Below are positions 1 to 64,000 of a stretch of DNA of 64,000 nt, piece after piece. A model generated the notes under the pieces. That model saw only the letters and a list, made by a program, of their open reading frames with translations, searched no databases and was not told where the DNA came from. Position numbers and translations under genes: made by a program. The DNA is taken from NCBI GenBank assembly GCA_025210475.1, contig JAOARW010000111.1, forward strand, positions 124,001 through 188,000, given 5' to 3'. This stretch comes from Carboxylicivirga sp. GTDB lineage: Bacteria > Bacteroidota > Bacteroidia > Bacteroidales > Marinilabiliaceae. Numbering within the stretch: the first letter of the stretch is position 1; each line of letters opens with the position of its first letter.

Positions 1-1452
1 ACTTTTTGTATAAAGCGTCGTAAATTAAAGAATTTCCTGAAGGCTGCACAATTCTTGGCTGATAATCAATGGAATTTCGTGCAGCCTCAACAGATTTATA
101 TACACCGGCGCCTGCAAACACAAACATTGAAGCACCTAAAACTGTGGTTTCTTTTTGTTCGATAAACTGTATTGGCGTGTTGCATACATCGGCCCTTAAC
201 TGGTTCCATAACCTGTTCTTCGATCCGCCACCAACACAAATAATGCGTTCGGCCTTAAAGCTACCTGCCACCTCCAAAGCATCCAATGCTTCGCGCAAAC
301 GAAATGCCAGACTCTCCAGAAATGCTCTGTACAACTGGCTTCTCTTGGTGTTAATGGTTAATCCAGTAATGGTTCCGCCATTGGCACTTGTTCCATCATC
401 GTAAAAGGCCGGATCAACCATTACACCACCTGCACCCGGTTGTTCCTGCTCAGCTTCACCAATCATGGTTTCGTACAGCTTATCACCTTCCAGCTCCGAA
501 TAGTAATTTTTTGAGAACCATTCCAAAACGCCGGAGCCTAACCAATTCTGTCCAATATTATAAACACCTCTTTGAGCATCGAGCTCGGTTGTGAGGTTTT
601 TATCTAATTCATTGACGGATGATTTAAAGGCTTCACTGCGCGTCATCAGAATCTCCCAGGTACCAGAACTCAATACCGGCTGGTTTAGCTTCGCCCCTGA
701 ACCAAAAATAGCAAACTGTGTATCGTGACCGGCTAAAAACACCGACGTTCCTACCGGCAGGCCTGTTAATTCAGAAGCTTGTTCGTTAATATTTCCGGCC
801 TGGTGGCCCGGCTCTTCAATCTGACCAAAGAGCTGACGCTTAACTCCAATGGTATTTAATATCTTCGACGAGAAATCGCGCTTATCCAAATCGGCCATCA
901 TGGCGGTACCAACCATGGTGGCATCATTCACCATCGCACCGGATAATTTGTTGATCAGCAATGAAGGAATAAACAAAAAGCGATGAGCCTTTTCCATCAC
1001 TTCCGGTTTATTCTCCTTAAACCAAATCATTTTATTAATGGTATTGAAGGCATAAGGATAAACACCACTTAATTTATAAACCTCCTGCAAGGGAAGGTAT
1101 TTGTCGATGTTATCCATGATGGGTGCCGTGCGCTGACATTGCCACGAAATAATGGGATAAAGCATCTTACCCTGCTCATCCACAAATGCCCCGTCGACCC
1201 CGAAGGTTGTAACAGTTACACCGGCGATTCGTGAGCCATCAATTTTAGCGGTCACTACTTTGGCCGCATCACATAACTTCCCCCACAATTTATCTAAATC
1301 CCAAATGCGTCCTCCCGGATAATGCGGATCTTCATCGGTTTCGTTAGGCATCGAGTGAGAGGCCAAAATCGACCCTGTGGCATCGATAGCTATGACCCGA
1401 ACATTGGTTGCTCCACAATCAAATACTATCGCTATATCTTTTTGTTTCATCT
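1..1452 (-). CDS. fucK: L-fuculokinase, 3' end cut off by window edge
   Basis: FGGY-family sugar kinase that phosphorylates L-fuculose to L-fuculose 1-phosphate in the cytoplasm, after FucI. The start ATG at 1452 opens MKQKDIAIVFDCGATNVR, the N-terminal phosphate-binding motif (D-C-G-A-T-N). It is followed by VTTFGVDGAF, SWQCQRTAPIMDNI, AGHDTQFAIFG, LSSGTWEILM and the C-terminal GGGSKNRLWNQ signature. All of these match E. coli FucK as I recall it, not rhamnulokinase. 484 codons are visible without a stop and E. coli FucK is about 480 residues, so only the extreme C-terminus is missing. It lies downstream of fucI on the same strand, separated by 276 bp that holds a hairpin. Identity is firm; the aldolase needed next would lie outside the window. 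Confidence 0.93.
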
Positions 1453-1477
1453 GCTTAAAATTTTTGTCTTTAGAAAA

Positions 1478-1563
1478 TGTGCCAAAAATTTCTGCACATT
1501 CAGGAACTCGCATTAACTTTTTTAATCATTCTCCTATTCGTACTTTATGATTAATAAAGTTAA
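1478..1563. promoter_or_regulatory. fucK leader with clustered inverted repeats
   Basis: The leader upstream of fucK contains three inverted repeats: AATGTGC/GCACATT (1478-1484/1496-1502), ACTTTAT/ATAAAGT with a 5-nt loop (1541-1547/1553-1559), and TTAACTTT/AAAGTTAA (1512-1519/1556-1563). The first lies 26 bp before the start codon and would suit an operator. No clear -7 box was found. Function is inferred from position only. Confidence 0.3.
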
Positions 1564-1669
1564 GGGTCGTTTCATGTGTATTTCGTTTATCTACCAATAT
1601 TTCTATTTAACATTTGGTCCAATATAAAATTGGTATTCATTGCCACTACTTCATCATCTATAAAAGATT

Positions 1670-1709
1670 ATGGGCAAAAGGAAACTGATTAATCACTCCT
1701 CTTGCCCAT
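1670..1709 (-). terminator. hairpin after fucI
   Basis: Inverted repeat ATGGGCAA-a-AGGA / TCCT-c-TTGCCCAT (13-nt arms, one mismatch) begins 20 nt after the fucI stop. On the minus strand it is followed by AATCTTTTAT, a modest U-tract. It probably ends or attenuates the fucI transcript before fucK. Confidence 0.55.
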
Positions 1710-1728
1710 GTCAATCACAGGATATTAT

Positions 1729-3513
1729 TTAAATTCCGTATAAAGAACCATAGGTAGCACACGCTCTATAGTCTGCACCTTCTTTTTCTTCACCGAAAGA
1801 AGACCAGGCACTCGGACGGAATACATCATCACTATCAACGTTGTGCATGTTAACCGGAATGCGCAACATAGAGGCCAATGTAATCAGGTCGGCTCCAATG
1901 TGACCATGGCTAATAGCACCGTGGTTGGCACCCCAATTAGCCATTACTGAGTACACATCTTTGAAGGCGCCTTCCCCATTTGTGCGTGGCACAAACCAGG
2001 TTGTAGGCCAGGTTGGATTTGTTCGTTCATCTAAAACAGAGTGGATCTCATCAGGTAATTCTACCGTCCATCCTTCAGCAATCTGCAGGACAGGCCCTAA
2101 TCCTTTAACCATGTTCACACGACACATGGTAACCGGCATTTGTCCGGCTGTTTTAAACAATGATGAATAACCACCTCCTCGGAAATATCCGCGTTCGGCT
2201 TGTGGCCATTGTGTGTTATCCAAACATTTTTGAGCTTCTTCCTCTGTTATCTCCCAGAATGGTTTCATAGCCGGCTCGCCTTCTTCATTGCGCTGCTGTG
2301 CAGTCGCATCCAAAGTTGTTGAACCGGAATTAATCAGGTGGATGATACCATTCTCAGCCAAACCGGTTAATTCCTTTCCAGTTACACGCTTCACTGCCTC
2401 AGGGCTCCAATAGGTACGCACATCAGAGAAAATCTGAGCCGTATTGGTCAACAAATGACCAAACAACATGGAAACACTGTTTAAACTATCGTTTTCTGTA
2501 GCAAATATATAGGCCTGACGAATTCCGTTCCAGTCAAATGATGAGTTAAGAATCGCCTCGGTGAAATCGGCATTAGGCTGATAATCGGTCCACTGACGCT
2601 GCCCCTGGAAACCTCCCAGGATTGCATTACGACCCAATCCTTCTTCTCTAAAACCTTTGTCGATAACCTTTTGATTACCCACCATCATATCGCGACAAAT
2701 CAATGTCATTTTAATTACCGTTTCCCACTCGGCATCCTTGCGTGCCTGATCGGCTTGTTTTTCAGGCGTGTTAACATCCTTACCTTCTTTACAATTTTCT
2801 TTTGTCCACGCCAATGCTTTCTGGAATTCCTCTTCATCGTAGATACCTTCATCGATTCGACGAAGTATTTCAACCGACTCAACAAATTCGGTGCGTATAC
2901 CTAAATAATCCTGAAAGAAGTTAGCATCAACCATTGATCCGGCAATACCCATTGAACTGTAACCAATCGACAGGTACGACTTGCCTTTCATTTGAGCCAC
3001 TGCAAGTGCTGCTTTTGAGAAGCGTAATAATTTTTCCTGCACATCAGCAGGAATAGTTGTATCTCCGGCATCCTGAACATCGCGTCCGTAAATACCGAAA
3101 GTCGGCAATCCTTTTTGCGTATAACCCGCCAAAGCTGCAGCTAAATACACAGCTCCCGGACGCTCAGTACCATTAAAACCCCAAACAGCTTTTGGCAATA
3201 AAGGATCGGTATCCATTACCTCGGTTCCATAACACCAACATGGCGTAACAGTTAAAGATACACCTACGCCCTCCTGACGGAATTTTTCGGCACACATTGC
3301 TGCTTCGGCAACACCACCAATACAGGTATCGGCAATCACACATTCGACTTGCTCTCCACTAGGAAATTTAAGATTGCTCTCAATAAAAGCAGCGGCTGCT
3401 TTTGCCAAATCCATTACTTGATCTTCAAGCGATTCGCGAACACCATTTTCGCGACCGTCGATAACCGGACGGATACCAATTTTGGGTAATGCACCTATTA
3501 AACGATTAGCCAT
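1729..3513 (-). CDS. fucI: L-fucose isomerase
   Basis: Converts L-fucose to L-fuculose (Mn-dependent, cytoplasmic, hexameric in the family). The 594-residue product is full length (E. coli FucI is 591) and collinear with it. Landmarks are [20 protein letters not shown] at the N-terminus, [55 protein letters not shown] carrying the catalytic Glu at about residue 340, the catalytic Asp at about 364 in [12 protein letters not shown], and NWGANHG near the C-terminus with a metal-site His. It is divergent from an AraC regulator across 121 bp and followed by fucK, so this is the fucose entry operon serving the fucosidases in the window. Identification is very secure. Confidence 0.97.
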
Positions 3514-3605
3514 ATTTATATTGTTTTTAATTAACTGAAATATTTAAAATTTTCACTGATACAAAAATGAAGGCTTTAGCAGCAAAAAAAAATGTCTGGA
3601 TTCAA

Positions 3606-3613
3606 TATATTTG
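3606..3613 (+). promoter_or_regulatory. -7 box of the AraC gene in the divergent fucI/araC region
   Basis: TATATTTG fits the Bacteroidetes -7 consensus TAnnTTTG and lies 21 nt before the start of the AraC gene at 3635. The same intergenic region holds the inverted pair GATACAAA (3558-3565) / TTTGTATC (3610-3617), a possible operator overlapping the box. No good -33 element was seen. Confidence 0.4.
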
Positions 3614-3634
3614 TATCTGTTTTAAACATTAGTC

Positions 3635-4531
3635 ATGAGTGATAAAATTAAAAGGCAATCCATAGGCGATCCTTCGGATGTAACACAAACTTTTCCCAAG
3701 TATGATATTAACATCCATTGTTGCCGCTATTGGTGGCTGCAGAACTGGGAGTTTAAGGATTTATCCTTTCCTTTCTGGCGGGTGTATCACAATAGTTTTG
3801 AAGGAGCTGCAATTATTTATCAGGACAAACACATCTCCATAACACCTGATAAGCTAATATTGATTGCCCCCAACACCTCCTACTCTACTTACCTTTTTAA
3901 CCACAGCATCCCCCAGCAGGGTTATTCATTAAAAGGCGGACGGGCCAATCAAAAACTACCACTCAATGAGCAATACCTTCTTCATTTATTTATCCATTTT
4001 AACCTTGGCATGCCTTACGACAATACTCAACCAGGCATCTATTCACTGCCCATCAACAAAGAAATAAATACCATGCTGGCCGGCATAAAAAAGCATCTTA
4101 ACTACGAACATGCCCGTTTCACATTCCAGTCAACCCTGGCCATTAATGCCATTATCAACCACCTTTTATCATCTTTACCTGAAAATTGCTGGCAAGGAAT
4201 CACCAATGATAGTCGCATCCTGGATGTTATCCGGTTTATTGATGCCAATTTAACTTCCGATTTAAGTAATGTTCAATTGGCCCCACTTGCCTCCATGGCC
4301 ACCAATGCATTCACCCGCTTATTTACCAATGAAACAGGCCTCTCGCCCCAAAAATACGTCAAGAAAAAACGCATTGACAGAGCCTGTATTCTGCTGCACC
4401 ACTCAAGCCTGTCCATTGATCAAATAGCAAATCGTTGCGGCTTTGCCGACCGTTACCACTTCACCCGAATATTTAGCCAAATAACCGGGTATTCACCGGC
4501 CAGGTATAAAAAGGATTTTAGGATTAATTAG
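3635..4531 (+). CDS. AraC-family transcriptional regulator, divergent from fucI
   Basis: 298 residues. The N-terminal half (about 1-190) has the look of a cupin-like sugar-sensing domain; I can point to no ligand motif. The C-terminal 100 residues hold the double helix-turn-helix of the AraC/XylS family: LAPLASMATNAFTRLFTNET, the linker SPQKYVKKKRIDRA, then IDQIANRCGFADRYHFTRIF and GYSPARYKKDF. Because it diverges from fucI, the simplest reading is an L-fucose-responsive activator or repressor of fucI/fucK. Characterised Bacteroides fucose operons use a GntR repressor, so an AraC protein here would be a different solution. Effector assignment is inference. It converges on the next AraC gene with only 26 bp between stops. 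Confidence 0.85.
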   Translation: MSDKIKRQSIGDPSDVTQTFPKYDINIHCCRYWWLQNWEFKDLSFPFWRVYHNSFEGAAIIYQDKHISITPDKLILIAPNTSYSTYLFNHSIPQQGYSLKGGRANQKLPLNEQYLLHLFIHFNLGMPYDNTQPGIYSLPINKEINTMLAGIKKHLNYEHARFTFQSTLAINAIINHLLSSLPENCWQGITNDSRILDVIRFIDANLTSDLSNVQLAPLASMATNAFTRLFTNETGLSPQKYVKKKRIDRACILLHHSSLSIDQIANRCGFADRYHFTRIFSQITGYSPARYKKDFRIN

Positions 4532-4559
4532 GAGGTAATACCAATTCTATAATCCTTTT
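4509..4559. terminator. shared bidirectional terminator between convergent araC genes
   Basis: AAAAGGATT (4509-4517) and AATCCTTTT (4551-4559) form a 9-bp inverted repeat spanning both stop codons. The plus-strand side ends in CCTTTTAG and the minus-strand side in CCTTTTTATA, so either transcript would get a short U-tract. The loop is long (33 nt), which lowers confidence. Confidence 0.45.
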
Positions 4560-5325
4560 AGTACATGCCTATCCTTTTTTTACGATATTCGTTTGGTGTT
4601 AGGCCATACTTTTGCTTAAACCTTTTCGACATATACTGCGGATTAGAAAAACCAACCTCGAAAGCAGCTTCCGATACATTTAAAACACCTGCTTTAAGCA
4701 ACGTGGCTGCTTTTTGCAATCGATAGTCTGAAACCAATTCGCTGATTGACTTACCCGTTAAGTGCTTGATTTTAAGACAAAGTGTTGTGCGACTAACCTG
4801 CATCTGCTTCACAAATTCCCCTGTATTAAAAGTGCTTATATCGTAATTCTGATCCAGTACATCCATCACACGCTTTAAAAACTTATTATGCAATAAATCA
4901 ACCTGCCCCTTTTTTTCTGCAAGATCAATAAGACTGGAATAGGCAGATTCACGCCCATTGCTTAATGAATTTATTTGAGCCTTTAAAACCTTCGCATTAA
5001 CATTATATTGATGAACGGCGTGCGCACCGGCATTTAGGCAATCAATCTGCAATTCAGTTGATCCTTTTCGAACCAGCACTATAATTGGCAAAGAAACTTC
5101 TGAGCAATGAGTTCTTAAGCTTTTAATTTTCTTTATTTCGTTCTTAGTTACATTTTCGGCGACAAAGATAATGGCATGCGGCAATGTTGCAATAAGCTGC
5201 ATCTCTTCCAATACATCCAGGTTTATTTTAGTAATGATAAAGAATTTTTCGAGGCTGCAAGGATAAAATAAATCCCTTTCCTGTTGGACCACAACCACTC
5301 GTTTTCGCTCCCTATTTATAAGCAT
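4558..5325 (-). CDS. AraC-type regulator with degenerate receiver-like N-terminus
   Basis: 255 residues. Residues about 8-120 follow the alternating strand/helix pattern of a CheY-like receiver (VVVVQQERD at the start, PIIVLVRKG before the last strands, then LNAGAHAVHQY). The key residues are missing: the acidic pair after strand 1 is Q-Q-E, and the phospho-Asp position after strand 3 reads PHAIIFVAEN with no Asp. Residues about 150-255 are an AraC DNA-binding domain (FVKQMQVSRTTLCLKIKHLT, VSEAAFEVGFSNPQYMSKRF, YGLTPNEYRKKR). The whole resembles the tail of a hybrid two-component protein set free as its own gene. It probably acts independently of phosphorylation. Targets are unknown; neighbours are the fucose genes and a GH29 fucosidase. 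Confidence 0.8.
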   Translation of the reverse strand: MLINRERKRVVVVQQERDLFYPCSLEKFFIITKINLDVLEEMQLIATLPHAIIFVAENVTKNEIKKIKSLRTHCSEVSLPIIVLVRKGSTELQIDCLNAGAHAVHQYNVNAKVLKAQINSLSNGRESAYSSLIDLAEKKGQVDLLHNKFLKRVMDVLDQNYDISTFNTGEFVKQMQVSRTTLCLKIKHLTGKSISELVSDYRLQKAATLLKAGVLNVSEAAFEVGFSNPQYMSKRFKQKYGLTPNEYRKKRIGMY

Positions 5326-5451
5326 ATAACTACCCTATACAAATGCATTTCCAGAATCACGCCATAATATATGTGGTTGGCACGGGTTCCAAAAATTTCT
5401 GATCTTAATAATTTCATCGATGTGAGTCATTACCTTACACTGTTTATTAGC

Positions 5452-5492
5452 CTGAGTTCAATCTGAGTTCAGAAGTTCAAATCAAACTCAGA
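5452..5492. promoter_or_regulatory. tandem CTGAGTTCA repeats upstream of the receiver-AraC gene
   Basis: CTGAGTTCA occurs at 5452-5460 and 5463-5471, exactly 11 bp apart (one helical turn), with a third partial copy AAGTTCA at 5473-5479. An inverted arm, TCTGAGTT/AACTCAGA (5462-5469/5485-5492), overlaps them. Directly repeated, helically phased half-sites are what AraC-family dimers bind, so an operator for the adjacent regulator or the fucosidase region is plausible. Confidence 0.4.
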
Positions 5493-5534
5493 CTATTAAA
5501 AAACGGAAAGGTTCAAAGCGCAATGTGCTTTAAA

Positions 5535-6959
5535 CTATTTCGTATTAATTATCTTATATCCTACGATGGGTATCTGATTCTTCGAAAATTTCGGCATCTC
5601 AATTTCCAATCCATTTTCGCTTTGCTTCCATTTCACTTTTTTCCCCGACCCTAACATCGAAATTTCTTCAATCTTCATTTCTTTTGTGGATAGTGATTTA
5701 ATAGTAATATTGTTTTCTTTAACACTACACACATATGCGTATAGATAGTTATCTTTTGTTGTAAACCTAACTTCCGGAAAGATAACTTTTGATGTAGCAT
5801 CATTAACAGCATCTTTCATTGTGTTTTCTTTGGATGGCTTGTCAACGTCATTTTCAATGGGCTTTTGAGCTAATACTTCACATGATCTTCTCCAGGGAGA
5901 GGAGCCGTAAATCCCTTCAGAATTCTTTTTCATCCAAAGTCCCATTTCTTTTAATCTTTCTTCAGCTGGGCGTCTTATTTCACCTTCTGGTGAAGGTCCA
6001 TTATTTAGTAATAAATTTCCTCCTTTACTAACGATTTCTAATAGTTGTCTGGTCATTAGCTCAGAAGATTTGAAAACAGTATCGTATTCAATGTATCCCC
6101 AGTTCTTACTCATTGTAATGCATGCCTCCCACGGTTTTGACTCGACACTATTGACAATGTGTTGCTCTGTTACTTTATAGTCTCCCAATCCGTTACCAAT
6201 TCGACTATTTATAATACAATCAGGTTGAAGGCCCCAAATCAATTCTTGCAGTTCTTCACTTTCTTTACTACTAATCAGACTAGGCGTATCAAACCACATA
6301 ATATCAATATCGCCATATTGTGTGAGAAGTTCTTTTACCTGTGGTTTTACTTTTCTTTCGAAATATTGATTAAAAACTTTAGCATCTTCATCCGGAAAAT
6401 CCCAAGTATTGCTTCGTCCTCCTTTAGTGGGCCAATTGGTTTTCGCATCAGGATCTTGCCAGTCGCGGCCAAGTGAATAATAAAATCCAAATTTGATTCC
6501 GTTTTTACGACAGGCAGCAATTAATTCCTTCATAGGGTCTTTGCCGTATGGAGTGCACTTAACAATATTATAGTCGCTACAAGGTGAGTCGTACATTGCA
6601 AACCCATCGTGATGTTTAGATGTAATGACTAAATATTTCATTCCTGCATTTTTGGCAATTTTAACCCACTTTTCAGCATTAAACTTTTCCGGGTTAAAAT
6701 CATCTGCTATTCTTCCGTATTCTTTCCAGGGAATACGTTCGTATAGCATAAAATGCTCCGCTCCTACGGCTTTTCGCCCATCCCAATATCCAGCCGTTTT
6801 AGAATATAATCCCCAGTGCATGAACATTCCAAATTTGGCATCTTTCCACCAATCCATTTTTTCATTTTTACTTTTAGGTTGTGCATTACCTTTAAATGAA
6901 AATAATGTAACCAACATTATAAGCATGCAACTTATTGTTCTTAATATACTTAATTTCAT
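5535..6959 (-). CDS. secreted GH29 alpha-L-fucosidase (a)
   Basis: Exo-acting alpha-L-fucosidase releasing L-fucose. From the ATG at 6959 the protein starts with a signal peptide (MKLSILRTISCM...FSFKGNAQP). A GTG 27 nt upstream in frame would put a charged stretch before the signal peptide, so I reject it. GH29 landmarks are KFGMFMHWGLYSK, YLVITSKHHDGFAMYDS, GIKFGFYYSLGRDWQD, the nucleophile Asp in MWFDTP (about residue 224; the following residue is Thr where Gly is usual), SVESKPWEACITM and KGGNLLLNNGPSPEGEI. A C-terminal beta-sandwich follows (about 385-474). Its leader shares about 50 bp with that of a sulfatase gene at 31.1 kb. Linkage specificity cannot be read from sequence. Confidence 0.93.
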   Translation of the reverse strand: MKLSILRTISCMLIMLVTLFSFKGNAQPKSKNEKMDWWKDAKFGMFMHWGLYSKTAGYWDGRKAVGAEHFMLYERIPWKEYGRIADDFNPEKFNAEKWVKIAKNAGMKYLVITSKHHDGFAMYDSPCSDYNIVKCTPYGKDPMKELIAACRKNGIKFGFYYSLGRDWQDPDAKTNWPTKGGRSNTWDFPDEDAKVFNQYFERKVKPQVKELLTQYGDIDIMWFDTPSLISSKESEELQELIWGLQPDCIINSRIGNGLGDYKVTEQHIVNSVESKPWEACITMSKNWGYIEYDTVFKSSELMTRQLLEIVSKGGNLLLNNGPSPEGEIRRPAEERLKEMGLWMKKNSEGIYGSSPWRRSCEVLAQKPIENDVDKPSKENTMKDAVNDATSKVIFPEVRFTTKDNYLYAYVCSVKENNITIKSLSTKEMKIEEISMLGSGKKVKWKQSENGLEIEMPKFSKNQIPIVGYKIINTK

Positions 6960-7006
6960 GTGTTTAAATTTTCTTTCAGTTGTCACATGGAACTCTCAAG
7001 AAATTT
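6957..7006 (-). repeat. duplicated 50-bp leader, copy A (with fossil gene end)
   Basis: Counted by eye, 44 of 50 positions are identical to 31105-31154. On the minus strand the copy reads through the codons K-F-L-E-S-S-M-stop, then a 26-nt spacer, then the GH29 start codon. In copy B the equivalent codons (K-F-F-E-S-I-M-stop) are the genuine C-terminus of a PhoD-like phosphatase. Here no upstream gene exists: a stop lies just before the relic. The relic suggests this leader was copied from a position behind a phosphatase gene. Confidence 0.75.
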
Positions 7007-7157
7007 TAATCATTACCCTGTGTGAAATTATTTATGATTAAAATTTACATGTTCGTTTCATCATTCCAAATTTCATCGTTTATATTAAACAATTCATTAC
7101 TAATCAGATACCTTACAATTCATTATTGCATAAAAAAATGCAGAAACTTAATCCTAA

Positions 7158-9524
7158 TTACTGATTAGTTCTTTCTAATTTTTCATTTAAGACTATTCGA
7201 TCACCTTTTTTTGCTGATATCTTAATTGATGTATTTTGATATCGAACATTGCAAGGAGCATCAACGCCAGCGTAAATAACTACATCTTTAATCTTATTGG
7301 CTTCCCATTGAATATCAACTTCAAAACCTCCACGGGCTTTCAGACCGGTAACTTTTCCTGAAGCCCATTGACTTGGCAAGGCTGGTAACAAATTGATTTC
7401 ACCTTCGTGACTTTGCAACAGCATTTCTGCAATACCTGCCGTACCGCCAAAGTTTCCATCAATTTGAAATGGTGGATGTGTATCGAATAAATTCGATAAT
7501 GTAGACTTCTTAAGCAAGTTTATCACATTTTCATAGGCCATTTCTGAGTTATGCAATCTGGCATAAAAGTTAATGATCCAGGCTCGGCTCCAACCTGTAT
7601 GTCCACCTCCATGAGACAAACGACGTTCCAAAGTTCGACTGGCCGCCTCCATTAATTCCGGTGTTTGATTATGCGTTATTGTGCTGCCAGGATGAAGTCC
7701 GAAAAGATGTGATATATGTCGATGACCCGGATCTTGTTCTTCATAATCATTGATCCATTCCTGAATAGTACCGTCTTTACCAACTTTTACAGCCGGTAAC
7801 TTTGATAAAGCAGTTTGTACCTTATCCTGTAAATGCTTATCCACATCTAAGACTTTCATAGCCTCCAGCCCATTATTCAACACCTCTTTTACAATCATCA
7901 CATCCATCGTAGGTGCATAAGTCAAACGCATAGGTTTTTTATCTTTCCCCCACTTAAAAGAATTTTCCGGAGAATAAGATGGTGTAGTTACTAATTGTCC
8001 TAAACTATCCTCTACTAAATGATCTAGTATAAATTCCACTGATCCTTTCATCAACGGATATGCATATTCCCTCAAATAAGTTTCATCTTGTGTATACTCA
8101 TAATATCTGTAAACAGGAACTGTCATCCATGGTCCTCCCATTGGAAATAAGCCCCATTTCACACCATCATGAACGCCGGTGCGTCCAAAAACGTCGGTTA
8201 AATGATGTAATGTCCATCCCCTGGCATTATACATCTTTTGGGCTGCTGATTGGCCGGACTCACTTACGACATTCATAAATTGGGTAAGCGGATGCATGGT
8301 TTCTGACAAATTAGTTACCATAGCTGGCCAATAGTTCATCTGCAAATTAATGTTCGTGTGGTAATCTGACCCCCAGGGTGGTAAATACAAATTATTCCAA
8401 ATACCTTGTAAATTTGCCGGTAAAACACCCGGTGCACGCGAACTTCCCATCAACAAATAACGTCCGTACTGGAAATAAAGAGCCAGCAAAGCCGGATCTT
8501 CAGCTCCCTCTTTTAATTTTTTTAGTCGTACATCGGTGGGTAGAGCTGAATTGGCATTGCTTCCTAAATCAATTGTAACCCGGTTAAAATAACTTTGATG
8601 ATCGGCGACATGCCGTCTTTTTATAGTCTGATAATCTTGAAGCTGAGCCTTATTAATTAATCCCTCACATATTAAATGAGGATTAATGCTACGATCAAAA
8701 TTTAATTTTTCAATGTTGTAATCGGTGGCAGCAGTTAAAATGATGGTTACATCGCTTGCATCCCTTACTTCCAGATGATCTTCATTCTCTGTAAACACCC
8801 CGTCGCTGCTGCTGGCATTCAATAAGGCCTCAAACTTCATGTGTTCTCCACCTGGACCATATACAGGATTTTCGTCATCGATTACTTGCCCTTTCAGGCG
8901 TAAGGTACGATTATCAACAGCAAAAGTATGTGCCTCTTGTTGGCGATTGAGTTGAATAGAATAATTGATTGAATTCGGAGTATCCGCCGAAATTCTAACA
9001 ATGATAACATTGTCTGGTGCCGAAATAAAAACCTCTTTTTTATAATTTACTCCGTCAGAATTATATTCGACCTTTGAAATGCCCGTGCTGATATCCAGTT
9101 CCCGCCTGTAAGCCCTAATCGCCTCATCACGATTAAGTGAGGTTAGAATTAAATTAGCCAATGGCTCGTAAAATCGAACTTTTCGTGGAATGCCTAAAAA
9201 TGTGGTATCGGCTAAGCTTGTTGCTTCATCATTTTTGTTCTCAAATATTAACTTCCTTATTTTACCCAGGTTTTTCCCGGCTTGCTCATTGACATCATCC
9301 AACCGAACACCAGACCATAAGCTTTCTTCATTTAACTGAATGGTATCATTCTTTACACCACCGTATACCATGGCGCCCATTCGCCCGTTACCAAGGGGTA
9401 AGGCCTCTACCCATTTATTTGCAGGCTGTTGATACCATAGCTTATTGTTTGAGATCTTTTCTGTACAGTTACTGGTTAGAACAGATATTAACAGCAACAC
9501 ATATAATTGCAATCTTAATTTCAT
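7158..9524 (-). CDS. GH95 alpha-L-fucosidase, lipoprotein
   Basis: Inverting exo-fucosidase, classically of alpha-1,2-fucosyl residues; some GH95 members act on alpha-L-galactosides. The 788-residue length is typical. A lipoprotein signal ends in the lipobox LTSNC (Cys at about 20), followed by the family N-terminal motif WVEALPLGNGRMGAMVYGG. Catalytic-domain landmarks are INLQMNYWPAMVTNLSE with the catalytic Asn (about 395), TPSYSPENSF with the general-acid Glu (about 516), and FQIDGNFGGTAGIAEML with the Asp (about 690). It lies between the SusCD/lipoprotein operon and the GH29 gene and is separated from the former by a strong hairpin, so it may have its own promoter. Surface or periplasmic location is inferred from the lipobox. 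Confidence 0.94.
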   Translation of the reverse strand: MKLRLQLYVLLLISVLTSNCTEKISNNKLWYQQPANKWVEALPLGNGRMGAMVYGGVKNDTIQLNEESLWSGVRLDDVNEQAGKNLGKIRKLIFENKNDEATSLADTTFLGIPRKVRFYEPLANLILTSLNRDEAIRAYRRELDISTGISKVEYNSDGVNYKKEVFISAPDNVIIVRISADTPNSINYSIQLNRQQEAHTFAVDNRTLRLKGQVIDDENPVYGPGGEHMKFEALLNASSSDGVFTENEDHLEVRDASDVTIILTAATDYNIEKLNFDRSINPHLICEGLINKAQLQDYQTIKRRHVADHQSYFNRVTIDLGSNANSALPTDVRLKKLKEGAEDPALLALYFQYGRYLLMGSSRAPGVLPANLQGIWNNLYLPPWGSDYHTNINLQMNYWPAMVTNLSETMHPLTQFMNVVSESGQSAAQKMYNARGWTLHHLTDVFGRTGVHDGVKWGLFPMGGPWMTVPVYRYYEYTQDETYLREYAYPLMKGSVEFILDHLVEDSLGQLVTTPSYSPENSFKWGKDKKPMRLTYAPTMDVMIVKEVLNNGLEAMKVLDVDKHLQDKVQTALSKLPAVKVGKDGTIQEWINDYEEQDPGHRHISHLFGLHPGSTITHNQTPELMEAASRTLERRLSHGGGHTGWSRAWIINFYARLHNSEMAYENVINLLKKSTLSNLFDTHPPFQIDGNFGGTAGIAEMLLQSHEGEINLLPALPSQWASGKVTGLKARGGFEVDIQWEANKIKDVVIYAGVDAPCNVRYQNTSIKISAKKGDRIVLNEKLERTNQ

Positions 9525-9602
9525 ATTCGACTTATTTGTTAATAATATGAGAACTTAAATTAGAAACTTTCTTTCACAAAATAGCTTGATTACAAAGCAT
9601 TA

Positions 9603-9636
9603 AACCGGAAGGACTATAAACAAAACCCTTCCGGTT
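9603..9636 (-). terminator. hairpin ending the first susCD operon
   Basis: Perfect 10-bp stem AACCGGAAGG/CCTTCCGGTT with a 14-nt loop, 27 nt after the stop of the small lipoprotein gene. The minus-strand tail (TAATGCTTTG) is only weakly U-rich. It separates susC-susD-lipoprotein from the GH95 gene. Confidence 0.6.
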
Positions 9637-9663
9637 ACATACAAACAATTTTAAGAGACTATT

Positions 9664-10113
9664 TTATTCTTCTTCTTTAATAATAACAGTCCAGTCACGC
9701 TTGGTACCATCTGCAGAGAACAATCGATATAAAAACGGTCCCTTTTCATCAGAAAAATCACCTAATAACCCAGCTACAGGTGATCCTTGCAATGGTTCAA
9801 TTTTCTTTGAACGATGTGAAAAAATGATACCAACTTTCTTAAGATCAACATTCGGTTTAATCGTAACTGTTGCTATAGCCTTTATACTATCAATATCTGT
9901 TTTAAGACTTTCAATTTGTCTTCGTACTCCTGTTACTAAAACACTATCGGTATGCCATTCACTTAGCTCATGCTTTTCTTCTAACAAAGAAAAAATGTGA
10001 ACCTTATCAATGTAAGCATGATCTCCCCATTGTCCGTCGTCGAAATCAATTCTTGGTTCGCAAGCTGTAAATAGTCCAAGTAACGCTATAATTGCTAATA
10101 AATATGTTTTCAT
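9664..10113 (-). CDS. small PUL lipoprotein of unknown function
   Basis: 149 residues. A signal peptide ends in the lipobox LFTAC (Cys at about 18), so the mature protein is lipid-anchored, probably on the outer membrane. The rest is beta-rich with a central VTGVRRQIESLKTDIDS helix-like stretch and a final GTKRDWTVIIKEE, the kind of closing strand seen in Ig-like surface modules of SusE/F-position lipoproteins. It is the third gene after susC and susD (18 bp gap), the place where a surface glycan-binding protein is usually found, but it is much shorter than SusE or SusF. I do not recognise the family; a glycan-binding or SusCD accessory role is inference. Confidence 0.75.
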   Translation of the reverse strand: MKTYLLAIIALLGLFTACEPRIDFDDGQWGDHAYIDKVHIFSLLEEKHELSEWHTDSVLVTGVRRQIESLKTDIDSIKAIATVTIKPNVDLKKVGIIFSHRSKKIEPLQGSPVAGLLGDFSDEKGPFLYRLFSADGTKRDWTVIIKEEE

Positions 10114-10131
10114 ACTACGCTAATTTTAATA

Positions 10132-11991
10132 TTATTGCCATCCAGGGTTTTGTTCTAAATCAACCCCATGTTGTTTATATAAATCCCTTTCAGACGAAGG
10201 AATTGAAGATAAGTAATCCCTTGTCGACACAATACCGAAACCCTCTCCATTTTCCTTAAAATCTGGATCGTTAAAAAATGCCCTGATGTTTCCATTAGGG
10301 AAAATTCCGTAATTAGGTTTTCCATCTTCACCTTCTAATACAAGTGGGAAAATATCAGCTACACCGTCATTTTTAGCTGTAAGCGCTGGTTCTGGATCTT
10401 CACTATTATAATAATAAACAAACTCCTCATGATTAGCACCTTGTGGTTTCCAACCATTGATGGCAGCTTCCAATGCTGCCCATCGACACAAGTCAGAATA
10501 TCGGAATCCTTCGAAAGCCAACTCAACAGTACGTTCTCTTCGAATTTCATTCAGAACATTTGCAGCCCCAGGTTCGAATCCATAAGCAGCATCGTAATTT
10601 ATATCCCAACTATTAACAGTGCTCAACTCCATTGCTGGCATATTTACTCTGCCACGCAACACATTTACTGTTTTATCCAAGTCACCCTGAGTAATAGTAC
10701 CCAAAATAGCCTTTGCTTCAGCGTAGTTTAGCAATGCTTCACCATAGCGTAAAAGTATTTCGTCAACGTCTCCATTTCTACTTTGAGCAACATCATTAAC
10801 CGCTCCTTTATATCGTCTGAAACCAGTACTACTTGCTCCATTAGTATTTGTTGTAACAAGAGGATAACGATGATTACCACGATCCCTACCAGGCACATCC
10901 ATCAAACGACCTCTATCAGGTGTCCATATTGACTGACGAAAACGAGGTTCCAAATTTTGCCCCATTTCGTTTAAGGTTTTCAGAGCATAAGAAGATAGTT
11001 CTTGTGGTAAACCGTCCTTATCCAAGTATTGATCAACCAATCGCCTTGTCACTGCATAGCGATCTTTAGCAATCATGTTTTGGAAATCATTACTTTTGTC
11101 TAATAATTCACTGATATAAACCACATAGAAAAAAGCACCCGGCACTTTCGACGCATCATTCTGTGCTAAAAACTGATTATAAGGTTCTGCTCCTGCTTTA
11201 AAGATGTTATCACCTTGCTTTTCAATCAATGGTTCCAAGCTTGGAGCCACCATATTTAAATATTTAGATCCATCGCTGCCAATTACAGCAAAATCAGTTC
11301 CTTTTTCGCCATGATAGCGTTCCCATGAACCTTCGTAAAGAGCTACCCGACTTTTTATAACCATAGCAGTTTCCTTATTCAATCGACCTGCTTTGGCAGC
11401 GCCCTGAAGATGCCAGTTCATGTTAATGATAGCTGAATCAAGATCATTTAGAATAAAATCAACTACTTCCTGACGAGTTGCACGTTCTGTATAAAGTCTG
11501 TCATCATCTGTTTCCAATGGTTCTTCGATGATAGGCACACCTCCAAACATTCTCAATAATTTGAAATAATGACTAGCTCGCCAATAATATGCTTCACCAA
11601 TATATTGGTTTATAGCAGCATCACGCTTACCAACCTTGTGATAATTAACTAAAAAGTAATTGGCCTGTCTAATAGCATCATAGGTGTTATTCCAGTTATT
11701 ATCGGTCATACTAGCAATACCAGTTGAGTTTCTAGTAAGTAAACTACTAGTAACGGTATAAGAATCTAACTGTATGTCTGATCTATTATCTTTCGTTCCA
11801 TTATCACCATAGTCATAACGACGCATTTTATATAAACCATTGACATATGCTTCCAAGTGTGTTACATCAGTAAAGTAAACACCCTCACTAAGGCTATCCT
11901 GCGGATACCTGTCTAAGAAACTATCGTTACATGAAAATACAAGAATAGCAACGAATAGCAACAATAACTTATTTATCAATTTAATTTTCAT
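10132..11991 (-). CDS. SusD-family outer-membrane glycan-binding lipoprotein (PUL 1)
   Basis: 619-residue SusD/RagB protein that caps the TonB-dependent SusC channel and captures oligosaccharide at the cell surface. The signal peptide carries the lipobox LVFSC (Cys at about 21), followed by NDSFLDRYPQDSLSEGVYF, the characteristic SusD opening. Mid-protein YIGEAYYWRASHYFKLLRMF and LLRYGEALLNYAEAKAI are the TPR-like helices of the family. The C-terminal LNEIRRERTVELAFEGFRYS and SDLCRWAALEA are signature. It begins 10 bp after susC, so the two are cotranscribed. The ligand is not readable; context suggests fucose-containing glycan. Confidence 0.95.
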   Translation of the reverse strand: MKIKLINKLLLLFVAILVFSCNDSFLDRYPQDSLSEGVYFTDVTHLEAYVNGLYKMRRYDYGDNGTKDNRSDIQLDSYTVTSSLLTRNSTGIASMTDNNWNNTYDAIRQANYFLVNYHKVGKRDAAINQYIGEAYYWRASHYFKLLRMFGGVPIIEEPLETDDDRLYTERATRQEVVDFILNDLDSAIINMNWHLQGAAKAGRLNKETAMVIKSRVALYEGSWERYHGEKGTDFAVIGSDGSKYLNMVAPSLEPLIEKQGDNIFKAGAEPYNQFLAQNDASKVPGAFFYVVYISELLDKSNDFQNMIAKDRYAVTRRLVDQYLDKDGLPQELSSYALKTLNEMGQNLEPRFRQSIWTPDRGRLMDVPGRDRGNHRYPLVTTNTNGASSTGFRRYKGAVNDVAQSRNGDVDEILLRYGEALLNYAEAKAILGTITQGDLDKTVNVLRGRVNMPAMELSTVNSWDINYDAAYGFEPGAANVLNEIRRERTVELAFEGFRYSDLCRWAALEAAINGWKPQGANHEEFVYYYNSEDPEPALTAKNDGVADIFPLVLEGEDGKPNYGIFPNGNIRAFFNDPDFKENGEGFGIVSTRDYLSSIPSSERDLYKQHGVDLEQNPGWQ

Positions 11992-12001
11992 TGTTTACTT
12001 T

Positions 12002-15000
12002 TTAGAATTCAACATTTAATCCAAGAGAGATAACGCGTTGCGGTGGATAACCTTCTCCATTTGAAGCAGCTAACAATTCAGGATCATACTTGATAAATGA
12101 CTTGTTATAAATAAATCCAAGATTCTCTCCACTAACATAGACATAGGCTCGTCGTAAGCCCTTTATTTCAGGCAAAGTATAACCCAATGTGATATTTCGG
12201 ATTCTTAAGTGAGCCAAGTCCAAATCGTAATAATCGTTAGCTCTCCAAAGATTCTTATTACTCGCGTCAATTCTTGGGTAAAAAGCATCGGTGTTCTTCG
12301 TTGTGTAATATCCTAAATCAACATGTTTACGGTAAAAAGGTGAAGCAAATTTGTTACCATTAGTACCAAATACATTTTGATTATTTACATACTTATTCCA
12401 CTGTCCTACACCATCTAACATCACCGACAGACTAATATTATTCCAATCGGCACCTAAGTTGATTGAGTAGGTCTTACGTGGATAGTTAAATCCATTTTTA
12501 ATTAGGTCACCTTGCGCATACCATGTCTCACCATCACCTGTAGTAACTTGTCCATCACCATTTAAATCCTGTAACATTACATCACCTGGATAATACCAAC
12601 CACCTCCTTGTGGAACGTTACCATACAAATCACCTGTATTTTGCGCTAATTCATTAAATGCATAATGATAATTTTGACCAAAGACCTGACCAGCATACCA
12701 TTGATTCTTTCTTTCACCAGTTCCCGAATTTTCAAAATCCACTACGTAACCAACATAATCACTAATAAGGAATCCAACGTTATATCTAAAATCTTTTCCA
12801 TTCAATTTAAATGCAGTATCTCTCCAATTAACTGAAAATCCCCAACCCCTGGTTTCTGTTGTTGAATTATTCGATTTAGGAACAGGTGAACCTAAGACTT
12901 CTGGCAATACCATTGGGAAACCAACCTGATCATGTATGGTTCGTTGATACCAATCATATGTCATATCGAGGCGATTATCTAACGCAGAAATATCAACCGC
13001 AAAACCAATACTAGTAGGTTTAGACCATGTTAAATCACTTGATACAAGTTGAGGCATTGTCGTATAAGATGCCAATTGGCCGCCATAAATAAAATTAGTT
13101 TTACCTGTTTTACCAATATATGAATTGGTGTTTATACTAGGGTAAAATGGATAATTACCTAAACGATCCGGATTTCCGTCACCAGAAGTAGCCCACGAAC
13201 CTCTTAATTTAAAATCAGAGATATAATCTTCCAATGGCCAGAAATTTTCCTTACCAACGTTCCATGCTGCTGATACAGATGGGAAAGTTGCCCAACGTGA
13301 ATCGGCTAAGAAACGAGATGTAGCATCGTGCCTTACATTGACCTCAAGCATGTATTTACTCGCATAGTTATATGAAAATCTTCCATATATTCCACGCGTT
13401 CCATAGTCTTGTAGCTCATCAAATGCAAATTCGTCACCATTAATACCTGATAAAGTCTGATTAGTTAAACTAAAAAAGTCATTTCCCTTTCCGGTTAATT
13501 TAACCATCTCTTGATTTTCCTGTTGAAAACCAGCTAACACATAAAAATTGTGTTTCCCAATATCTTTTGTGTAAGATGTATTAATGTCATAAGTATAATA
13601 ATCGGCCATTTGCATCATCCTCTCCATACGCGACTGATTTATTGATCGATTGTGTCGTTTTTGGGTGCCATCAGGTAAGGTTTGTTGGTAAGCCAAATCC
13701 GTTCTTTTTCTATGGATATTGTTGTGACGATATGTATATCGACCTCCAATAATCCAGTCTTTAACAGGCTCAATTTTTGCACCACCTGTCATGGTCATCA
13801 CATTTCGATCTTGATGTTCAAATCCACCAGTTCCATCTAAATTAGGAAGGATACTAAAATCCATTATACCACCATCAGGTGTTTTTTCAACCCATATTGG
13901 CCATGAACATGCTAAATCAATCCATATTTGCCTATAATTTCTCCCACCTCCTCTGTAAGAAGGACCCACTTCTGAGGTTTTTACATAGTCAGCAGAAAGT
14001 TCAATATCAAGCCATTTTGTTACATCAATTTTAGTACTAATTAATGCATTATATCTGTCCAAATGGTCGTTAACATCTTTAATGATACCATTATTTTGCT
14101 TGTAACCAATACTTGCGTAATAAGTGGCTCGTTCGCCACCACCGGACACGCTAAGGTTATGCGTTTGACTAGGTACAATTTTTTTTAATACCTCTTCCAT
14201 GTAATTCGTATAACCAAACCCGCCATATTTGACATCCCAAGCTTTATTATTTTTCTTATTGACACCATTAAGCACATAAATCGGATCAATTCCATCGAAA
14301 ACCTCATTATCATAATCACCAGCTTCCCAAGCTTTAATCCGTGACATTTTTAAATCATTAAGAAATGCGCCTTTTCCTCCACCATTTCTATTATAATGAG
14401 CTTGATTCATGTAGGTAGCCCATTCGTAAGACTTTAACTGCTCTGGCATATTGGGTGTATAAGAAAAATTCATATTACCAGAATAACTAACCTTCATAGA
14501 AGAATTTTTCTTACCTGATTTAGTTGTTATAATAACAGCTCCATAAGGTGCTCGTGAACCATAAATGGCTGTTGATGCCCCATCTTTTAGTACCGAAATA
14601 GTTTCAATATCATTTGGATTTACATCAGCCAAACTTCGTTCAACCCCATTAATTAATACCAATGGTTCTGCCGATTTAACTTCAAATTGTCCCTTACTAT
14701 TTAAACCAAGTCCTGTAAATCCTCGTATATTAAGTTTAGCTGTCGATTCTGGTGCACCACTGGGCATGCGAACATTTAAACCAGCTACCGTACCGCTTAG
14801 TCCATCAGCTGCGGTTCTCAATGGTCTGTTCTCAAGCTTATCACCCTTAATTTGAGTAACTGCAGCACTTAAATGTGCCTTCTTTTGCTTACCATAAGCT
14901 ACAACAACCACTTCTTCAAGCCCGGTTACTTCTTCAATTAAGGTAATATTAACCTCGTTACGACCAGCAACATTAACATCTTGCTCCTCGAAACCAATAA

Positions 15001-15553
15001 ATGAATACACTAATAACGCATCTGGCGATGACACTTTGATAGTATAAGATCCATCGATACCTGTAATAACCCCATTTTGTGGATTCGTCTTCTCAAAAAC
15101 ATTAACCCCAGGTATGGGTTCTCCGTTAATGTCAATTACTATTCCGGTAATCGTAAATTTCTCTTGTGATTGAGCTTGCGAAACACCTTCCTGTATTTTG
15201 CTCTTAATAACAACATTATCTCCTACAATACGATAAATAAAACCCTGTTGCCCAAGAAGTTCATCCAGAAAATCATAAACATCAACATTAGACTTATCCA
15301 GTGTATAACGCTGATTAAGATCCATCTCTGTTTTCCGAAACACAAAACCCAATTCTGTTTGCTGCTCTACTTTTTCGAGCACATCCAAAATTGTGGCGTT
15401 ATTTACTTTTATTGATAACTTCTGTTGTGCAAATGAACTTGCAAAAACAGTTGACGTTATCAAAAGAAACATAATTAGAGTAGTTTTCATACGTAAAACA
15501 TACTTTCGCAACCGATATTGACACCAATACGGCTCAAAAAATTTTTTTTTCAT
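12002..15553 (-). CDS. SusC-family TonB-dependent transporter with STN domain (PUL 1)
   Basis: 1183-residue outer-membrane importer of oligosaccharides. The long cytosolic-looking N-tail before MKTTLIMFLLITSTVFA is usual for Bacteroidetes SusC. After the signal peptide comes an STN/secretin-like domain (about 45-118) that contacts a FecR anti-sigma factor. Then follow a carboxypeptidase-regulatory-like beta-sandwich (GIVIDINGEPIPGVNVFEK), the TonB-box region (LEEVVVVAYGKQ), the plug (PLVLINGVERSLADVNPNDI, ISVLKDGASTAIYGSRAPYG) and a 22-strand barrel ending in VISLGLNVEF with a terminal Phe. The STN domain fits transcriptional coupling to the FecR gene directly upstream. A plus-strand promoter and terminator lie antisense in its leader. 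Confidence 0.96.
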   Translation of the reverse strand: MKKKFFEPYWCQYRLRKYVLRMKTTLIMFLLITSTVFASSFAQQKLSIKVNNATILDVLEKVEQQTELGFVFRKTEMDLNQRYTLDKSNVDVYDFLDELLGQQGFIYRIVGDNVVIKSKIQEGVSQAQSQEKFTITGIVIDINGEPIPGVNVFEKTNPQNGVITGIDGSYTIKVSSPDALLVYSFIGFEEQDVNVAGRNEVNITLIEEVTGLEEVVVVAYGKQKKAHLSAAVTQIKGDKLENRPLRTAADGLSGTVAGLNVRMPSGAPESTAKLNIRGFTGLGLNSKGQFEVKSAEPLVLINGVERSLADVNPNDIETISVLKDGASTAIYGSRAPYGAVIITTKSGKKNSSMKVSYSGNMNFSYTPNMPEQLKSYEWATYMNQAHYNRNGGGKGAFLNDLKMSRIKAWEAGDYDNEVFDGIDPIYVLNGVNKKNNKAWDVKYGGFGYTNYMEEVLKKIVPSQTHNLSVSGGGERATYYASIGYKQNNGIIKDVNDHLDRYNALISTKIDVTKWLDIELSADYVKTSEVGPSYRGGGRNYRQIWIDLACSWPIWVEKTPDGGIMDFSILPNLDGTGGFEHQDRNVMTMTGGAKIEPVKDWIIGGRYTYRHNNIHRKRTDLAYQQTLPDGTQKRHNRSINQSRMERMMQMADYYTYDINTSYTKDIGKHNFYVLAGFQQENQEMVKLTGKGNDFFSLTNQTLSGINGDEFAFDELQDYGTRGIYGRFSYNYASKYMLEVNVRHDATSRFLADSRWATFPSVSAAWNVGKENFWPLEDYISDFKLRGSWATSGDGNPDRLGNYPFYPSINTNSYIGKTGKTNFIYGGQLASYTTMPQLVSSDLTWSKPTSIGFAVDISALDNRLDMTYDWYQRTIHDQVGFPMVLPEVLGSPVPKSNNSTTETRGWGFSVNWRDTAFKLNGKDFRYNVGFLISDYVGYVVDFENSGTGERKNQWYAGQVFGQNYHYAFNELAQNTGDLYGNVPQGGGWYYPGDVMLQDLNGDGQVTTGDGETWYAQGDLIKNGFNYPRKTYSINLGADWNNISLSVMLDGVGQWNKYVNNQNVFGTNGNKFASPFYRKHVDLGYYTTKNTDAFYPRIDASNKNLWRANDYYDLDLAHLRIRNITLGYTLPEIKGLRRAYVYVSGENLGFIYNKSFIKYDPELLAASNGEGYPPQRVISLGLNVEF

Positions 15554-15560
15554 AAGTTTG
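15553..15560 (+). promoter_or_regulatory. -7 box pointing antisense, overlapping the susC start (PUL 1)
   Basis: TAAGTTTG is a perfect TAnnTTTG match on the plus strand; its first base pairs with the A of the susC ATG. It would start a transcript at about 15567 running away from susC into its own leader, 63 bp before a strong plus-strand terminator. No -33 TTTG was seen at the expected distance. Confidence 0.45.
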
Positions 15561-15566
15561 TAATGT

Positions 15567-15660
15567 TAGTTTATTGTTTTGAAGCACACCTGTTGAATCT
15601 GCTTCAATTCTTAAATTGATTTATAGTGAAAGTAGGTGGAGCTACTTTCACTATTTTTTT
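15567..15660 (+). ncRNA. candidate cis-antisense sRNA opposite the susC leader (PUL 1)
   Basis: A roughly 94-nt plus-strand unit is bounded by the TAAGTTTG box and a textbook intrinsic terminator: ATAGTGAAAGTAG / CTACTTTCACTAT, a 13-bp perfect stem with a 6-nt loop (15623-15654), then seven T residues. The T-run is on the plus strand, although the neighbouring protein genes are on minus. This matches the design of DonS-type antisense sRNAs known from Bacteroides PULs, which repress the susC-type gene they oppose. PUL 2 repeats the arrangement. Expression is inferred. Confidence 0.5.
15623..15660 (+). terminator. strong intrinsic terminator between susC and fecR (PUL 1)
   Basis: 13-bp perfect stem, loop GTGGAG, followed by TTTTTTT on the plus strand. 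On the minus strand the tail is AAATCAATTTAAG, so it is a poorer terminator for the fecR transcript, though it could still partly separate fecR from susC. Confidence 0.75.
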
Positions 15661-15706
15661 CATAAATTGTTGATTGTCTATATTTTCATTGGCAGGCTTG
15701 CTAGGG

Positions 15707-16708
15707 TTAATAAATAATAATTGATTTTATAGCGCCGTTACTTTTCTTAAGCTTATACTTAAATTCAAAACTGATATTTAGAATATCCAAAGCAGTAGAT
15801 AGCTCTACATTCCTTTTTATATTACAAAACATTAGTTCTTTTTTAATTTTTTCATTCTTCCATATAACTTCGACCTTATACCAATTCGCGATTTCAGTAA
15901 TAACAGATTCAAATGTTTTATCTTTAAACACAAAGCGATTTCTGGTCCATCCCAAATAAAGTTGATCGTCATTAATCTGTGTTACTCTCAGATCTTTTGT
16001 TGCTTTGTTATAAGTGGCCTTATCTCCAGGTTCCAGATTTACAGTAGTAGCATCATCAACAATACAATCCACCAATCCTTCTATTAAAACTGTTTCGATA
16101 ACTTTATCATCGGGCCTTGCTTTGACGTTAAAAACGGTACCCACATCAACAATCTTCAGATCATTAAAGGCGATAACAAAAGGAGATGTCTCGTTGTGAA
16201 TTACCTCAAATAATGCTTCGCCTTCGAGCGTCACATGACGTTTATTATCTGGCGCAAACACCGAGTATTTAAGCTGAGTATTGGCATTTAACTTTACAGT
16301 ACTTCCATCGGGCAAGGTAACTGTGGCATTACTTTTATCGCCGGAAGAATAAGCATAAACTAAATTCTCACCCTCCCTTATTATTCCTTTCCCAATGTAG
16401 TTGTATGTTACAAGTGCCAGAGATGCAATAAACAGCACCACTGCGATTGCCGCAGCATATCGGCTGAAGCTCATTAATACTATTTTTGATTTTGGTTTCT
16501 CTATTCGACTCATTAATTGACTAAATTCCTTTTTCATATTAAAGCCAGAAACCCTGCTTCCATAACCCGTTTTTACCCAAAAATTATAGGCAGATACAAA
16601 CTCTTTTTTTAATGCATCATCCTTATCTAAGGAATTTAAAAACTGAGCTTTTTCCTCCGTCGTTAATTCATCATTAAGATATTTCAGGATGTATATATTA
16701 TCTGTCAT
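15707..16708 (-). CDS. FecR-family anti-sigma factor (PUL 1)
   Basis: 333-residue inner-membrane anti-sigma regulator. The cytoplasmic N-terminus (about 1-75: MTDNIYILKYLNDELTTEEK, FWVKTGYGSRV) would bind the ECF sigma factor. A single membrane segment follows (about 80-105, YAAAIAVVLFIASLALVTYN), then the periplasmic FecR domain (VTLPDGSTVKLNANTQLKYS, VTLEGEALFEV, FKVKARPDDK-like strands) and a C-terminal STN-contact region (LSTALDILNISFEFKYKL). It should relay SusC occupancy to the sigma factor. Unusually, its presumed partner at 19.5-20.1 kb is separated from it by a GH3 gene and a hairpin, so the two are probably not one transcript. Confidence 0.92.
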   Translation of the reverse strand: MTDNIYILKYLNDELTTEEKAQFLNSLDKDDALKKEFVSAYNFWVKTGYGSRVSGFNMKKEFSQLMSRIEKPKSKIVLMSFSRYAAAIAVVLFIASLALVTYNYIGKGIIREGENLVYAYSSGDKSNATVTLPDGSTVKLNANTQLKYSVFAPDNKRHVTLEGEALFEVIHNETSPFVIAFNDLKIVDVGTVFNVKARPDDKVIETVLIEGLVDCIVDDATTVNLEPGDKATYNKATKDLRVTQINDDQLYLGWTRNRFVFKDKTFESVITEIANWYKVEVIWKNEKIKKELMFCNIKRNVELSTALDILNISFEFKYKLKKSNGAIKSIIIY

Positions 16709-17075
16709 AATTTACAACTTTTATTTACTAGACTTCATAATGGCACTATACCCTGATGAAAACCTAAACTTTTTTTATCTTTTTTATTTCCCCCTCGCAA
16801 TCAACCGCTGTATGTAACTGTATTAGTAATACCTATAAACAAAATAAAACTTCAACATTAGTTATTTTAACACATCTTTTCTGGTAATACTAATACTGAA
16901 AAGGGGCCTTTATAAGCCCCTTTATCTTTTATGATTACTATCTATACTTCTACAAATAAGCTTTAAACAGAAATGGTATTAACTAAAAAATCATTTGACA
17001 AAATTATTTTGAGACATCTCGGATGTTAATTTTATTCAGTTAAAAACAAACTTACCAGCTACATTATGCTTTGTT
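16709..17075. other. gene-free stretch between GH3 and fecR
   Basis: 367 bp without a credible gene. It holds one clear hairpin (16900-16923) and AT-rich sequence on the fecR side where the fecR promoter should lie. No TAnnTTTG box was found on the fecR strand. Confidence 0.6.
16900..16923 (-). terminator. hairpin after the GH3 gene
   Basis: AAAGGGGC (16900-16907) / GCCCCTTT (16916-16923), an 8-bp perfect stem with an 8-nt loop, 152 nt after the GH3 stop. The tail is TTTTCAG on minus and TTTATCTTTT on plus, so it may work in both directions. It splits GH3 from fecR. Confidence 0.55.
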
Positions 17076-19331
17076 TTATGGCATGACACTAAATTTGCCA
17101 TGTAATTGGTTTAGTCCCAATTCAATTTTAAAATCACCGGGCTCAACAACATTTTGAAAATCCTTATTCAGCAATTGTAATTGTTGATTGGATATTTCAA
17201 AATGCAGCTCTTTTTCTTCCCCGGGTTTTAATGTAATACGCTTAAATCCAACCAGCTTCTTCACAGGGGTAGTTACTGAACTAATTTCGTCGGTCAGAAA
17301 CAACAAAACCACTTCATCACCAATAAATTTACCCGTATTTTTAACCATAACTCTTAGAGACACTGATTCAGTTCGACTGATACTTTTAGGATAACTAAGC
17401 CTGGAATACTCAAATGTTGTATAAGAAAGTCCGAAACCAAAAGGGAATAAAGGCGTTCGGCCACTATTGAAAAAACGCCCCCGGTGAAATGCCGATGGTT
17501 TGTAATTATAAAACGACTGTAAATGTCCCACAGAACGAGGCACACTCATTGGCATCCGACCTCCAGGGTTATAGTCACCAAATAGCACTTCGGCCACAGC
17601 CGTTCCTCCCTGAATTCCTGGTTCCCACACTTCCAATATAGCATCAGACAATTCAACCAAATTCTCGCAGGCTATTACTCCTCCATTAACTAAAACAGTA
17701 ACAACAGGCACGCCTGTTGCTTTTATCTGCCTGACTAATTCCAATTGATTGCCGGGCAAACCAAGTATTGGCCGGTCAATATTTTCTCCACTTGTTTTAT
17801 TTCCATCTGTTCGAATCGAATTTTCTCCAACAACTACAATTGCTACATTGGCTTTTTTAGCCTGTTTAACAGCCTTTTTAATCTCAGTCACAGCAATGTT
17901 CTTATGCGAAGAAATTGGCACCAATATAGCACGTTCGCCTACCTTGGAGTTAAGCCCTTCATAAACAGTGACCACATTTTCATCGGGCTGCACCCTTGAC
18001 CAGTCTCCCAATATCGCCTGATGATCGGCATTGGACCCAGTTACCAAAAGCTTTTTAGTTTCTTTTGAAAGCGGTAATAAATTGTTGTCATTCTTAAGTA
18101 ATACTATTGATTTACGGGCTGCATCGAGGCTAAAACCAATGTGTTCTTTGGTCAGAATATTTTCACTAACATACTTCTCTGTCACATAGCAGTTTTCAAA
18201 TAATCCTAACTCGAATTTGGCTTTTAGCATCGGTTTAACAGCCTGATCAATTCTTTCTTCCGAAATACGACCATCCTTGACTGCCTGTAAAATATGATCG
18301 AAGAAGCCAGGACCGTGCATGTGCATATCAACACCCGAATTAACAGACAAAACAGATGCCTCCTCATCTGTATTAACGACACGATGTACCTTGTTTAGTT
18401 TTTCAATGTCGGTCCAATCACTTATAAAGAAACCATTGAACCCCCATTCTCCACGGATTAAGTTCATTAAATAATCGTGATGAGCATGACAAGGTATTCC
18501 GTTTATTTCGTTGTGAGCTGGCATAATTGTCGAAACACCTGCTTTAATAGCCTCTTGAAATGGCGGAAAGAACACTTCTCTCAAAGTACGTTCTGACACA
18601 TCGGCCGGTGCACCATTTAGGCCGTTATAACTAATTCCTCCGGCAATAAAATGTTTGGCACAAGATACCACTTGTTTATCGGTCGCACCTTCCTTTCCAC
18701 GGTAACCATTAATCATGGCCACTCCCATTTTTGACACCACAAAAGGATCTTCACCAAAACACTCTCCAGATCGCCCCCATCTGGCATCTCTTACCACTTC
18801 AATATTGGGTGAGAACGTCCAATGGTAGCCGCTTGCACGCATTTCTCTGGCAGTATAACGCGCTACGTTATAAGCCACTAATGTATCAAAAGATGCTGCT
18901 ATACCTATTTCTGTTGGAAAAACTGTAACGGCATCACTATACATACCATGACCATGAATTGCATCAGTCGAAATCAATAAGGGAATTTTCAACCTTGATT
19001 GCTCTGCTAAACGTTGTAATTCATTTGCTTCGCGATAAGTTGGCACTTTCAAAAACGAACCTATCTTACCTTGTTTCACTAATTCGGCGCGTTCACCATA
19101 CGCCAATTCGTAATCAACCTGATCATCGGCATTTTTAGAATTTAATTGAATAGCGTCGCCAACATATTGGCACATTTGACCAATTTTTTCCTCTATTGTC
19201 ATCTCTTGCAACAATAGCTCGGCACGCTTATCTGCCGAAAAAGATGTATCCAGATAGGCTCTTTCTTTATTCGTCTGTTGCTGACATGCTACTAAAAGCA
19301 TAACACACCATAAAAAATAGTACTTTTTCAT
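17076..19331 (-). CDS. GH3 beta-glycosidase, lipoprotein (beta-glucosidase/xylosidase type)
   Basis: 751-residue retaining exo-beta-glycosidase of the BglX type. The signal peptide has lipobox LLVAC (Cys at about 16). The N-terminal TIM barrel starts with MTIEEKIGQMCQYVGDA and carries DAIHGHGMYSDAVTVFPTEI, FSPNIEVVRDARWGRSGECF, KHFIAGGISYNG and the nucleophile in FFISDWTDI. Then come the alpha/beta sandwich domain (KTKKLLVTGSNAD, GGTAVAEVLFGDYNPGGRMP) and a fibronectin-III-like C-terminus (about 650-751). GH3 enzymes include glucosidases, xylosidases and others. The xylose catabolic genes in the window make beta-xylosidase attractive, but that is inference. It sits between the ECF sigma gene and fecR, an odd place for an enzyme. 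Confidence 0.93.
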   Translation of the reverse strand: MKKYYFLWCVMLLVACQQQTNKERAYLDTSFSADKRAELLLQEMTIEEKIGQMCQYVGDAIQLNSKNADDQVDYELAYGERAELVKQGKIGSFLKVPTYREANELQRLAEQSRLKIPLLISTDAIHGHGMYSDAVTVFPTEIGIAASFDTLVAYNVARYTAREMRASGYHWTFSPNIEVVRDARWGRSGECFGEDPFVVSKMGVAMINGYRGKEGATDKQVVSCAKHFIAGGISYNGLNGAPADVSERTLREVFFPPFQEAIKAGVSTIMPAHNEINGIPCHAHHDYLMNLIRGEWGFNGFFISDWTDIEKLNKVHRVVNTDEEASVLSVNSGVDMHMHGPGFFDHILQAVKDGRISEERIDQAVKPMLKAKFELGLFENCYVTEKYVSENILTKEHIGFSLDAARKSIVLLKNDNNLLPLSKETKKLLVTGSNADHQAILGDWSRVQPDENVVTVYEGLNSKVGERAILVPISSHKNIAVTEIKKAVKQAKKANVAIVVVGENSIRTDGNKTSGENIDRPILGLPGNQLELVRQIKATGVPVVTVLVNGGVIACENLVELSDAILEVWEPGIQGGTAVAEVLFGDYNPGGRMPMSVPRSVGHLQSFYNYKPSAFHRGRFFNSGRTPLFPFGFGLSYTTFEYSRLSYPKSISRTESVSLRVMVKNTGKFIGDEVVLLFLTDEISSVTTPVKKLVGFKRITLKPGEEKELHFEISNQQLQLLNKDFQNVVEPGDFKIELGLNQLHGKFSVMP

Positions 19332-19482
19332 TTTATCCTTAGTAATTCATTAATTCAATTTAAAACTGAGAGATTTTGACTGGAATCTATTTTATCTCCA
19401 CCTAAAAAAGTATCCAGACCATAGACAAAACCAAGCTTTGATCATTAAATATCAACACAAAAGGGCAACCGAAAAACTAAAT

Positions 19483-20073
19483 CTAATCCAATAAATTTGT
19501 GATCATCCATATCAAAGGCAAATAAGGCCTTAAATCTTCCTTTAATAACTTCAAGGCCTTTGTCATGTGTGATTCTACAGTTTTTTCAGAAATATTTAAT
19601 CGATTGGCAATCTCGCGGTACTTTAAGTTTTCAAACCGACTCATCCTGAAAACCCGTTGACAATGCGCTGGCAAGCGCTCAATGGCTTCATTAATTTTAT
19701 TTTGCAACTCGTTAAACTCCATTTCATCAAATTGCAAATATGATAAGGCTTCATACCTGTACTGTAAGTCCTTCGACTCAATATCTGATCTGTTTCTGGC
19801 AATCATTTCGTTGCTTTTCAGCATACTGAGACTGTTATTTTTTACAATTGTATAGAGGTAATTACGAATATTTGAATCTTCTGTGATCTCATGACGGTGT
19901 TGCCAAAATTTAACAAAGGCCAACTGAACCGCTTCCTTTGCGTCTTCCGGGTTTTTCAAGTATTGCATACTTACGTATAGAAGCATTTCGTAGTATTCAT
20001 TATAAACATACTCAAACGCTTCACGCTCCCCCAAACTAATCCTTGCGTTAATATTACTCTGCACTAACTCCAT
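19483..20073 (-). CDS. ECF sigma-70 factor (PUL 1)
   Basis: 196-residue extracytoplasmic-function sigma factor. Region 2 is at about 18-85 (FEYVYNEYYEMLLYVSMQYL, NPEDAKEAVQLAFVKFWQH). Region 4 is at about 130-188 (INEAIERLPAHCQRVFRMSR, YREIANRLNISEKTVESHMT). It belongs to the Bacteroides-type family that pairs with FecR and STN-containing SusC, here presumably the genes at 15.7 kb and 12.0 kb. It is transcribed toward GH3, 151 bp downstream, so sigma and GH3 may share a transcript while fecR stands apart. An inverted repeat, CCAACA/TGTTGG (20102-20107/20114-20119), lies 29 bp upstream. Confidence 0.92.
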   Translation of the reverse strand: MELVQSNINARISLGEREAFEYVYNEYYEMLLYVSMQYLKNPEDAKEAVQLAFVKFWQHRHEITEDSNIRNYLYTIVKNNSLSMLKSNEMIARNRSDIESKDLQYRYEALSYLQFDEMEFNELQNKINEAIERLPAHCQRVFRMSRFENLKYREIANRLNISEKTVESHMTKALKLLKEDLRPYLPLIWMITNLLD

Positions 20074-20323
20074 GCAATACTTTCCTTGATTTTTATTGTG
20101 ACCAACAATATCATGTTGGCATTATACCGACTATACATTAAATCGAGCCTTATTTCACTTCGTTTATAAAGCTCAATTAATGTTATATCGGCTATAAGCA
20201 ATCTAATTTGCAAAATGCCTTTCAGCTCATTTTGTAAAACATTTGGTATTAAACATCTTTCCACGCTAAAAGGGTTAACTCCACATGACAAGAATTTCTT
20301 TCGATAAGATTTTCACTCGGATG

Positions 20324-21568
20324 CTAATTCATTGCCTCTTCAATTTGTTTTTTTCGCCATAAAGCTTCCAAAAAATAATAATCAGCATATACCAAAGGCA
20401 CATCAATTTCAACCCCGTGCGGCAGACTGCCCACACTGTGATCCAGAATGAAAAATTTATTATTCGGATCATTTCCCAAATAACTATCTGAAGCGAGGCT
20501 GGTTATTATTTTATCAGCAGACTTTAAATAGTCTGATTTATGGTGAGAATAACCGGATAACTCATATAAAGCAGAACAGGTGATGGCAGCCGCTGATGCA
20601 TCTCGCGGAATAAGCGGATAGTCGCTTGCATTATATTTCCAATCTGGTTGTAAACCTTCATCCACAACATTATAATCCCAATATGGCACCATGTCTTCCG
20701 GTAAATTAGGATGCGTCAGCATGTAATTTGCAATGTTTTCGGCAAATTTGAGGTACTTAGGATTTTTTGTGTAACGGTAACACAAAACATATCCGTAAAG
20801 CCCCCAGGCTTGTCCCCTTGCCCACGATGACCCATCTGTAAATCCCTGACACGTCATCCGATCCAAAACCTTACCAGTCGAAGTATCGTAATTGACTACG
20901 TGGTAACAAGAATAATCGTCACGATAGTGATATTTCATTGTTGTTTCGGCATGCTGAATGGCAATTTTCGCATAGCTATCGTCGCCACTCATAAGGCTTG
21001 CTTCAAACAGAAGTTCGAGGTTCATCATGTTATCGATAATCACCGGATAATGCCATACCGTTTCTCCATCCCACGATTTACCTCTATTCCACGATTGAAT
21101 GGTTTTGGTTGTATCGTTGTAACGCTCGCAAAGCGATTTTGCAGTCTGTATCAGTATAGGCTTAAACTGTTGCAGATTGGCAAACTTTAAACCATTACCA
21201 TAACTACAATACATCATAAAACCAACATCATGGTTTCCGTTCCAGTATTGAATGGTATCCAAGGGCAAAGTGCTTTTAATTGCCTCGGTCTTCCACTTGT
21301 TATCGTTGGTTAAAGCATACATATACCACAGGTTTCCGGCAAAAAAACCGCTGGTCCAACTGTATATGTTAACGGTTTTCAAACTCCCATCGCCTTTAAT
21401 GGTGCGTGGTATTTTGTTTGGCGCAGGATTAGCACGGATGGCGTTATCTAGTTTTTGAGTGATCCCGGCCAAATTCTTGTTTAACAGCGATTCAGCCGAT
21501 TCCTGATGACAGGCTGACAAAAAGAAAACCAAGCTTCCGATTATCGTCAATAGTTTGCTCTTGTTCAT
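20324..21568 (-). CDS. GH88 unsaturated uronyl hydrolase, lipoprotein
   Basis: 414 residues. Removes the 4,5-unsaturated uronic acid left at the non-reducing end by polysaccharide lyases. The signal peptide ends in FLSAC (Cys at about 20). GH88 landmarks are NIYSWTSGFFAGNLWYMYAL, YWNGNHDVGFMMYCSYGNG with a catalytic-type Asp, WHYPVIIDNMMNLELLFEAS with the second Asp, FTDGSSWARGQAWGLYGYV and PRDASAAAITCSALYEL. It starts 7 bp after the lyase gene at 21.6 kb, so lyase and hydrolase form a unit: the first cuts at a uronic acid, the second strips the resulting unsaturated sugar. Whether glucuronyl or iduronyl origin, and whether the substrate is sulfated, cannot be told. Confidence 0.93.
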   Translation of the reverse strand: MNKSKLLTIIGSLVFFLSACHQESAESLLNKNLAGITQKLDNAIRANPAPNKIPRTIKGDGSLKTVNIYSWTSGFFAGNLWYMYALTNDNKWKTEAIKSTLPLDTIQYWNGNHDVGFMMYCSYGNGLKFANLQQFKPILIQTAKSLCERYNDTTKTIQSWNRGKSWDGETVWHYPVIIDNMMNLELLFEASLMSGDDSYAKIAIQHAETTMKYHYRDDYSCYHVVNYDTSTGKVLDRMTCQGFTDGSSWARGQAWGLYGYVLCYRYTKNPKYLKFAENIANYMLTHPNLPEDMVPYWDYNVVDEGLQPDWKYNASDYPLIPRDASAAAITCSALYELSGYSHHKSDYLKSADKIITSLASDSYLGNDPNNKFFILDHSVGSLPHGVEIDVPLVYADYYFLEALWRKKQIEEAMN

Positions 21569-21575
21569 TTGTTAA

Positions 21576-23525
21576 TTATTTAATGTTTGTGATTTCTATT
21601 TTTAGTTGATCTGACAAGTGTTGTCCCTTAATGGTAAAAACCAATCGTTTTAGCTCTTGTCCCCATACCCTCACCAACTTGGCATCTTCAATATTTATCT
21701 GTTCCACTTTCACCTCGAATTTTGAGGCATCATATTTCATTGCCATTTGTAACGATTCATTACTCAGAACGACAAGTCCCGGTTGACGAATGTCGCAATT
21801 GAAAGGCGTTAAAAAGTGAAGCTTTGAATGAGCCATAAACTTTTCAAGTTGGTATTCATCGTTGATAATGAACTTCTTGTTGCGCTGCAATACATATTGC
21901 CGCTTCCAGGATTTGACTTTTGCTTCTTTGGGATAGGCATTTGCAATTTCAAGCGAACTCTTCACCTGTTTTCGACTATTAGTGAAGTGTACTTGCTCTG
22001 CCTTATAAGCATAACCAAATGCCTGATCAACACCATTGATCTGTGGCAAGTTGTGATAGGCTGATTGCATGGTCCATATCTCGTAGCGTTGCGAACTAAA
22101 TGTTTTTCGCGTATAAGTCCCTACTCCGGCATCCACCAATACGGGCTGTGCATTGTAGTACAAAAGAAAGGAACCTGCATCGTTATGATTATGACTTTCC
22201 CTGTTGTAGCCACCTTTAAATGCGAAGTAAAATCCTTTTTCCGATCCGGACTTATCACGGGCACCGCCAATCTCAGTATCAGGCAAATAAAATTCGGAAA
22301 GCAATGGTACCTGCTTGTTAGCCGCATTTATCTCACTGGAAGAAAATAAATTATTGAGTGTTTGTTCAATTTTACCTGCTATGGGCTCAGTCCCCATCTG
22401 GTACTCGTCAAACAAATAGGCCCCAAACGCCATCATCAAATCTGAGTTCACGCGCTTACCATAACGATAGATCACACCCGGACGAGTATGTGGCCGTGGC
22501 GAAGCATCGGCAAAGTTGGTAAAATACTGTCCCCCGATATAGGCCTTACAAATGTATTCGCCAATATTACGGATCAGTGGATGTTCGTATATGGTCAGTT
22601 TGTTATCGCTTGCCTGATTTAACAACTCCAGGTAATCGAACAATTTCCCGCCCGCATGGCTCCAATAAGCGGGGCCTTCTTCGCAAGCTCCGTCTGCTTT
22701 GTAATAATTGATAAACTGATCTACCGATTGCATTGTTTTATACACACCAGCCAGCTTTTTATCCGCATCATTTTCCATCAGTAAAATACAATTCAACACA
22801 TTGTAATTGCACCAAGGATTCCAATTATTTACAAAATTGGTTTTAAAAGCCATCCACCAAAAATCATCGCGCGAGTAAAATGGATCCAATACTTTTTTCC
22901 GTATTTCATATTCAATTCGTTCTGCTATTAAGGGATTAACGCTATCAAATTCTTCTTTAAAAAAATGCCAGGTCCACGCCAGGTTTGTGGCTACTCTGCC
23001 GGTACTTAAATCGATGGTTGGGTCATTTACATCCGGCAAACCGGCACCCTTCTTTTGAATTGTGAGGTGCGCCGAATTTCCCCAATATGTTTGCTCACAA
23101 AAAGCAAATACGCCATTAATGATATCATCCAGGAATCGCCCTTTGCCTTCTAATAGTTCACCCTTTACAAGCGTTTCGAGCGCCTTAATTTTTTGGCTAA
23201 AAGGTTTCTCCATTACCTGACGGCTTCCGGTACGAACAAAATCCAGATACGCTGTTGCCGGAATCGTTGGCCACTGAAAGTTCAGATATGCCTCGGCCTC
23301 TGCAATATATTTCTTTCTCAAATTGGCGGGAATGGCTTCCCAGGCTTCCCGATTTTTATAATTCGGATACGATATCCATGATTTGTCGTTCAATAATATT
23401 TTACTCAGACTTTCTTTATCTGAAGAATTGCATAGCAGATTTAAGGGGGTATTTGATTGCGAAAAACCAACCAAAACATTGGTTAAAAACAATGTAAACC
23501 AAATTATTCTTTTGTATGAGCTCAT
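21576..23525 (-). CDS. heparinase II/III-like polysaccharide lyase, secreted
   Basis: 649 residues with a signal peptide (MSSYKRIIWFTLFLTNVLVG). The N-terminal two thirds look like the (alpha/alpha) toroid of heparinase II/III lyases: FVNNWNPWCNYNVLNCILLM, GACEEGPAYWSHAGGKLFDY and NFADASPRPHTRPGVIYRYG. The C-terminal third is a beta-sandwich beginning GFYFAFKGGYNRESHNHNDA, with AQPVLVDAGVGTYTRKTF. These are the usual catalytic neighbourhood (Asn, Tyr, His) of lyases that cleave uronic-acid-containing polymers by beta-elimination. I cannot place it in one CAZy family (PL15, PL33 and PL37 have similar folds). Pairing with GH88 supports lyase activity. Substrate is inferred: glucuronate- or iduronate-bearing sulfated glycan. 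Confidence 0.85.
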   Translation of the reverse strand: MSSYKRIIWFTLFLTNVLVGFSQSNTPLNLLCNSSDKESLSKILLNDKSWISYPNYKNREAWEAIPANLRKKYIAEAEAYLNFQWPTIPATAYLDFVRTGSRQVMEKPFSQKIKALETLVKGELLEGKGRFLDDIINGVFAFCEQTYWGNSAHLTIQKKGAGLPDVNDPTIDLSTGRVATNLAWTWHFFKEEFDSVNPLIAERIEYEIRKKVLDPFYSRDDFWWMAFKTNFVNNWNPWCNYNVLNCILLMENDADKKLAGVYKTMQSVDQFINYYKADGACEEGPAYWSHAGGKLFDYLELLNQASDNKLTIYEHPLIRNIGEYICKAYIGGQYFTNFADASPRPHTRPGVIYRYGKRVNSDLMMAFGAYLFDEYQMGTEPIAGKIEQTLNNLFSSSEINAANKQVPLLSEFYLPDTEIGGARDKSGSEKGFYFAFKGGYNRESHNHNDAGSFLLYYNAQPVLVDAGVGTYTRKTFSSQRYEIWTMQSAYHNLPQINGVDQAFGYAYKAEQVHFTNSRKQVKSSLEIANAYPKEAKVKSWKRQYVLQRNKKFIINDEYQLEKFMAHSKLHFLTPFNCDIRQPGLVVLSNESLQMAMKYDASKFEVKVEQINIEDAKLVRVWGQELKRLVFTIKGQHLSDQLKIEITNIK

Positions 23526-23712
23526 TCAATTATTAAAATAAAAACAGTGACTATTATGGCCTCCAAGTTTCCATTTTAAAGCATCAAATCAGCACGACAT
23601 TTGGTGCAAAAGTATTAGGTCAATGGTTCACATCATAAAACGAATTACATAAGTCGTTATTTATAAGCGGTCTGAGATTGAATTTTATAATCAAATTAAG
23701 GTTATTAGAAAT

Positions 23713-26700
23713 TTAATTAGAAGCTGATAGACCTTTAACTTGTTCCAACACCTCGCTCGGATTAATTCCAAATTGCTTTTTAAAGCATTCCCGAAAATAA
23801 TTAACATCTTCAAAACCAACCAAAAATGCCACTTCCGAAACACGTATGGTCTGATCCTCATTAAATAATTCGAGTGCTTTCTGCATCTTAACTTCGCGAA
23901 TAAACTCCACCGTACTTTTATTAGTTACCGACTTCATTTTCCTATACAGCGTTGATTTACTCATCCCCAATAAATCACTCAGTTCTTTAACGCCAAAGCT
24001 ACTATCCGCCATGTTTTCTTCTATTACTTCGATAATTTCTTTGACAAAAGCAGGCAATCGATCTTTCCAGTTGGTTTTGTTTACTTCGTTGGTTTGTAAC
24101 GAGGCAGCCAGTGCTTCTTTAAAATTTTCCCGTGCCGTAAGGATATTAAATATCTTGCCCATTAACACACGGTGGTTAAAAGGCTTAACGATGTAATCCT
24201 CTGCACCGCAATCAATTCCTTTAATCTGGCTTTCTTCAGCACCCAATGCGGTTAATAATATAACTGGTATGTGATTAGTTTTTACGTCCTGTTTAATTGA
24301 TCGACACACCTCAAAACCATCCATTTTAGGCATTAAAACATCCGAAACAATAATGTCTGGCTGCTCTTTTTTCGCAAGCTCAAGCCCTTTTTCGCCATCT
24401 TCTGCTTCCAGAACACTCCAACCTTTTAGTACATCTTTAATAAACAGTCTTAAATCTGTATTATCTTCAATAATCAAGACGGTTTTATCGTGCTTGTGGG
24501 CTAAGGCAGTATACTCTGTTTGGCATTCGTGAAGCTCTGTCAAGTCTGCCTCACATGATTCATCCAGTTTCTTTGGAAGACACAATTTAAAACATGCTCC
24601 CTTTTCTGATGTATCCAGTAATTGTAGCGTTCCTCCATGTAACATGGCCATTTCGTGTGCCAAAGCCAAGCCGATACCCGACCCACCTGTCGCATTATGA
24701 GACTGGTTATCTGCCCGATAAAAGCGTTTGAATATAACATCGTGCTGTTCTGCAGGAATACCTGGTCCATTATCCTGAACTGTAATACAAATTAGTTTCT
24801 CAGTATTTTCGAGTTTAACATCAATGCTGCCACTTGTTTGCGTATACTTTATGGCATTACTAAGCAGGTTGGAAAGGATTTTTTCAATCACATCCTCATC
24901 AAAGGCAATCAAAACAGGTTCATCAAGAAATTTAAGGTTTAACTGAATGTTCTTTTCCTTAGCTAAACCATTAAAATTATCACAGATGGATTTTACAGTC
25001 TGAAGCATACAGCCCTGCTTAAGGTTAATCGGTAATTGACCGGAATCCAGCTTTCTGAAGTCCATAATCTGATTAACCAATGTTTTTAAACGCTGTGCAT
25101 TACGCTGAATCAAATCAAGAGTTTGATAATTATGATCCTTTGGTGAAATGGATTCCAACAATTTGTCCAAAGGACTGCTTATCAGTGTCAGCGGAGTTCG
25201 AATCTCGTGAGAAATATTAGTAAAGAATTTTAATTTCCGTTCATCAGCTTCATGAATTCGACGGGTCATGTGCACCACCTTATCCTTTTCTTCTTTCAGC
25301 TCTTTGTTTTTTTGCTCAATGGCCTCATTCCTTTGGCGCAAATCCTTTGTTTTTTGAGCAACTTCCTCTTGCAGTACGCTCTTTTTACGCATCAGATTTC
25401 TTAATCGCAACCAATAGATACTGATAATCAATGCGATAATGACCACTAACAATAAAACCTGAAACATTAAGGTTTGATAATAGGCTGGTTCAATAACGAC
25501 ACTTATCTGCTTTTCATCGCTCCAGGCATTATCGCTATTGGCTGCTTTTACGCGGAAAGTATACTCTCCCGGCGGAACATTTGTAAATGATGCTTTTCGC
25601 CAATCGGGCGCCACTTCAATCCAGTCTTCATTGAAACCATCCAATTTGTACAAATACTTAACTTGCTTGGGTTTTGATAAGGATACAGCCAATAAATCAA
25701 AAGAAAAGAAGTTCTCATTGTGATTTAAAACCAGGTTTTTCGTTTGACTGATCGGTTGTTCGAGAACGATGCGCTTATTGTAGCTTTCGTCCTTTTTAAT
25801 AACTTTTTCCTGCAAGTTAAAACCAACAATGTTTACAATCGGCTTTACCGCATTGGTCTCCAAATGATCGGGCGTAAACTTATAAAAACCATTAATTCCA
25901 CCAACCAGGATATCCCCTTCTTTGGTTTTAAACCAGGCATCATCCGAAAATTCAAAACCACGTAAATGCGTTTGGAAAGTTTCTGATCCGGCATACATTT
26001 TAGATAATCCATAAGCCGTAGACAACCACAAATTACCTTCTTTATCATCCTGAATGCTATAAACCACATCATTTATTAAGCCTTCATCGGTGGTGTATTT
26101 TTTAAAATCACCTTTGGAGTTCATCATTTTGTTTAGCCCATTATGTGTTGCTGCCCATAGTTGATCCCGGGCGTCAAAATACAGGCTGTAAACCTTATTA
26201 TGCGATAAACTCATTGGGTTATTTAATTGTGAATTATAAACCTGCAGTTCCTCATTTTGCAGATTTACCTTTACAATGCCATTTCGGTCAGTGGCCAACC
26301 ACAAATTGCCCTCTTTATCTTCTATAATACAACGGATAAACAAAGATTCCAATACCACCGGCACACTTTCATTCTTAATTCTAACTTTCTCACAAACCCC
26401 TTCGCGATAGATAAATAAACCTTGATTACCGGCAAAGAATAATTGCCCCTTGGAATCCTCAAAAATGTAATAAACTGTTCGTATAACCCTGTCGTTGACT
26501 TTTACCGGTTGAAATTGATAAGCTCCCGAGCGTAGTTCTGCTTTTACCAGGCCATTATTACTTCCGATCCAAATACTACGCTGCCTATCCTGATAAATAT
26601 CCCGTATACCATTAAAGGGCTTGTCAAGACCATTATTTTTAAATCCGTTGTAATAAGTAAACTGCTTTGTAACAGGATTAAAAACATCTAATCCCAAGGA

Positions 26701-27846
26701 TTTATAACCAACCCAGATATTATTTCGCTTATCTTCCAATAAAGCCCGAACATCATTATCGTGCATATGGCTTTTGGTGCTGATCCGGTTATTAAACTTG
26801 CTAAAAAAGCGCATAAACGGGTTATACATATTAACGCCATGGTACTTAGTCCCAACCCACAGGTTTCCCTCATGATCATGCATCATGGATAATACCTGAT
26901 TACCTGATAAACTCTCAGGATTCTCAGTTTCCTTGCGCAGAAAACTCGCTTTACCATTCTCCACAACAAGCAAACCCCTTTGGGTTGAAATCCAAACCTG
27001 ATCGTTATTTGACTTTCTTACATTCTGAAAGGCTGACAAAGGTTCCTTTATTGTTAACTGCAAATCGCTTCGTTTAATCTCAAAACCGGTTGCATGTATC
27101 TGTTCATTTACAAAAACATATTCTTTGACACCATCATGGGTAACCACTAATACTTCATTTAAGCCGCTTAATACAACTCTGTTAATATTTTTCGTAATAC
27201 CAAGATCCGATTGAATGAATGTATTCTTCACTTCCAACTGCTTATTCGCCGGATTAATAATTGAAAATCCGGATGATGTGCTTACTAACAGTAAATCATT
27301 CTGTAGTCGTAAAATTGAGTGAATGGTACCTGACAAGCCAATGCTATCAGCTTTGATATCGGTAACCGAATTGTTGCCCGTATTGATAATCGAAATCCCA
27401 AAGCTAGAACCAACGTACACCTTATTATTCATTGGAAGTAAGGAATGAATTCGCTTACTCATGAATTCATTTTTCTCAAAGCCAAACAGGTTATAATGCT
27501 TATAAGATGCATCAAACGAATTTAAAACCGAAACACTCATCCCAAGTGTGGCAAACCAAATATTTCCATCTAATCCCGGCGCAATTATGCTTACATTATT
27601 ATAACCGGCCAATTCGGGATTATTGATATCGGGCTTGTACTTTTGAAAACGATATCCATCAAATGATGAGATTCCATCATTGGTTGCAAACCAAACCCTG
27701 CCAAAATCATCACAACAAATATCATAAACTGCGTTGTTACTTAAGCCATCAAGCGTCGAAAAGCGTTTAAATCCATACTCACTTTGCGCATGCAGATTCA
27801 TTACCGACACACAAAGAACAATAAAAACGATTTTATAGAGATGCAT
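23713..27846 (-). CDS. hybrid two-component system sensor/regulator (HTCS)
   Basis: 1377 residues, one-protein signalling chain. A signal peptide is followed by a periplasmic beta-propeller pair of Reg_prop repeats (about 25-690; recurring GNLWVGTKYHG, GRVWFATNDG-type motifs) and a Y_Y_Y domain (YKLDGFNEDWIEVAPDW). A membrane segment (about 790-812, LMFQVLLLVVIIALIISIYW) and coiled coil lead to HisKA with the phospho-His at about 880 (TNISHEIRTPL), then HATPase (NLLSNAIKYT, DNGPGIP, GGSGIGLAL). The receiver has its phospho-Asp at about 1169 (IIVSDVLMPKMDGF), and an AraC domain closes the protein (FGVKELSDLLGMSKSTLYRK, VSEVAFLVGFEDVNYFRECF). HTCS proteins sense a PUL oligosaccharide directly. 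The likely targets are the adjacent lyase/GH88 pair and the sulfatase operon on the other side. Confidence 0.96.
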   Translation of the reverse strand: MHLYKIVFIVLCVSVMNLHAQSEYGFKRFSTLDGLSNNAVYDICCDDFGRVWFATNDGISSFDGYRFQKYKPDINNPELAGYNNVSIIAPGLDGNIWFATLGMSVSVLNSFDASYKHYNLFGFEKNEFMSKRIHSLLPMNNKVYVGSSFGISIINTGNNSVTDIKADSIGLSGTIHSILRLQNDLLLVSTSSGFSIINPANKQLEVKNTFIQSDLGITKNINRVVLSGLNEVLVVTHDGVKEYVFVNEQIHATGFEIKRSDLQLTIKEPLSAFQNVRKSNNDQVWISTQRGLLVVENGKASFLRKETENPESLSGNQVLSMMHDHEGNLWVGTKYHGVNMYNPFMRFFSKFNNRISTKSHMHDNDVRALLEDKRNNIWVGYKSLGLDVFNPVTKQFTYYNGFKNNGLDKPFNGIRDIYQDRQRSIWIGSNNGLVKAELRSGAYQFQPVKVNDRVIRTVYYIFEDSKGQLFFAGNQGLFIYREGVCEKVRIKNESVPVVLESLFIRCIIEDKEGNLWLATDRNGIVKVNLQNEELQVYNSQLNNPMSLSHNKVYSLYFDARDQLWAATHNGLNKMMNSKGDFKKYTTDEGLINDVVYSIQDDKEGNLWLSTAYGLSKMYAGSETFQTHLRGFEFSDDAWFKTKEGDILVGGINGFYKFTPDHLETNAVKPIVNIVGFNLQEKVIKKDESYNKRIVLEQPISQTKNLVLNHNENFFSFDLLAVSLSKPKQVKYLYKLDGFNEDWIEVAPDWRKASFTNVPPGEYTFRVKAANSDNAWSDEKQISVVIEPAYYQTLMFQVLLLVVIIALIISIYWLRLRNLMRKKSVLQEEVAQKTKDLRQRNEAIEQKNKELKEEKDKVVHMTRRIHEADERKLKFFTNISHEIRTPLTLISSPLDKLLESISPKDHNYQTLDLIQRNAQRLKTLVNQIMDFRKLDSGQLPINLKQGCMLQTVKSICDNFNGLAKEKNIQLNLKFLDEPVLIAFDEDVIEKILSNLLSNAIKYTQTSGSIDVKLENTEKLICITVQDNGPGIPAEQHDVIFKRFYRADNQSHNATGGSGIGLALAHEMAMLHGGTLQLLDTSEKGACFKLCLPKKLDESCEADLTELHECQTEYTALAHKHDKTVLIIEDNTDLRLFIKDVLKGWSVLEAEDGEKGLELAKKEQPDIIVSDVLMPKMDGFEVCRSIKQDVKTNHIPVILLTALGAEESQIKGIDCGAEDYIVKPFNHRVLMGKIFNILTARENFKEALAASLQTNEVNKTNWKDRLPAFVKEIIEVIEENMADSSFGVKELSDLLGMSKSTLYRKMKSVTNKSTVEFIREVKMQKALELFNEDQTIRVSEVAFLVGFEDVNYFRECFKKQFGINPSEVLEQVKGLSASN

Positions 27847-28075
27847 AACCTACTTACTTTTATCAAATTACAGCACACACATTTAAATTAAGGTGTACAA
27901 TTAAATTACAACCATCATCGATGATTGCCAACATGTGAAGCTCCGATTAAATATAGTTTAAATCTGAATACTCCACTTCAAATTAAGATAAAGTAATAGC
28001 GCAACGCGAATGTAATAAAAATAAGCAGGCCATAGCATCATTGATTTATATTATTTCCTGAATCTCTAATTTCCT

Positions 28076-29623
28076 TTATTCGATTTTAAGTGATTTCCAT
28101 GCTTCCATTGGCCATGGTAAAGGCTTTCGCTCAGGCAAAAGCAAGGGATGAACCGCATTATACCCACGCATGTAGGCATCCAACTCCAACACCAGGTTTT
28201 CCGCACGTTTTGGATAATCATTAACAACATTGCTGGTTTCTCCAATATCATTGGTCAGGTTGTAAAGCTCAAACTTTTTATCGCCATGCAAATAAATGAG
28301 TTTCCAATTATCCTTTATAATGGCCGAAGAAGGAGTAACACCACCATCTGCAAAATCTTCACCATTAAACACAGCACCCTCGAAACGATAAGGTAAATAA
28401 AAGTACAACGAACGATTTTTAAAGGAAGCAGGCGTCTTTTTAGCTTTAGCCAATTGTATCAGATCCATTCCGTCAACATTATAATATTGTGGCACTGCTG
28501 TTTGAGTAGCATTAATGACCGTTGGATACAAATCTTCTATGATTACAGGGGCATCGGACTGCCGACCCGCTGCGATACGCCCCGGCCAGGAAATGACAGC
28601 CGGCACCCTCAATCCGCCTTCGTATATCGAGGCTTTTCCGCTTCTTAAAGGATAATTAAACTGATAATCGCCATACAAGGTTTGATTGCCCCGCCAAAGC
28701 ACGCGCCCACCATTATCTGAATAGAAAATAATCAAGGTGTTATCATCAATATTTAATGATTTTACCTTCGCCATTAATTGCCCTAAGCTTACATCTACAC
28801 CTTTAATCATACTGGCATACTTCGCTTCAGCATCCTTTTCAAAAGCTTCGAGCTGCACATGATCCATATAAGGCTTGTGCTCCATAATCGGTGTATGAAC
28901 AGCATAATGCGCCATGTACAGGAAAAATGGCTCATCGGCATTCACCGCTTTTTCCATTTCACTGATGGCTTCAATGGTTAATGCTTTCGTTAAGTGAATG
29001 TCTTTGCCATGATAAGCCTCCAGTCCCTTAACGCTTTTGGTTTTCTTTTTATTTGCAAAATCATCGCTGCCATAATAACTGGGCGGGCCACCAATTATTG
29101 ATCCCGCAATGTTAACATCAAAACCAATATCTTCGGGTGTTGGACGACCGCCATCGTATTCCGCCAGGTGATACTTACCACAATGTATGGTTTTATAACC
29201 ATTCTTTTTTAAGAGCTGAGGCAATGCATAGCGCACATCCAGTACCGTGCCGGGAGGAATTTCCAGATTTCGATATTTGTCGAGTGTTGGTTTGTAATCC
29301 CCAACAACACCATTATGAATCGAATTCTGACCACTCATCAGCGACGCCCTTGATGGCACACACAAGGCCTGACTATGTGCATTGGTAAAAGTAATTCCCT
29401 GCCGGGCCAGTTTTTCCAGGTTGGGCGTATCGTAACGTTTGTTATACTTGGTTTTCTCACCTGACAAGGGCAATGATGTATCGTTCCACCCTAAATCGTC
29501 GACCAGAAACAGGATAACATTGGGTTTACCTTCATTGCTATTTGTTTGCGCATTCCCTATTCCTGCTGAACCATAGAGCATCAACAGAAAAAGACTTACT
29601 AATTGCAATCTATATCGTTTCAT
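28076..29623 (-). CDS. secreted sulfatase, S1 family (1)
   Basis: 515 residues with a signal peptide ending near GNAQ. Hydrolyses sulfate esters. The formylglycine motif is CVPSRASLMSG with Cys88, which needs a maturase (anaerobic anSME type or FGE; none is in the window). Metal-site and fold landmarks are NVILFLVDDLGWNDTSLP, GYKTIHCGKYHLAEYDGG, FFLYMAHYAVHTPI and IIFYSDNGGRVLW. The C-terminal subdomain has KDNWKLIYLHGDKKFELYNL. It is the last gene of a six-gene operon, 14 bp after sulfatase 2. S1 subfamily and the sulfated position cannot be read by eye. Confidence 0.93.
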   Translation of the reverse strand: MKRYRLQLVSLFLLMLYGSAGIGNAQTNSNEGKPNVILFLVDDLGWNDTSLPLSGEKTKYNKRYDTPNLEKLARQGITFTNAHSQALCVPSRASLMSGQNSIHNGVVGDYKPTLDKYRNLEIPPGTVLDVRYALPQLLKKNGYKTIHCGKYHLAEYDGGRPTPEDIGFDVNIAGSIIGGPPSYYGSDDFANKKKTKSVKGLEAYHGKDIHLTKALTIEAISEMEKAVNADEPFFLYMAHYAVHTPIMEHKPYMDHVQLEAFEKDAEAKYASMIKGVDVSLGQLMAKVKSLNIDDNTLIIFYSDNGGRVLWRGNQTLYGDYQFNYPLRSGKASIYEGGLRVPAVISWPGRIAAGRQSDAPVIIEDLYPTVINATQTAVPQYYNVDGMDLIQLAKAKKTPASFKNRSLYFYLPYRFEGAVFNGEDFADGGVTPSSAIIKDNWKLIYLHGDKKFELYNLTNDIGETSNVVNDYPKRAENLVLELDAYMRGYNAVHPLLLPERKPLPWPMEAWKSLKIE

Positions 29624-29637
29624 TTCTCAATTTCTCT

Positions 29638-31107
29638 TTACTCATGATTATGCTCAACCCACGGATCATTCATCTTCAGCAATAACTCACGTAATTCTAA
29701 AGCCATTTGTTTGTCCAGTTCCTTGTTTTGTCCCCAGATATTATTCATCTGATACGGATCTTCCAAATCGTTATAAAGGAAACAGGTATTAGGCTCTATC
29801 GCATTTTTGATTTCCACATAGGTATAGCTCGCATTTCGAAATCCACGCTTTCCTTCTCCCGGCTCCTGGGGTGATGCGCCTAAATACAACTGCTTATCCG
29901 GACGCTGTATGCCTTCCGAATCAAAAAACACCTTTGAATAATCCGTTCCTTCAACTTCTTTGGGAATGTTGTTCCCCAATCCTACCAATCCTAACATTGT
30001 TGGCATATAATCGGGTACGCTAATCATTAAATCCTCAACCTTCGCTTTTATCTTTTGAGGCCAATGTACGATCAATGGAATTTCCCATGATTCTTTAAAC
30101 CAGATGTTTTTATGCATTTTACCGTGACTTCCCATCATTTCGCCATGATCGGATGAAAATACAATGATCGTATTATCATATAATCCAGTCGTTTTAAGAT
30201 GCTCAACAACCCGACCAATCTGCGCATCAACGCCATTTACAGTTGCAAAATAATCCGTCGCCATTCCTATCTTCTGCTTTACATTTCCATCGCCTGCCTT
30301 TAAGCTTCGATCATCGTCATACATAACATTCGGGCGATTGAGTACCTGCTCGGCTTTTATTCCTTCATAGCCTTTCTTATAAGATTCAGGTACTTCATTA
30401 AAAGGTGTATGTGGTGGATTAATTGACCAAAACAATGCAAAAGGTGCATTATCTTTTCGCTGCTTTTGAGAGTTAACAATGTAATCAATTATTACATCAG
30501 CTTCGTGTTCCGGCGACCATTGTTTCACAAAGGTTTTTTCATCCTCTTTGGCATCGGTTGTCCAGTAATAAGGATGATAGTGTCGGCCATGGGTTCCATA
30601 GGCGTACCAAAAATCAAATCCATGCCTTCTGTCTGGCGGACACCATGTATCCCACTCAACCCGCTCGCCTTTTTTTGTTGGTTTGGGTCCATCGAGGTGC
30701 CACTTACCCACATACCCGGCTGAATATCCGTTATTGGCCAATACATCGGAGAAACAGGTTGTCTCTTTTTTGAGGTAGTTTCCGTATTGAGTTCGCCCCG
30801 AATGACAATTGGAAATAACACCATTGGTTAAAGGATATTGCCCGGTCATAAGCATGGCCCGGTAAGGACTGCAAAGTGGATAATTGGCAACAGCCCTACT
30901 AAAAAACACACCTTGCTCAGCTAAGGCATCAATATTGGGGGTTTTAACCGGATCTTCATTTAAAAAACCCATTGATGCCCGTCGATACTGATCGGCAAAA
31001 ATGAACACAATGTTGGGATTCGTTTGCTTATCTTTTTTCTCCTTGCAGGCAACAAATCCTGCAATCATTACTATTAATAAAAGTAATTTAAATACTTTAT
31101 TTTTCAT
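29638..31107 (-). CDS. secreted/lipoprotein sulfatase, S1 family (2)
   Basis: 490 residues from the ATG at 31107. Signal peptide with lipobox-like VIAGFVAC. An in-frame GTG at 31134 would add nine charged residues before the signal and overlaps the upstream stop, so it is rejected. Motif CSPYRAMLMTG carries the formylglycine Cys at 79. Other landmarks are NIVFIFADQYRRASMG, GYSAGYVGKWHLDGPKP, FWSINPPHTPFNEVP and IVFSSDHGEMMGSHGKMHKN. The last places it with the choline-sulfatase-like or iduronate-sulfatase-like branch of S1, where DHG replaces DNG. Its leader is near-identical to that of the GH29 gene at 5.5-7.0 kb. Confidence 0.92.
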   Translation of the reverse strand: MKNKVFKLLLLIVMIAGFVACKEKKDKQTNPNIVFIFADQYRRASMGFLNEDPVKTPNIDALAEQGVFFSRAVANYPLCSPYRAMLMTGQYPLTNGVISNCHSGRTQYGNYLKKETTCFSDVLANNGYSAGYVGKWHLDGPKPTKKGERVEWDTWCPPDRRHGFDFWYAYGTHGRHYHPYYWTTDAKEDEKTFVKQWSPEHEADVIIDYIVNSQKQRKDNAPFALFWSINPPHTPFNEVPESYKKGYEGIKAEQVLNRPNVMYDDDRSLKAGDGNVKQKIGMATDYFATVNGVDAQIGRVVEHLKTTGLYDNTIIVFSSDHGEMMGSHGKMHKNIWFKESWEIPLIVHWPQKIKAKVEDLMISVPDYMPTMLGLVGLGNNIPKEVEGTDYSKVFFDSEGIQRPDKQLYLGASPQEPGEGKRGFRNASYTYVEIKNAIEPNTCFLYNDLEDPYQMNNIWGQNKELDKQMALELRELLLKMNDPWVEHNHE

Positions 31108-31154
31108 GTGTTTAAATTTTCTTTCTGTTGTCACATTATACTCTCGAAAAATTT
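31105..31154 (-). repeat. duplicated 50-bp leader, copy B
   Basis: Matches 6957-7006 at 44 of 50 positions. It comprises the last codons and stop of the PhoD-like gene, the 23-nt intergenic gap and the sulfatase start codon. As it is continuous with an intact phosphatase gene, this is more likely the source arrangement. Confidence 0.75.
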
Positions 31155-32615
31155 CTCTTCGTGAACTATTTTTCCATTAACATCACAATGGCGAAACCAG
31201 ATCACGGCCTTATTATCTTCATACCGAATGCTCACCCTTAGAAAGCCGCCCTTAACCCGTAAAAACCGGTGCTGGGGGCGCCTGTCTTTTTCATTCCAGC
31301 CACCGGCATGTTCATCTGCTCCTGCACCGCAGCTAAACTCCCACAGGTTGGTATTTTCAAAATGAGTTACATATTGCCAATGCCGGTCACCGTTGCAAAT
31401 AAATAAATTCGTTTGCTCATTAATGAAAGTTCTCAGTTCATCTCCTTCGTGTTGGAATGCTTCATTAGCATGATTATCATCTTTCCCAACTCCCCTGTCG
31501 GGTCCCAATATGGGAGTTGGTGTGATCAGTACCTTAAACGTTGCATCCGACTCTTTAACGGTATTAAAAAACCATTGCTTTTGTGCTTTGCCCCATATGC
31601 TTTTATCGCTTCCATCAGCAAGTGTATTCTTACTCCTGAAATTACGACCTTCAACCAGCCAAATCTGTAAATCCTTACCCCAACGAACCGTTTGATATGG
31701 CAACACTTTGCTTGGAAACTGTTCTTTATCAAAAATATCCAGTCCGCGCTCAAAAGAAACAGTGCCATACTTTTTTCCAGGATAAGCATCATTCATTAAG
31801 GCATCGTGATCATCTTTGATAAAATAGGTGGTTGTTTTTGACCAAAACTCCCGCTGAAGTGGCAATGCAAATAATCGATCCCATTTAAAACGCATCAATT
31901 CTTCTGTCATAGCCCAGGGTTGTGGCTTATCGTAATACTCCACATCACCGGTGTGCACATAGAAATCGGGAGCCAGATCCATCATCGAATCGTAAATTTT
32001 ATGACCGTTTAATGTGTCTTTTCGCCAATAATCATGACAGGTAACCACACAGAAATCAATTTCCTTCGCCTTATCGGACATTGGAGGCGTAACAAATTGT
32101 CCAAGCATACTGTCTGATATATCGGACCTAGCATTTTTTCGCGCTTCGATTTTAACAATGTATTTGGTGTCTGCCTTTAGATTTGTTAACTGCCACTGTT
32201 TGGTATAGTTTTTTAGTGAATCTACCGCTGCCCAATCCAGGGTGGACCAGTTCTGAGTACCCGCTTCGCAATACCTTAATTTCACCTCGCCCATTGCTCC
32301 CGGACATGCTCCTTCCATATCTTTGAGCTGATATCCTTCGGGAATTTGAGCCTTATGAATATGTGCGGCATTCGCCTCCTCATTGAGTACTTTTAGCTCT
32401 TTCTTTGAGACATCATTAAATTTAATGCCAATCGCATTTCCTTCAGGCCGGGCAGTTAAACGTGTCCAAATGACGATGGAATGATGATCGGCCCATCCGT
32501 TATGAATGCCATTGCCTAAAAACGGACCTTTTTGCTGCGTTTGGTTCGACGATGGTCCGCAGGCAAATAGCATGAGGGACATTATTATAATTCCAACAGA
32601 AAGAAATTTATTCAT
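31131..32615 (-). CDS. PhoD-like metallophosphatase, lipoprotein
   Basis: 494 residues. Lipobox LMLFAC (Cys at about 19). An N-terminal PhoD-type Ig-like domain opens with FLGNGIHNGWADHHSIVIWT. The metallophosphatase core follows: FCVVTCHDYW (Asp replaced by Cys-His-Asp context), DFYVHTGDVEYYD, YFIKDDHDALMND, VLITPTPILGPDRG, FICNGDRHWQYVTH and the closing CGAGADEHAGG. PhoD proteins are phosphodiesterases or phosphomonoesterases, and relatives in sulfated-glycan loci may act on other esters. It lies in the middle of a sulfatase/fucosidase operon (23 bp before sulfatase 2, 57 bp after GH29 b), so an ester-cleaving job on the same polymer is likely. Substrate unknown. Confidence 0.87.
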   Translation of the reverse strand: MNKFLSVGIIIMSLMLFACGPSSNQTQQKGPFLGNGIHNGWADHHSIVIWTRLTARPEGNAIGIKFNDVSKKELKVLNEEANAAHIHKAQIPEGYQLKDMEGACPGAMGEVKLRYCEAGTQNWSTLDWAAVDSLKNYTKQWQLTNLKADTKYIVKIEARKNARSDISDSMLGQFVTPPMSDKAKEIDFCVVTCHDYWRKDTLNGHKIYDSMMDLAPDFYVHTGDVEYYDKPQPWAMTEELMRFKWDRLFALPLQREFWSKTTTYFIKDDHDALMNDAYPGKKYGTVSFERGLDIFDKEQFPSKVLPYQTVRWGKDLQIWLVEGRNFRSKNTLADGSDKSIWGKAQKQWFFNTVKESDATFKVLITPTPILGPDRGVGKDDNHANEAFQHEGDELRTFINEQTNLFICNGDRHWQYVTHFENTNLWEFSCGAGADEHAGGWNEKDRRPQHRFLRVKGGFLRVSIRYEDNKAVIWFRHCDVNGKIVHEEKFFESIM

Positions 32616-32672
32616 AGCATTTATTCTTCATTATAAATTCTGTTTTTCCAAAGAATTCAGCTTAATAGAAAT

Positions 32673-34283
32673 CTACAAAAGTCCTTTCACTTTGAAAATA
32701 ACAGCGTACTTATCAGGACGATCCTGCGGCACTGACAACAGCAACTTATCTGCTTTTTGATCAAAATTAATCTGCAAATTACTACCAATCATTTCAATTG
32801 CAGTAATCTTCTTTTGGTTGTATTCAGACTCGTAGCCCAATGCAGGCAATTCAATTTCACCTTCGGCCGGATTTAAAACTGCCACATACAAAACATCGTC
32901 TTTTGTTACAAAACGTACTTCATTATGCCCATAGGCCGGACTTTTTACCGTACGCTCGTTGAAATGCGTCTTTTTAGCCTGTTCTTTCAGAGCTTCCAAA
33001 TCGGCCTCTTCAATTGAAGCTTGTTCCTTTCGTAAATGAGAATACAGGTTATCGCCATATACTTTCCACGGTTTCGAGCCGTAAATGGCCTCCCCATTTC
33101 GGTTTATCCATGCACCCAACTCATCCAATATTGCCCTTTGTTCCGGCGGAATTGAACCATCACCTTTCAGTTCAACATTTAAGACCAGATTACCGTTTTT
33201 GCTATTATAATCCATCAACAGCTCAATAATTGTTCGGGTATTGTGCCGGTTCTCCAGTTTTCCCGGATCTTCTTTATAAAACCAGGTGCGTATGGTTGTT
33301 ATCCCTTGCCAGGGATATGGTAAAATATCTGCAGCACCTCCTCTTTCAATATCTTTAACTGTTGATGGTTCATTTTTAAATTTACCGGCAATGGTTCCGT
33401 TTATCTTGCCATACTTTTTCAATTTGTGATTATAATAGGCTGTACATGCTTCTTTCCCATAATCCCCGTAAGGAAAGCCATAACCATCAAACCACAATAA
33501 ATCCACATCGTATTTAGTTGCTAGTTCAACCGTACGTTTAACCCATTGTTCTTTTACTTTCTTAAGGTATTCTGGTGTTCGTTGCGCAGGCGGCAAACCA
33601 TATAACTCTGCTGGATCAAGGCCTTCCCACCACTTTCCTTTTCCATCCTCCACAGTCATATGACCATCGTAAGGAATGCCTTTATAGGGCCCCGATTCAT
33701 CGGCTCCAAAAGCAGGTAACCACCATCCTAAAAAACGATCGTCGTGCGAGCTCACTCCAAATGGCAAACCATATTTCCGTGCTGATTTTTCAAATTCACC
33801 AACAATATCGCGTTTGGGCCCCACATTAACCGAGTTCCATTGAAAATGGGTTGAGTTAAAGTTATCAAAACGATCATGGTGATTGGCCAACACCATAAAA
33901 AATTTGGCTCCAACACTTTTGAAATATTCCATCAGAGCATCGGTATCTAAATTCTCGGCCTTCCACTCATTCAACACATCTTTATAGCCTACTTCAGAAG
34001 GGTGTCCGTATGTTTTGCAGTGGTAATCATAAGCATATTTCCCCCAGGTTTGATTGCCTACATCCTGTTGGTACATATGTCGGGCATACCAGCCTCCGCC
34101 CTGCAAAGGTTCGGCCTGGCCTCCCCAGTGTGCCCATATACCAAATCGGGCGTTAGTATACCATTCGGGAAATGTATATTGCTCAGATAACTCCTCCCAT
34201 GTCAGATCTTTTTGCGGTGCAGAACATGCCTGCAGAAATATTGCAACACATATTAATACTGCTGCCTGTAGATTTTTTTTCAT
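32673..34283 (-). CDS. GH29 alpha-L-fucosidase (b), lipoprotein
   Basis: 537 residues from the ATG at 34283 (two further Met codons lie 12-15 nt upstream). Lipobox FLQAC. GH29 barrel landmarks are RFGIWAHWGGQAEPLQGGG, KFFMVLANHHDRFDNFNS, YGLPFGVSSHDDRFLGWW, the nucleophile in LLWFDGYGFP (Asp at about 266), and YNSKNGNLVLNVELKGDGSI. The usual KHHDGF is NHHDRF here. A C-terminal beta-sandwich follows (VKSPAYGHNEVRFVTKDDVL). The catalytic domain carries insertions compared with GH29 a. It belongs to the six-gene sulfatase operon; a role on sulfated or branched fucose is inference. A lipid anchor suggests action at the membrane surface. Confidence 0.9.
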   Translation of the reverse strand: MKKNLQAAVLICVAIFLQACSAPQKDLTWEELSEQYTFPEWYTNARFGIWAHWGGQAEPLQGGGWYARHMYQQDVGNQTWGKYAYDYHCKTYGHPSEVGYKDVLNEWKAENLDTDALMEYFKSVGAKFFMVLANHHDRFDNFNSTHFQWNSVNVGPKRDIVGEFEKSARKYGLPFGVSSHDDRFLGWWLPAFGADESGPYKGIPYDGHMTVEDGKGKWWEGLDPAELYGLPPAQRTPEYLKKVKEQWVKRTVELATKYDVDLLWFDGYGFPYGDYGKEACTAYYNHKLKKYGKINGTIAGKFKNEPSTVKDIERGGAADILPYPWQGITTIRTWFYKEDPGKLENRHNTRTIIELLMDYNSKNGNLVLNVELKGDGSIPPEQRAILDELGAWINRNGEAIYGSKPWKVYGDNLYSHLRKEQASIEEADLEALKEQAKKTHFNERTVKSPAYGHNEVRFVTKDDVLYVAVLNPAEGEIELPALGYESEYNQKKITAIEMIGSNLQINFDQKADKLLLSVPQDRPDKYAVIFKVKGLL

Positions 34284-34360
34284 ATACTTTATCATCAATC
34301 ATTTAAAATTATTAAATATTCTTTACCAACGCATTAGCATGTTGAGTCATAAGTTTATTT

Positions 34361-35863
34361 TTAATCTTTGCTAACACAGTCTGTTTTTTTACTGCTACCC
34401 GACTCTATTATCTGCATCAATTTCTTTTCCATAACTTGAGCCATCTCTTTGTTCTCGTCAATTATATCGTTTGATTCACGAATATCATTCTCCAGATCGA
34501 ATAACATATAAGGCTTTTCCCAGGCCTTGCCTCTGGGTATTTGCCGACCACCGGAACCATTACCCAATACCAGCTTTAAATTATCGCAACGAATGGCAAA
34601 CATGCCTGAAATTGAATGATTAATGACTGGAGCCCGCTGGTACAGATCATCTTTACCAATTAAAAGGGGTAAAAAGCTAAAACTATCCTCACCCTCATCA
34701 TCGGCTAATGGTACCTTGATAACATCGGCAATGGTTGCCAGAAAATCAGTAGTACAAATTGTTTCGTCTTTTGTTTGTCCGCTTTTTATGGCTTCGGGCC
34801 AGCGAACAATAAAAGGTACCCTGTGTCCAGCCTCCCAAACGTCGGCTTTGGTGCCTCGGTAATTGTAATTAGCTTCATGATTTTTGGCAAAATAACCTTG
34901 AACAGATTCATCCGTCAGGTGATCATTTTCAGTGGCTTCATCCAAGCGATACATAAATGAACCATTATCCGAAGTAATCATTAGCAAAGTATTGTCTTCC
35001 ATACCATTCTCTTTCAGCTTCCTGGCTATTCGACCCACAATGTAATCTGTTTGATGTACAAAATCACCATAGGGTCCCAGGCTTGTTTTTCCAACAAAAC
35101 GTTGATCGGGCCAAACCGGTTTATGAGGCGAAGGCAAAGCAAAATACATAAAAAATGGTTGATCTTCTGGGCGATGATCAATCAATCCTTCTGCTTTTTC
35201 CAGCAGATTTTCCCAGGCTGTTTCAAAGTTAAAATTGCCGGCTTTATCGCCATTTCTTAAAAATCGCGGAAAAGTCAGTTTCTCTTGCTTTTCGGATGGC
35301 ACCTGAGTAAAATGATCATTCTCGATGTATACATATGGTGGAAAATCGAGTGATGCAGAAATGCCATAGAAATAATCGAAACCATTAACATTCGGGCTAT
35401 TTTCAATCTTTCCTGAATAATCGATATTATCCAATGTATCTCTGGCAAAATCCATCCCCAGATGCCACTTCCCTACACCTGTTGTGTAATAACCATTATT
35501 TTTTAATAAGGAAGCGATGGTTGTGCGTTGCGGATTAATCAGGTGCTTGCTAAATCCGTTTAACACGCCTCTCTTCAACCTTGTTCGCCAGCAATAACGG
35601 CCGGTTATAATTCCATATCGGGTTGGTGTACATACCGACGAATTTGTATGCGCATCAGTAAAAATCACTCCTTCGTCAGCAATCTTATCCAACGATGGTG
35701 TTGGTATTTTCGATTTTGGATTGTAGCAATTTACATCACCACTACCCAGGTCATCAGCCAGTATGATAACGATGTTAGGCTTTTGGTTAATTTTCTGTTC
35801 CAATAGATTGCAGGAAGTGCTCAGCACTACTATGCTTAAGGCAATAATCGTTTTATAATTCAT
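34361..35863 (-). CDS. secreted sulfatase, S1 family (3)
   Basis: 500 residues. Lipobox-like signal (VVLSTSC). Motif CTPTRYGIITG has the formylglycine Cys at 78. Landmarks are NIVIILADDLGSGDVNCYNP, GYYTTGVGKWHLGMDF, FFMYFALPSPHKPVWP and LMITSDNGSFMY. HKPVWP and GVGKWHLG resemble arylsulfatase A/N-acetylgalactosamine-6-sulfatase-like S1 members, but subfamily assignment needs a profile search. It starts 15 bp after GH29 c and is second in the operon. Confidence 0.93.
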   Translation of the reverse strand: MNYKTIIALSIVVLSTSCNLLEQKINQKPNIVIILADDLGSGDVNCYNPKSKIPTPSLDKIADEGVIFTDAHTNSSVCTPTRYGIITGRYCWRTRLKRGVLNGFSKHLINPQRTTIASLLKNNGYYTTGVGKWHLGMDFARDTLDNIDYSGKIENSPNVNGFDYFYGISASLDFPPYVYIENDHFTQVPSEKQEKLTFPRFLRNGDKAGNFNFETAWENLLEKAEGLIDHRPEDQPFFMYFALPSPHKPVWPDQRFVGKTSLGPYGDFVHQTDYIVGRIARKLKENGMEDNTLLMITSDNGSFMYRLDEATENDHLTDESVQGYFAKNHEANYNYRGTKADVWEAGHRVPFIVRWPEAIKSGQTKDETICTTDFLATIADVIKVPLADDEGEDSFSFLPLLIGKDDLYQRAPVINHSISGMFAIRCDNLKLVLGNGSGGRQIPRGKAWEKPYMLFDLENDIRESNDIIDENKEMAQVMEKKLMQIIESGSSKKTDCVSKD

Positions 35864-35878
35864 TATTTCAAATTTGCA

Positions 35879-37219
35879 TTATTCTTCAATGACGACATTT
35901 GATAACTTAACAACGATTGGATTTGGCCATTTATAATCGTTGTAGATTCGTTGATTTCTATGAACTTTGATGTTTAAAGAATCTTCTGTTTGCTGAAAAA
36001 CAGGTTCAACACCTTTGCGAAGGCCAAAATCAGATACACTGGCGCTCGTTTGTCCCAATACCTCAACTTTGGTTTTATCTGTAGCATGTATGGATGACAA
36101 GCTAAAAGATATTTTTGCCCCTCTTTTTACTTTTTGGTTAAATACAAAAGCATAAACGGTATTTTCATTTTGTTTTTTCATTAACCATACGTCCCCCTCT
36201 TTGAAGTTCTTAATGGCTTCCACATTAATTAATGCTTCCTGGTTTATGAAATTCCAAAGGGCATACTCATTCATCACTCCACTTTGTTCATTTAGTATTT
36301 CACCATCAGCATCAGGTCCTAGATTCAATAACAAGTTTCCTCCTTTGGCCCGCACCTCCACAAGCTTTTGAATAAGCTGGTAGCAACTTTTATACTTTTC
36401 GTTGGTTGGGCGATACTGCCATTGATTACCTAAGGTAAAACAGGCCTCCCAAGGAGATTGAATCGCCTTGCCAGGGATTCGTTGTTCGGGTGTTTTCATG
36501 GCACCGCGTGTAACAACTACCTTAGGATTTTCCTTCCAACACAACTTAGCAATCTCAGTATTTGCTTCTTCATCAATGCCATCAATAAAAACGATATCGA
36601 TGGTACCATATTTGGTCATTAGCTCATGCATTTGTTTTTTAATATACGCCATCATAGCCGGGTTATTAGAAGGTATAGCTTCGGGCACTGACCTTCCAAC
36701 GCGCTTGTTTTTATTATACAAATACCAGAAATCTTCGGGGGAGAAATAAATACCTACAGCTATTCCTTCCTTTCTCATAGCCCGAATCACTTCTTTGGTG
36801 GCATCAACGCCAAAAGGTGTGTTGGTACTTTTAAAATGGGTTGTTTTGGTATCGTACATACAAAAGCCATTGTGGTGCTTGGTAGTAAATACCATGTAGT
36901 TCATACCTGCCATTTTTGCAATTTTCACCCACTCTTCAGGTTTAAATTTTTGTGGATCAAAAGTTCCTGGCAACTCCTTGAAATATCGATTTAAATAGTC
37001 ATCAGAAGCATCCCGGCAAGAATGTGATATTACCATACCCAGCTGAACATCGAAGCTCCAGTGAATAAACATTCCAAACCCTAAATTGGTGAACCATTGC
37101 TCACGATCGGGAAGATTTGCAGATTGTGTTTGTGCTTCGGCTGTCAAAATCAAACCTTGCAGGCCTAGGATGAGCAACACAAACAAAAAGCCTACTTTAT
37201 ACTTCAAATTTTTCCACAT
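35879..37219 (-). CDS. secreted GH29 alpha-L-fucosidase (c)
   Basis: 446 residues with a signal peptide ending AEAQ. Barrel landmarks are GFGMFIHWSFDVQLGMVISH, YMVFTTKHHNGFCMYDTKT, GIAVGIYFSPEDFWYLYN, the nucleophile in VFIDGIDEE (Asp213), AIQSPWEACFTLGNQW and KGGNLLLNLGPDADGEI. KHHNGF and FIDG replace the commoner KHHDGF and WFDG. The C-terminal sandwich is short. It heads the six-gene operon running to 28.1 kb. A 15-bp palindrome (37235-37249) lies 16 bp upstream of its start. Activity on fucosides is expected; related GH29 members include enzymes for sulfated or galactosyl substrates. Confidence 0.9.
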   Translation of the reverse strand: MWKNLKYKVGFLFVLLILGLQGLILTAEAQTQSANLPDREQWFTNLGFGMFIHWSFDVQLGMVISHSCRDASDDYLNRYFKELPGTFDPQKFKPEEWVKIAKMAGMNYMVFTTKHHNGFCMYDTKTTHFKSTNTPFGVDATKEVIRAMRKEGIAVGIYFSPEDFWYLYNKNKRVGRSVPEAIPSNNPAMMAYIKKQMHELMTKYGTIDIVFIDGIDEEANTEIAKLCWKENPKVVVTRGAMKTPEQRIPGKAIQSPWEACFTLGNQWQYRPTNEKYKSCYQLIQKLVEVRAKGGNLLLNLGPDADGEILNEQSGVMNEYALWNFINQEALINVEAIKNFKEGDVWLMKKQNENTVYAFVFNQKVKRGAKISFSLSSIHATDKTKVEVLGQTSASVSDFGLRKGVEPVFQQTEDSLNIKVHRNQRIYNDYKWPNPIVVKLSNVVIEE

Positions 37220-37234
37220 AATAACTACACTTTT

Positions 37235-37249
37235 ATCATTTAAAATGAT
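37235..37249. promoter_or_regulatory. 15-bp palindrome before the sulfatase/fucosidase operon
   Basis: ATCATTT-A-AAATGAT is a perfect palindrome, 16 bp upstream of the first gene. The core ATCATTTAAAAT recurs just upstream of GH29 b (34299-34310). It could be an operator, or chance in AT-rich DNA. Confidence 0.3.
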
Positions 37250-37453
37250 GTTGTTTTATTTGAAGTGCAATTACATTAAATTACCGGATTAGTAGGTGGG
37301 GTAAATAAATCAATGTCGCAGGACATATGCATTAATGCGGGAAATACCTGCTAGGACAATTAGTTGCGGTAGTATAAATGGAGTAGCTGAGTCTACGTTT
37401 TATTAACAAAGTCTGACACAAAACACTGACTCGTTGAAAGGTTAGAGAAACCA

Positions 37454-37490
37454 AGAAGGTATCCGACTCGAATACCTTCTCTTTTTTTTA
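37454..37490 (+). terminator. intrinsic terminator with plus-strand T-run beside the DGC gene
   Basis: AGAAGGTAT (37454-37462) / ATACCTTCT (37472-37480), 9-bp stem, followed by CTTTTTTTT on the plus strand. It sits directly after the stop of the DGC gene, which is on minus; the minus-strand tail (TTGGTTTCTC) is only partly U-rich. It could end the DGC transcript, a plus-strand small RNA, or both. Confidence 0.6.
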
Positions 37491-37856
37491 TAGGTCTTTT
37501 AATGCTTCAAACACCTTGTTAATATTGTCAGATGTAGCTGGTGAATCACCTTTTTTAAAACCTTTTTCGCTAACGAGTTCATGTTTATAGTTGGTAAAAC
37601 CATGGCGCTCCATCATACGCTTACCACAGGCTGTTGGACATCCGTCAATAACCAGCAAATCCTTTTGTTTGAAGTTGGCAATAGATTTCTCAATATCTGC
37701 CCCAACCATGGCTAGACAAGCCATTTTTCGCTTTCCACTAACCTGAAGCATTCTTCCTGCCTGATCGGCTAACATTCCAACATCAGATGCACCAGAGCAA
37801 GCCATTACCAGTTTGCTTTCGTTCGCCCCACAAGTACAATTCTTTTCGTTCGTCAT
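37488..37856 (-). CDS. DGC-domain putative zinc-binding protein
   Basis: 122 residues, rich in Cys: KNCTCGANESKLVMACSGAS at the start, MACLAMVGAD, and LLVIDGCPTACGKRMMERHG, the D-G-C motif that names the family. The conserved cysteines probably bind zinc. Function is not established; family members cluster with redox and metal-handling genes. It begins 3 bp after the cytochrome gene, so the two are cotranscribed and probably answer to the ArsR regulator upstream. No signal peptide, so cytoplasmic. Confidence 0.85.
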   Translation of the reverse strand: MTNEKNCTCGANESKLVMACSGASDVGMLADQAGRMLQVSGKRKMACLAMVGADIEKSIANFKQKDLLVIDGCPTACGKRMMERHGFTNYKHELVSEKGFKKGDSPATSDNINKVFEALKDL

Positions 37857-37859
37857 GCT

Positions 37860-38696
37860 CTATTTTCTTTTGTCCATATATTTATAATGAATATCACCAA
37901 ACAACTTATGTCCAACGGATTTATCGTGACAAGCATCACAATCCATCATGCCTGATGTATTTCCCAATTTTCCTTTAGAACCATGGCATGCCATACATTC
38001 GCGACTTGTATTTATACGATCGTGGGCTACATATTCATCATTAACATATTTATTTAGTAACTCAACTGTTTTATTTGCTACATCACTCGATAGCCTGCGA
38101 CACCGCTCTTTCCGTTCCTTGCTTTCTATCCTTTTGCCCGATATGGCAATCCATTTGCTTGTCGATACATGACAGAGTGGCGAGCCCGCTATGGAAACCG
38201 GCATTTCAGTATCTACAATTGGTTTTTGAGGAACAAAAATAGGAAAAGATGTTTCCTGATACCACTGAAACAATTCAGCGACTAATGCACTTTTCACTTT
38301 CTTATCGCTTATCAGTAAACTCACAACAGCAGCAGCTCCATTCAGGGTACCGCAGGTAGTTCCAAAGCCCTCTATTCCCCCATGTCCGTACTTTAAAACC
38401 TGCATTGGAAAGCTCGAATACGGCTCTCCATACCGGTTGGCTAACTGGGATATAATGCTTTTCCCAACTGCATACATACAACCACCTTCTTTGTACAAGT
38501 CATATGCAATTTCAGCAGTTTCTGATGGAACCAATGGCTTGTATGTCCATGACGATTCCTCGGCCTTATATTCCAAGCGCTTATCGTCTTGTGGTTTAAT
38601 TTTATCTGGTCTGAAACCTTTTGTGAGAGCCAAATAGGTAGCAGAACCGCCAAACAAGGCTCCTACTCCCAGTTTTAATACACTTCGTCTATTCAT
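37860..38696 (-). CDS. Tat-exported split-Soret-type dihaem cytochrome c
   Basis: 278 residues. The N-terminus MNRRSVLKLGVGALFGGSAT is a twin-arginine signal. The middle carries a C_GCAxxG_C_C-type redox domain (GGCMYAVGKSIISQLANRYG, GFGTTCGTLNGAAAVVSLL, PLCHVSTSKWIAISGKRI). The C-terminus has two haem c motifs, CMACHG and CDACHD (CxxCH), with extra His ligands (VGHKLFGDIH). This order matches split-Soret cytochrome c known from Desulfovibrio, a dimeric periplasmic electron carrier of unclear physiological role. Cotranscribed with the DGC gene. A palindromic operator-like site lies about 100 bp upstream. It is unrelated in function to the surrounding PUL genes as far as I can tell. Confidence 0.88.
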   Translation of the reverse strand: MNRRSVLKLGVGALFGGSATYLALTKGFRPDKIKPQDDKRLEYKAEESSWTYKPLVPSETAEIAYDLYKEGGCMYAVGKSIISQLANRYGEPYSSFPMQVLKYGHGGIEGFGTTCGTLNGAAAVVSLLISDKKVKSALVAELFQWYQETSFPIFVPQKPIVDTEMPVSIAGSPLCHVSTSKWIAISGKRIESKERKERCRRLSSDVANKTVELLNKYVNDEYVAHDRINTSRECMACHGSKGKLGNTSGMMDCDACHDKSVGHKLFGDIHYKYMDKRK

Positions 38697-38788
38697 TTAA
38701 TCTGGTTTATACTAAAAAATATTCTATTCGAATCAAAACATCACTTTGGGTAATGCCCTAAATCAATTCATCTATTTGCCTATTTTCC

Positions 38789-38803
38789 CTAATTGCCAAT
38801 TAG
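38789..38803. promoter_or_regulatory. ArsR-type operator palindrome upstream of the cytochrome operon
   Basis: CTAATTG-C-CAATTAG, a perfect 15-bp palindrome between the ArsR stop and the cytochrome start. A second copy (13 of 15 positions palindromic, same core) lies upstream of arsR. Paired identical sites bracketing a small regulator gene are the usual sign of its own binding sites. Confidence 0.65.
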
Positions 38804-38817
38804 ATTGACAAAAAAAA

Positions 38818-39117
38818 TCAACGATTATCAGTTACATTCTTAACACAACTCACAGAATCCAACACACATGGCATATTTAAGAAATAGAACACACTGTTCT
38901 TCTCTTTTACGCCAACTATAATCTTCTGCTTTTTAAGAATATCCAAGTGTTTCGACATGGTAGAAATATCAATCCCCACCATATTGGATAATTCTTTAAC
39001 CGATAATTTTTGTTCTCTAATGGTATGCACGATAAACAGGCGCGTTGGATGGGCCAAAGCCTTAAAAATCTCTGCCTCTGCCTGATACTGCCTTAACAAT
39101 TCTGTATTCATAACCAT
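38818..39117 (-). CDS. ArsR-family winged-helix repressor
   Basis: 99 residues from the Met at 39117 (Met at 39111 also possible). A further upstream Met at 39162 would put the operator palindrome inside the coding region, so I prefer the shorter form. HTH landmarks are EAEIFKALAHPTRLFIVHTI, LSVKELSNMVGIDISTMSKH and LDILKKQKIIVGVKEKNSVF. The C-terminus has two Cys (PCVLDSVSCVKN), which could sense metal, persulfide or redox state. The gene is followed by the cytochrome/DGC pair on the same strand, with identical palindromes before each transcription unit. It most likely represses itself and that pair. Effector unknown. Confidence 0.88.
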   Translation of the reverse strand: MVMNTELLRQYQAEAEIFKALAHPTRLFIVHTIREQKLSVKELSNMVGIDISTMSKHLDILKKQKIIVGVKEKNSVFYFLNMPCVLDSVSCVKNVTDNR

Positions 39118-39140
39118 CGTTTCATCAAAATCTATTTGGC

Positions 39141-39155
39141 CTAATTGCCAATTAC
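39141..39155. promoter_or_regulatory. ArsR-type operator palindrome upstream of arsR
   Basis: CTAATTGCCAATTAC contains the same 13-bp perfect palindrome TAATTG-C-CAATTA as the site at 38789-38803, also preceded by TCTATTT-type sequence. It lies 24 bp upstream of the preferred arsR start, right for autorepression. Confidence 0.65.
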
Positions 39156-39378
39156 TTTGCAATTCTAATAAGAAAAAACCTAAGGAGCAAGTAAAATCGA
39201 TTTACTTATAATATTTCTTTAGTACAAAATATTGTGCTGATGAATTTAAGATTCTGATAATCCCGCAAATACACCATTATTCAAAATATGAATAAGCGAC
39301 GACTTTAGTAAGGTAGAATGAGAGAACCGAAAAAAGTCCTCCCATTCCTTTAAGCTAAATACAGGGTTTGATGAAATT

Positions 39379-40356
39379 CTACAATACAATTTTCGTTGTT
39401 CCGTTTTCAGTAACAACAATGTACACGCCTTTATTAAGACCAGTTAGAGGAACAGCAGTACTTTTTACTGATTGATTAAAAACACACTTTCCGGTTAAAT
39501 CAAATACTTTCACTCTTCCGATATTTATGGATTTAAAATAAAGCATTTCATTGTTATAATAACATTGGTCAATGTTTTTCATTTCTTTTCTGATGGCGGT
39601 TGGCGTATCTGTCAGATCAGTTGCATTCGCAAAAAAGCTTGCATCAACAGTACCTTTTCCAAAATCATTTATTGTTACTGTTTTAGAATATTCAGTTGCC
39701 AATACCATACCAGCCCAGGCTTCCTCTTCAGTACCACCGCCAGCAATCATTTGATCGCTCGAAACAGTAAACTCAGCGCAATAAGCTTTGTTTCCATCCC
39801 CTAAACCCCAACGATAGCTTAAACCAGATACTTTTTCAACCATTAGGTAAATCTTTGCTTCCGGATCCACATCCACCGCATAAGAATTAGTGCCGGTTGA
39901 TACAACTAAACCACCATCCGCAGTCGTTAAACAAATTGCATTTGGACCAATCGCTATTCCAAATTTCAACTTAGAATTGTTTACATTGTGTGCGCTTTTA
40001 CCCGTAAAGGCAATTTTTAAAGCTTCCTGATCTTCCAATGAAGCATTTCTTCGGACTACACTCATATAAGTGTCGGCCTCTGTGCCTCCATCTTTTTCAG
40101 TTTCGACACTAGAAACACGAAAACCTGCATTATTACTAAAAGCAAGGCAAGTTAATAGCTCCTCTTTGGTATACTTGCCGTTAATAAAAGTCCAACCATT
40201 GCCGTTTGTTATTTTTTTAAAGTTGACCTCTACATAATTGTCATGTGTATCGGCATAAGGTGTAAAATCATTCTCACTTTGAGCTTTTGTCACCTGACAA
40301 AAACAGCATATTGCAAGCGTTGCAATAACATTAATAAAAAGTTTGTTTTTTCTCAT
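39379..40356 (-). CDS. T9SS-secreted protein of unknown function
   Basis: 325 residues. Signal peptide MRKNKLFINVIATLAICCF...KAQ. The last about 60 residues are a type IX secretion sorting domain (RVKVFDLTGKCVFNQSVKST, LTGLNKGVYIVVTENGTTKI, ending K-I-V-L), so the protein is exported across the outer membrane and probably surface-attached. The middle (about 30-260) is beta-rich with Gly/Asp-rich turns (GIAIGPNAICLTTADGGLVV, YRWGLGDGNKAYCAEF). I do not recognise a family; a jelly-roll carbohydrate-binding domain or lyase is possible. It is the last gene of the second PUL operon, 41 bp after the LamG/GH29-like gene, so a role in the same glycan is likely. Confidence 0.8.
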   Translation of the reverse strand: MRKNKLFINVIATLAICCFCQVTKAQSENDFTPYADTHDNYVEVNFKKITNGNGWTFINGKYTKEELLTCLAFSNNAGFRVSSVETEKDGGTEADTYMSVVRRNASLEDQEALKIAFTGKSAHNVNNSKLKFGIAIGPNAICLTTADGGLVVSTGTNSYAVDVDPEAKIYLMVEKVSGLSYRWGLGDGNKAYCAEFTVSSDQMIAGGGTEEEAWAGMVLATEYSKTVTINDFGKGTVDASFFANATDLTDTPTAIRKEMKNIDQCYYNNEMLYFKSINIGRVKVFDLTGKCVFNQSVKSTAVPLTGLNKGVYIVVTENGTTKIVL

Positions 40357-40397
40357 AATTACTGATTTAATTGGATTATTAATATGAAAATGTGATT

Positions 40398-42377
40398 CTA
40401 CTTCAGTTTTAGTAAAATCATTGTATTGTATTCATCCTGTGAAACAGAGTTTAAATCTAAGTATGCAACACCACCTTTTCGAATGACAGGTATCGGCTTA
40501 TTGCAAGGTAGCAAATGAGCTTCCTTAACATCATCTCTCAAAAGTTTTACTACGCCTGGCAATTTTACAGGCCTTCGCGATCCACTTAACAAACTAATAA
40601 TACGCTGCTTGGATTTTATATTTTTTGGTTGATTAACATACCACATACCTTTGTAGCCATTCAGTTTTGTTTCAAAGTCAGGCACCATATCATCCAGATA
40701 TGGCTTTCGTGGAGTCAACCAGTATCCGATCTCTTCTAATGCTATAATTTGCTCAGGTGCAAAATCGCCCTCTATATTAGGCCCTAATGACAATACAGTA
40801 GTAATGCCCATTGCAGAGCAAGAACTAACCATGTTTAGTAAATTTTTGGTTGGTAAGGCTACTACATTGGTTCCCATACCCCACATATCACCAACAGTTG
40901 CCTCGATCTCGTGCGGCTTATCATTCTTTCTAAACATTCTGAACTCTTTAAAGTCCTCTTGTTCCCAATACCTTGCTCCCTCTGCCGGACGACCAATTTC
41001 TGTATTACTCATGTCCGCAGCTCCTTTGCCGGTGTATCGATTGAAATTAATAAGAGCTTCAGGCTTTTTGCTGTGTATTAAATCAAATACTGCTTTATGG
41101 TTATAATCTTCCGGATTAAATGCTATGCCAGGACGGAAGAACGCATCAAATCTAAATTGATAAAACTTATGTGGATAACGTTCTAGTATTTCATCTACTA
41201 AAGCATAATAAGCTGCTTCTTTCGATATACCCAACAACTCTGCTTTTTTATCTATATTGCCTCTTGAAAGGTTAGCGCCCATCCAAAGTCCTCTTTTGTC
41301 CAACTCTTTTGCCAAAGCATCTACATAATCAACAGTTGGTTTCACATCGGCCGTAAAATAACGTGTAGGAAATAAAGAAGTGGCTGTACTATGCATTTTT
41401 ATCATGACACCACATGCTCCGGATGATTTCACCGTTTCAGCAAACTTCTCTGCATCAAAGCGTGAACCGGCTTCCCGCGCTGTATGCCCCCCATGATGTA
41501 TAAAGTCATTCCAGGCAAATCGTATTGCCAAAGCTTTGCCCTTATACCATGAATATTTATTTTCTTCTGATTTCTTATAATCGGCAATGTTAATTTCTGA
41601 CTTTGGATGCAAAAACTTAAATCCCTGTAACTGAAAATCGAATATTTCAAGCCTATCGACATCACCAACAAATGATTGTTTCCCATTTGGTTTAGCACCC
41701 AAACTAAATTTACCGGTGTCATCTCCTTTCCTTAACTTTCCTTTCTTAGTTAATGGCTCTAAACTACCATCTATGAAAACACGCAACAATTGACCATTGT
41801 ATGTTATTGCCAATTGCGTCCAAACTTCAGCGTTGATAGGGTTTTTTAAAGTATCACACTGCCAAATAATGTTACCCAACTGTACGCGCAAGCCATGTCC
41901 GTCACCTTTCTCATTGAATGCCAATTGGAATATCGGCTCATCCCCTTTACCTTGCTGAGCAATGACAGCATTAGGTTGCTTGCCCTTGCGTTTTTTAATC
42001 CACAAACGCACCGATCTGGCACCCTTGTGCACTTCGTCTGACTTCTCATCATTTTCGCCAAAGGCCTGCGATTGCTTATCGATGTTTAATCGTAAAGCGG
42101 GTATATTATTAAACAAGATGTGCGATTTTTTACCACTAAACCGAAGTGCACCTGTACCGATGTGTCCATCGACTCGTTCAATTACCCCAACGATTTTACC
42201 GTTTATTTGGCCAATCTGATCATATATCATTCTTCCATCACTTTCATCAAATGACCATAAATGTTGTGGGGAAAAACCACGATGATCCAATTTATACTTT
42301 GGATAAGGTGATTTGCCGTTACTGATGCAACAAGACATCATTGTCATTAATAGAAGAAATACTGTTTTTTGAAGCAT
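40398..42377 (-). CDS. LamG-domain protein with divergent GH29-like catalytic domain
   Basis: 659 residues, signal peptide or lipobox (MTMMSCCIS). Residues about 40-250 form a laminin-G/concanavalin-like jelly roll (HLWSFDESDGRMIYDQIGQI, GHIGTGALRFSGKKSHILF, LLRVFIDGSLEPL). Residues about 275-580 have the order of a GH29 barrel: ALAIRFAWNDFIHHGG, RFDAEKFAETVKSSGACGVM, IKMHSTATS (His329) where GH29 has KHHDGF, LDKRGLWMGANLSRGN, FYQFRFDAFF (Asp411) at the nucleophile position, and VLSLGPNIEGDFAPEQIIAL, very like the GH29 NVGP motif. A C-terminal sandwich follows. Similarity is to motif order, so GH29-like is inference; it may be a different clan-R-type family, such as an endo-acting fucanase. 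It sits in PUL 2 behind sulfatase 4. Confidence 0.72.
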   Translation of the reverse strand: MLQKTVFLLLMTMMSCCISNGKSPYPKYKLDHRGFSPQHLWSFDESDGRMIYDQIGQINGKIVGVIERVDGHIGTGALRFSGKKSHILFNNIPALRLNIDKQSQAFGENDEKSDEVHKGARSVRLWIKKRKGKQPNAVIAQQGKGDEPIFQLAFNEKGDGHGLRVQLGNIIWQCDTLKNPINAEVWTQLAITYNGQLLRVFIDGSLEPLTKKGKLRKGDDTGKFSLGAKPNGKQSFVGDVDRLEIFDFQLQGFKFLHPKSEINIADYKKSEENKYSWYKGKALAIRFAWNDFIHHGGHTAREAGSRFDAEKFAETVKSSGACGVMIKMHSTATSLFPTRYFTADVKPTVDYVDALAKELDKRGLWMGANLSRGNIDKKAELLGISKEAAYYALVDEILERYPHKFYQFRFDAFFRPGIAFNPEDYNHKAVFDLIHSKKPEALINFNRYTGKGAADMSNTEIGRPAEGARYWEQEDFKEFRMFRKNDKPHEIEATVGDMWGMGTNVVALPTKNLLNMVSSCSAMGITTVLSLGPNIEGDFAPEQIIALEEIGYWLTPRKPYLDDMVPDFETKLNGYKGMWYVNQPKNIKSKQRIISLLSGSRRPVKLPGVVKLLRDDVKEAHLLPCNKPIPVIRKGGVAYLDLNSVSQDEYNTMILLKLK

Positions 42378-42395
42378 ATAAATAACTAATATGCC

Positions 42396-42429
42396 CGGAA
42401 CAACATGAAACTAAAGCCATGTTATTCCG
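42396..42429 (-). terminator. hairpin between sulfatase 4 and the LamG gene
   Basis: CGGAACAACATG (42396-42407) / CATGTTATTCCG (42418-42429), 12-nt arms with one mismatch, 10-nt loop. No strong U-tract. It could tune expression of the two genes that follow. Confidence 0.45.
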
Positions 42430-42443
42430 AGCCAATTAAAGGT

Positions 42444-43910
42444 TTAGTTAATTCCCAGTTTTGCTCTTCTTGCTGCCTTTTTCGCTTTTTTCTTTTCTTT
42501 CTGTTCAGGCGTCAATTTTTTCTTTTCACCTTTTTTCTCTCCCACTTTTTTTACAGTAGGCCGCTTAATTCTTTTGGCTTCGGAACTTGGTCTCCAGTCT
42601 TTCACCTTTTCAAGCTCTTTTTTTAGGACAGCATATGCCACTTGTTGCTCCTTTGTCAATTCTTTCCTTTTTGATAAATCTTTTTTCTCCAAAGGATCTT
42701 TTTGATAGTTGAAGAACTCACCATCATGATAGAGCTTATATTTACCATCTAAAGCAAAGTAACACCGTATTTTTTCGCCTTTACCCCAATGCGGATCGTA
42801 AGTAATTAAAACACTTTCGTTGCGTTCGCCTTCTCTTCCTTCCAAGGCCCACAGAAACGATTTCCCATCTGTTTCAACCTCTTTATCCACTATCTCAGCA
42901 AACGTAGGCAAGAAATCAGCGAAAGAGATTAGATCATTTGACTTAGCTTTAACGCCTTTTGCCGGCCAACTCGCAATCATCGGCACATGAATACCGGAAC
43001 TGATTGGATACCATTTACCACCTCTAACAACACCGTTTTTTGTATCAGTATAGATATCGTTATGGCAACCATTATCGCCCGTAAAGATGATAATCGTGTT
43101 TTCGTAGATACCGTTATCCTTCAAATCCTGTTCAATCTTACCGACAATTTTATCAGCATATTTTACCATATCAGCAAAGTAGGCAGTATCTGATTTTGTG
43201 CGTGTTTTTAAGTCTTTCCATTCCGGACTATCGGGTGTTGGTACAAAAGGTGAATGAGTTAGCACCATTGGATAATATAAGAAGAACGGATTGTCTTTAT
43301 TCTTCTTAATAAAGCCCTTCGCGTAGTTATAAAACAAATCGGGACCATACTCTTCTTTACTGTATGATTTAGTTACCCCATTTGTATTAATTAATGGCTG
43401 ACAAAAACGACCGTGTGGCACTCCACCCTTTTCTTTCTTATCTTTTGTTACATGCCAAAGCATAAACTCATCAAATCCTAATTTGGTGGGTCGCTTCGGA
43501 TCATCACTGCCTGCTTGCTTACTAATTGCACCATTTAGCTGCCACTTACCTACAATACAGGTCTTGTATCCTGCATCCTGCATTAAATTACCAAAATTAT
43601 ACTCTTGTGTTGGCAAATATTCAAAAGCTTCATAATTGTTCATGTTATATTTACCAGTCATTATTTTCACTCTGGAAGGAGTACATAACGGCTGTGAGTA
43701 GCACTTGGAAAAATTAATCCCATCAGCAGCGATTCTATCCAGGTTAGGCGTTTCATACTCCGTACAACCATTTGCAGCAACTGCCTCATAACCCATGTCA
43801 TCGGCCATAATTAAAATAACATTGGGTCTTTTATCATTTTTTTTCTGACTAAATGATGATGCACTTACAACTGTAAGCAACATCAATACATACAAAAATC
43901 GATTCTTCAT
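42444..43910 (-). CDS. secreted sulfatase with lysine-rich tail, S1 family (4)
   Basis: 488 residues with a signal peptide (VVSASSFSQ). Motif CTPSRVKIMTG holds the formylglycine Cys at 76. Landmarks are NVILIMADDMGYEAVAANGC, GYKTCIVGKWQLNGAI, FFLYYPMVLTHSPFVP and IIFTGDNGCHNDIY. These resemble the S1 branch often annotated as arylsulfatase A-like. The last about 50 residues are extremely basic (RIKRPTVKKVGEKKGEKKK, KEKKKAKKAARRAKLGIN), an addition outside the sulfatase fold. A similar tail occurs on the GH43 protein two genes upstream. The tail may hold the enzyme to anionic polysaccharide or cell surface. 10 bp after sulfatase 5. Confidence 0.92.
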   Translation of the reverse strand: MKNRFLYVLMLLTVVSASSFSQKKNDKRPNVILIMADDMGYEAVAANGCTEYETPNLDRIAADGINFSKCYSQPLCTPSRVKIMTGKYNMNNYEAFEYLPTQEYNFGNLMQDAGYKTCIVGKWQLNGAISKQAGSDDPKRPTKLGFDEFMLWHVTKDKKEKGGVPHGRFCQPLINTNGVTKSYSKEEYGPDLFYNYAKGFIKKNKDNPFFLYYPMVLTHSPFVPTPDSPEWKDLKTRTKSDTAYFADMVKYADKIVGKIEQDLKDNGIYENTIIIFTGDNGCHNDIYTDTKNGVVRGGKWYPISSGIHVPMIASWPAKGVKAKSNDLISFADFLPTFAEIVDKEVETDGKSFLWALEGREGERNESVLITYDPHWGKGEKIRCYFALDGKYKLYHDGEFFNYQKDPLEKKDLSKRKELTKEQQVAYAVLKKELEKVKDWRPSSEAKRIKRPTVKKVGEKKGEKKKLTPEQKEKKKAKKAARRAKLGIN

Positions 43911-43920
43911 ATTCTTTATT

Positions 43921-45378
43921 TTATAGTTTTCCTATTTCCCGGTTATTTGAGCCTCTATCAATTCCAACATTCGAATCGCCCAATTCCTGTCGTGCTTTTT
44001 CAACATCAATCATTAATTCCTTTACTTTTTTCGGATATAGCTTTGCTACATTATATCGCTCGCTCGGGTCTCTGGTTAAGTCGTACAACTCAAGCTCGTT
44101 GATTTGCTTGGAGATTCGCCGCCCATTTTTCCCGTTACGTCCGGGTTTGGTTTCGTATGATTTCCATTCGTGCGGTAAAACAAGTTTCCAGTTTCCTTTT
44201 CGAATACCATTTAAGAAGTTATCACCATAATAAAACAACACATGGTCTCTTTCCTTCGCATTAACTTTTCCTTGCCACATTTCTGATACATCAATGCCAT
44301 CAATTTTATTATCGGATAGTTGACCTCCAACAATTTTTGTTAGCGTTGGTAGAATATCAATCGCACATGTTAGGTCATTATTGATTCTGCCAGAAGGCGT
44401 ATAGCCGGGGTATTTTATGATCATGGGAACCCGCTGTCCTCCTTCCCAGCTGGTTGATTTTCCTTCTCTTAATCCACCTGTTGATCCCGCATGATTTCCA
44501 TAATTCAACCAAGGACCATTATCGGATGTAAAAATTAAAAGCGTATTATCCTCAATACCTTTTTGCTTTAAAACCCTCACAATTTCACCAACGGACCAAT
44601 CCAGTTCCATCACTACATCACCATAACGGCCTTGCTCACTTTTTCCTTTAAATTTATCGGAAACACCCAAAGGCACATGCCCCATAGAATGCGAGAAGTA
44701 TAGGAAAAATGGTTGATCAGCGTTTTTTTCAATGAAACTGACAGCATTCTCAGTATACCAGGTTGTCAACTGTGCCTGGTCGTCCATACTTGTGATGTGC
44801 CTTTCTGTCTTCTTATCACGCATCAGCGGTAATTCGCAATATCCTGCTCTTTTGCTTTTAGGTTTTACTTTTTCACCGCTAACATTGTCACGCGGCCACA
44901 TGTCGTTAGAGTATGGCAATCCATAAAACTCATCAAAGCCATGTTTTAAGGGCATAAATTTGTCATAATGCCCCAGATGCCATTTACCTACCGCTTTGGT
45001 AACGTAGCCCTTTTCTTTAAGCATTTCGGCAAGTGTGTACTCGCTGGCATTCATGCCAATTTTATCATCGGGCATTAACGCACCGTGAAATCCAATTCGA
45101 TTTGGATAACAACCTGTCAGTAGGCCTGCTCTGGACGCACTGCAAACGGGTTGTGCTGCATAGAAATTAGTGAAGCGCATTCCATCATTGGCCAAACCAT
45201 CTATGTTAGGAGTTTGAAAGCCGGTTGCACCATAGCAACCGACATCTCCATAGCCAAAATCGTCTATCAGGATCAACACGATATTTGGCGACTTACCATT
45301 TCTTTTCTTAGCATCAGCTTTTTGAATAGCCATGCAACACAGTATCACAAAGGATATACTATAAATTATATTCTTCAT
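43921..45378 (-). CDS. secreted sulfatase with CxAxR motif, S1 family (5)
   Basis: 485 residues; signal peptide ending near ADAK. Active-site motif is CSASRAGLLTG, with Ala in place of the usual Pro after the formylglycine position (Cys79). Known S1 sulfatases tolerate this. Landmarks are NIVLILIDDFGYGDVGCYGA, GYVTKAVGKWHLGHYDKF, FFLYFSHSMGHVPLGV and LIFTSDNGPWLNYGNHAGST, close to the arylsulfatase A/GalNAc-6-sulfatase type. C-terminal region is GIRKGNWKLVLPHEWKSYE. Part of the PUL 2 operon, 55 bp after the GH43 gene. Confidence 0.93.
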   Translation of the reverse strand: MKNIIYSISFVILCCMAIQKADAKKRNGKSPNIVLILIDDFGYGDVGCYGATGFQTPNIDGLANDGMRFTNFYAAQPVCSASRAGLLTGCYPNRIGFHGALMPDDKIGMNASEYTLAEMLKEKGYVTKAVGKWHLGHYDKFMPLKHGFDEFYGLPYSNDMWPRDNVSGEKVKPKSKRAGYCELPLMRDKKTERHITSMDDQAQLTTWYTENAVSFIEKNADQPFFLYFSHSMGHVPLGVSDKFKGKSEQGRYGDVVMELDWSVGEIVRVLKQKGIEDNTLLIFTSDNGPWLNYGNHAGSTGGLREGKSTSWEGGQRVPMIIKYPGYTPSGRINNDLTCAIDILPTLTKIVGGQLSDNKIDGIDVSEMWQGKVNAKERDHVLFYYGDNFLNGIRKGNWKLVLPHEWKSYETKPGRNGKNGRRISKQINELELYDLTRDPSERYNVAKLYPKKVKELMIDVEKARQELGDSNVGIDRGSNNREIGKL

Positions 45379-45433
45379 TAAATTCTGATTGTTTAATAAG
45401 CAATTACATGTGATTTTGATCTCGGGTTAAAAC

Positions 45434-46495
45434 TTACTTACCACTTTTTTTAGGCGCTGCTTTTTTACCTTTCTTCTTCTTTTTATGATTGTGCTTATCC
45501 TGATCAACACCAAACTTTGCCCTGCCTTGCTTTAATTTAGCTGTATTGTAGTCGGGCTCTTCAATCAGGTTTATTACTCCATTTTTCCCATAAGTAAGTG
45601 GTGCTAACGATACATTTCGACGGAACCTGTCATTGGACACAGGTCGGGAATGATAAAACATCCACCATTTTCTTTTGTACTTTATGATTCCCTGATGATT
45701 AGCCAGATTACCACCAAGTGTTGGCTCCATAATAACACCCTGATATTTGTATGGTCCCATGGGCTTATCACTTGTACAGTAAAGGATGCGTTGAGCATCA
45801 TCATCGTGACCTTTATAAGAATAATAGTATTTGCCTTTATACTTATGAATCCAGGATGCTTCGCAGTGGTTTTTATACTCAGTTGGTTCTAAAATATGCC
45901 TGTCATCCTCCAACTCGATCATATTGTTCTTAAGCTTTGTAATAAAAGGCGTACGTAATGAACCAGGCTCTGCTTTACGCTGCTGATGTGGTATAGAAGC
46001 ACTTAAGTAGGCCTGCCCATCATCATCAATAAATACATGTGGATCCATACAGTCTGCACAAATTACATCACCTACCGGATCGGTCCATGGCCCTGTTGGC
46101 TCGTCGGCCACTAATACGCCCATTCGTCCGGTACCACCATCCGGAATATACAAATAGTATTTTCCATCTTTATAAATGGCCGAAGCCGCCCACGGATAAG
46201 TGGTCATCCACGAAAGATCACTTTTAGTAACAATTGCACCATGATGTTTAAAATTTACCATATCAGTGGTTGAAAACAGATGGTACTCCTTCATTGTAAA
46301 CTTTACAGCTTTATCTTCATCTCTACCCATTATCACCCATAAGGTTCCATCTTCTCCAATAAACGGGTTCGCATCAGCTGTAAATATTTCGGTAGTCAAA
46401 GGGTTTTTAACCTTCTGAGATAAAACAGTATTAATAGAATTAAACCACAGGACGCCTATTAACAGCGCAACAAAATACCTTTTTTGCGATATCAT
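45434..46495 (-). CDS. secreted GH43-type five-bladed propeller enzyme with lysine-rich tail
   Basis: 353 residues from the ATG at 46495; the signal peptide starts there (MISQKRYFVALLIGVLW), so a Met 60 nt upstream is rejected. The three catalytic acids of GH43 are in place: Asp in IFTADANPFIGEDGTLWV (general base), Asp in CMDPHVFIDDDGQAYL (pKa modulator) and Glu in NHCEASWIHKYKGKYYYSY (general acid). NLANHQGIIKYKRKWWMFYH carries the usual metal His. GH43 enzymes are beta-xylosidases, arabinofuranosidases or galactosidases; the xylose genes in the window favour xylosidase, as inference. The final about 20 residues are almost all Lys/Gly (KHNHKKKKKGKKAAPKK), recalling the tail of sulfatase 4. 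Confidence 0.9.
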   Translation of the reverse strand: MISQKRYFVALLIGVLWFNSINTVLSQKVKNPLTTEIFTADANPFIGEDGTLWVIMGRDEDKAVKFTMKEYHLFSTTDMVNFKHHGAIVTKSDLSWMTTYPWAASAIYKDGKYYLYIPDGGTGRMGVLVADEPTGPWTDPVGDVICADCMDPHVFIDDDGQAYLSASIPHQQRKAEPGSLRTPFITKLKNNMIELEDDRHILEPTEYKNHCEASWIHKYKGKYYYSYKGHDDDAQRILYCTSDKPMGPYKYQGVIMEPTLGGNLANHQGIIKYKRKWWMFYHSRPVSNDRFRRNVSLAPLTYGKNGVINLIEEPDYNTAKLKQGRAKFGVDQDKHNHKKKKKGKKAAPKKSGK

Positions 46496-46569
46496 ACTTT
46501 TCTTATTATATGTTTTGTTTGTTTTATTGATTACACCAATAGCAGGGAGCACCACATTAATGCTATGGC

Positions 46570-48147
46570 TTACTCAGCTCCTACCCACCAGGTGTGTTGT
46601 TCCAACTTTTTATTAATTTCCAATTCACCTTGTGGAATAGGCCAATACTCTGTTCTTTCACCACGATATGGTCGGTAATCAACCGGACTTTCATTCTCAA
46701 TCTCAGTAATTCTATTGTAAATCACTTCGGCATCACCCCAACGTTTTACATCAAACCACAAAATGCCTTCAGCTCCCAACTCAACAAAGCGTTCGTGTTT
46801 AATTACCATCATTATTTCGTCTTCGGTGAGCGATCTGCCAAGCACCTGCTCTTCTGAGTCTGCTATTGCAGGCATATTAACACGTTCTCTTACTTCATTA
46901 AGCAAGGCATAAATTTCATCTTTAGCAGCTAATCCTTGTGTTTTTAAAAGAGCTTCGGCTCTTGCCAGCAAAACCTCGGCGTATCTGATTACCATGTAGT
47001 CCAGGTTGCCATCGTTTTTAAAATCCAGCGTATTACTTCTCCAGTACTTTTGAACGCCAAAGTTGGTTGGAGAGCTATTGGGAGCGAAATTACCTCCCGG
47101 AGCTGAATTCTTTTTATGTGCTATTGTGGCATCAAATCGAGGATCACGGTTTTCCCAAAACTTTTTGTCGTTGTAAATATCGGACTTTACTTCTCCCAAT
47201 AGGGGTGTTTCTAACCAGGTTCCTTCCAACTTTGCCGGCAAACCATCCGTGCAATAAAACAGATCTGCATATGATTGTAATGGAAATATGTTTTGTTTTG
47301 TTGGTGCTTTGTTGGCACTCCCCGAAAACTTTTCGCCTTCATTTATACCTGATTCAAACGAAACAGAAAAAATTACTTCGCTATTACCTTGATTTTTCAC
47401 ATCGAACAATCCTGCATATTCAGGAAAAAGTTCATATTTATTTAAACCAATAATTTGAGCTGTAGCGGCTTCAACATCTGCCATTTCATTAAAATACAAA
47501 TGCACACGTGCCTTTATTGCCAAGGCTGCTGCTCTTCCAATGCGACCTTGTTGATGGTCAACCGGCAGGTTTTGGACTGCAAATTCTAAGTCACTAATAA
47601 TATTAGCCTGAATTGTTTCCTGTGATTCCTTAGGTGGATCCATTTTTGTTAAGGCCTGAACATAATCAACATAGGGTACATCCTTGTACAATGCCAGCAA
47701 GTAATAATACGATAAAGCTCTGATTACCATAGCCTCCGATTTCATCTCCAGAATTGGAGTTTCCGGCTCTTCAATCTTATCGATATTACTAATCAAATTA
47801 TTGGCTCGCACAGCCGATTTATAGCAATTGGCCCAAACTTTTGAATAAACTTCTGATTCGGTATTACTAGTTCCTTTTGTGATATCCAGCCAACTTCTAT
47901 TTGATGTTAAATTAAATATACCAACACCGGCAAAACCATCAAATGCACTGCTATACCTTCTAAACCAGTAATCAGTTTGTAAGGCATCGTAGCATCCCAC
48001 TAATTGTAGCTTTATATCTACTTCGCTTGTTGTTAATGATTCGCCTGATATTTTACTTGGATCTACCAAATCCAGTTGATCCTGGCAGCTCCATAATAAA
48101 CTCATTAAGAGAAAACCTATAGTTAATTGCTGATTAATCTTTTTCAT
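46570..48147 (-). CDS. SusD-family outer-membrane glycan-binding lipoprotein (PUL 2)
   Basis: 525 residues from the ATG at 48147; the Met four codons earlier overlaps the susC stop. Lipobox LLWSC. SusD landmarks are QLDLVDPSKISGESLTTSEV near the start, KSEAMVIRALSYYYLLALYK, AAALAIKARVHLYFNEMAD, YMVIRYAEVLLARAEALLK and VIKHERFVELGAEGILWFDV. Pairs with the SusC gene just upstream to capture and import oligosaccharide. Sequence is far from the first SusD in the window, so the two PULs probably take different fragments or glycans. Confidence 0.94.
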   Translation of the reverse strand: MKKINQQLTIGFLLMSLLWSCQDQLDLVDPSKISGESLTTSEVDIKLQLVGCYDALQTDYWFRRYSSAFDGFAGVGIFNLTSNRSWLDITKGTSNTESEVYSKVWANCYKSAVRANNLISNIDKIEEPETPILEMKSEAMVIRALSYYYLLALYKDVPYVDYVQALTKMDPPKESQETIQANIISDLEFAVQNLPVDHQQGRIGRAAALAIKARVHLYFNEMADVEAATAQIIGLNKYELFPEYAGLFDVKNQGNSEVIFSVSFESGINEGEKFSGSANKAPTKQNIFPLQSYADLFYCTDGLPAKLEGTWLETPLLGEVKSDIYNDKKFWENRDPRFDATIAHKKNSAPGGNFAPNSSPTNFGVQKYWRSNTLDFKNDGNLDYMVIRYAEVLLARAEALLKTQGLAAKDEIYALLNEVRERVNMPAIADSEEQVLGRSLTEDEIMMVIKHERFVELGAEGILWFDVKRWGDAEVIYNRITEIENESPVDYRPYRGERTEYWPIPQGELEINKKLEQHTWWVGAE

Positions 48148-48158
48148 AACTTGCCCCA

Positions 48159-51100
48159 TTAAAAGTTTACATTTACACCAACCTGATAAATTTTAGCCAT
48201 TGGGTATACAAAATTGGCCGTACTTCCTTTGTAGCGCGAAGGGTCAACATTCTTCACTTTCGTAAATGTTAAAAGATTACTTCCTCCTACATAAATTCGG
48301 AACTTACTAAACCCCCACTTCTTAATCGTTTTACCTGGAATATTGTATCCTATTTCAAGATTCTGTAAACGCAGATAGGAGCCATCTTCCAGCCAAAAGT
48401 CAGACATTTCGCTATTCATACCATACCCTCCCAGGCGTGGATACTCTGTACCCGGATTATCCGGTGTCCATCGATTAATCCAATCGGCAGTAAAGGCAGA
48501 ATTTAATTTTTCAAGATTATTAAAGGGTTGGATCATGGCAATTTCATTACCTGCTACACCATTAAAGAATATATTGAAATCAAAGGATTTATAGGAAGCA
48601 GTAGCTCCAAATCCAAAAGTCCATTCTGGAAAAGCATTACCAATTACACCTTTATCATGAACGTCAATAATCCCATCCGGTTTGCCATTCGGTCCGCTGC
48701 TATCTTTGTAACGAATATCACCCGGCTTTACTTCACTATTATGAAATGGTGCCTGAGCTATTTCTTCTTCCGATTGGAAAATTCCATCAAACTCATAACC
48801 AAACCAGGACGCCAAAGGATGTCCCTCAATCATCCATTGTTCACCATTATCGAAGCGGTAGCCTCCCAAATCTTCAAGTTCATTTTTAATATACGAAGCA
48901 TTCATATTAAAGGAATACAATAAGCTTCCAAGGTTGTCGGAATAACTCATGGAAAGTTCAATCCCTTTGTTTGACATTTTACCAATGTTCTGATAAGGTG
49001 GTGTCAGATCTCCCGATGTTGAAGGTATCGGCACCCTGATAAATAAGTCTTTTACATCTTTCTTAAAAGCATCTGCTGTCAGATTGAATTTCCCAAAAGC
49101 AGTAATGTCCAAACCAATATTGGTAGTTTCGGTAACCTCCCAGGTTAAATGAGGATTACTCATTTCGTTGATGGCAATTCCATTTTCCAGAATTCCATCA
49201 AACAAATAGCCTGCATTCAGATCGTAAACCGAAGTTGAAGCATAAAGCGAATTTATGTATTGGTTACCCAACTGCCCCCAGCTCAATCGTAGTTTGAGGT
49301 TATCAAGTACTGTATTGGAAGACAAAAAGTTTTCTTGCGAGATTCTCCAGGCCGCCGAAAATGACGGAAAAAATGAATATTGATTGTCCTTCGAAAACTT
49401 GGAAGAACCATCGTAACGGGCATTTGCCTCAAATAAATATTTCTCTTTGTAATTGTAATTTAAGCGTCCAAAATAACAAATCAGCAGTTGTTCACCTTCA
49501 CGCCCGGCAACCTTATGAAAATCCATATTTGCAGCATCCAGAACCTGTATGTTATTGTTGGGAAAATTTCTGCCTTCAGCCAGAAAACTAGTATTACTTG
49601 TTTTCAGGTACGAAGAACCTAACAAACCTTTAAGGTGGTGCTTACCCAGTTTGGTTGAGTAGTCGATATAACCATCCACCTGATCTGTAGTTGACTGGAC
49701 ACTTACTTGTTCCAAGGTAGCCATTTCGTTATGATTCACAATATCGCCATCTTCATCTACCACCTTGAAATAAGGTATAAACAACTTGTCCTTATTATTT
49801 CGGCCATTTCTCGAAAATATGACATTTGAATGCCATTTTTTCCAGCTGTAATCCATTGCTAAAGACATTCCGTAACGCTGTACCTTACTGTTATTATAAC
49901 TAGCCGATTGCTTTCTTAACTCGTTGTTAAATCCCCTTATATTGGAATTTTCATCAGATGGTATAACATCCACATCCACGCCCGGGGTATAATATGGAAT
50001 AATGTAAGGTATAAGCTTGGTATTTTTATAAATATTTTCAGCCGACTCATGGGTATTTTGCTCCGAAAAGAAGATATTAAAATCAATCTTGAAATTTTTA
50101 CTAAGCTTATAAACACTCCTGTTCCTCACATTAAGTCGATTGGTACCGGTATTAATCAACATACCAGTCTGGTCGAAATAACTAACAGATGTATTAGTTT
50201 TCACATTTTTATTACCACCGGTAATGCTGGCATTATAATTCTGAATGGGTGCGGGCCGATATAAAATATCCATCCAGTCTACCTCGCCATAAACGCCGTC
50301 TGGATCACCTTCCTGTACTAACTTTTTTATATCTTCAGAAATAAATACATCGTCGCCGTTATTTAAGCGACCTTCATTAACCAGGTCAATATAATTCACC
50401 GCATCCATTAAATCAGGAAATACAGTGGCATTTTGCACACCCCAATAAGCATTAAAATTTACTTTAACAGGACCTTCCTTTGCTTCTTTGGTATTGATGA
50501 TGATGACACCATTGGCAGCTCTGGAACCATAAATAGCAGCACTGGCCGCATCCTTTAAAATATTAACACTTTGAATTTCGGATGGGTTGAGTTGAGAAAA
50601 CACTGCCATTGAACTGGTAACGCCATCAATTACCACCAACGGGTTGGTACTGGCATTAATTGAACCCATTCCCCGCATATCAATAGAAACCGTATTTGTT
50701 CCGGGCTTGTTGCTATTCTGTAAAATGGTTACACCTGGCACCTGACCAACCAAAGCTGTAACAGCATTGGTTACAGGTAAGGTTTCCTTCTTCTCGTATT
50801 GAATGGAAGCTACAGCACCTGTTGAGTTAATCTTCTTTTGACTGGCATAACCTACGCTTATTACTTCATCGAGGCCTACCACATCATCAAGCATTTTAAC
50901 ATCTATTGTTGTTTGTCCATCTACAACTAACTCCTGGCTACGCATGCCAATAAATGAAAACACCAATGTTGCACCAAGCGGTACTTTTTTTATTGTGTAG
51001 TTTCCTTTATAATCTGTTATTGTTCCTTCCTGGGTTCCTTTAACCTGAATGGTTACGCCCGGCAATGGTTCGCCCAGATTGTCGGTTACCTTGCCTTTTA

Positions 51101-51554
51101 TTGTCCGCGCATTTTTCAGGGAGTTAACCTCTAATTTTAACTTATGAAGACTACCTGTTTCCTTGCCTTCAATCACCTTGTTAATTTCCTTAACGGTTAA
51201 AACAACATGCTTATCGATCCATCGGTATGTAACTGTTGTATTTGAAAAGATTTCTTTTAATAAAGCATCAACCCTTTCATTCTTAACATCAATTGAGATA
51301 ACTCTATTGACATCGATTAATGCACTATTATAAAAAAAATGGCATTCTGTTTTTTTCTCTATCTCAGCCAAAACTTCTTTAACGGTTTTATTTCTCATCT
51401 CAAGAGAAATCTCCTCATTCTGACCAGAAGCATTCACTGCGAACAGTTTAAAAACGGTGACAAATAATAAAAATGTCGTTACTTTCATTACTCTGATAAA
51501 TTTCAACAAGCAACTATGGCAATCATACCTGGTTGCTAACTTGGATTTTTTCAT
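48159..51554 (-). CDS. SusC-family TonB-dependent transporter with STN domain (PUL 2)
   Basis: 1131 residues. A basic N-tail and signal (MKVTTFLLFVTVFKLFAVNA) are followed by an STN domain (about 45-125: LEMRNKTVKEVLAEIEKKTE, RVDALLKEIFSNTTVTYRW). Then come the beta-sandwich (GKVTDNLGEPLPGVTIQVKG), the TonB box region (LDEVISVGYASQKK), the plug (NPLVVIDGVTSSMAVFSQLN, VNILKDAASAAIYGSRAANG) and a barrel ending in YQVGVNVNF with a terminal Phe. The STN domain implies signalling through the FecR protein encoded 111 bp upstream. The leader has an antisense -7 box over the start codon and a hairpin, as in PUL 1. Confidence 0.96.
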   Translation of the reverse strand: MKKSKLATRYDCHSCLLKFIRVMKVTTFLLFVTVFKLFAVNASGQNEEISLEMRNKTVKEVLAEIEKKTECHFFYNSALIDVNRVISIDVKNERVDALLKEIFSNTTVTYRWIDKHVVLTVKEINKVIEGKETGSLHKLKLEVNSLKNARTIKGKVTDNLGEPLPGVTIQVKGTQEGTITDYKGNYTIKKVPLGATLVFSFIGMRSQELVVDGQTTIDVKMLDDVVGLDEVISVGYASQKKINSTGAVASIQYEKKETLPVTNAVTALVGQVPGVTILQNSNKPGTNTVSIDMRGMGSINASTNPLVVIDGVTSSMAVFSQLNPSEIQSVNILKDAASAAIYGSRAANGVIIINTKEAKEGPVKVNFNAYWGVQNATVFPDLMDAVNYIDLVNEGRLNNGDDVFISEDIKKLVQEGDPDGVYGEVDWMDILYRPAPIQNYNASITGGNKNVKTNTSVSYFDQTGMLINTGTNRLNVRNRSVYKLSKNFKIDFNIFFSEQNTHESAENIYKNTKLIPYIIPYYTPGVDVDVIPSDENSNIRGFNNELRKQSASYNNSKVQRYGMSLAMDYSWKKWHSNVIFSRNGRNNKDKLFIPYFKVVDEDGDIVNHNEMATLEQVSVQSTTDQVDGYIDYSTKLGKHHLKGLLGSSYLKTSNTSFLAEGRNFPNNNIQVLDAANMDFHKVAGREGEQLLICYFGRLNYNYKEKYLFEANARYDGSSKFSKDNQYSFFPSFSAAWRISQENFLSSNTVLDNLKLRLSWGQLGNQYINSLYASTSVYDLNAGYLFDGILENGIAINEMSNPHLTWEVTETTNIGLDITAFGKFNLTADAFKKDVKDLFIRVPIPSTSGDLTPPYQNIGKMSNKGIELSMSYSDNLGSLLYSFNMNASYIKNELEDLGGYRFDNGEQWMIEGHPLASWFGYEFDGIFQSEEEIAQAPFHNSEVKPGDIRYKDSSGPNGKPDGIIDVHDKGVIGNAFPEWTFGFGATASYKSFDFNIFFNGVAGNEIAMIQPFNNLEKLNSAFTADWINRWTPDNPGTEYPRLGGYGMNSEMSDFWLEDGSYLRLQNLEIGYNIPGKTIKKWGFSKFRIYVGGSNLLTFTKVKNVDPSRYKGSTANFVYPMAKIYQVGVNVNF

Positions 51555-51561
51555 ACATTTG
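51554..51561 (+). promoter_or_regulatory. -7 box pointing antisense, overlapping the susC start (PUL 2)
   Basis: TACATTTG, perfect TAnnTTTG on the plus strand, in exactly the same register to the susC ATG as in PUL 1. A TTG at 51533-51535 with an 18-bp spacer could be the -33 element. Confidence 0.45.
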
Positions 51562-51567
51562 TATTTG

Positions 51568-51646
51568 ATAGTTATGCATTGCCCTGTGCAAAAGGGTAAA
51601 TGTTTACTTAGGGAAGTATTACCAGTACTTCCCTTTATTTTAATTT
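51568..51646 (+). ncRNA. candidate cis-antisense sRNA opposite the susC leader (PUL 2)
   Basis: A plus-strand unit of about 75-80 nt from the TACATTTG box to a hairpin: AGGGAAGTA (51610-51618) / TACTTCCCT (51626-51634), 9-bp stem, 7-nt loop, tail TTATTTTAATTT on plus. It lies wholly between susC and fecR, antisense to the susC leader, and mirrors the PUL 1 arrangement. DonS-type antisense repressors are the known parallel. Expression is inferred. Confidence 0.45.
51610..51646 (+). terminator. hairpin between susC and fecR (PUL 2)
   Basis: 9-bp perfect stem and T-rich plus-strand tail. The minus-strand tail AAGTAAACATTT is a weak terminator, so it fits a plus-strand transcript better than fecR. 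Confidence 0.6.
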
Positions 51647-51665
51647 ACATTGTTAAACGCTCGAT

Positions 51666-52688
51666 TTAGCTTTCTTTAAATTCTAACTTAATTTTTTTCT
51701 TTTGCTGAATAGTAGTATCTGTTGGCATTTGCTGCATGATAAACTTTATTGGTGTTGACACCTCCAGTATTTCCAGAATCTGGCTGAGTGGTTCCCCCTG
51801 AAACACACCGGTAAAGGCATAGTCTTTACTCATATTATCCGGTAGAATAAACTCCACATTGTACCACCTTTCAATTCTTTTTATAACATCGGGTAGCGAA
51901 TCGTTATCGAATATTATTTTATCATCGCGCCAGGCCAGATATTTATTCAAATCTCCACTTTTCTGCTCAACTTCTCCATTATTCACATCGTAAATTGCTT
52001 GCTGATTAGGCTTTAATGTCGACAACTCGGTATGGCCATTTTCAGTGTTTTTTACGATATTTACTTTACCCTCTACCAGTGAGGTTACCAATTCTTCATC
52101 GCCGGCATAGGCCGATATATTGAAGGCCGTACCAACCGCTACTACTGACATCTCACCTAAGTCAACCACAAAAGGATTTGACTTGTCGGATACAACTTCA
52201 AAGTATGCTTCCCCCTTTAGCTCAACAGCACGTTCGCCTTCTGCAAAACGAGTGGGATATTTTAATGATGTACCTCCATTTAACTGTACTTTTGTTCCAT
52301 CGGGCAATACAAATGCCGATCGCAAACCAGCCGGCGTTGTAATTTCATTCCATACTAAACTATCATATACCGTTGGGGTATTAAGCATGCGAACAGACGC
52401 GTACACCATAATAGGTAAAATGAAAATTGCTGCATATTTGGTCATTTGCAGAATCCTATGCAGCTTCACAGTTTTATGATGCTCTTTATTCAGCATAAAG
52501 GCCTGAAATTTCAAAAGCCGTTTATTTTCTGACTCATCATCACCAAAAGTACTTAATGAATCCCCCCATGACTTTTCAACACTCCTAAACTCTTTAAGAT
52601 TCTTCCCACTTCTGATCCATTTCAGCAGGCTGTGCTGGTCTGTTTCAGAAGCTCTGTTTTCCAAATATTTTGTTATAATTTCTTTCAT
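51666..52688 (-). CDS. FecR-family anti-sigma factor (PUL 2)
   Basis: 340 residues. A cytoplasmic N-terminus (MKEIITKYLENRASETDQHS, about 1-85) and one membrane segment (about 86-103, YAAIFILPIMVYASV) lead to the FecR domain (SAFVLPDGTKVQLNGGTSLK, VELKGEAYFEVVSDKSNPFV, VVAVGTAFNISAY). The C-terminal part would meet the STN domain (FTGVFQGEPLSQILEILEVS). It should control the ECF sigma factor at 53.1 kb. That gene is divergent rather than upstream in the same operon, which is unusual. Confidence 0.92.
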   Translation of the reverse strand: MKEIITKYLENRASETDQHSLLKWIRSGKNLKEFRSVEKSWGDSLSTFGDDESENKRLLKFQAFMLNKEHHKTVKLHRILQMTKYAAIFILPIMVYASVRMLNTPTVYDSLVWNEITTPAGLRSAFVLPDGTKVQLNGGTSLKYPTRFAEGERAVELKGEAYFEVVSDKSNPFVVDLGEMSVVAVGTAFNISAYAGDEELVTSLVEGKVNIVKNTENGHTELSTLKPNQQAIYDVNNGEVEQKSGDLNKYLAWRDDKIIFDNDSLPDVIKRIERWYNVEFILPDNMSKDYAFTGVFQGEPLSQILEILEVSTPIKFIMQQMPTDTTIQQKKKIKLEFKES

Positions 52689-53128
52689 GGAATTAAAACC
52701 TGTTCATAAGTAGTACAACCAAGTACTTAAAAACCGTACTTATTTATTAATCTTTTTTTATTTTTTTTCTTCACGCAGAATCCTTACCACAACAAAAGAA
52801 TCACCATTCACCTGTCTCTGTGGAACATACAAAGAAATAACAATTAGGGGACAAATTGTAATAACTAGTGAAGATCATGAAAAGCAAGTACCAAATCCGC
52901 TTAGAAAGACTTAAGTCTTACACAACGAATTTAGTATTTATGATTTGATTTGTCAGCAAGGGAAATGCCCAGGCTAATAAATCAGTTTCGAAATTCATAT
53001 GGGGCGTGTTTTATTACCTCAACTAAGGTGATTAAATCGGAAAAAATTACTTCTTTTGTCAGTCTTATCTCCTGAAAACATAAGCAGGATAAAATCGTTT
53101 ACTTAATAGCGCTTCACATCAATAAAGT
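52689..53128. promoter_or_regulatory. gene-free divergent region between fecR and ECF sigma (PUL 2)
   Basis: 440 bp with no credible gene. It must hold both promoters. Visible elements are a 14-bp perfect palindrome AAGACTTAAGTCTT (52906-52919), a GTACTTA direct repeat near 52721-52740, and TTTGTCAG twice (about 52946 and 53055). No exact TAnnTTTG box was found for either gene. Confidence 0.5.
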
Positions 53129-53722
53129 ATGATTGATATTAACTTAAATAATAAACTCAAACAAGGGAATCCGGAAGCCTATACTTTACTTTTCAGGAAG
53201 GTAAACCAAAGACTATTGGGGTACTGCCAATTATTTGTATCGGACACAAAAAAATGCGAAGATTTTATACAGGATTGTTTCGAATACCTGTGGACAAACA
53301 AAGAAAAGATTGACCCCTCAAAGTCGGTAGAAAGCATGCTATTTGTGATGGTTAGAAACAAGTGTTTAAACCACCTGAAAAATGAAAAGACCCATCAAAA
53401 AATCTCTCTTTCAGAAGAATCCAATATTAATGAGTTGCAGTTTCTTTACCAGTTAGATTTTACAGATAAAGAAGATATTACCTTGGAAGAGCAGTTGATC
53501 GTCTCTTTGAAAAAAGCCATCGATGAGTTACCAGAAAAAAGGAAACAGATTTTTATCAAATGTAAAATTGAAGGCAGAAAGCAAAAAGATGTTGCAGAAG
53601 AAATGCAATTAAGCGTGAGGGCAGTTGAAAAACACATTAACATTGCAAAAACCCAGCTTAGACAGCAACTTGAAAAAGATTATACAAAGCTTAGTTTTAT
53701 CATATTATTGCTGCTTAAATAA
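53129..53722 (+). CDS. ECF sigma-70 factor (PUL 2)
   Basis: 197 residues. Region 2 is at about 18-75 (LLFRKVNQRLLGYCQLFVSD, KKCEDFIQDCFEYLWTNKEK). Region 4 is at about 128-185 (IDELPEKRKQIFIKCKIEGR, QKDVAEEMQLSVRAVEKHIN). A hydrophobic C-terminal tail (LSFIILLLLK) is common in this group. It is the presumed partner of the FecR at 51.7 kb and driver of the second susCD operon, but lies on the opposite strand. It converges with the sugar porter gene. Confidence 0.92.
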   Translation: MIDINLNNKLKQGNPEAYTLLFRKVNQRLLGYCQLFVSDTKKCEDFIQDCFEYLWTNKEKIDPSKSVESMLFVMVRNKCLNHLKNEKTHQKISLSEESNINELQFLYQLDFTDKEDITLEEQLIVSLKKAIDELPEKRKQIFIKCKIEGRKQKDVAEEMQLSVRAVEKHINIAKTQLRQQLEKDYTKLSFIILLLLK

Positions 53723-53739
53723 CGACTTTCTATTTAAGC
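53713..53739 (+). terminator. hairpin over the ECF sigma stop codon
   Basis: GCTTAAAT/ATTTAAGC, 8-bp stem with an 11-nt loop, the stop codon lying just inside. No U-tract. Two more inverted repeats follow: GGCAATTAG/CTAATTGCC (53747-53755/53793-53801) and CAGGAATTG/CAATTCCTG (53782-53790/53819-53827). Confidence 0.4.
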
Positions 53740-53829
53740 CAGAAACGGCAATTAGCCTGTCCAGGTATCCTTAAATAACAACAGGAATTGTTCTAATTGC
53801 CTAATAATACAATCAAATCAATTCCTGCG

Positions 53830-53864
53830 AAAAAATAACGATTATATGCTACCCTAATAATCGT
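53830..53864 (-). terminator. intrinsic terminator of the sugar porter gene
   Basis: ACGATTAT (53838-53845) / ATAATCGT (53857-53864), 8-bp stem, 11-nt loop, followed on the minus strand by TATTTTTTCG. It starts 10 nt after the porter stop codon. Good stem and U-tract. Confidence 0.75.
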
Positions 53865-53873
53865 CAGCCGTTT

Positions 53874-55265
53874 TTATAATTTCTCGATTACTTCTTCCAT
53901 TTCTTCCAATGACTTGCCTTTGGTTTCAGGAATCATTTTCCAAACAAAAATGGCAGAAAGAATACTCATCACACCATAAAACATATAAGTTAAACCACCA
54001 CTAAATTCCATCATGGCCGGATAGGTAGATGAAATGAAATAGTTGGCACTCCATTGCGCAGCTACAGCAATGGCAATGGCCTTACCTCGTATTTTATTTG
54101 GAAAAATCTCACCAATCAACACCCAACAAATCGGTCCCCAACTCATCATAAACGATGCCGTATAAACGATTATGAATACCAAAGTACTTATACCTACAAT
54201 TTCAAAAAATGAAAGCATTCCAATGGCAACCATACCAATCGCCATACCAATAGAACCAGTTATTAGCAAAGGTTTACGCCCCCATTTATCTACCGTTACA
54301 ATGGCAACAACTGTAAAAACAACATTTACCAATCCCATTACGATGGTTTGTAACATCGATGCATCTTTAGCAGCACCCATACTTTCAAATATGCGCGGTG
54401 CATAATAAAGAGCCACATTAATACCTACAAACTGCTGGAATACTGACAGTAAGATACCTATGATAATAATCTTTTTACCATAGGTGTAGATACTTGACGA
54501 ACTAACTGCTTTTTGAACAGTTTGCTTAATATCATTAAGAATGTTTTTGGCAGCATCTACCCCATTAATTCTTTCCAAAATACTTAAGGCTTTTTCATTC
54601 TGCCCTTGCATTGCGAGATATCGCGGTGTTTCGGGAACAAAGATTAATAGAATTCCGAACAGTCCTGCAGGAATCGCTTCTGACAAAAACATGTAGCGCC
54701 AGCCATGCTCGTTAATCCATTCAATGGTTTGACCTTTAGCAATCGACCAGTTAACAAAGTACACGACCAACATACCAAAGATGATTGCAAATTGGTTGAA
54801 TGAAATCAAGCGACCACGTATGTGTGCAGGTGCGATTTCACTAATGTACATGGGGCTGATCGCTGAGGCCAATCCAACACCAATACCACCAATAATGCGG
54901 TAAAAGTTAAACATGTACAACAGGCTCATGGTTGCTTTTCCCGGTTCAAAAAATAAAAACTCTGGTTTACCAGAACCCAATGCTGATATAAAGAAAAGTA
55001 AGGCCGCTACCATTAATGACTTTTTACGGCCAAGACGAGATGCCAGAATACCAGAGATAGCACCTCCAATAATGCATCCTATTAAGGCACTTGAAACCGT
55101 AGCTCCATGCGCAAACGAACTTAAATTAAGTCCATCAATCAGGAAGGCTTGAATGGATTTTTCAGCCCCTGAAATCACAGCTGTATCATACCCAAAAAGC
55201 AACCCGCCTAAGGTTGCCACTAATGTTAACAGGATGATATAGCCTAAATTCTGATTTTGTTTCAT
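53874..55265 (-). CDS. xylE: sugar:H+ symporter of the MFS sugar-porter family (xylose-type)
   Basis: 463 residues, 12 membrane segments. Sugar-porter signatures are LGGLLFGYDTAVISGAEKSI in TM1, ASRLGRKKS in the 2-3 loop, RIIGGIGVGLASAISPMYIS, PETPRYLAMQGQ after TM6, QQFVGINVALYYAPRIFE in TM7, DKWGRKPLLITG and PETKGKSLEEMEE at the C-terminus. Closest in form to E. coli XylE. It follows xylA and xylB on the same strand, so xylose is the likely substrate, though this family also moves glucose, arabinose and galactose. Its leader is unusually rich in inverted repeats. Confidence 0.85.
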   Translation of the reverse strand: MKQNQNLGYIILLTLVATLGGLLFGYDTAVISGAEKSIQAFLIDGLNLSSFAHGATVSSALIGCIIGGAISGILASRLGRKKSLMVAALLFFISALGSGKPEFLFFEPGKATMSLLYMFNFYRIIGGIGVGLASAISPMYISEIAPAHIRGRLISFNQFAIIFGMLVVYFVNWSIAKGQTIEWINEHGWRYMFLSEAIPAGLFGILLIFVPETPRYLAMQGQNEKALSILERINGVDAAKNILNDIKQTVQKAVSSSSIYTYGKKIIIIGILLSVFQQFVGINVALYYAPRIFESMGAAKDASMLQTIVMGLVNVVFTVVAIVTVDKWGRKPLLITGSIGMAIGMVAIGMLSFFEIVGISTLVFIIVYTASFMMSWGPICWVLIGEIFPNKIRGKAIAIAVAAQWSANYFISSTYPAMMEFSGGLTYMFYGVMSILSAIFVWKMIPETKGKSLEEMEEVIEKL

Positions 55266-55579
55266 TATTTCTGGATTTAAGCTAGCCGCTAAAACTTATT
55301 AACTAGTGGCTAGGTTATTATTCCCCGAAAGATGCCAGTTTGAAGACTGAACTACTGTTGTGAATTACATTTAATCACTTAAGCTAAAACATAGCAATGC
55401 TATACTTAGCTTTTGAGTTCTTTTACATCTTTCGGGATTAAAAGTTTATTTAAAAATTAGTTATAAAATCAGATAGTAACCAGTTGTATGTTGCTAATAT
55501 TATAAATTCAAAAGTTTAATTCGAACTCAGGTTAATACCAATTAGCACAACTGGCTACTATCTCAATACAACAAACTAT
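55266..55579. repeat. structured gene-free region between xylA and the porter
   Basis: 314 bp with no gene but four inverted repeats. They are AGATAGTAACCAGTTGT (55471-55487) against 55547-55563 (17 nt, one mismatch, 59-nt loop); CCCGAAAGATG (55324-55334) / CATCTTTCGGG (55426-55436); a compound hairpin AAGCTAA-ATAGC-GCTAT-TTAGCTT (55381-55412) inside the latter; and CTAGCCGCT/AGTGGCTAG (55282-55290/55305-55313) just before the porter start. Could be the xylA terminator plus a structured 5' leader of the porter mRNA, or a non-coding RNA. No known riboswitch class recognised. Confidence 0.6.
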
Positions 55580-56896
55580 TTAAATGTACATGTTAATTAA
55601 CTGCTCATAGCGCTCTTGCTTACCGCTAATCATTTTTGGCTCACCCGCTTCTTTAGCAATCTTACGTAAATCTTCAAGCGATAATTTACCAGCTGCAAAC
55701 TCGGCACCTTTCCCACTGTCAAATGAGGCGTAACGCGCTGCTTTTTGCTGTAAGTAATCACTGTTAGTTAATATATCATCGGCAATAACCAAGGCACGAG
55801 CGAAAGTATCCATACCCGAAACGTGAGCAATGAAGATATCCTCCAGGTCGGTTGAGTTACGACGTGTTTTGGCGTCGAAATTAATACCTCCACCTTGTAA
55901 TCCACCTGCCTGAAGAATCACCATCATGGCTTGTACCGTTTCCGGAATACTTGTTGGAAATTCGTCGGTATCCCATCCATTTTGGTAATCGCCTTTATTG
56001 GCATCAATCGAAGCTAACATACCGGCATCGGCAGCACATTGCAATTCATGCTCAAAGGTATGCTGTGCCAATGTAGCATGGTTCACTTCAATATTTAGTT
56101 TAAAGTCTTTATCCAGGCCATAGTGACGCAAGAAACCAATCACCGTTTCAGCATCTACATCGTACTGGTGCTTTGATGGCTCCATTGGCTTAGGCTCAAT
56201 CAAGAAACTACCTGTAAAACCATTCTTACGAGCATAGTCGCGCGCCATGGTTAGGAATTGTGCCATGTGCTCTTTCTCAGCTTTCATATCGGTATTAAGC
56301 AAAGACATGTAACCTTCGCGACCACCCCAGAACACATAATTCTGGCCACCTAAAGCAATTGTGGTATCAATGGCATTCTTCACCTGTGTAGCAGCATGTG
56401 CCAGGGCTGTAAAATCAGGGTTGGTAGAAGCACCATTCATGTAGCGAGCGTTTGAGAAAACATTAGCAGTACCCCAAAGCAAGTTAACACCTGTTTCTTT
56501 CTGATATTGCTGAGCAATAGGAATGATCTTAGCTAAACGCTCCTCGATTTCGAAAACAGTACCATCACCAACTACATCAGTATCGTGAAAACAATAGAAT
56601 GGTGCGCCAATTTTGGTGAAGAATTCAAAAGCAGCATCCATCTTATATTTGGCCTGATCCATTGCATCAGCACCTTTATTCCATGGAAAAACCTGTGTAC
56701 CCGGTCCAAACGGATCGCCACCATCACCGCAGAATGTGTGCCAGTACGCAATCGCAAAACGCATATGCTCAGCCATTGTTTTACCTGCAATTACCTGCTC
56801 TGGATTGTACCATTTGAATGCTAATGGATTTTTTGAATCTCTGCCTTCGTAGGCAATCTTTCCAATTCCAGGAAAATATTCGTTACCTGTTGCCAT
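55580..56896 (-). CDS. xylA: xylose isomerase
   Basis: 438 residues, the usual length of class II xylose isomerases. Converts D-xylose to D-xylulose in the cytoplasm with two divalent metals. Landmarks are [39 protein letters not shown] with the catalytic His, [56 protein letters not shown] with metal-binding Glu, [18 protein letters not shown] and [20 protein letters not shown]. Lies 152 bp after xylB and 314 bp before the porter. Confidence 0.97.
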
Positions 56897-57048
56897 GTTT
56901 TGTAATGTTTAATGTCGAAATTGATCTGCTTTCAGTTTAATAAACCCTTAACAGAGATCTTCCTTCCAACATTTTGATTTGTATATTAATTGATTGTTTT
57001 TTCTTTGTAAAACAGTGATTTGGATAACTCCCCAAACTCTGCCTTTCT

Positions 57049-58524
57049 TTATTTATTCAATTCACTTTTCCAGTTTTCATAAGTCACTTCCAACGCATCT
57101 ATATTATCTGCAATTGGGCGAATCACTTCTACTTTTTCGAGCGAGGCAAATGCTTCTTCTAAAGATTGGTATAAACCAGCACCATAGGCTGCACCCCGTG
57201 CAGCTCCTAACGCACCATCTGTTTCATACAATTCTATTGTCGATCCGGAGATATCGGCTAAAGTCTGACGGAAAATGGGACTTAAAAACATATTTGCCTT
57301 ACCAGCCCTAATAACTTTGGTTTCGATACCAGTTTGTTCCATTACCTCCATACCATATTTAAAGCTAAAGGCAATTCCTTCCTGAGCGGCACGCAACATG
57401 TGCCCGCGCGTATGAATGTTGAAATTCAAATTTTTCATACTGGCCCCGGGATTTTCATTCTTCAAAACTCGCTCAGCGCCATTCCCGAATGGAAACACCA
57501 ACAAGCCATCACTACCCGGAGCAACAGCATCTGCTTCATCGTTCATCTGAACGTAATCCAATTCGGCCGCTACATTCTTGCGCAACCATGAGTTTAAAAT
57601 TCCGGTTCCGTTGATACATAGTAAGACACCCAGACGGTTGTCAATATTGGTATGATTTACATGTGCAAAAGTATTCACTCGCGATGCCGGATCGTATTTT
57701 AACTGATCGCTAACGCCATACACCACCCCCGAAGTTCCTGCTGTGGCAGCCACCTCTCCAGGATTCAATACATTTAAACTTAAAGCATTATTGGGTTGAT
57801 CGCCCGCCCGATAAGAAATAGCAATACCGGCTTTCAATTCCAGTTCTTTTGCTGTAGCATCACTTAACAAACCCTGTATTTCAAAGGTTTCTTTAATTTC
57901 AGGAATGAGATCCTCACTAAATCCATAGTTTGCCAAAAGTTCTTTTGAAACACTCTGCGTTTTAAAATCCCAGAAAATACCTTCAGACAAACCACCTTTA
58001 GTCGTTACAATATTGCCTGTTAACTTATATGCAATATAATCACCCGGCAGCATGATTTTATGTACTTTAGCAAAAGTATCCGATTCATTTTCTTTAACCC
58101 ACTTAAGCTTCGACGCCGTAAAATTACCTGGTGAATTCAGCATATGCGATAAACAATGCTCGTCGCCAATTTCGTCAAAAGCCCTATTTCCATAATCAAT
58201 GGCACGACTGTCGCACCAAATAATGGCAGGCCTTAAAACATTTCCATCTTTGTCAACTGTTACCAGGCCATGCATCTGATAAGAAATACCAATTGATTTG
58301 ATGGCTGACTTATCAATGTTTGAAGCAGCCAACACATCCTTCAGGGCTAGCTTTAGGTTATTCCACCACTCCAACGGATCTTGTTCAGCCCATTCGGCGT
58401 TCGGACTGGAAATGGCCATTTCTTCTTTCGGATAAAAAGCCGAATTAACTGCTTTACCCGTTTCCACATCAAGCAAAGCCACTTTAACTGATGAGCTACC
58501 TATATCGAATCCTAATGAATACAT
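57049..58524 (-). CDS. xylB: xylulokinase
   Basis: 491-residue FGGY kinase; phosphorylates D-xylulose to xylulose 5-phosphate for the pentose phosphate pathway. Landmarks are LGFDIGSSSVKVALLDVETG at the start, GISYQMHGLVTVD, RPAIIWCDSRAIDYGN, GDYIAYKLTGNIVTTKGGLS, RAGDQPNNALSLNVLNPGEV, AATAGTSGVVYGV, EGIAFSFKYGMEVM and AGKANMFLSPIFRQTLADIS. It is first of the xylose genes after the regulator and carries a GntR operator-like site 18 bp before its start (58543-58559). Confidence 0.95.
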   Translation of the reverse strand: MYSLGFDIGSSSVKVALLDVETGKAVNSAFYPKEEMAISSPNAEWAEQDPLEWWNNLKLALKDVLAASNIDKSAIKSIGISYQMHGLVTVDKDGNVLRPAIIWCDSRAIDYGNRAFDEIGDEHCLSHMLNSPGNFTASKLKWVKENESDTFAKVHKIMLPGDYIAYKLTGNIVTTKGGLSEGIFWDFKTQSVSKELLANYGFSEDLIPEIKETFEIQGLLSDATAKELELKAGIAISYRAGDQPNNALSLNVLNPGEVAATAGTSGVVYGVSDQLKYDPASRVNTFAHVNHTNIDNRLGVLLCINGTGILNSWLRKNVAAELDYVQMNDEADAVAPGSDGLLVFPFGNGAERVLKNENPGASMKNLNFNIHTRGHMLRAAQEGIAFSFKYGMEVMEQTGIETKVIRAGKANMFLSPIFRQTLADISGSTIELYETDGALGAARGAAYGAGLYQSLEEAFASLEKVEVIRPIADNIDALEVTYENWKSELNK

Positions 58525-58542
58525 ACTTTTCTGTTTGCGTAC

Positions 58543-58559
58543 TGTTCTGTACTGGTATG
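58543..58559. promoter_or_regulatory. operator-like repeat upstream of xylB
   Basis: TGTTCTGTACTGGTATG; 16 of 17 positions match TGTTCTGTTCTGGTATG at 59595-59611 upstream of the GntR gene, at the same distance (17-18 bp) from the start codon. Probably the GntR regulator's binding site. Confidence 0.65.
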
Positions 58560-58570
58560 GTGCAAATGTA

Positions 58571-58600
58571 TAAAAAAAGAATCATCTCTATAATGATTCT
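58571..58600 (-). terminator. intrinsic terminator of the GntR gene
   Basis: AGAATCAT (58593-58600 complement) / ATGATTCT stem of 8 bp with the stop codon in the 7-nt loop, followed on minus by TTTTTTTA (58571-58578). A textbook terminator that separates gntR from xylB, so the two have separate promoters. Confidence 0.8.
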
Positions 58601-59577
58601 CTAAAAAATATTTTCGTTGGAACACAATAATCCATCTCTAAGTCATTGGATGCGAAGGCTGCTGCCTTTTGTCCCATAACTTTAAAATCAGTAGATATAA
58701 CCGAGATACCTTTATAAATAAACTTCTTCATCGGCGTTTCATTGTACGAAAGAATTCCCACATCGACACCTGGCTCAAGTTTGCGTTCCTTACATTGCTC
58801 CAATATATGCCCTAGCATTCGGTCACTCACGCTAAAATACATATCCCCTGCCCTTACACTTAATTCATCTTCATTGCTTAAGCGATAATAATCGTACTTC
58901 ATTTCGGAGCAATACTGCTCGAAACATTTAGCTGTAACCTCCGGATGATAGGTATAGGTTGGATAAACCATTATTTTTCGTCGGTACTTTTGTATTAGAT
59001 GATCAGCCTCCTGAAGGGCTTTGTATACCGGCCTATCAAAATCCTGATACAGCTTATTTTTAATCTTATTGATATTGGTGTTCCAGTCAATGATTAAAGT
59101 TTTTTCAGGCGGCAACATACTAACCACTTCACTTATTTCCGAATCATCAAAAGGCATAATAATGTACTTGCTATATCGCCCCTTGTTCTCGGTAATTAAT
59201 TTCTTAAACAGCTCAATATTATAATGATGAAAGTGCACATCGGCTATAATATCTTTACCCAGACTCTTTACAAATTCACCATACAACACCTCCTTGTACG
59301 CCTTAAAAGTATCGAGAAAAAGAAAAACCTTACGTCCCTCTTTTGCAATAAAGTAGCCCTTATTAGGCACAGACTCTATAATGCCTTGTTCCTTTAAAAT
59401 TCCATAGGCCTTAAACACGGTGTCTCTCGACAACTTATAAGTCTGGCAAATGGTATTCACTGAAGGAAGCTGATCACCTTCGTGAAGTTTATTTTCTGCT
59501 AAAGCATTAACCACCGTATCGATTAACTGCTGAAATTTTGGAATATCACTATTGGATATAATGCTAAATTTTATCAT
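58588..59577 (-). CDS. GntR-family regulator with sugar-binding domain, probable xylose repressor
   Basis: 329 residues from the ATG at 59577. A Met 39 nt upstream exists, but the operator-like repeat lies between the two, which favours the downstream start. Residues about 1-75 are a GntR winged helix (FQQLIDTVVNALAENKLHEG, QLPSVNTICQTYKLSRDTVF, KAYGILKEQGIIESVPNKGY). The rest is a periplasmic-binding-protein-like sensor (GRKVFLFLDTFKAYKEVLYG, LEPGVDVGILSYNETPMKKF, GISVISTDFKVMGQKAA). The same architecture is found in Bacteroides sugar regulators, including the fucose repressor. Its own terminator, self-operator and xylB operator make a xylose-responsive repressor the best reading. Confidence 0.85.
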   Translation of the reverse strand: MIKFSIISNSDIPKFQQLIDTVVNALAENKLHEGDQLPSVNTICQTYKLSRDTVFKAYGILKEQGIIESVPNKGYFIAKEGRKVFLFLDTFKAYKEVLYGEFVKSLGKDIIADVHFHHYNIELFKKLITENKGRYSKYIIMPFDDSEISEVVSMLPPEKTLIIDWNTNINKIKNKLYQDFDRPVYKALQEADHLIQKYRRKIMVYPTYTYHPEVTAKCFEQYCSEMKYDYYRLSNEDELSVRAGDMYFSVSDRMLGHILEQCKERKLEPGVDVGILSYNETPMKKFIYKGISVISTDFKVMGQKAAAFASNDLEMDYCVPTKIFFRESL

Positions 59578-59594
59578 CCTGATGGAAATATAAT

Positions 59595-59611
59595 TGTTCT
59601 GTTCTGGTATG
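59595..59611. promoter_or_regulatory. operator-like repeat upstream of gntR
   Basis: TGTTCTGTTCTGGTATG, 17 bp before the preferred gntR start; partner of the site before xylB. An 8-bp inverted repeat CTTACTTT/AAAGTAAG (59628-59635/59643-59650) lies a little farther upstream. Confidence 0.6.
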
Positions 59612-59764
59612 CACAAAAGTATGATTTCTTACTTTAATTATCAAAGTAAGCTTAAATATCACCCTCTTTTTAGGTGTAGAATGGATTCGAGGATAACGGG
59701 TAATACCTGGATAATAGATTGATATCCTGTTATTATTTTGCAAATAATCTTCCTGAAAATTGCA

Positions 59765-60637
59765 CTATTTGTATTTAGGCTCGCCATGAGAGCGGTAATA
59801 TGACGGACTTTTAGATGTGTACTTTTTGAAGATTCGTGAGAAATAAGCTAAACTTTTGAAACCACATTCTTCAAAAATCTTTTTAATGGGCAAATCAGTT
59901 GTTAATAGCAGAAACTGCGCTTTTTCTATTCGCTTTTTAATGATAAACTCGTTGGGCGGAATGGAAACAATGGATTTGAAAATTTTGGTGAAGTGATCGT
60001 TGGACAAGCAGGCCATCTGAGCCAATGTTTCGATTTTAATGTTTTCTTTCAAATTCGCCTGAATGTATTCCATTATAGGCCGAATATTATATCGCAATTC
60101 CACATTTCCCATGGAACTGTTCTCGTCAATAATAAATCGAGAAAGTAATTGTTCCAAAATGCCTCTGGACTCAACCAACAGTGATGGATTCGAATACTTA
60201 ACGGGTGTATTAAGCCACTCTTTCTTTTGATATACATCCGGATCGGGGTGCGGAAGAGCTAAATTGGGGTTGATCTCAAGCAATCGCTTGAATAGTAGCA
60301 AATCCAAATCACTACTCTTCATTTTTCTTTCTGCCCGGTACAGTTTGTACACATTAAGACCATTTATAAGAGCTGTTTCAAAATGAATGTAATAATGCTC
60401 CAAATATTGATCGAAATAATATGAACATGGCGTATAACTTGGTATTAAATAAATATAGTTCGGTTCCAACACAATTTTCTCTCCATCAATCATCAACCAG
60501 CCATTACCTTCTGTAATGTAATATAACCTTGAAAAAGGACTAATTACATAGGCATATTCCCTTTGACTATCAAACCGCGAAAGTGCAATACTCTTCAGCT
60601 TAAAGTTAATTAAATGCGACAACTCTTCTACGCTCAT
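59765..60637 (-). CDS. AraC-family regulator divergent from the RhaT-like transporter
   Basis: 290 residues from the Met at 60637 (a Met at 60682 would add 15 residues). N-terminal cupin-like sensing domain (about 20-110: LYYITEGNGWLMIDGEKIVL, YIYLIPSYTPCSYYFDQY), a linker domain, then the AraC double HTH (IKIETLAQMACLSNDHFTKI, PPNEFIIKKRIEKAQFLLLT, IKKIFEECGFKSLAYFSRIF, TSKSPSYYRSHGE). Divergent from the transporter/methyltransferase operon with overlapping -7 boxes and a 23-bp palindrome between them; it should control that operon. Its sugar ligand is unknown. Confidence 0.85.
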   Translation of the reverse strand: MSVEELSHLINFKLKSIALSRFDSQREYAYVISPFSRLYYITEGNGWLMIDGEKIVLEPNYIYLIPSYTPCSYYFDQYLEHYYIHFETALINGLNVYKLYRAERKMKSSDLDLLLFKRLLEINPNLALPHPDPDVYQKKEWLNTPVKYSNPSLLVESRGILEQLLSRFIIDENSSMGNVELRYNIRPIMEYIQANLKENIKIETLAQMACLSNDHFTKIFKSIVSIPPNEFIIKKRIEKAQFLLLTTDLPIKKIFEECGFKSLAYFSRIFKKYTSKSPSYYRSHGEPKYK

Positions 60638-60755
60638 AATTCTGATTGTTTGCCCCTTACACCCATCTTTATTTAGAACCATTTTAAAGATAGCGAAGTA
60701 CTTTATCGTAAAAGTTCAAATTTAGCCTGAAAAATGACAATTACAAGTGAAGCCT

Positions 60756-60769
60756 CAAATCTATTTTTG
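60756..60769. promoter_or_regulatory. overlapping divergent -7 boxes
   Basis: On minus, TAGATTTG (complement of 60756-60763) points at the AraC gene. On plus, TATTTTTG (60762-60769) points at the transporter. Both match TAnnTTTG and share the central TA. Confidence 0.5.
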
Positions 60770-60780
60770 CTAACAAACTA

Positions 60781-60803
60781 TTTAAGTATAAATTATACTT
60801 AAA
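60781..60803. promoter_or_regulatory. 23-bp perfect palindrome in the divergent promoter region
   Basis: TTTAAGTATAA-A-TTATACTTAAA, 11-nt arms around one base. It lies just downstream of the plus-strand -7 box and upstream of the minus-strand one, a position suited to a repressor or dual regulator of the transporter operon. Confidence 0.6.
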
Positions 60804-60855
60804 AAAGAATATCGATCGCAGAAATAAAATCAGTATAACAAAAAGTTTTATCAGC

Positions 60856-61887
60856 ATGAATTCAAGTATAATTTTAGGCATAACACTCATTGCCTTAGGA
60901 GCCTTTTCTTCAGGTAGTTTCGCCATGCCATTTGATAAAGTAAAAGGTTGGAAATGGGAAACCTTTTGGATGGTTTTCAGTGTGGCAGCCTACGTCATCT
61001 TTCCAATTCTATCGTGTTTAATTTTCGCCCCGGAATACCTTCAGGTCTTTAAGAGCATTCCTACAAAAACAATCATCTGGGTATTCTTTTTAGGCTCCGT
61101 TTATGGCATCGGAAACTTATCGTTCGGACTCTCACTTCGATATCTGGGCTTATCGCTCGGATATGCACTTGCCCTTGGACTCATGCTGGCAATTGGTACA
61201 TTAATTCCTCCGCTCATTGATGGTCGCCTGGCTGAGTTATTTACAACTGATGGCGGCAACAAACTTATTTTAGGAATTATTATCGCCATTGTTGGTATAG
61301 CTTTGGTTGCCTACACGGGATTTTTAAAAGACAAGCTTAGTGATAAGTCTGAATCAATAACAGAGTTCAATTTTACGAAAGGTGTTTTGGCAGCCATACT
61401 TGTAGGTATTACCGGATCAGCTATGTCATTAGGGATTGAACAAGGCACACCAATTTCTGATATGGCAATTAAACAAGGTACCGATCCATTCTTCGCAGTT
61501 AATCCGGTGCTTTTAATCTTGCTATCCGGCACATTGGTTACAACCATCCTTTGGTGTGGTTATCAGGGCTTCAAAAATAATTCGCTAAAGGAATATGTTA
61601 AGGTTGAGAAACGTTCGATCCTAATCACCAATTACCTATGGTGTACCCTGGCCGGAGGACTATGGTTCATTCAATTCTTTTTATACGGAATGGGGAAAAG
61701 CCAAATGGGACGATTATCCTTTATTGCCTGGGGAGTGTTAATGGCCCTAACAATAGCCTTTGCTACTGTGTGGGGATTGATTCGCAAAGAATGGAAAGGC
61801 GTAACAACTAAAATATACCTGTTACTGGCAATTTCATTATTAGTGATCATTCTGGCCTCGTTTTTAATCGGGATGAGTGCTTCTTAA
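60856..61887 (+). CDS. RhaT-like deoxysugar:H+ symporter
   Basis: 343 residues, about 10 membrane segments, in the DMT-superfamily RhaT family. Landmarks are LIALGAFSSGSFAMPFDKVK, GWKWETFWMVFSVAAYVIFP, LGSVYGIGNLSFGLSLRYLG, LSLGYALALGLMLAIGTLIP and GIIIAIVGIALVAYTGFLKD; order and motifs are as in E. coli RhaT (KKWSWETMW, GIGNINYGLTMRYLG). Native substrate of that protein is L-rhamnose. Here no rhamnose isomerase is visible but a methyltransferase and mutarotase follow, so a methylated or unusual 6-deoxysugar is possible (inference). 30 bp before the methyltransferase gene. Confidence 0.88.
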   Translation: MNSSIILGITLIALGAFSSGSFAMPFDKVKGWKWETFWMVFSVAAYVIFPILSCLIFAPEYLQVFKSIPTKTIIWVFFLGSVYGIGNLSFGLSLRYLGLSLGYALALGLMLAIGTLIPPLIDGRLAELFTTDGGNKLILGIIIAIVGIALVAYTGFLKDKLSDKSESITEFNFTKGVLAAILVGITGSAMSLGIEQGTPISDMAIKQGTDPFFAVNPVLLILLSGTLVTTILWCGYQGFKNNSLKEYVKVEKRSILITNYLWCTLAGGLWFIQFFLYGMGKSQMGRLSFIAWGVLMALTIAFATVWGLIRKEWKGVTTKIYLLLAISLLVIILASFLIGMSAS

Positions 61888-61917
61888 ATAATTATTAAAA
61901 TCTAACTACAGATAAAT

Positions 61918-63165
61918 ATGACTTCCAGAGAAAGAGTTTTAACAGCTATTCGACATGAGCAACCAGACAGAGTGCCAATTGATTTGGGGGCAACTCCAAG
62001 TTCAGGCATTTCTGCCATTGCCTATAGCAACTTAATTAAACACATAGGTAAAGAACATTTACCTGTTCAAATATACGATGTTGTTCAACAGTTGGCACAG
62101 CCAGATGATTCTGTATTAAATCAGTTTGGTGTAGATGTAATTGACATCGGTCGTGCCTTCAATACCAGCCCTGCAGATTGGAAACCTACCACACTGGCCA
62201 ACGGCGATCAAGCCTTGTATCCATCATGGTTCTCACCAATTGCCCGTGACGATCATTCATATGTTACCTTCGACGATGATGGCACCACCCAATTGGCCTA
62301 TATGCCTAAGGGTGCTACTTTCTTCGATCAGACATATTTCCCATACGAAGCTGGTTATCCTGACAACTACGATACACTGGATGCTGAAATGGGACGCATA
62401 TTGTGGGCGCGTTATGCCCATAGTCCATGGGATCATGCTACCGATGATGATTTTTGGCAACAACTCAGAGCCAAAGCATTGCATTTGCGTGCAACCACCG
62501 ACAAAGCTTTAATGATTGTATGCGGTTGTAACTTATTTGAGTGGGGTACATTCTTGCGCCGAATTGATAACTTCTTAATGGATTTAATGATGGATCCTGT
62601 AAACGTGGAGAAGCTATTGGATGAGTTATTAAAGCGTCACCTGGCCACTTTAGAAAAAGTTTGCAAGGCTGTTGGCGATGTGGTTGATATCATCCGTTTT
62701 GGTGATGACCTGGGAATGACACAAGGACCATTTATGGATCCTGAAGTTTATCGTCAGCTATTTAAGCCGCGTCATAAAATTCTTTGTGACTATGTAAAGG
62801 CAAATAGTAAAATGCACACCTTTATTCATTCTTGTGGTTCCATTTCATTACTGATGCCTGACTTAATTGATGCAGGTATTGAAATTTTCAATCCAGTTCA
62901 AACCAATGCCGTTAATATGGAACCCGAATTCTTAAAGAAAGAGTTTGGCGATGCTTGTACCTTCTGGGGTGGAGGTGTTGAAACCGTCGGAACACTTAAT
63001 AACGGATCTACGCAGCAAGTGCGTGAACAAGTATTAGAGCGTCTTGAAATCATGTCGAAAGGTGGAGGTTTTGTGTTTAATACGGTTCACAATATTTTGC
63101 CAGATGTTCCACCAGAGAATATTGTGGCCATGTTTGATGCGGTTAATGAATTCAATAACAAATAG
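61918..63165 (+). CDS. uroporphyrinogen-decarboxylase-family corrinoid methyltransferase
   Basis: 415 residues of the URO-D/MtaA/CmuA superfamily. The start RERVLTAIRHEQPDRVPIDL is the family opening. HSCG places a His304-x-Cys306 zinc pair where MtaA has H-x-C. The third ligand, Cys in MtaA, seems to be His391 in NTVHNILPDVPPENI. FWGGGVETVGTLNNGSTQQV completes the barrel. Such proteins move methyl groups to or from a corrinoid protein. The gene is followed by a mutarotase (5 bp) and a corrinoid protein, so it is a methyltransferase, not haem biosynthesis. The methyl donor is unknown; a methoxylated sugar is the hypothesis favoured by context. Confidence 0.85.
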   Translation: MTSRERVLTAIRHEQPDRVPIDLGATPSSGISAIAYSNLIKHIGKEHLPVQIYDVVQQLAQPDDSVLNQFGVDVIDIGRAFNTSPADWKPTTLANGDQALYPSWFSPIARDDHSYVTFDDDGTTQLAYMPKGATFFDQTYFPYEAGYPDNYDTLDAEMGRILWARYAHSPWDHATDDDFWQQLRAKALHLRATTDKALMIVCGCNLFEWGTFLRRIDNFLMDLMMDPVNVEKLLDELLKRHLATLEKVCKAVGDVVDIIRFGDDLGMTQGPFMDPEVYRQLFKPRHKILCDYVKANSKMHTFIHSCGSISLLMPDLIDAGIEIFNPVQTNAVNMEPEFLKKEFGDACTFWGGGVETVGTLNNGSTQQVREQVLERLEIMSKGGGFVFNTVHNILPDVPPENIVAMFDAVNEFNNK

Positions 63166-63170
63166 GAACT

Positions 63171-63554
63171 ATGAGCTTGCAAGAAAAAGAATATAAAGTA
63201 GCTGAATTATCAGGAGAAACAAAGCGCGTGTGCCTGGCACTTGACTTAAAAGATGATCCTGAATTAATGGAGAAATATAAATGGTATCATAAACCAGAGA
63301 ATAACTGGCAAGAGATTAATGATGGCATTATCGCATCGGGAGTACAAATTATGGATATCTACCTGATCGACAACCATATGTTTATGATTTGTGATGTGGC
63401 GTCAGAAGCCGATTTTGATGAAGTATGGAATAAAATGGGTACCTATCCTCGCCAGGGAGAGTGGGCCGAGTTGATGGCAACTTTCCAGCAGGCTTTACCT
63501 GGTCGCAAATTAGAGTGGGTCAAAATGGAGCGCGTGTTCACGCTGAATAAGTAA
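63171..63554 (+). CDS. L-rhamnose mutarotase family protein (rhamnose/fucose anomer epimerase)
   Basis: 127 residues. Interconverts alpha and beta anomers of a 6-deoxy sugar. Family landmarks are RVCLALDLKDDPELMEKYKW, the active-site His in WYHKPENNWQEINDGI, GVQIMDIYLIDNHMFMICDV and KMGTYPRQGEWAELMATFQQ. Slightly longer N-terminus than E. coli RhaM (104 aa). Substrate may be L-rhamnose, L-fucose or a methylated derivative. It sits between the methyltransferase and the corrinoid protein with gaps of 5 and 19 bp, so its sugar is likely the same molecule that enters the methyl-transfer pathway. Confidence 0.88.
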   Translation: MSLQEKEYKVAELSGETKRVCLALDLKDDPELMEKYKWYHKPENNWQEINDGIIASGVQIMDIYLIDNHMFMICDVASEADFDEVWNKMGTYPRQGEWAELMATFQQALPGRKLEWVKMERVFTLNK

Positions 63555-63573
63555 CAAGGAAAAACAAACAAGC

Positions 63574-64000
63574 ATGAAAGAGATATTTGAAAAACTAGCA
63601 ACCTGTATTGAATTTGGTAAAATTAATGAAGCAGCACCATATCCGCCAAACCTTAAGGGAGAACTGGGAGCTGATGAATTAACCCAAGAAGCCCTGGCAA
63701 AAGGAGCCACAGCCACACAGATACTTAATGAAGCGCTTATCATTGGCATGGAGAAAATTGGTATAAAGTTTCGTGATGGGAAAGTATTTGTACCACAAGT
63801 TTTAATGTCGGCTAAAGCCATGGATACAGCTATGCAGCATATCAAGCCACTTCTTCAGCAGGATGATGTGGAGCAAAAAGGAACTGTGATTATAGGCACT
63901 GTTGAAGGTGATTTGCACGATATTGGTAAAAACATTGTAGCCATGATGGTAGAAGGAAATGGCTGGAATGTAGTTGATCTGGGTACCAATGTTAACGCGG
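63574..64000 (+). CDS. cobalamin-binding methyl carrier (corrinoid) protein, cut by window end
   Basis: 142 codons visible; the 3' end is beyond the window. N-terminal helical cap (about 1-95: TQILNEALIIGMEKIGIKFR, GKVFVPQVLMSAKAMDTAMQ) followed by the B12 domain with the base-off motif D113-x-H115-xx-G118 (GDLHDIGKNIV) and DLGTNV. Same architecture as MtaC/MtbC. The His coordinates cobalt, which carries the methyl group taken by the URO-D-type protein. Start ATG at 63574 is 19 bp after the mutarotase. A reductive activator or second methyltransferase would be expected beyond the window. Confidence 0.92.
   Translation, partial: MKEIFEKLATCIEFGKINEAAPYPPNLKGELGADELTQEALAKGATATQILNEALIIGMEKIGIKFRDGKVFVPQVLMSAKAMDTAMQHIKPLLQQDDVEQKGTVIIGTVEGDLHDIGKNIVAMMVEGNGWNVVDLGTNVNA

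Follow-up and report, generated by a model that had tools for sequence, protein, structure and literature searches.

The window, a stretch of 64,000 nucleotides from a contig of the anaerobic bacteroidote Carboxylicivirga sp., ends within an operon of eight plus-strand genes. When the contig was read past the window end, Pfam assigned a RhaT-like transporter, the URO-D-family protein MT1, RhaM, the corrinoid protein CorP, a GH29-like lipoprotein, MT2trx, CobW, and MetHact, in this order and with intergenic gaps of -1 to 37 bp (Table 1). A gene for an AraC-family regulator is divergent from the operon. This regulator and the first four genes had been described in a first-pass annotation; their positions and families were borne out by Pfam, and the gaps of 30, 5, and 19 bp between the four genes were exact. 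A second methyltransferase, a sugar enzyme, and a RACo-type activator had been suggested as genes to look for downstream. The first two are present in the same operon as MT2trx and the GH29 protein. The genome had no PF14574 match for RACo, and the MetH-type reactivation protein occupies its place.

Table 1. Features of the operon and its context. Entries beginning with L005 lie outside the window (window position = L005 + 58000).
Feature	Position	Strand	Evidence and remarks
AraC-family regulator	59765..60682	-	Pfam HTH_AraC, AraC_binding
RhaT-like sugar/proton symporter	60856..61887	+	Pfam RhaT 1.3e-64
MT1, URO-D-family methyltransferase, proposed sugar O-demethylase (donor side)	61918..63165	+	Pfam URO-D 2.6e-22
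RhaM, L-rhamnose-mutarotase family	63171..63554	+	Pfam rhaM 1.1e-20
CorP, corrinoid carrier protein	63574..64000 (window end; full gene L005:5574-6242, extrapolated end 64242)	+	B12-binding 4.7e-23, B12-binding_2 1.5e-16
GH29-like lipoprotein	L005:6280-7299	+	GH29 family
MT2trx, URO-D + thioredoxin-like domain	L005:7316-8671	+	Pfam URO-D 3.6e-57
CobW-type GTPase	L005:8693-9643	+	
MetHact, stand-alone MetH-type reactivation protein	L005:9643-10326	+	
L-fucose isomerase	1729..3513	-	Pfam Fucose_iso_N1/N2/C; context, outside operon
GH29 + GH95 fucosidases, fucose-oriented utilisation locus	5535..9524	-	Pfam Alpha_L_fucos 3.4e-89, Glyco_hydro_95_cat 3e-171; context

The RhaT-like protein matched PF06379 with 219.1 bits (cut-off 27) and missed every listed NCBIfam RhaT cut-off, the best score being 323.9 of 468. 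The 7.4 Mb genome has two RhaT genes. Since the other copy, which is 38% identical to the one in the window, adjoins RhaA (rhamnose isomerase) on contig C1, we rejected the window copy as the general rhamnose carrier. The L-fucose isomerase gene in the window, about 57 kb from the operon on the same contig, is one of two copies in the genome (89% identical). Outside the window the contig carries GH95, GH20, and three sulfatases; in the locus downstream, SusC and a two-component regulator were identified by eye. Relatives of the AraC regulator with 35-61% identity were found near the operon at loci L009-L012, L014, L016, L043, L044, L115, and L116.

Methyltransferase sites and corrinoid machinery

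The assignment of MT1 to the URO-D family and its predicted fold were based on Pfam, PDB profile matches, and structure prediction. The profile matches were to 4ay7 (E 0.00019), 4wsh (E 0.00022) and, weaker, CdmB (9rui, E 0.0043), the sole member compared of the MTI clade of aromatic O-demethylases (OdmB, MtvB, VdmB, MtoB, CdmB). The VIA-align list for MT1 comprised UroD, MtaA-type, and MetE structures; CdmB stands outside this list, which has no bearing on kinship. MT1 was rejected as the heme UroD of the genome because of a far better PF01208 match on contig C37 (4.5e-93). By family and fold, MT1 would be the donor-side methyltransferase, and by family, MT2trx (PDB match to 4ay7, 2.5e-27) is the putative second methyltransferase of the operon; both activities are predicted.

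All 40 aligned rows of MT1 showed the site pattern H-x-C...H, and the third Cys was missing in each of them. In the MT1 of the window the residues are His304, Cys306, and His391. MT1 shares the H-x-C pair with MtaA. Its third site residue, a His, is also found at this place in the genome's own UroD, and it may be inherited rather than a ligand. In MT2trx the pattern is F-x-C...C, with Phe at the position of the MtaA His and the two Cys kept; cysteines of the protein lie in CAPC, VCG, and PGC stretches.

Type 1 mlp clusters (Kountz and Balskus, PMC10418091) likewise combine several URO-D methyltransferases with a corrinoid protein, have no folate methyltransferase, and are suspected to use a thiol acceptor. 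The His-Cys-Cys zinc site of their Mlps (some Mlp1 excepted) is found neither in MT1 nor in MT2trx; among the related proteins, this site of the S-methyltransferases is present in the short type on the acceptor side and missing on the donor side. The operon further differs in carrying sugar genes instead of S/Se genes and, in this genome, MetHact instead of a Ram/RACE protein. PMC10418091 ties such sets of URO-D proteins, corrinoid protein, and activator to methyl-S and methyl-Se compounds. A cassette for these compounds or for the salvage of methylthio-sugars, with the sugar genes handling the carbon skeleton or being bystanders, would also fit the two Cys of MT2trx and the homocysteine methyltransferase domain near 6 of 40 CorP loci. 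We consider it unlikely, given the lack of the third Cys throughout the MT1 alignment, the lack of any S/Se gene beyond the corrinoid machinery among the eight operon proteins, and the recurrent neighbours, which are fucosidases, RhaT, RhaM, and galactokinase.

CorP is a stand-alone corrinoid carrier with B12-binding domains, and its GDLHDIGKN stretch fits the B12 lower-ligand motif DxHxxG. In NCBIfam it scored best against a betaine corrinoid protein, with 188.6 bits where the cut-off is 370. Corrinoid systems exist for methanol, betaine, and methoxy-aromatics, and the methyl donor could be one of these compounds from the same glycan or habitat, such as methanol from methyl esters. Aromatic and chloromethane systems are described in PMC13222342, which places CdmB near the aromatic O-demethylases; the match of MT1 to CdmB is weak, however, and no MtaB- or MttB-type enzyme was detected among the eight operon proteins (E 0.001). 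A downstream methanol, betaine, or aromatic pathway had been named in the first-pass annotation as evidence against a sugar. All three were rejected, as matching genes were absent among the eight operon proteins (Pfam, NCBIfam), and a donor of this kind is very unlikely in our view.

MetHact is predicted to have the AdoMet-binding activation-domain fold of MetH, based on the structure predicted for a MetHact homologue. The genome encodes two PF00809 proteins, of 286 aa (the size of FolP) and 1264 aa (the size of MetH), and no dedicated PF00809 methyl-THF:corrinoid methyltransferase. Since this genome has neither such an enzyme nor RACo, we concluded that the operon is not a standard acetogen O-demethylase. 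It also differs from the three-component systems by which acetogens demethylate aromatic compounds (MtvABC, OdmABC, Vdm) and from archaeal Mto, systems named in part in PMC13222342, in its link to deoxysugar uptake and a glycosidase and in having a second methyltransferase that is itself URO-D. Common to all of them are a UroD-superfamily donor enzyme, a separate corrinoid protein, a second methyltransferase, and reductive activation. With MetH and the split methionine synthase MtgC/D/E (PMC12478193) the operon shares corrinoid and reactivation domains, here as separate proteins, and at the six loci mentioned above the homocysteine methyltransferase domain as well; in contrast to these systems, the proposed donor is a sugar instead of methyl-THF or betaine, and the donor enzyme is of the URO-D family.

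Recurrence of the gene set in other genomes

RhaT lay within 4.5 kb in 13 of the 16 loci of the clade to which the window's MT1 belongs (support 100/100). Locus L118 falls inside this RhaT clade, yet has a different sugar gene set: related donor enzymes occur with lyxose-isomerase, PfkB, and mannitol-dehydrogenase genes at L118 (with CorP) and L017 (without CorP). At five other loci the CorP half is combined with galactokinase and another URO-D, and one URO-D clade had galactokinase in 5/7 and CorP in 7/7 loci. Labels such as LyxIso, GalK, HCY, GH38, and GH92 stand for similarity to proteins named once by Pfam and not for Pfam results per row. A search of 395 genomes across the phylum gave no galactose-type URO-D with an E-value up to 1e-40; the panel had no known positive, so that this result says little beyond rarity. 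The fucose/rhamnose-type version is present in the cultured species Parabacteroides gordonii (L008) and Sunxiuqinia elliptica (L011). A pattern-based MT1 scan of the genome collection, which detects close relatives only, yielded 14 loci from 53 pattern matches, and a search of 72,556 plasmid records with MT1 gave one weak match (33% over 54% of the query).

MT1 and CorP co-occurred. In the order panel, 20 of the 23 genomes that have MT1 also have CorP, compared with 24 of the 370 that lack MT1 (393 genomes; p 1.3e-18, Fisher, relatedness ignored); the corresponding counts were 11 of 13 versus 10 of 87 genomes in the relatives panel (100 genomes; p 1.6e-7, likewise with relatedness ignored). 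Matches were counted at E up to 1e-50 for MT1 and 1e-60 for CorP, and the relatives panel shares 6 of the 23 MT1 genomes and 9 of the 44 CorP genomes of the order panel. Over the two panels together, five MT1 genomes showed no CorP, namely G440, G445, G676, and G695 (76-86% complete) and G804 (93%).

MT1 and CorP were at most 7 kb apart at L005, L008-L012, L016, L043, and L118. Many MT1 homologues in sugar loci, for example at L013-L015, L017-L020, and L045-L049, had no CorP on the fetched stretch, as would be expected if MT1 were a corrinoid-independent sugar enzyme of URO-D fold that happens to share its operon with a generic corrinoid methyl cassette. We regard this as quite unlikely in view of the presence of CorP somewhere in most MT1 genomes, the nine loci with both genes, including that of the window, and the MtaA-like H-x-C pair. 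The H-x-C...H pattern alone is no proof of a corrinoid enzyme, because a URO-D with this pattern is encoded apart from the corrinoid gene, on contig C93, and because, of 19 genomes in which MT1 has only weaker URO-D relatives, counted irrespective of motif, CorP was absent in 14 (present in 5).

Within 7 kb of CorP an acceptor candidate was found in 36 of 40 loci, or in 33 on a stricter count, as those of L075, L079, and L128 are distant URO-D relatives only (21-25% identity); the relatives at L075 and L079 miss the His-Cys-Cys pattern. MetHact was found within this distance in 29/40 loci, and RACo was near 10/40. A sugar gene from the listed set was within 7 kb of CorP in 21/40 loci, and in 12/30 of those fetched for CorP (L060-L079, L122-L131), where the RhaT tag of L060 is weak (26% over 104 residues). 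The sampling took in all 22 strong places of the relatives panel, 10 further ones of the order panel, and L118. The 40 loci are not independent, since two Sunxiuqinia loci are near-identical and part of the set entered through MT1 searches; L121 (same record as L016, both with a contig of 5,257,441 nt) and L081, L082, and L083 (CorP at 41%, 31%, and 43%) were left out. The gene set was found again alongside sugar genes in other genomes, as the first-pass annotation had anticipated, and because of this recurrence we consider the arrangement to be more than chance.

A proposed route for methyl sugars

Corrinoid demethylation of a sugar, the interpretation of the first-pass annotation, is supported by the analysis, with the sugar as substrate deduced from sequence. 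We consider it probable that the operon serves the use of an O-methylated 6-deoxyhexose; methyl-L-fucose is the most likely sugar, and methyl-L-rhamnose is less likely. Outside the cell, the methyl sugar would be freed by the GH29 lipoprotein together with the fucosidases encoded nearby; the dedicated RhaT homologue would import it, and RhaM would convert its anomers. MT1 would bind it via the metal site and transfer the O-methyl group to Co(I) of CorP, from which MT2trx would pass it on; the acceptor is probably a thiol and may be homocysteine. The free sugar could then enter the ordinary isomerase pathway, an L-fucose isomerase being present. MetHact may re-reduce CorP in place of RACo, perhaps with SAM, and CobW may load metal or corrinoid. 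The observations behind this proposal are gene content, order, and families, the predicted folds of MT1 and the MetHact homologue, conservation, and co-occurrence; from these we infer the reactions, the methyl acceptor, and the choice of sugar. A point against the proposal is that methyl groups are more difficult to remove from alkyl than from aryl ethers. In principle, methyl transfer by corrinoid systems can run in either direction, and the operon could instead produce methyl sugars that the cell puts into glycans of its own. This is extremely unlikely, as the importer, the mutarotase, the exported fucosidase, and the utilisation-locus neighbours look catabolic and glycosyltransferase or nucleotide-sugar genes are absent among the eight operon proteins.

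2-O-methyl-fucose and 2-O-methyl-xylose are found in plant RG-II and methyl sugars also in animal and bacterial glycans, and an O-methyl group blocks the ordinary catabolism of a sugar. 6-O-methyl-galactose occurs in algal porphyran, and marine Flavobacteriia demethylate 6-O-methyl-D-galactose by a cytochrome P450 (PMC10033563, citing Reisky 2018). According to the same paper, this route likewise removes O-methyl from a glycan-derived monosaccharide in a sugar-utilisation locus, but it is oxidative and yields formaldehyde, whereas the route of the operon would keep the methyl group on cobalt and need no O2. No P450 with redox partners was found among the eight operon proteins (Pfam). The P450 route was the only methyl-sugar demethylation described in the literature searched, and no corrinoid sugar demethylase was reported in the open-licence literature, although such a report may have been printed elsewhere. 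A 2025 study of porphyran degraders from the gut states that anaerobic demethylation of 6-O-methyl-galactose is not elucidated and that the mechanism is probably still to be discovered (PMC12316285). The galactokinase-linked variant is a concrete candidate for this step, and the operon itself a candidate for the oxygen-free removal of methyl groups from glycan sugars.

Our preferred reading is that corrinoid O-demethylases, each specific for a sugar, deliver methyl groups to a common acceptor cassette that probably ends on a thiol. With evenly balanced confidence we extend this to a Bacteroidota-wide class of B12-dependent, O2-independent sugar O-demethylases, in which interchangeable URO-D donors, one for each sugar (fucose/rhamnose, galactose, perhaps mannose or uronate), would be combined with a single conserved cassette for the acceptor side (CorP, MT2, CobW, and MetHact, optionally with RACo); the methyl group would go to a thiol, in some cases homocysteine, so that glycan methyl would feed methionine. 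If the class exists, cobalamin-dependent demethylation of alkyl ethers would provide the anaerobic route that is so far missing for glycans with methyl groups. If the proposal for the operon is true, genes for anaerobic methyl-sugar demethylation would be named, with the cultured species and the galactokinase-linked version open to direct test, glycan breakdown would be linked to B12 supply, and corrinoid chemistry would reach beyond aryl to alkyl ethers.

Structure of the operon and its sugar context

The four plus-strand genes described in the first-pass annotation, encoding RhaT, a URO-D-family methyltransferase (MT1), RhaM and a corrinoid protein (CorP), are real and exactly placed, and its observation was confirmed. 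We followed the contig beyond the window (G000:C100:124001-188000) in L005 and L006; L005 position plus 58000 gives the window position, as checked over a 6000-base overlap. The operon extends by four further genes to eight in all, separated by 30, 5, 19, 37, 16, 21 and -1 bp, and an AraC-type gene is divergent from it. SusD, SusC (named by reading), GH95, GH20, three sulfatases and a GH3 follow on the opposite strand. An open stretch behind MetHact, a stand-alone MetH-type reactivation protein, lacks a start and resembles, on reading only, the C-terminal end of a sulfatase; it reads like the remnant of a decayed gene.

Genes of the operon and other features discussed
Feature	Position	Strand	Length (aa)	Remark
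RhaT		+	343	operon gene 1
MT1 (URO-D)		+	415	operon gene 2
RhaM		+	127	operon gene 3
CorP		+	222	operon gene 4
GH29-family protein		+	339	operon gene 5
MT2trx	L005:7316-8671	+	451	operon gene 6; URO-D + thioredoxin-like
CobW GTPase		+	316	operon gene 7
MetHact		+	227	operon gene 8
Open stretch	L005:10329-10580			behind MetHact
Xylose-type gene set	window 53874-59616	-		adjoins operon
Further URO-D protein	G000:C93:65199-65777		353	L003, L141

The far end of the window encodes L-fucose isomerase, GH29, GH95 and SusD with a TonB-dependent receptor, and two sulfatases and one further GH29-family protein were found among the mid-window genes tested. The genome has two L-fucose isomerases, one rhamnose isomerase and two RhaT genes. 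The second RhaT shares 38% identity with that of the operon and lies next to the genes for the rhamnose isomerase and a GH78-like protein; the operon RhaT is thus an extra carrier rather than a housekeeping one. This context favours fucose over rhamnose as the sugar of the operon and does not decide between them. A gene set adjoining the operon (MFS sugar transporter, xylose-isomerase-like protein with an AP_endonuc_2 Pfam match below the family cut-off, FGGY kinase, GntR-type regulator) looks like a xylose operon.

Association of MT1 with CorP and conservation of the gene set

A search of 100 relatives found MT1 (threshold E 1e-50) in 13 genomes; stand-alone orthologues of CorP with 50% identity or more were present in 21. 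CorP occurred in 11 of the 13 MT1 genomes versus 10 of the 87 others (p 1.6e-7). In the order panel of 393 genomes (CorP at E up to 1e-60) the numbers were 20/23 versus 24/370 (p 1.3e-18); both p-values ignore kinship, and the panels overlap. Over the two panels, the MT1 genomes without CorP were G440, G445, G676, G695 and G804. As controls, CorP was found in 5/19 genomes whose best URO-D relative was weaker (E between 1e-50 and 1e-30) and in 5/68 with neither kind. RACo, the activator of acetogen-type O-demethylases, occurred in 12/100 genomes, 11 of them with CorP.

A single pattern-based scan of 84,980 species genomes for MT1 yielded 14 loci (L008-L021). RhaT, MT1, CorP, MT2 and MetHact are clustered in Parabacteroides gordonii (L008), a Parabacteroides MAG (L010), Bacteroides ndongoniae (L012), Sunxiuqinia (L009, L011), a Bacteroidetes MAG (L016) and the own-genus genome G403 (L043). 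MT1 is present in 3 of 14 own-genus panel genomes (G000, G398, G403) and, phylum-wide, in only 5 of 395 at E up to 1e-50, the source genome counted in both cases. No RhaT was seen within the stretch examined around MT1 of G398 (L047).

Variable donor side and constant acceptor side of the proposed system

In a tree of URO-D proteins (95 rows, neighbour genes scored within 4.5 kb), the window MT1 falls into a 16-member clade (support 100/100) with RhaT nearby in 13. The members without it are L053, L118 and L114, the contig of L114 stopping about 250 bp past MT1. L118 has CorP and lies beside genes for lyxose isomerase, PfkB, mannitol dehydrogenase and an alginate-lyase/heparinase-like protein; it breaks a simple clade-to-sugar rule. 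Lyxose-isomerase, GH92, GH38 or mannitol-dehydrogenase genes accompany three members (L017, L019, L049) of a six-member clade (100/99). In a separate seven-member clade (100/100) CorP is adjacent in all seven and galactokinase present in five. Relatives of MT1 (57-60%) at L017, L019, L048 and L049 are accompanied by alpha-mannosidase (GH38/GH92), lyxose-isomerase or PfkB genes (by Pfam for L017, by similarity for the others), with no corrinoid gene within the stretch examined; these are possible methyl-mannose loci. G000 encodes another URO-D protein with an H-x-C...H pattern on contig C93, with no corrinoid gene in the 12 kb examined.

Among 40 CorP loci (identity at least 45%, one duplicate removed), 36 have an acceptor candidate within 7 kb (33 by a stricter count), that is, MT2trx, the short type or a homocysteine methyltransferase domain. 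Within the same distance, 29 loci have MetHact, 21 have CobW, 10 have RACo and 21 have one of the listed sugar genes. The donor side varies with the sugar genes and the acceptor side is constant, the pattern expected of interchangeable sugar demethylases. Galactokinase, URO-D, CorP, MT2trx and CobW form one run in L060, L065, L066, L123 and L126, and MetHact is part of four of them (the L065 contig stops short of it), RACo of three; these runs are candidate anaerobic demethylases for methyl-galactose. For the 6-O-methyl form of this sugar, PMC10033563 describes an oxidative P450 route.

MT2trx and its orthologues consist of a URO-D domain fused to a CxxC thioredoxin-like domain, and Phe replaces the zinc His in 19/19 rows. 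The homocysteine methyltransferase domain was present in 6/40 loci (Pfam PF02574 on L077, the others by similarity), which points to homocysteine as acceptor there. In these loci (L055, L073, L074, L077, L124, L125) the domain is stand-alone, and they are possibly split methionine synthases with an unusual methyl donor.

Proposed mechanism and known systems

From protein families and gene neighbours we infer the mechanism as a whole. The methyl sugar would be metal-bound in MT1, its methyl group would be taken by Co(I) CorP, and MT2trx would hand it onward. THF is unlikely to be the acceptor through the known route, because G000 has no dedicated PF00809 methyl-THF:corrinoid methyltransferase, its PF00809 proteins being only of FolP and MetH size. 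PMC10946705 reports a cobalamin-dependent demethylation of methyl phenyl ethers that makes use of thiols. The RACo-type activator sought by the first-pass annotation is absent from the G000 genome, and MetHact is therefore the likely re-activator of CorP. With the exception of RACo, the idea of the first-pass annotation, a corrinoid sugar demethylase, survived all computable tests made.

Nearest in logic are the type 1 mlp clusters (PMC10418091), CdmBCA (PMC13222342) and split methionine synthases (PMC12478193). Searches of the open-licence literature found no description of a corrinoid enzyme that demethylates sugars. The operon is a variant of an established type of system, and its substrate class would be new.
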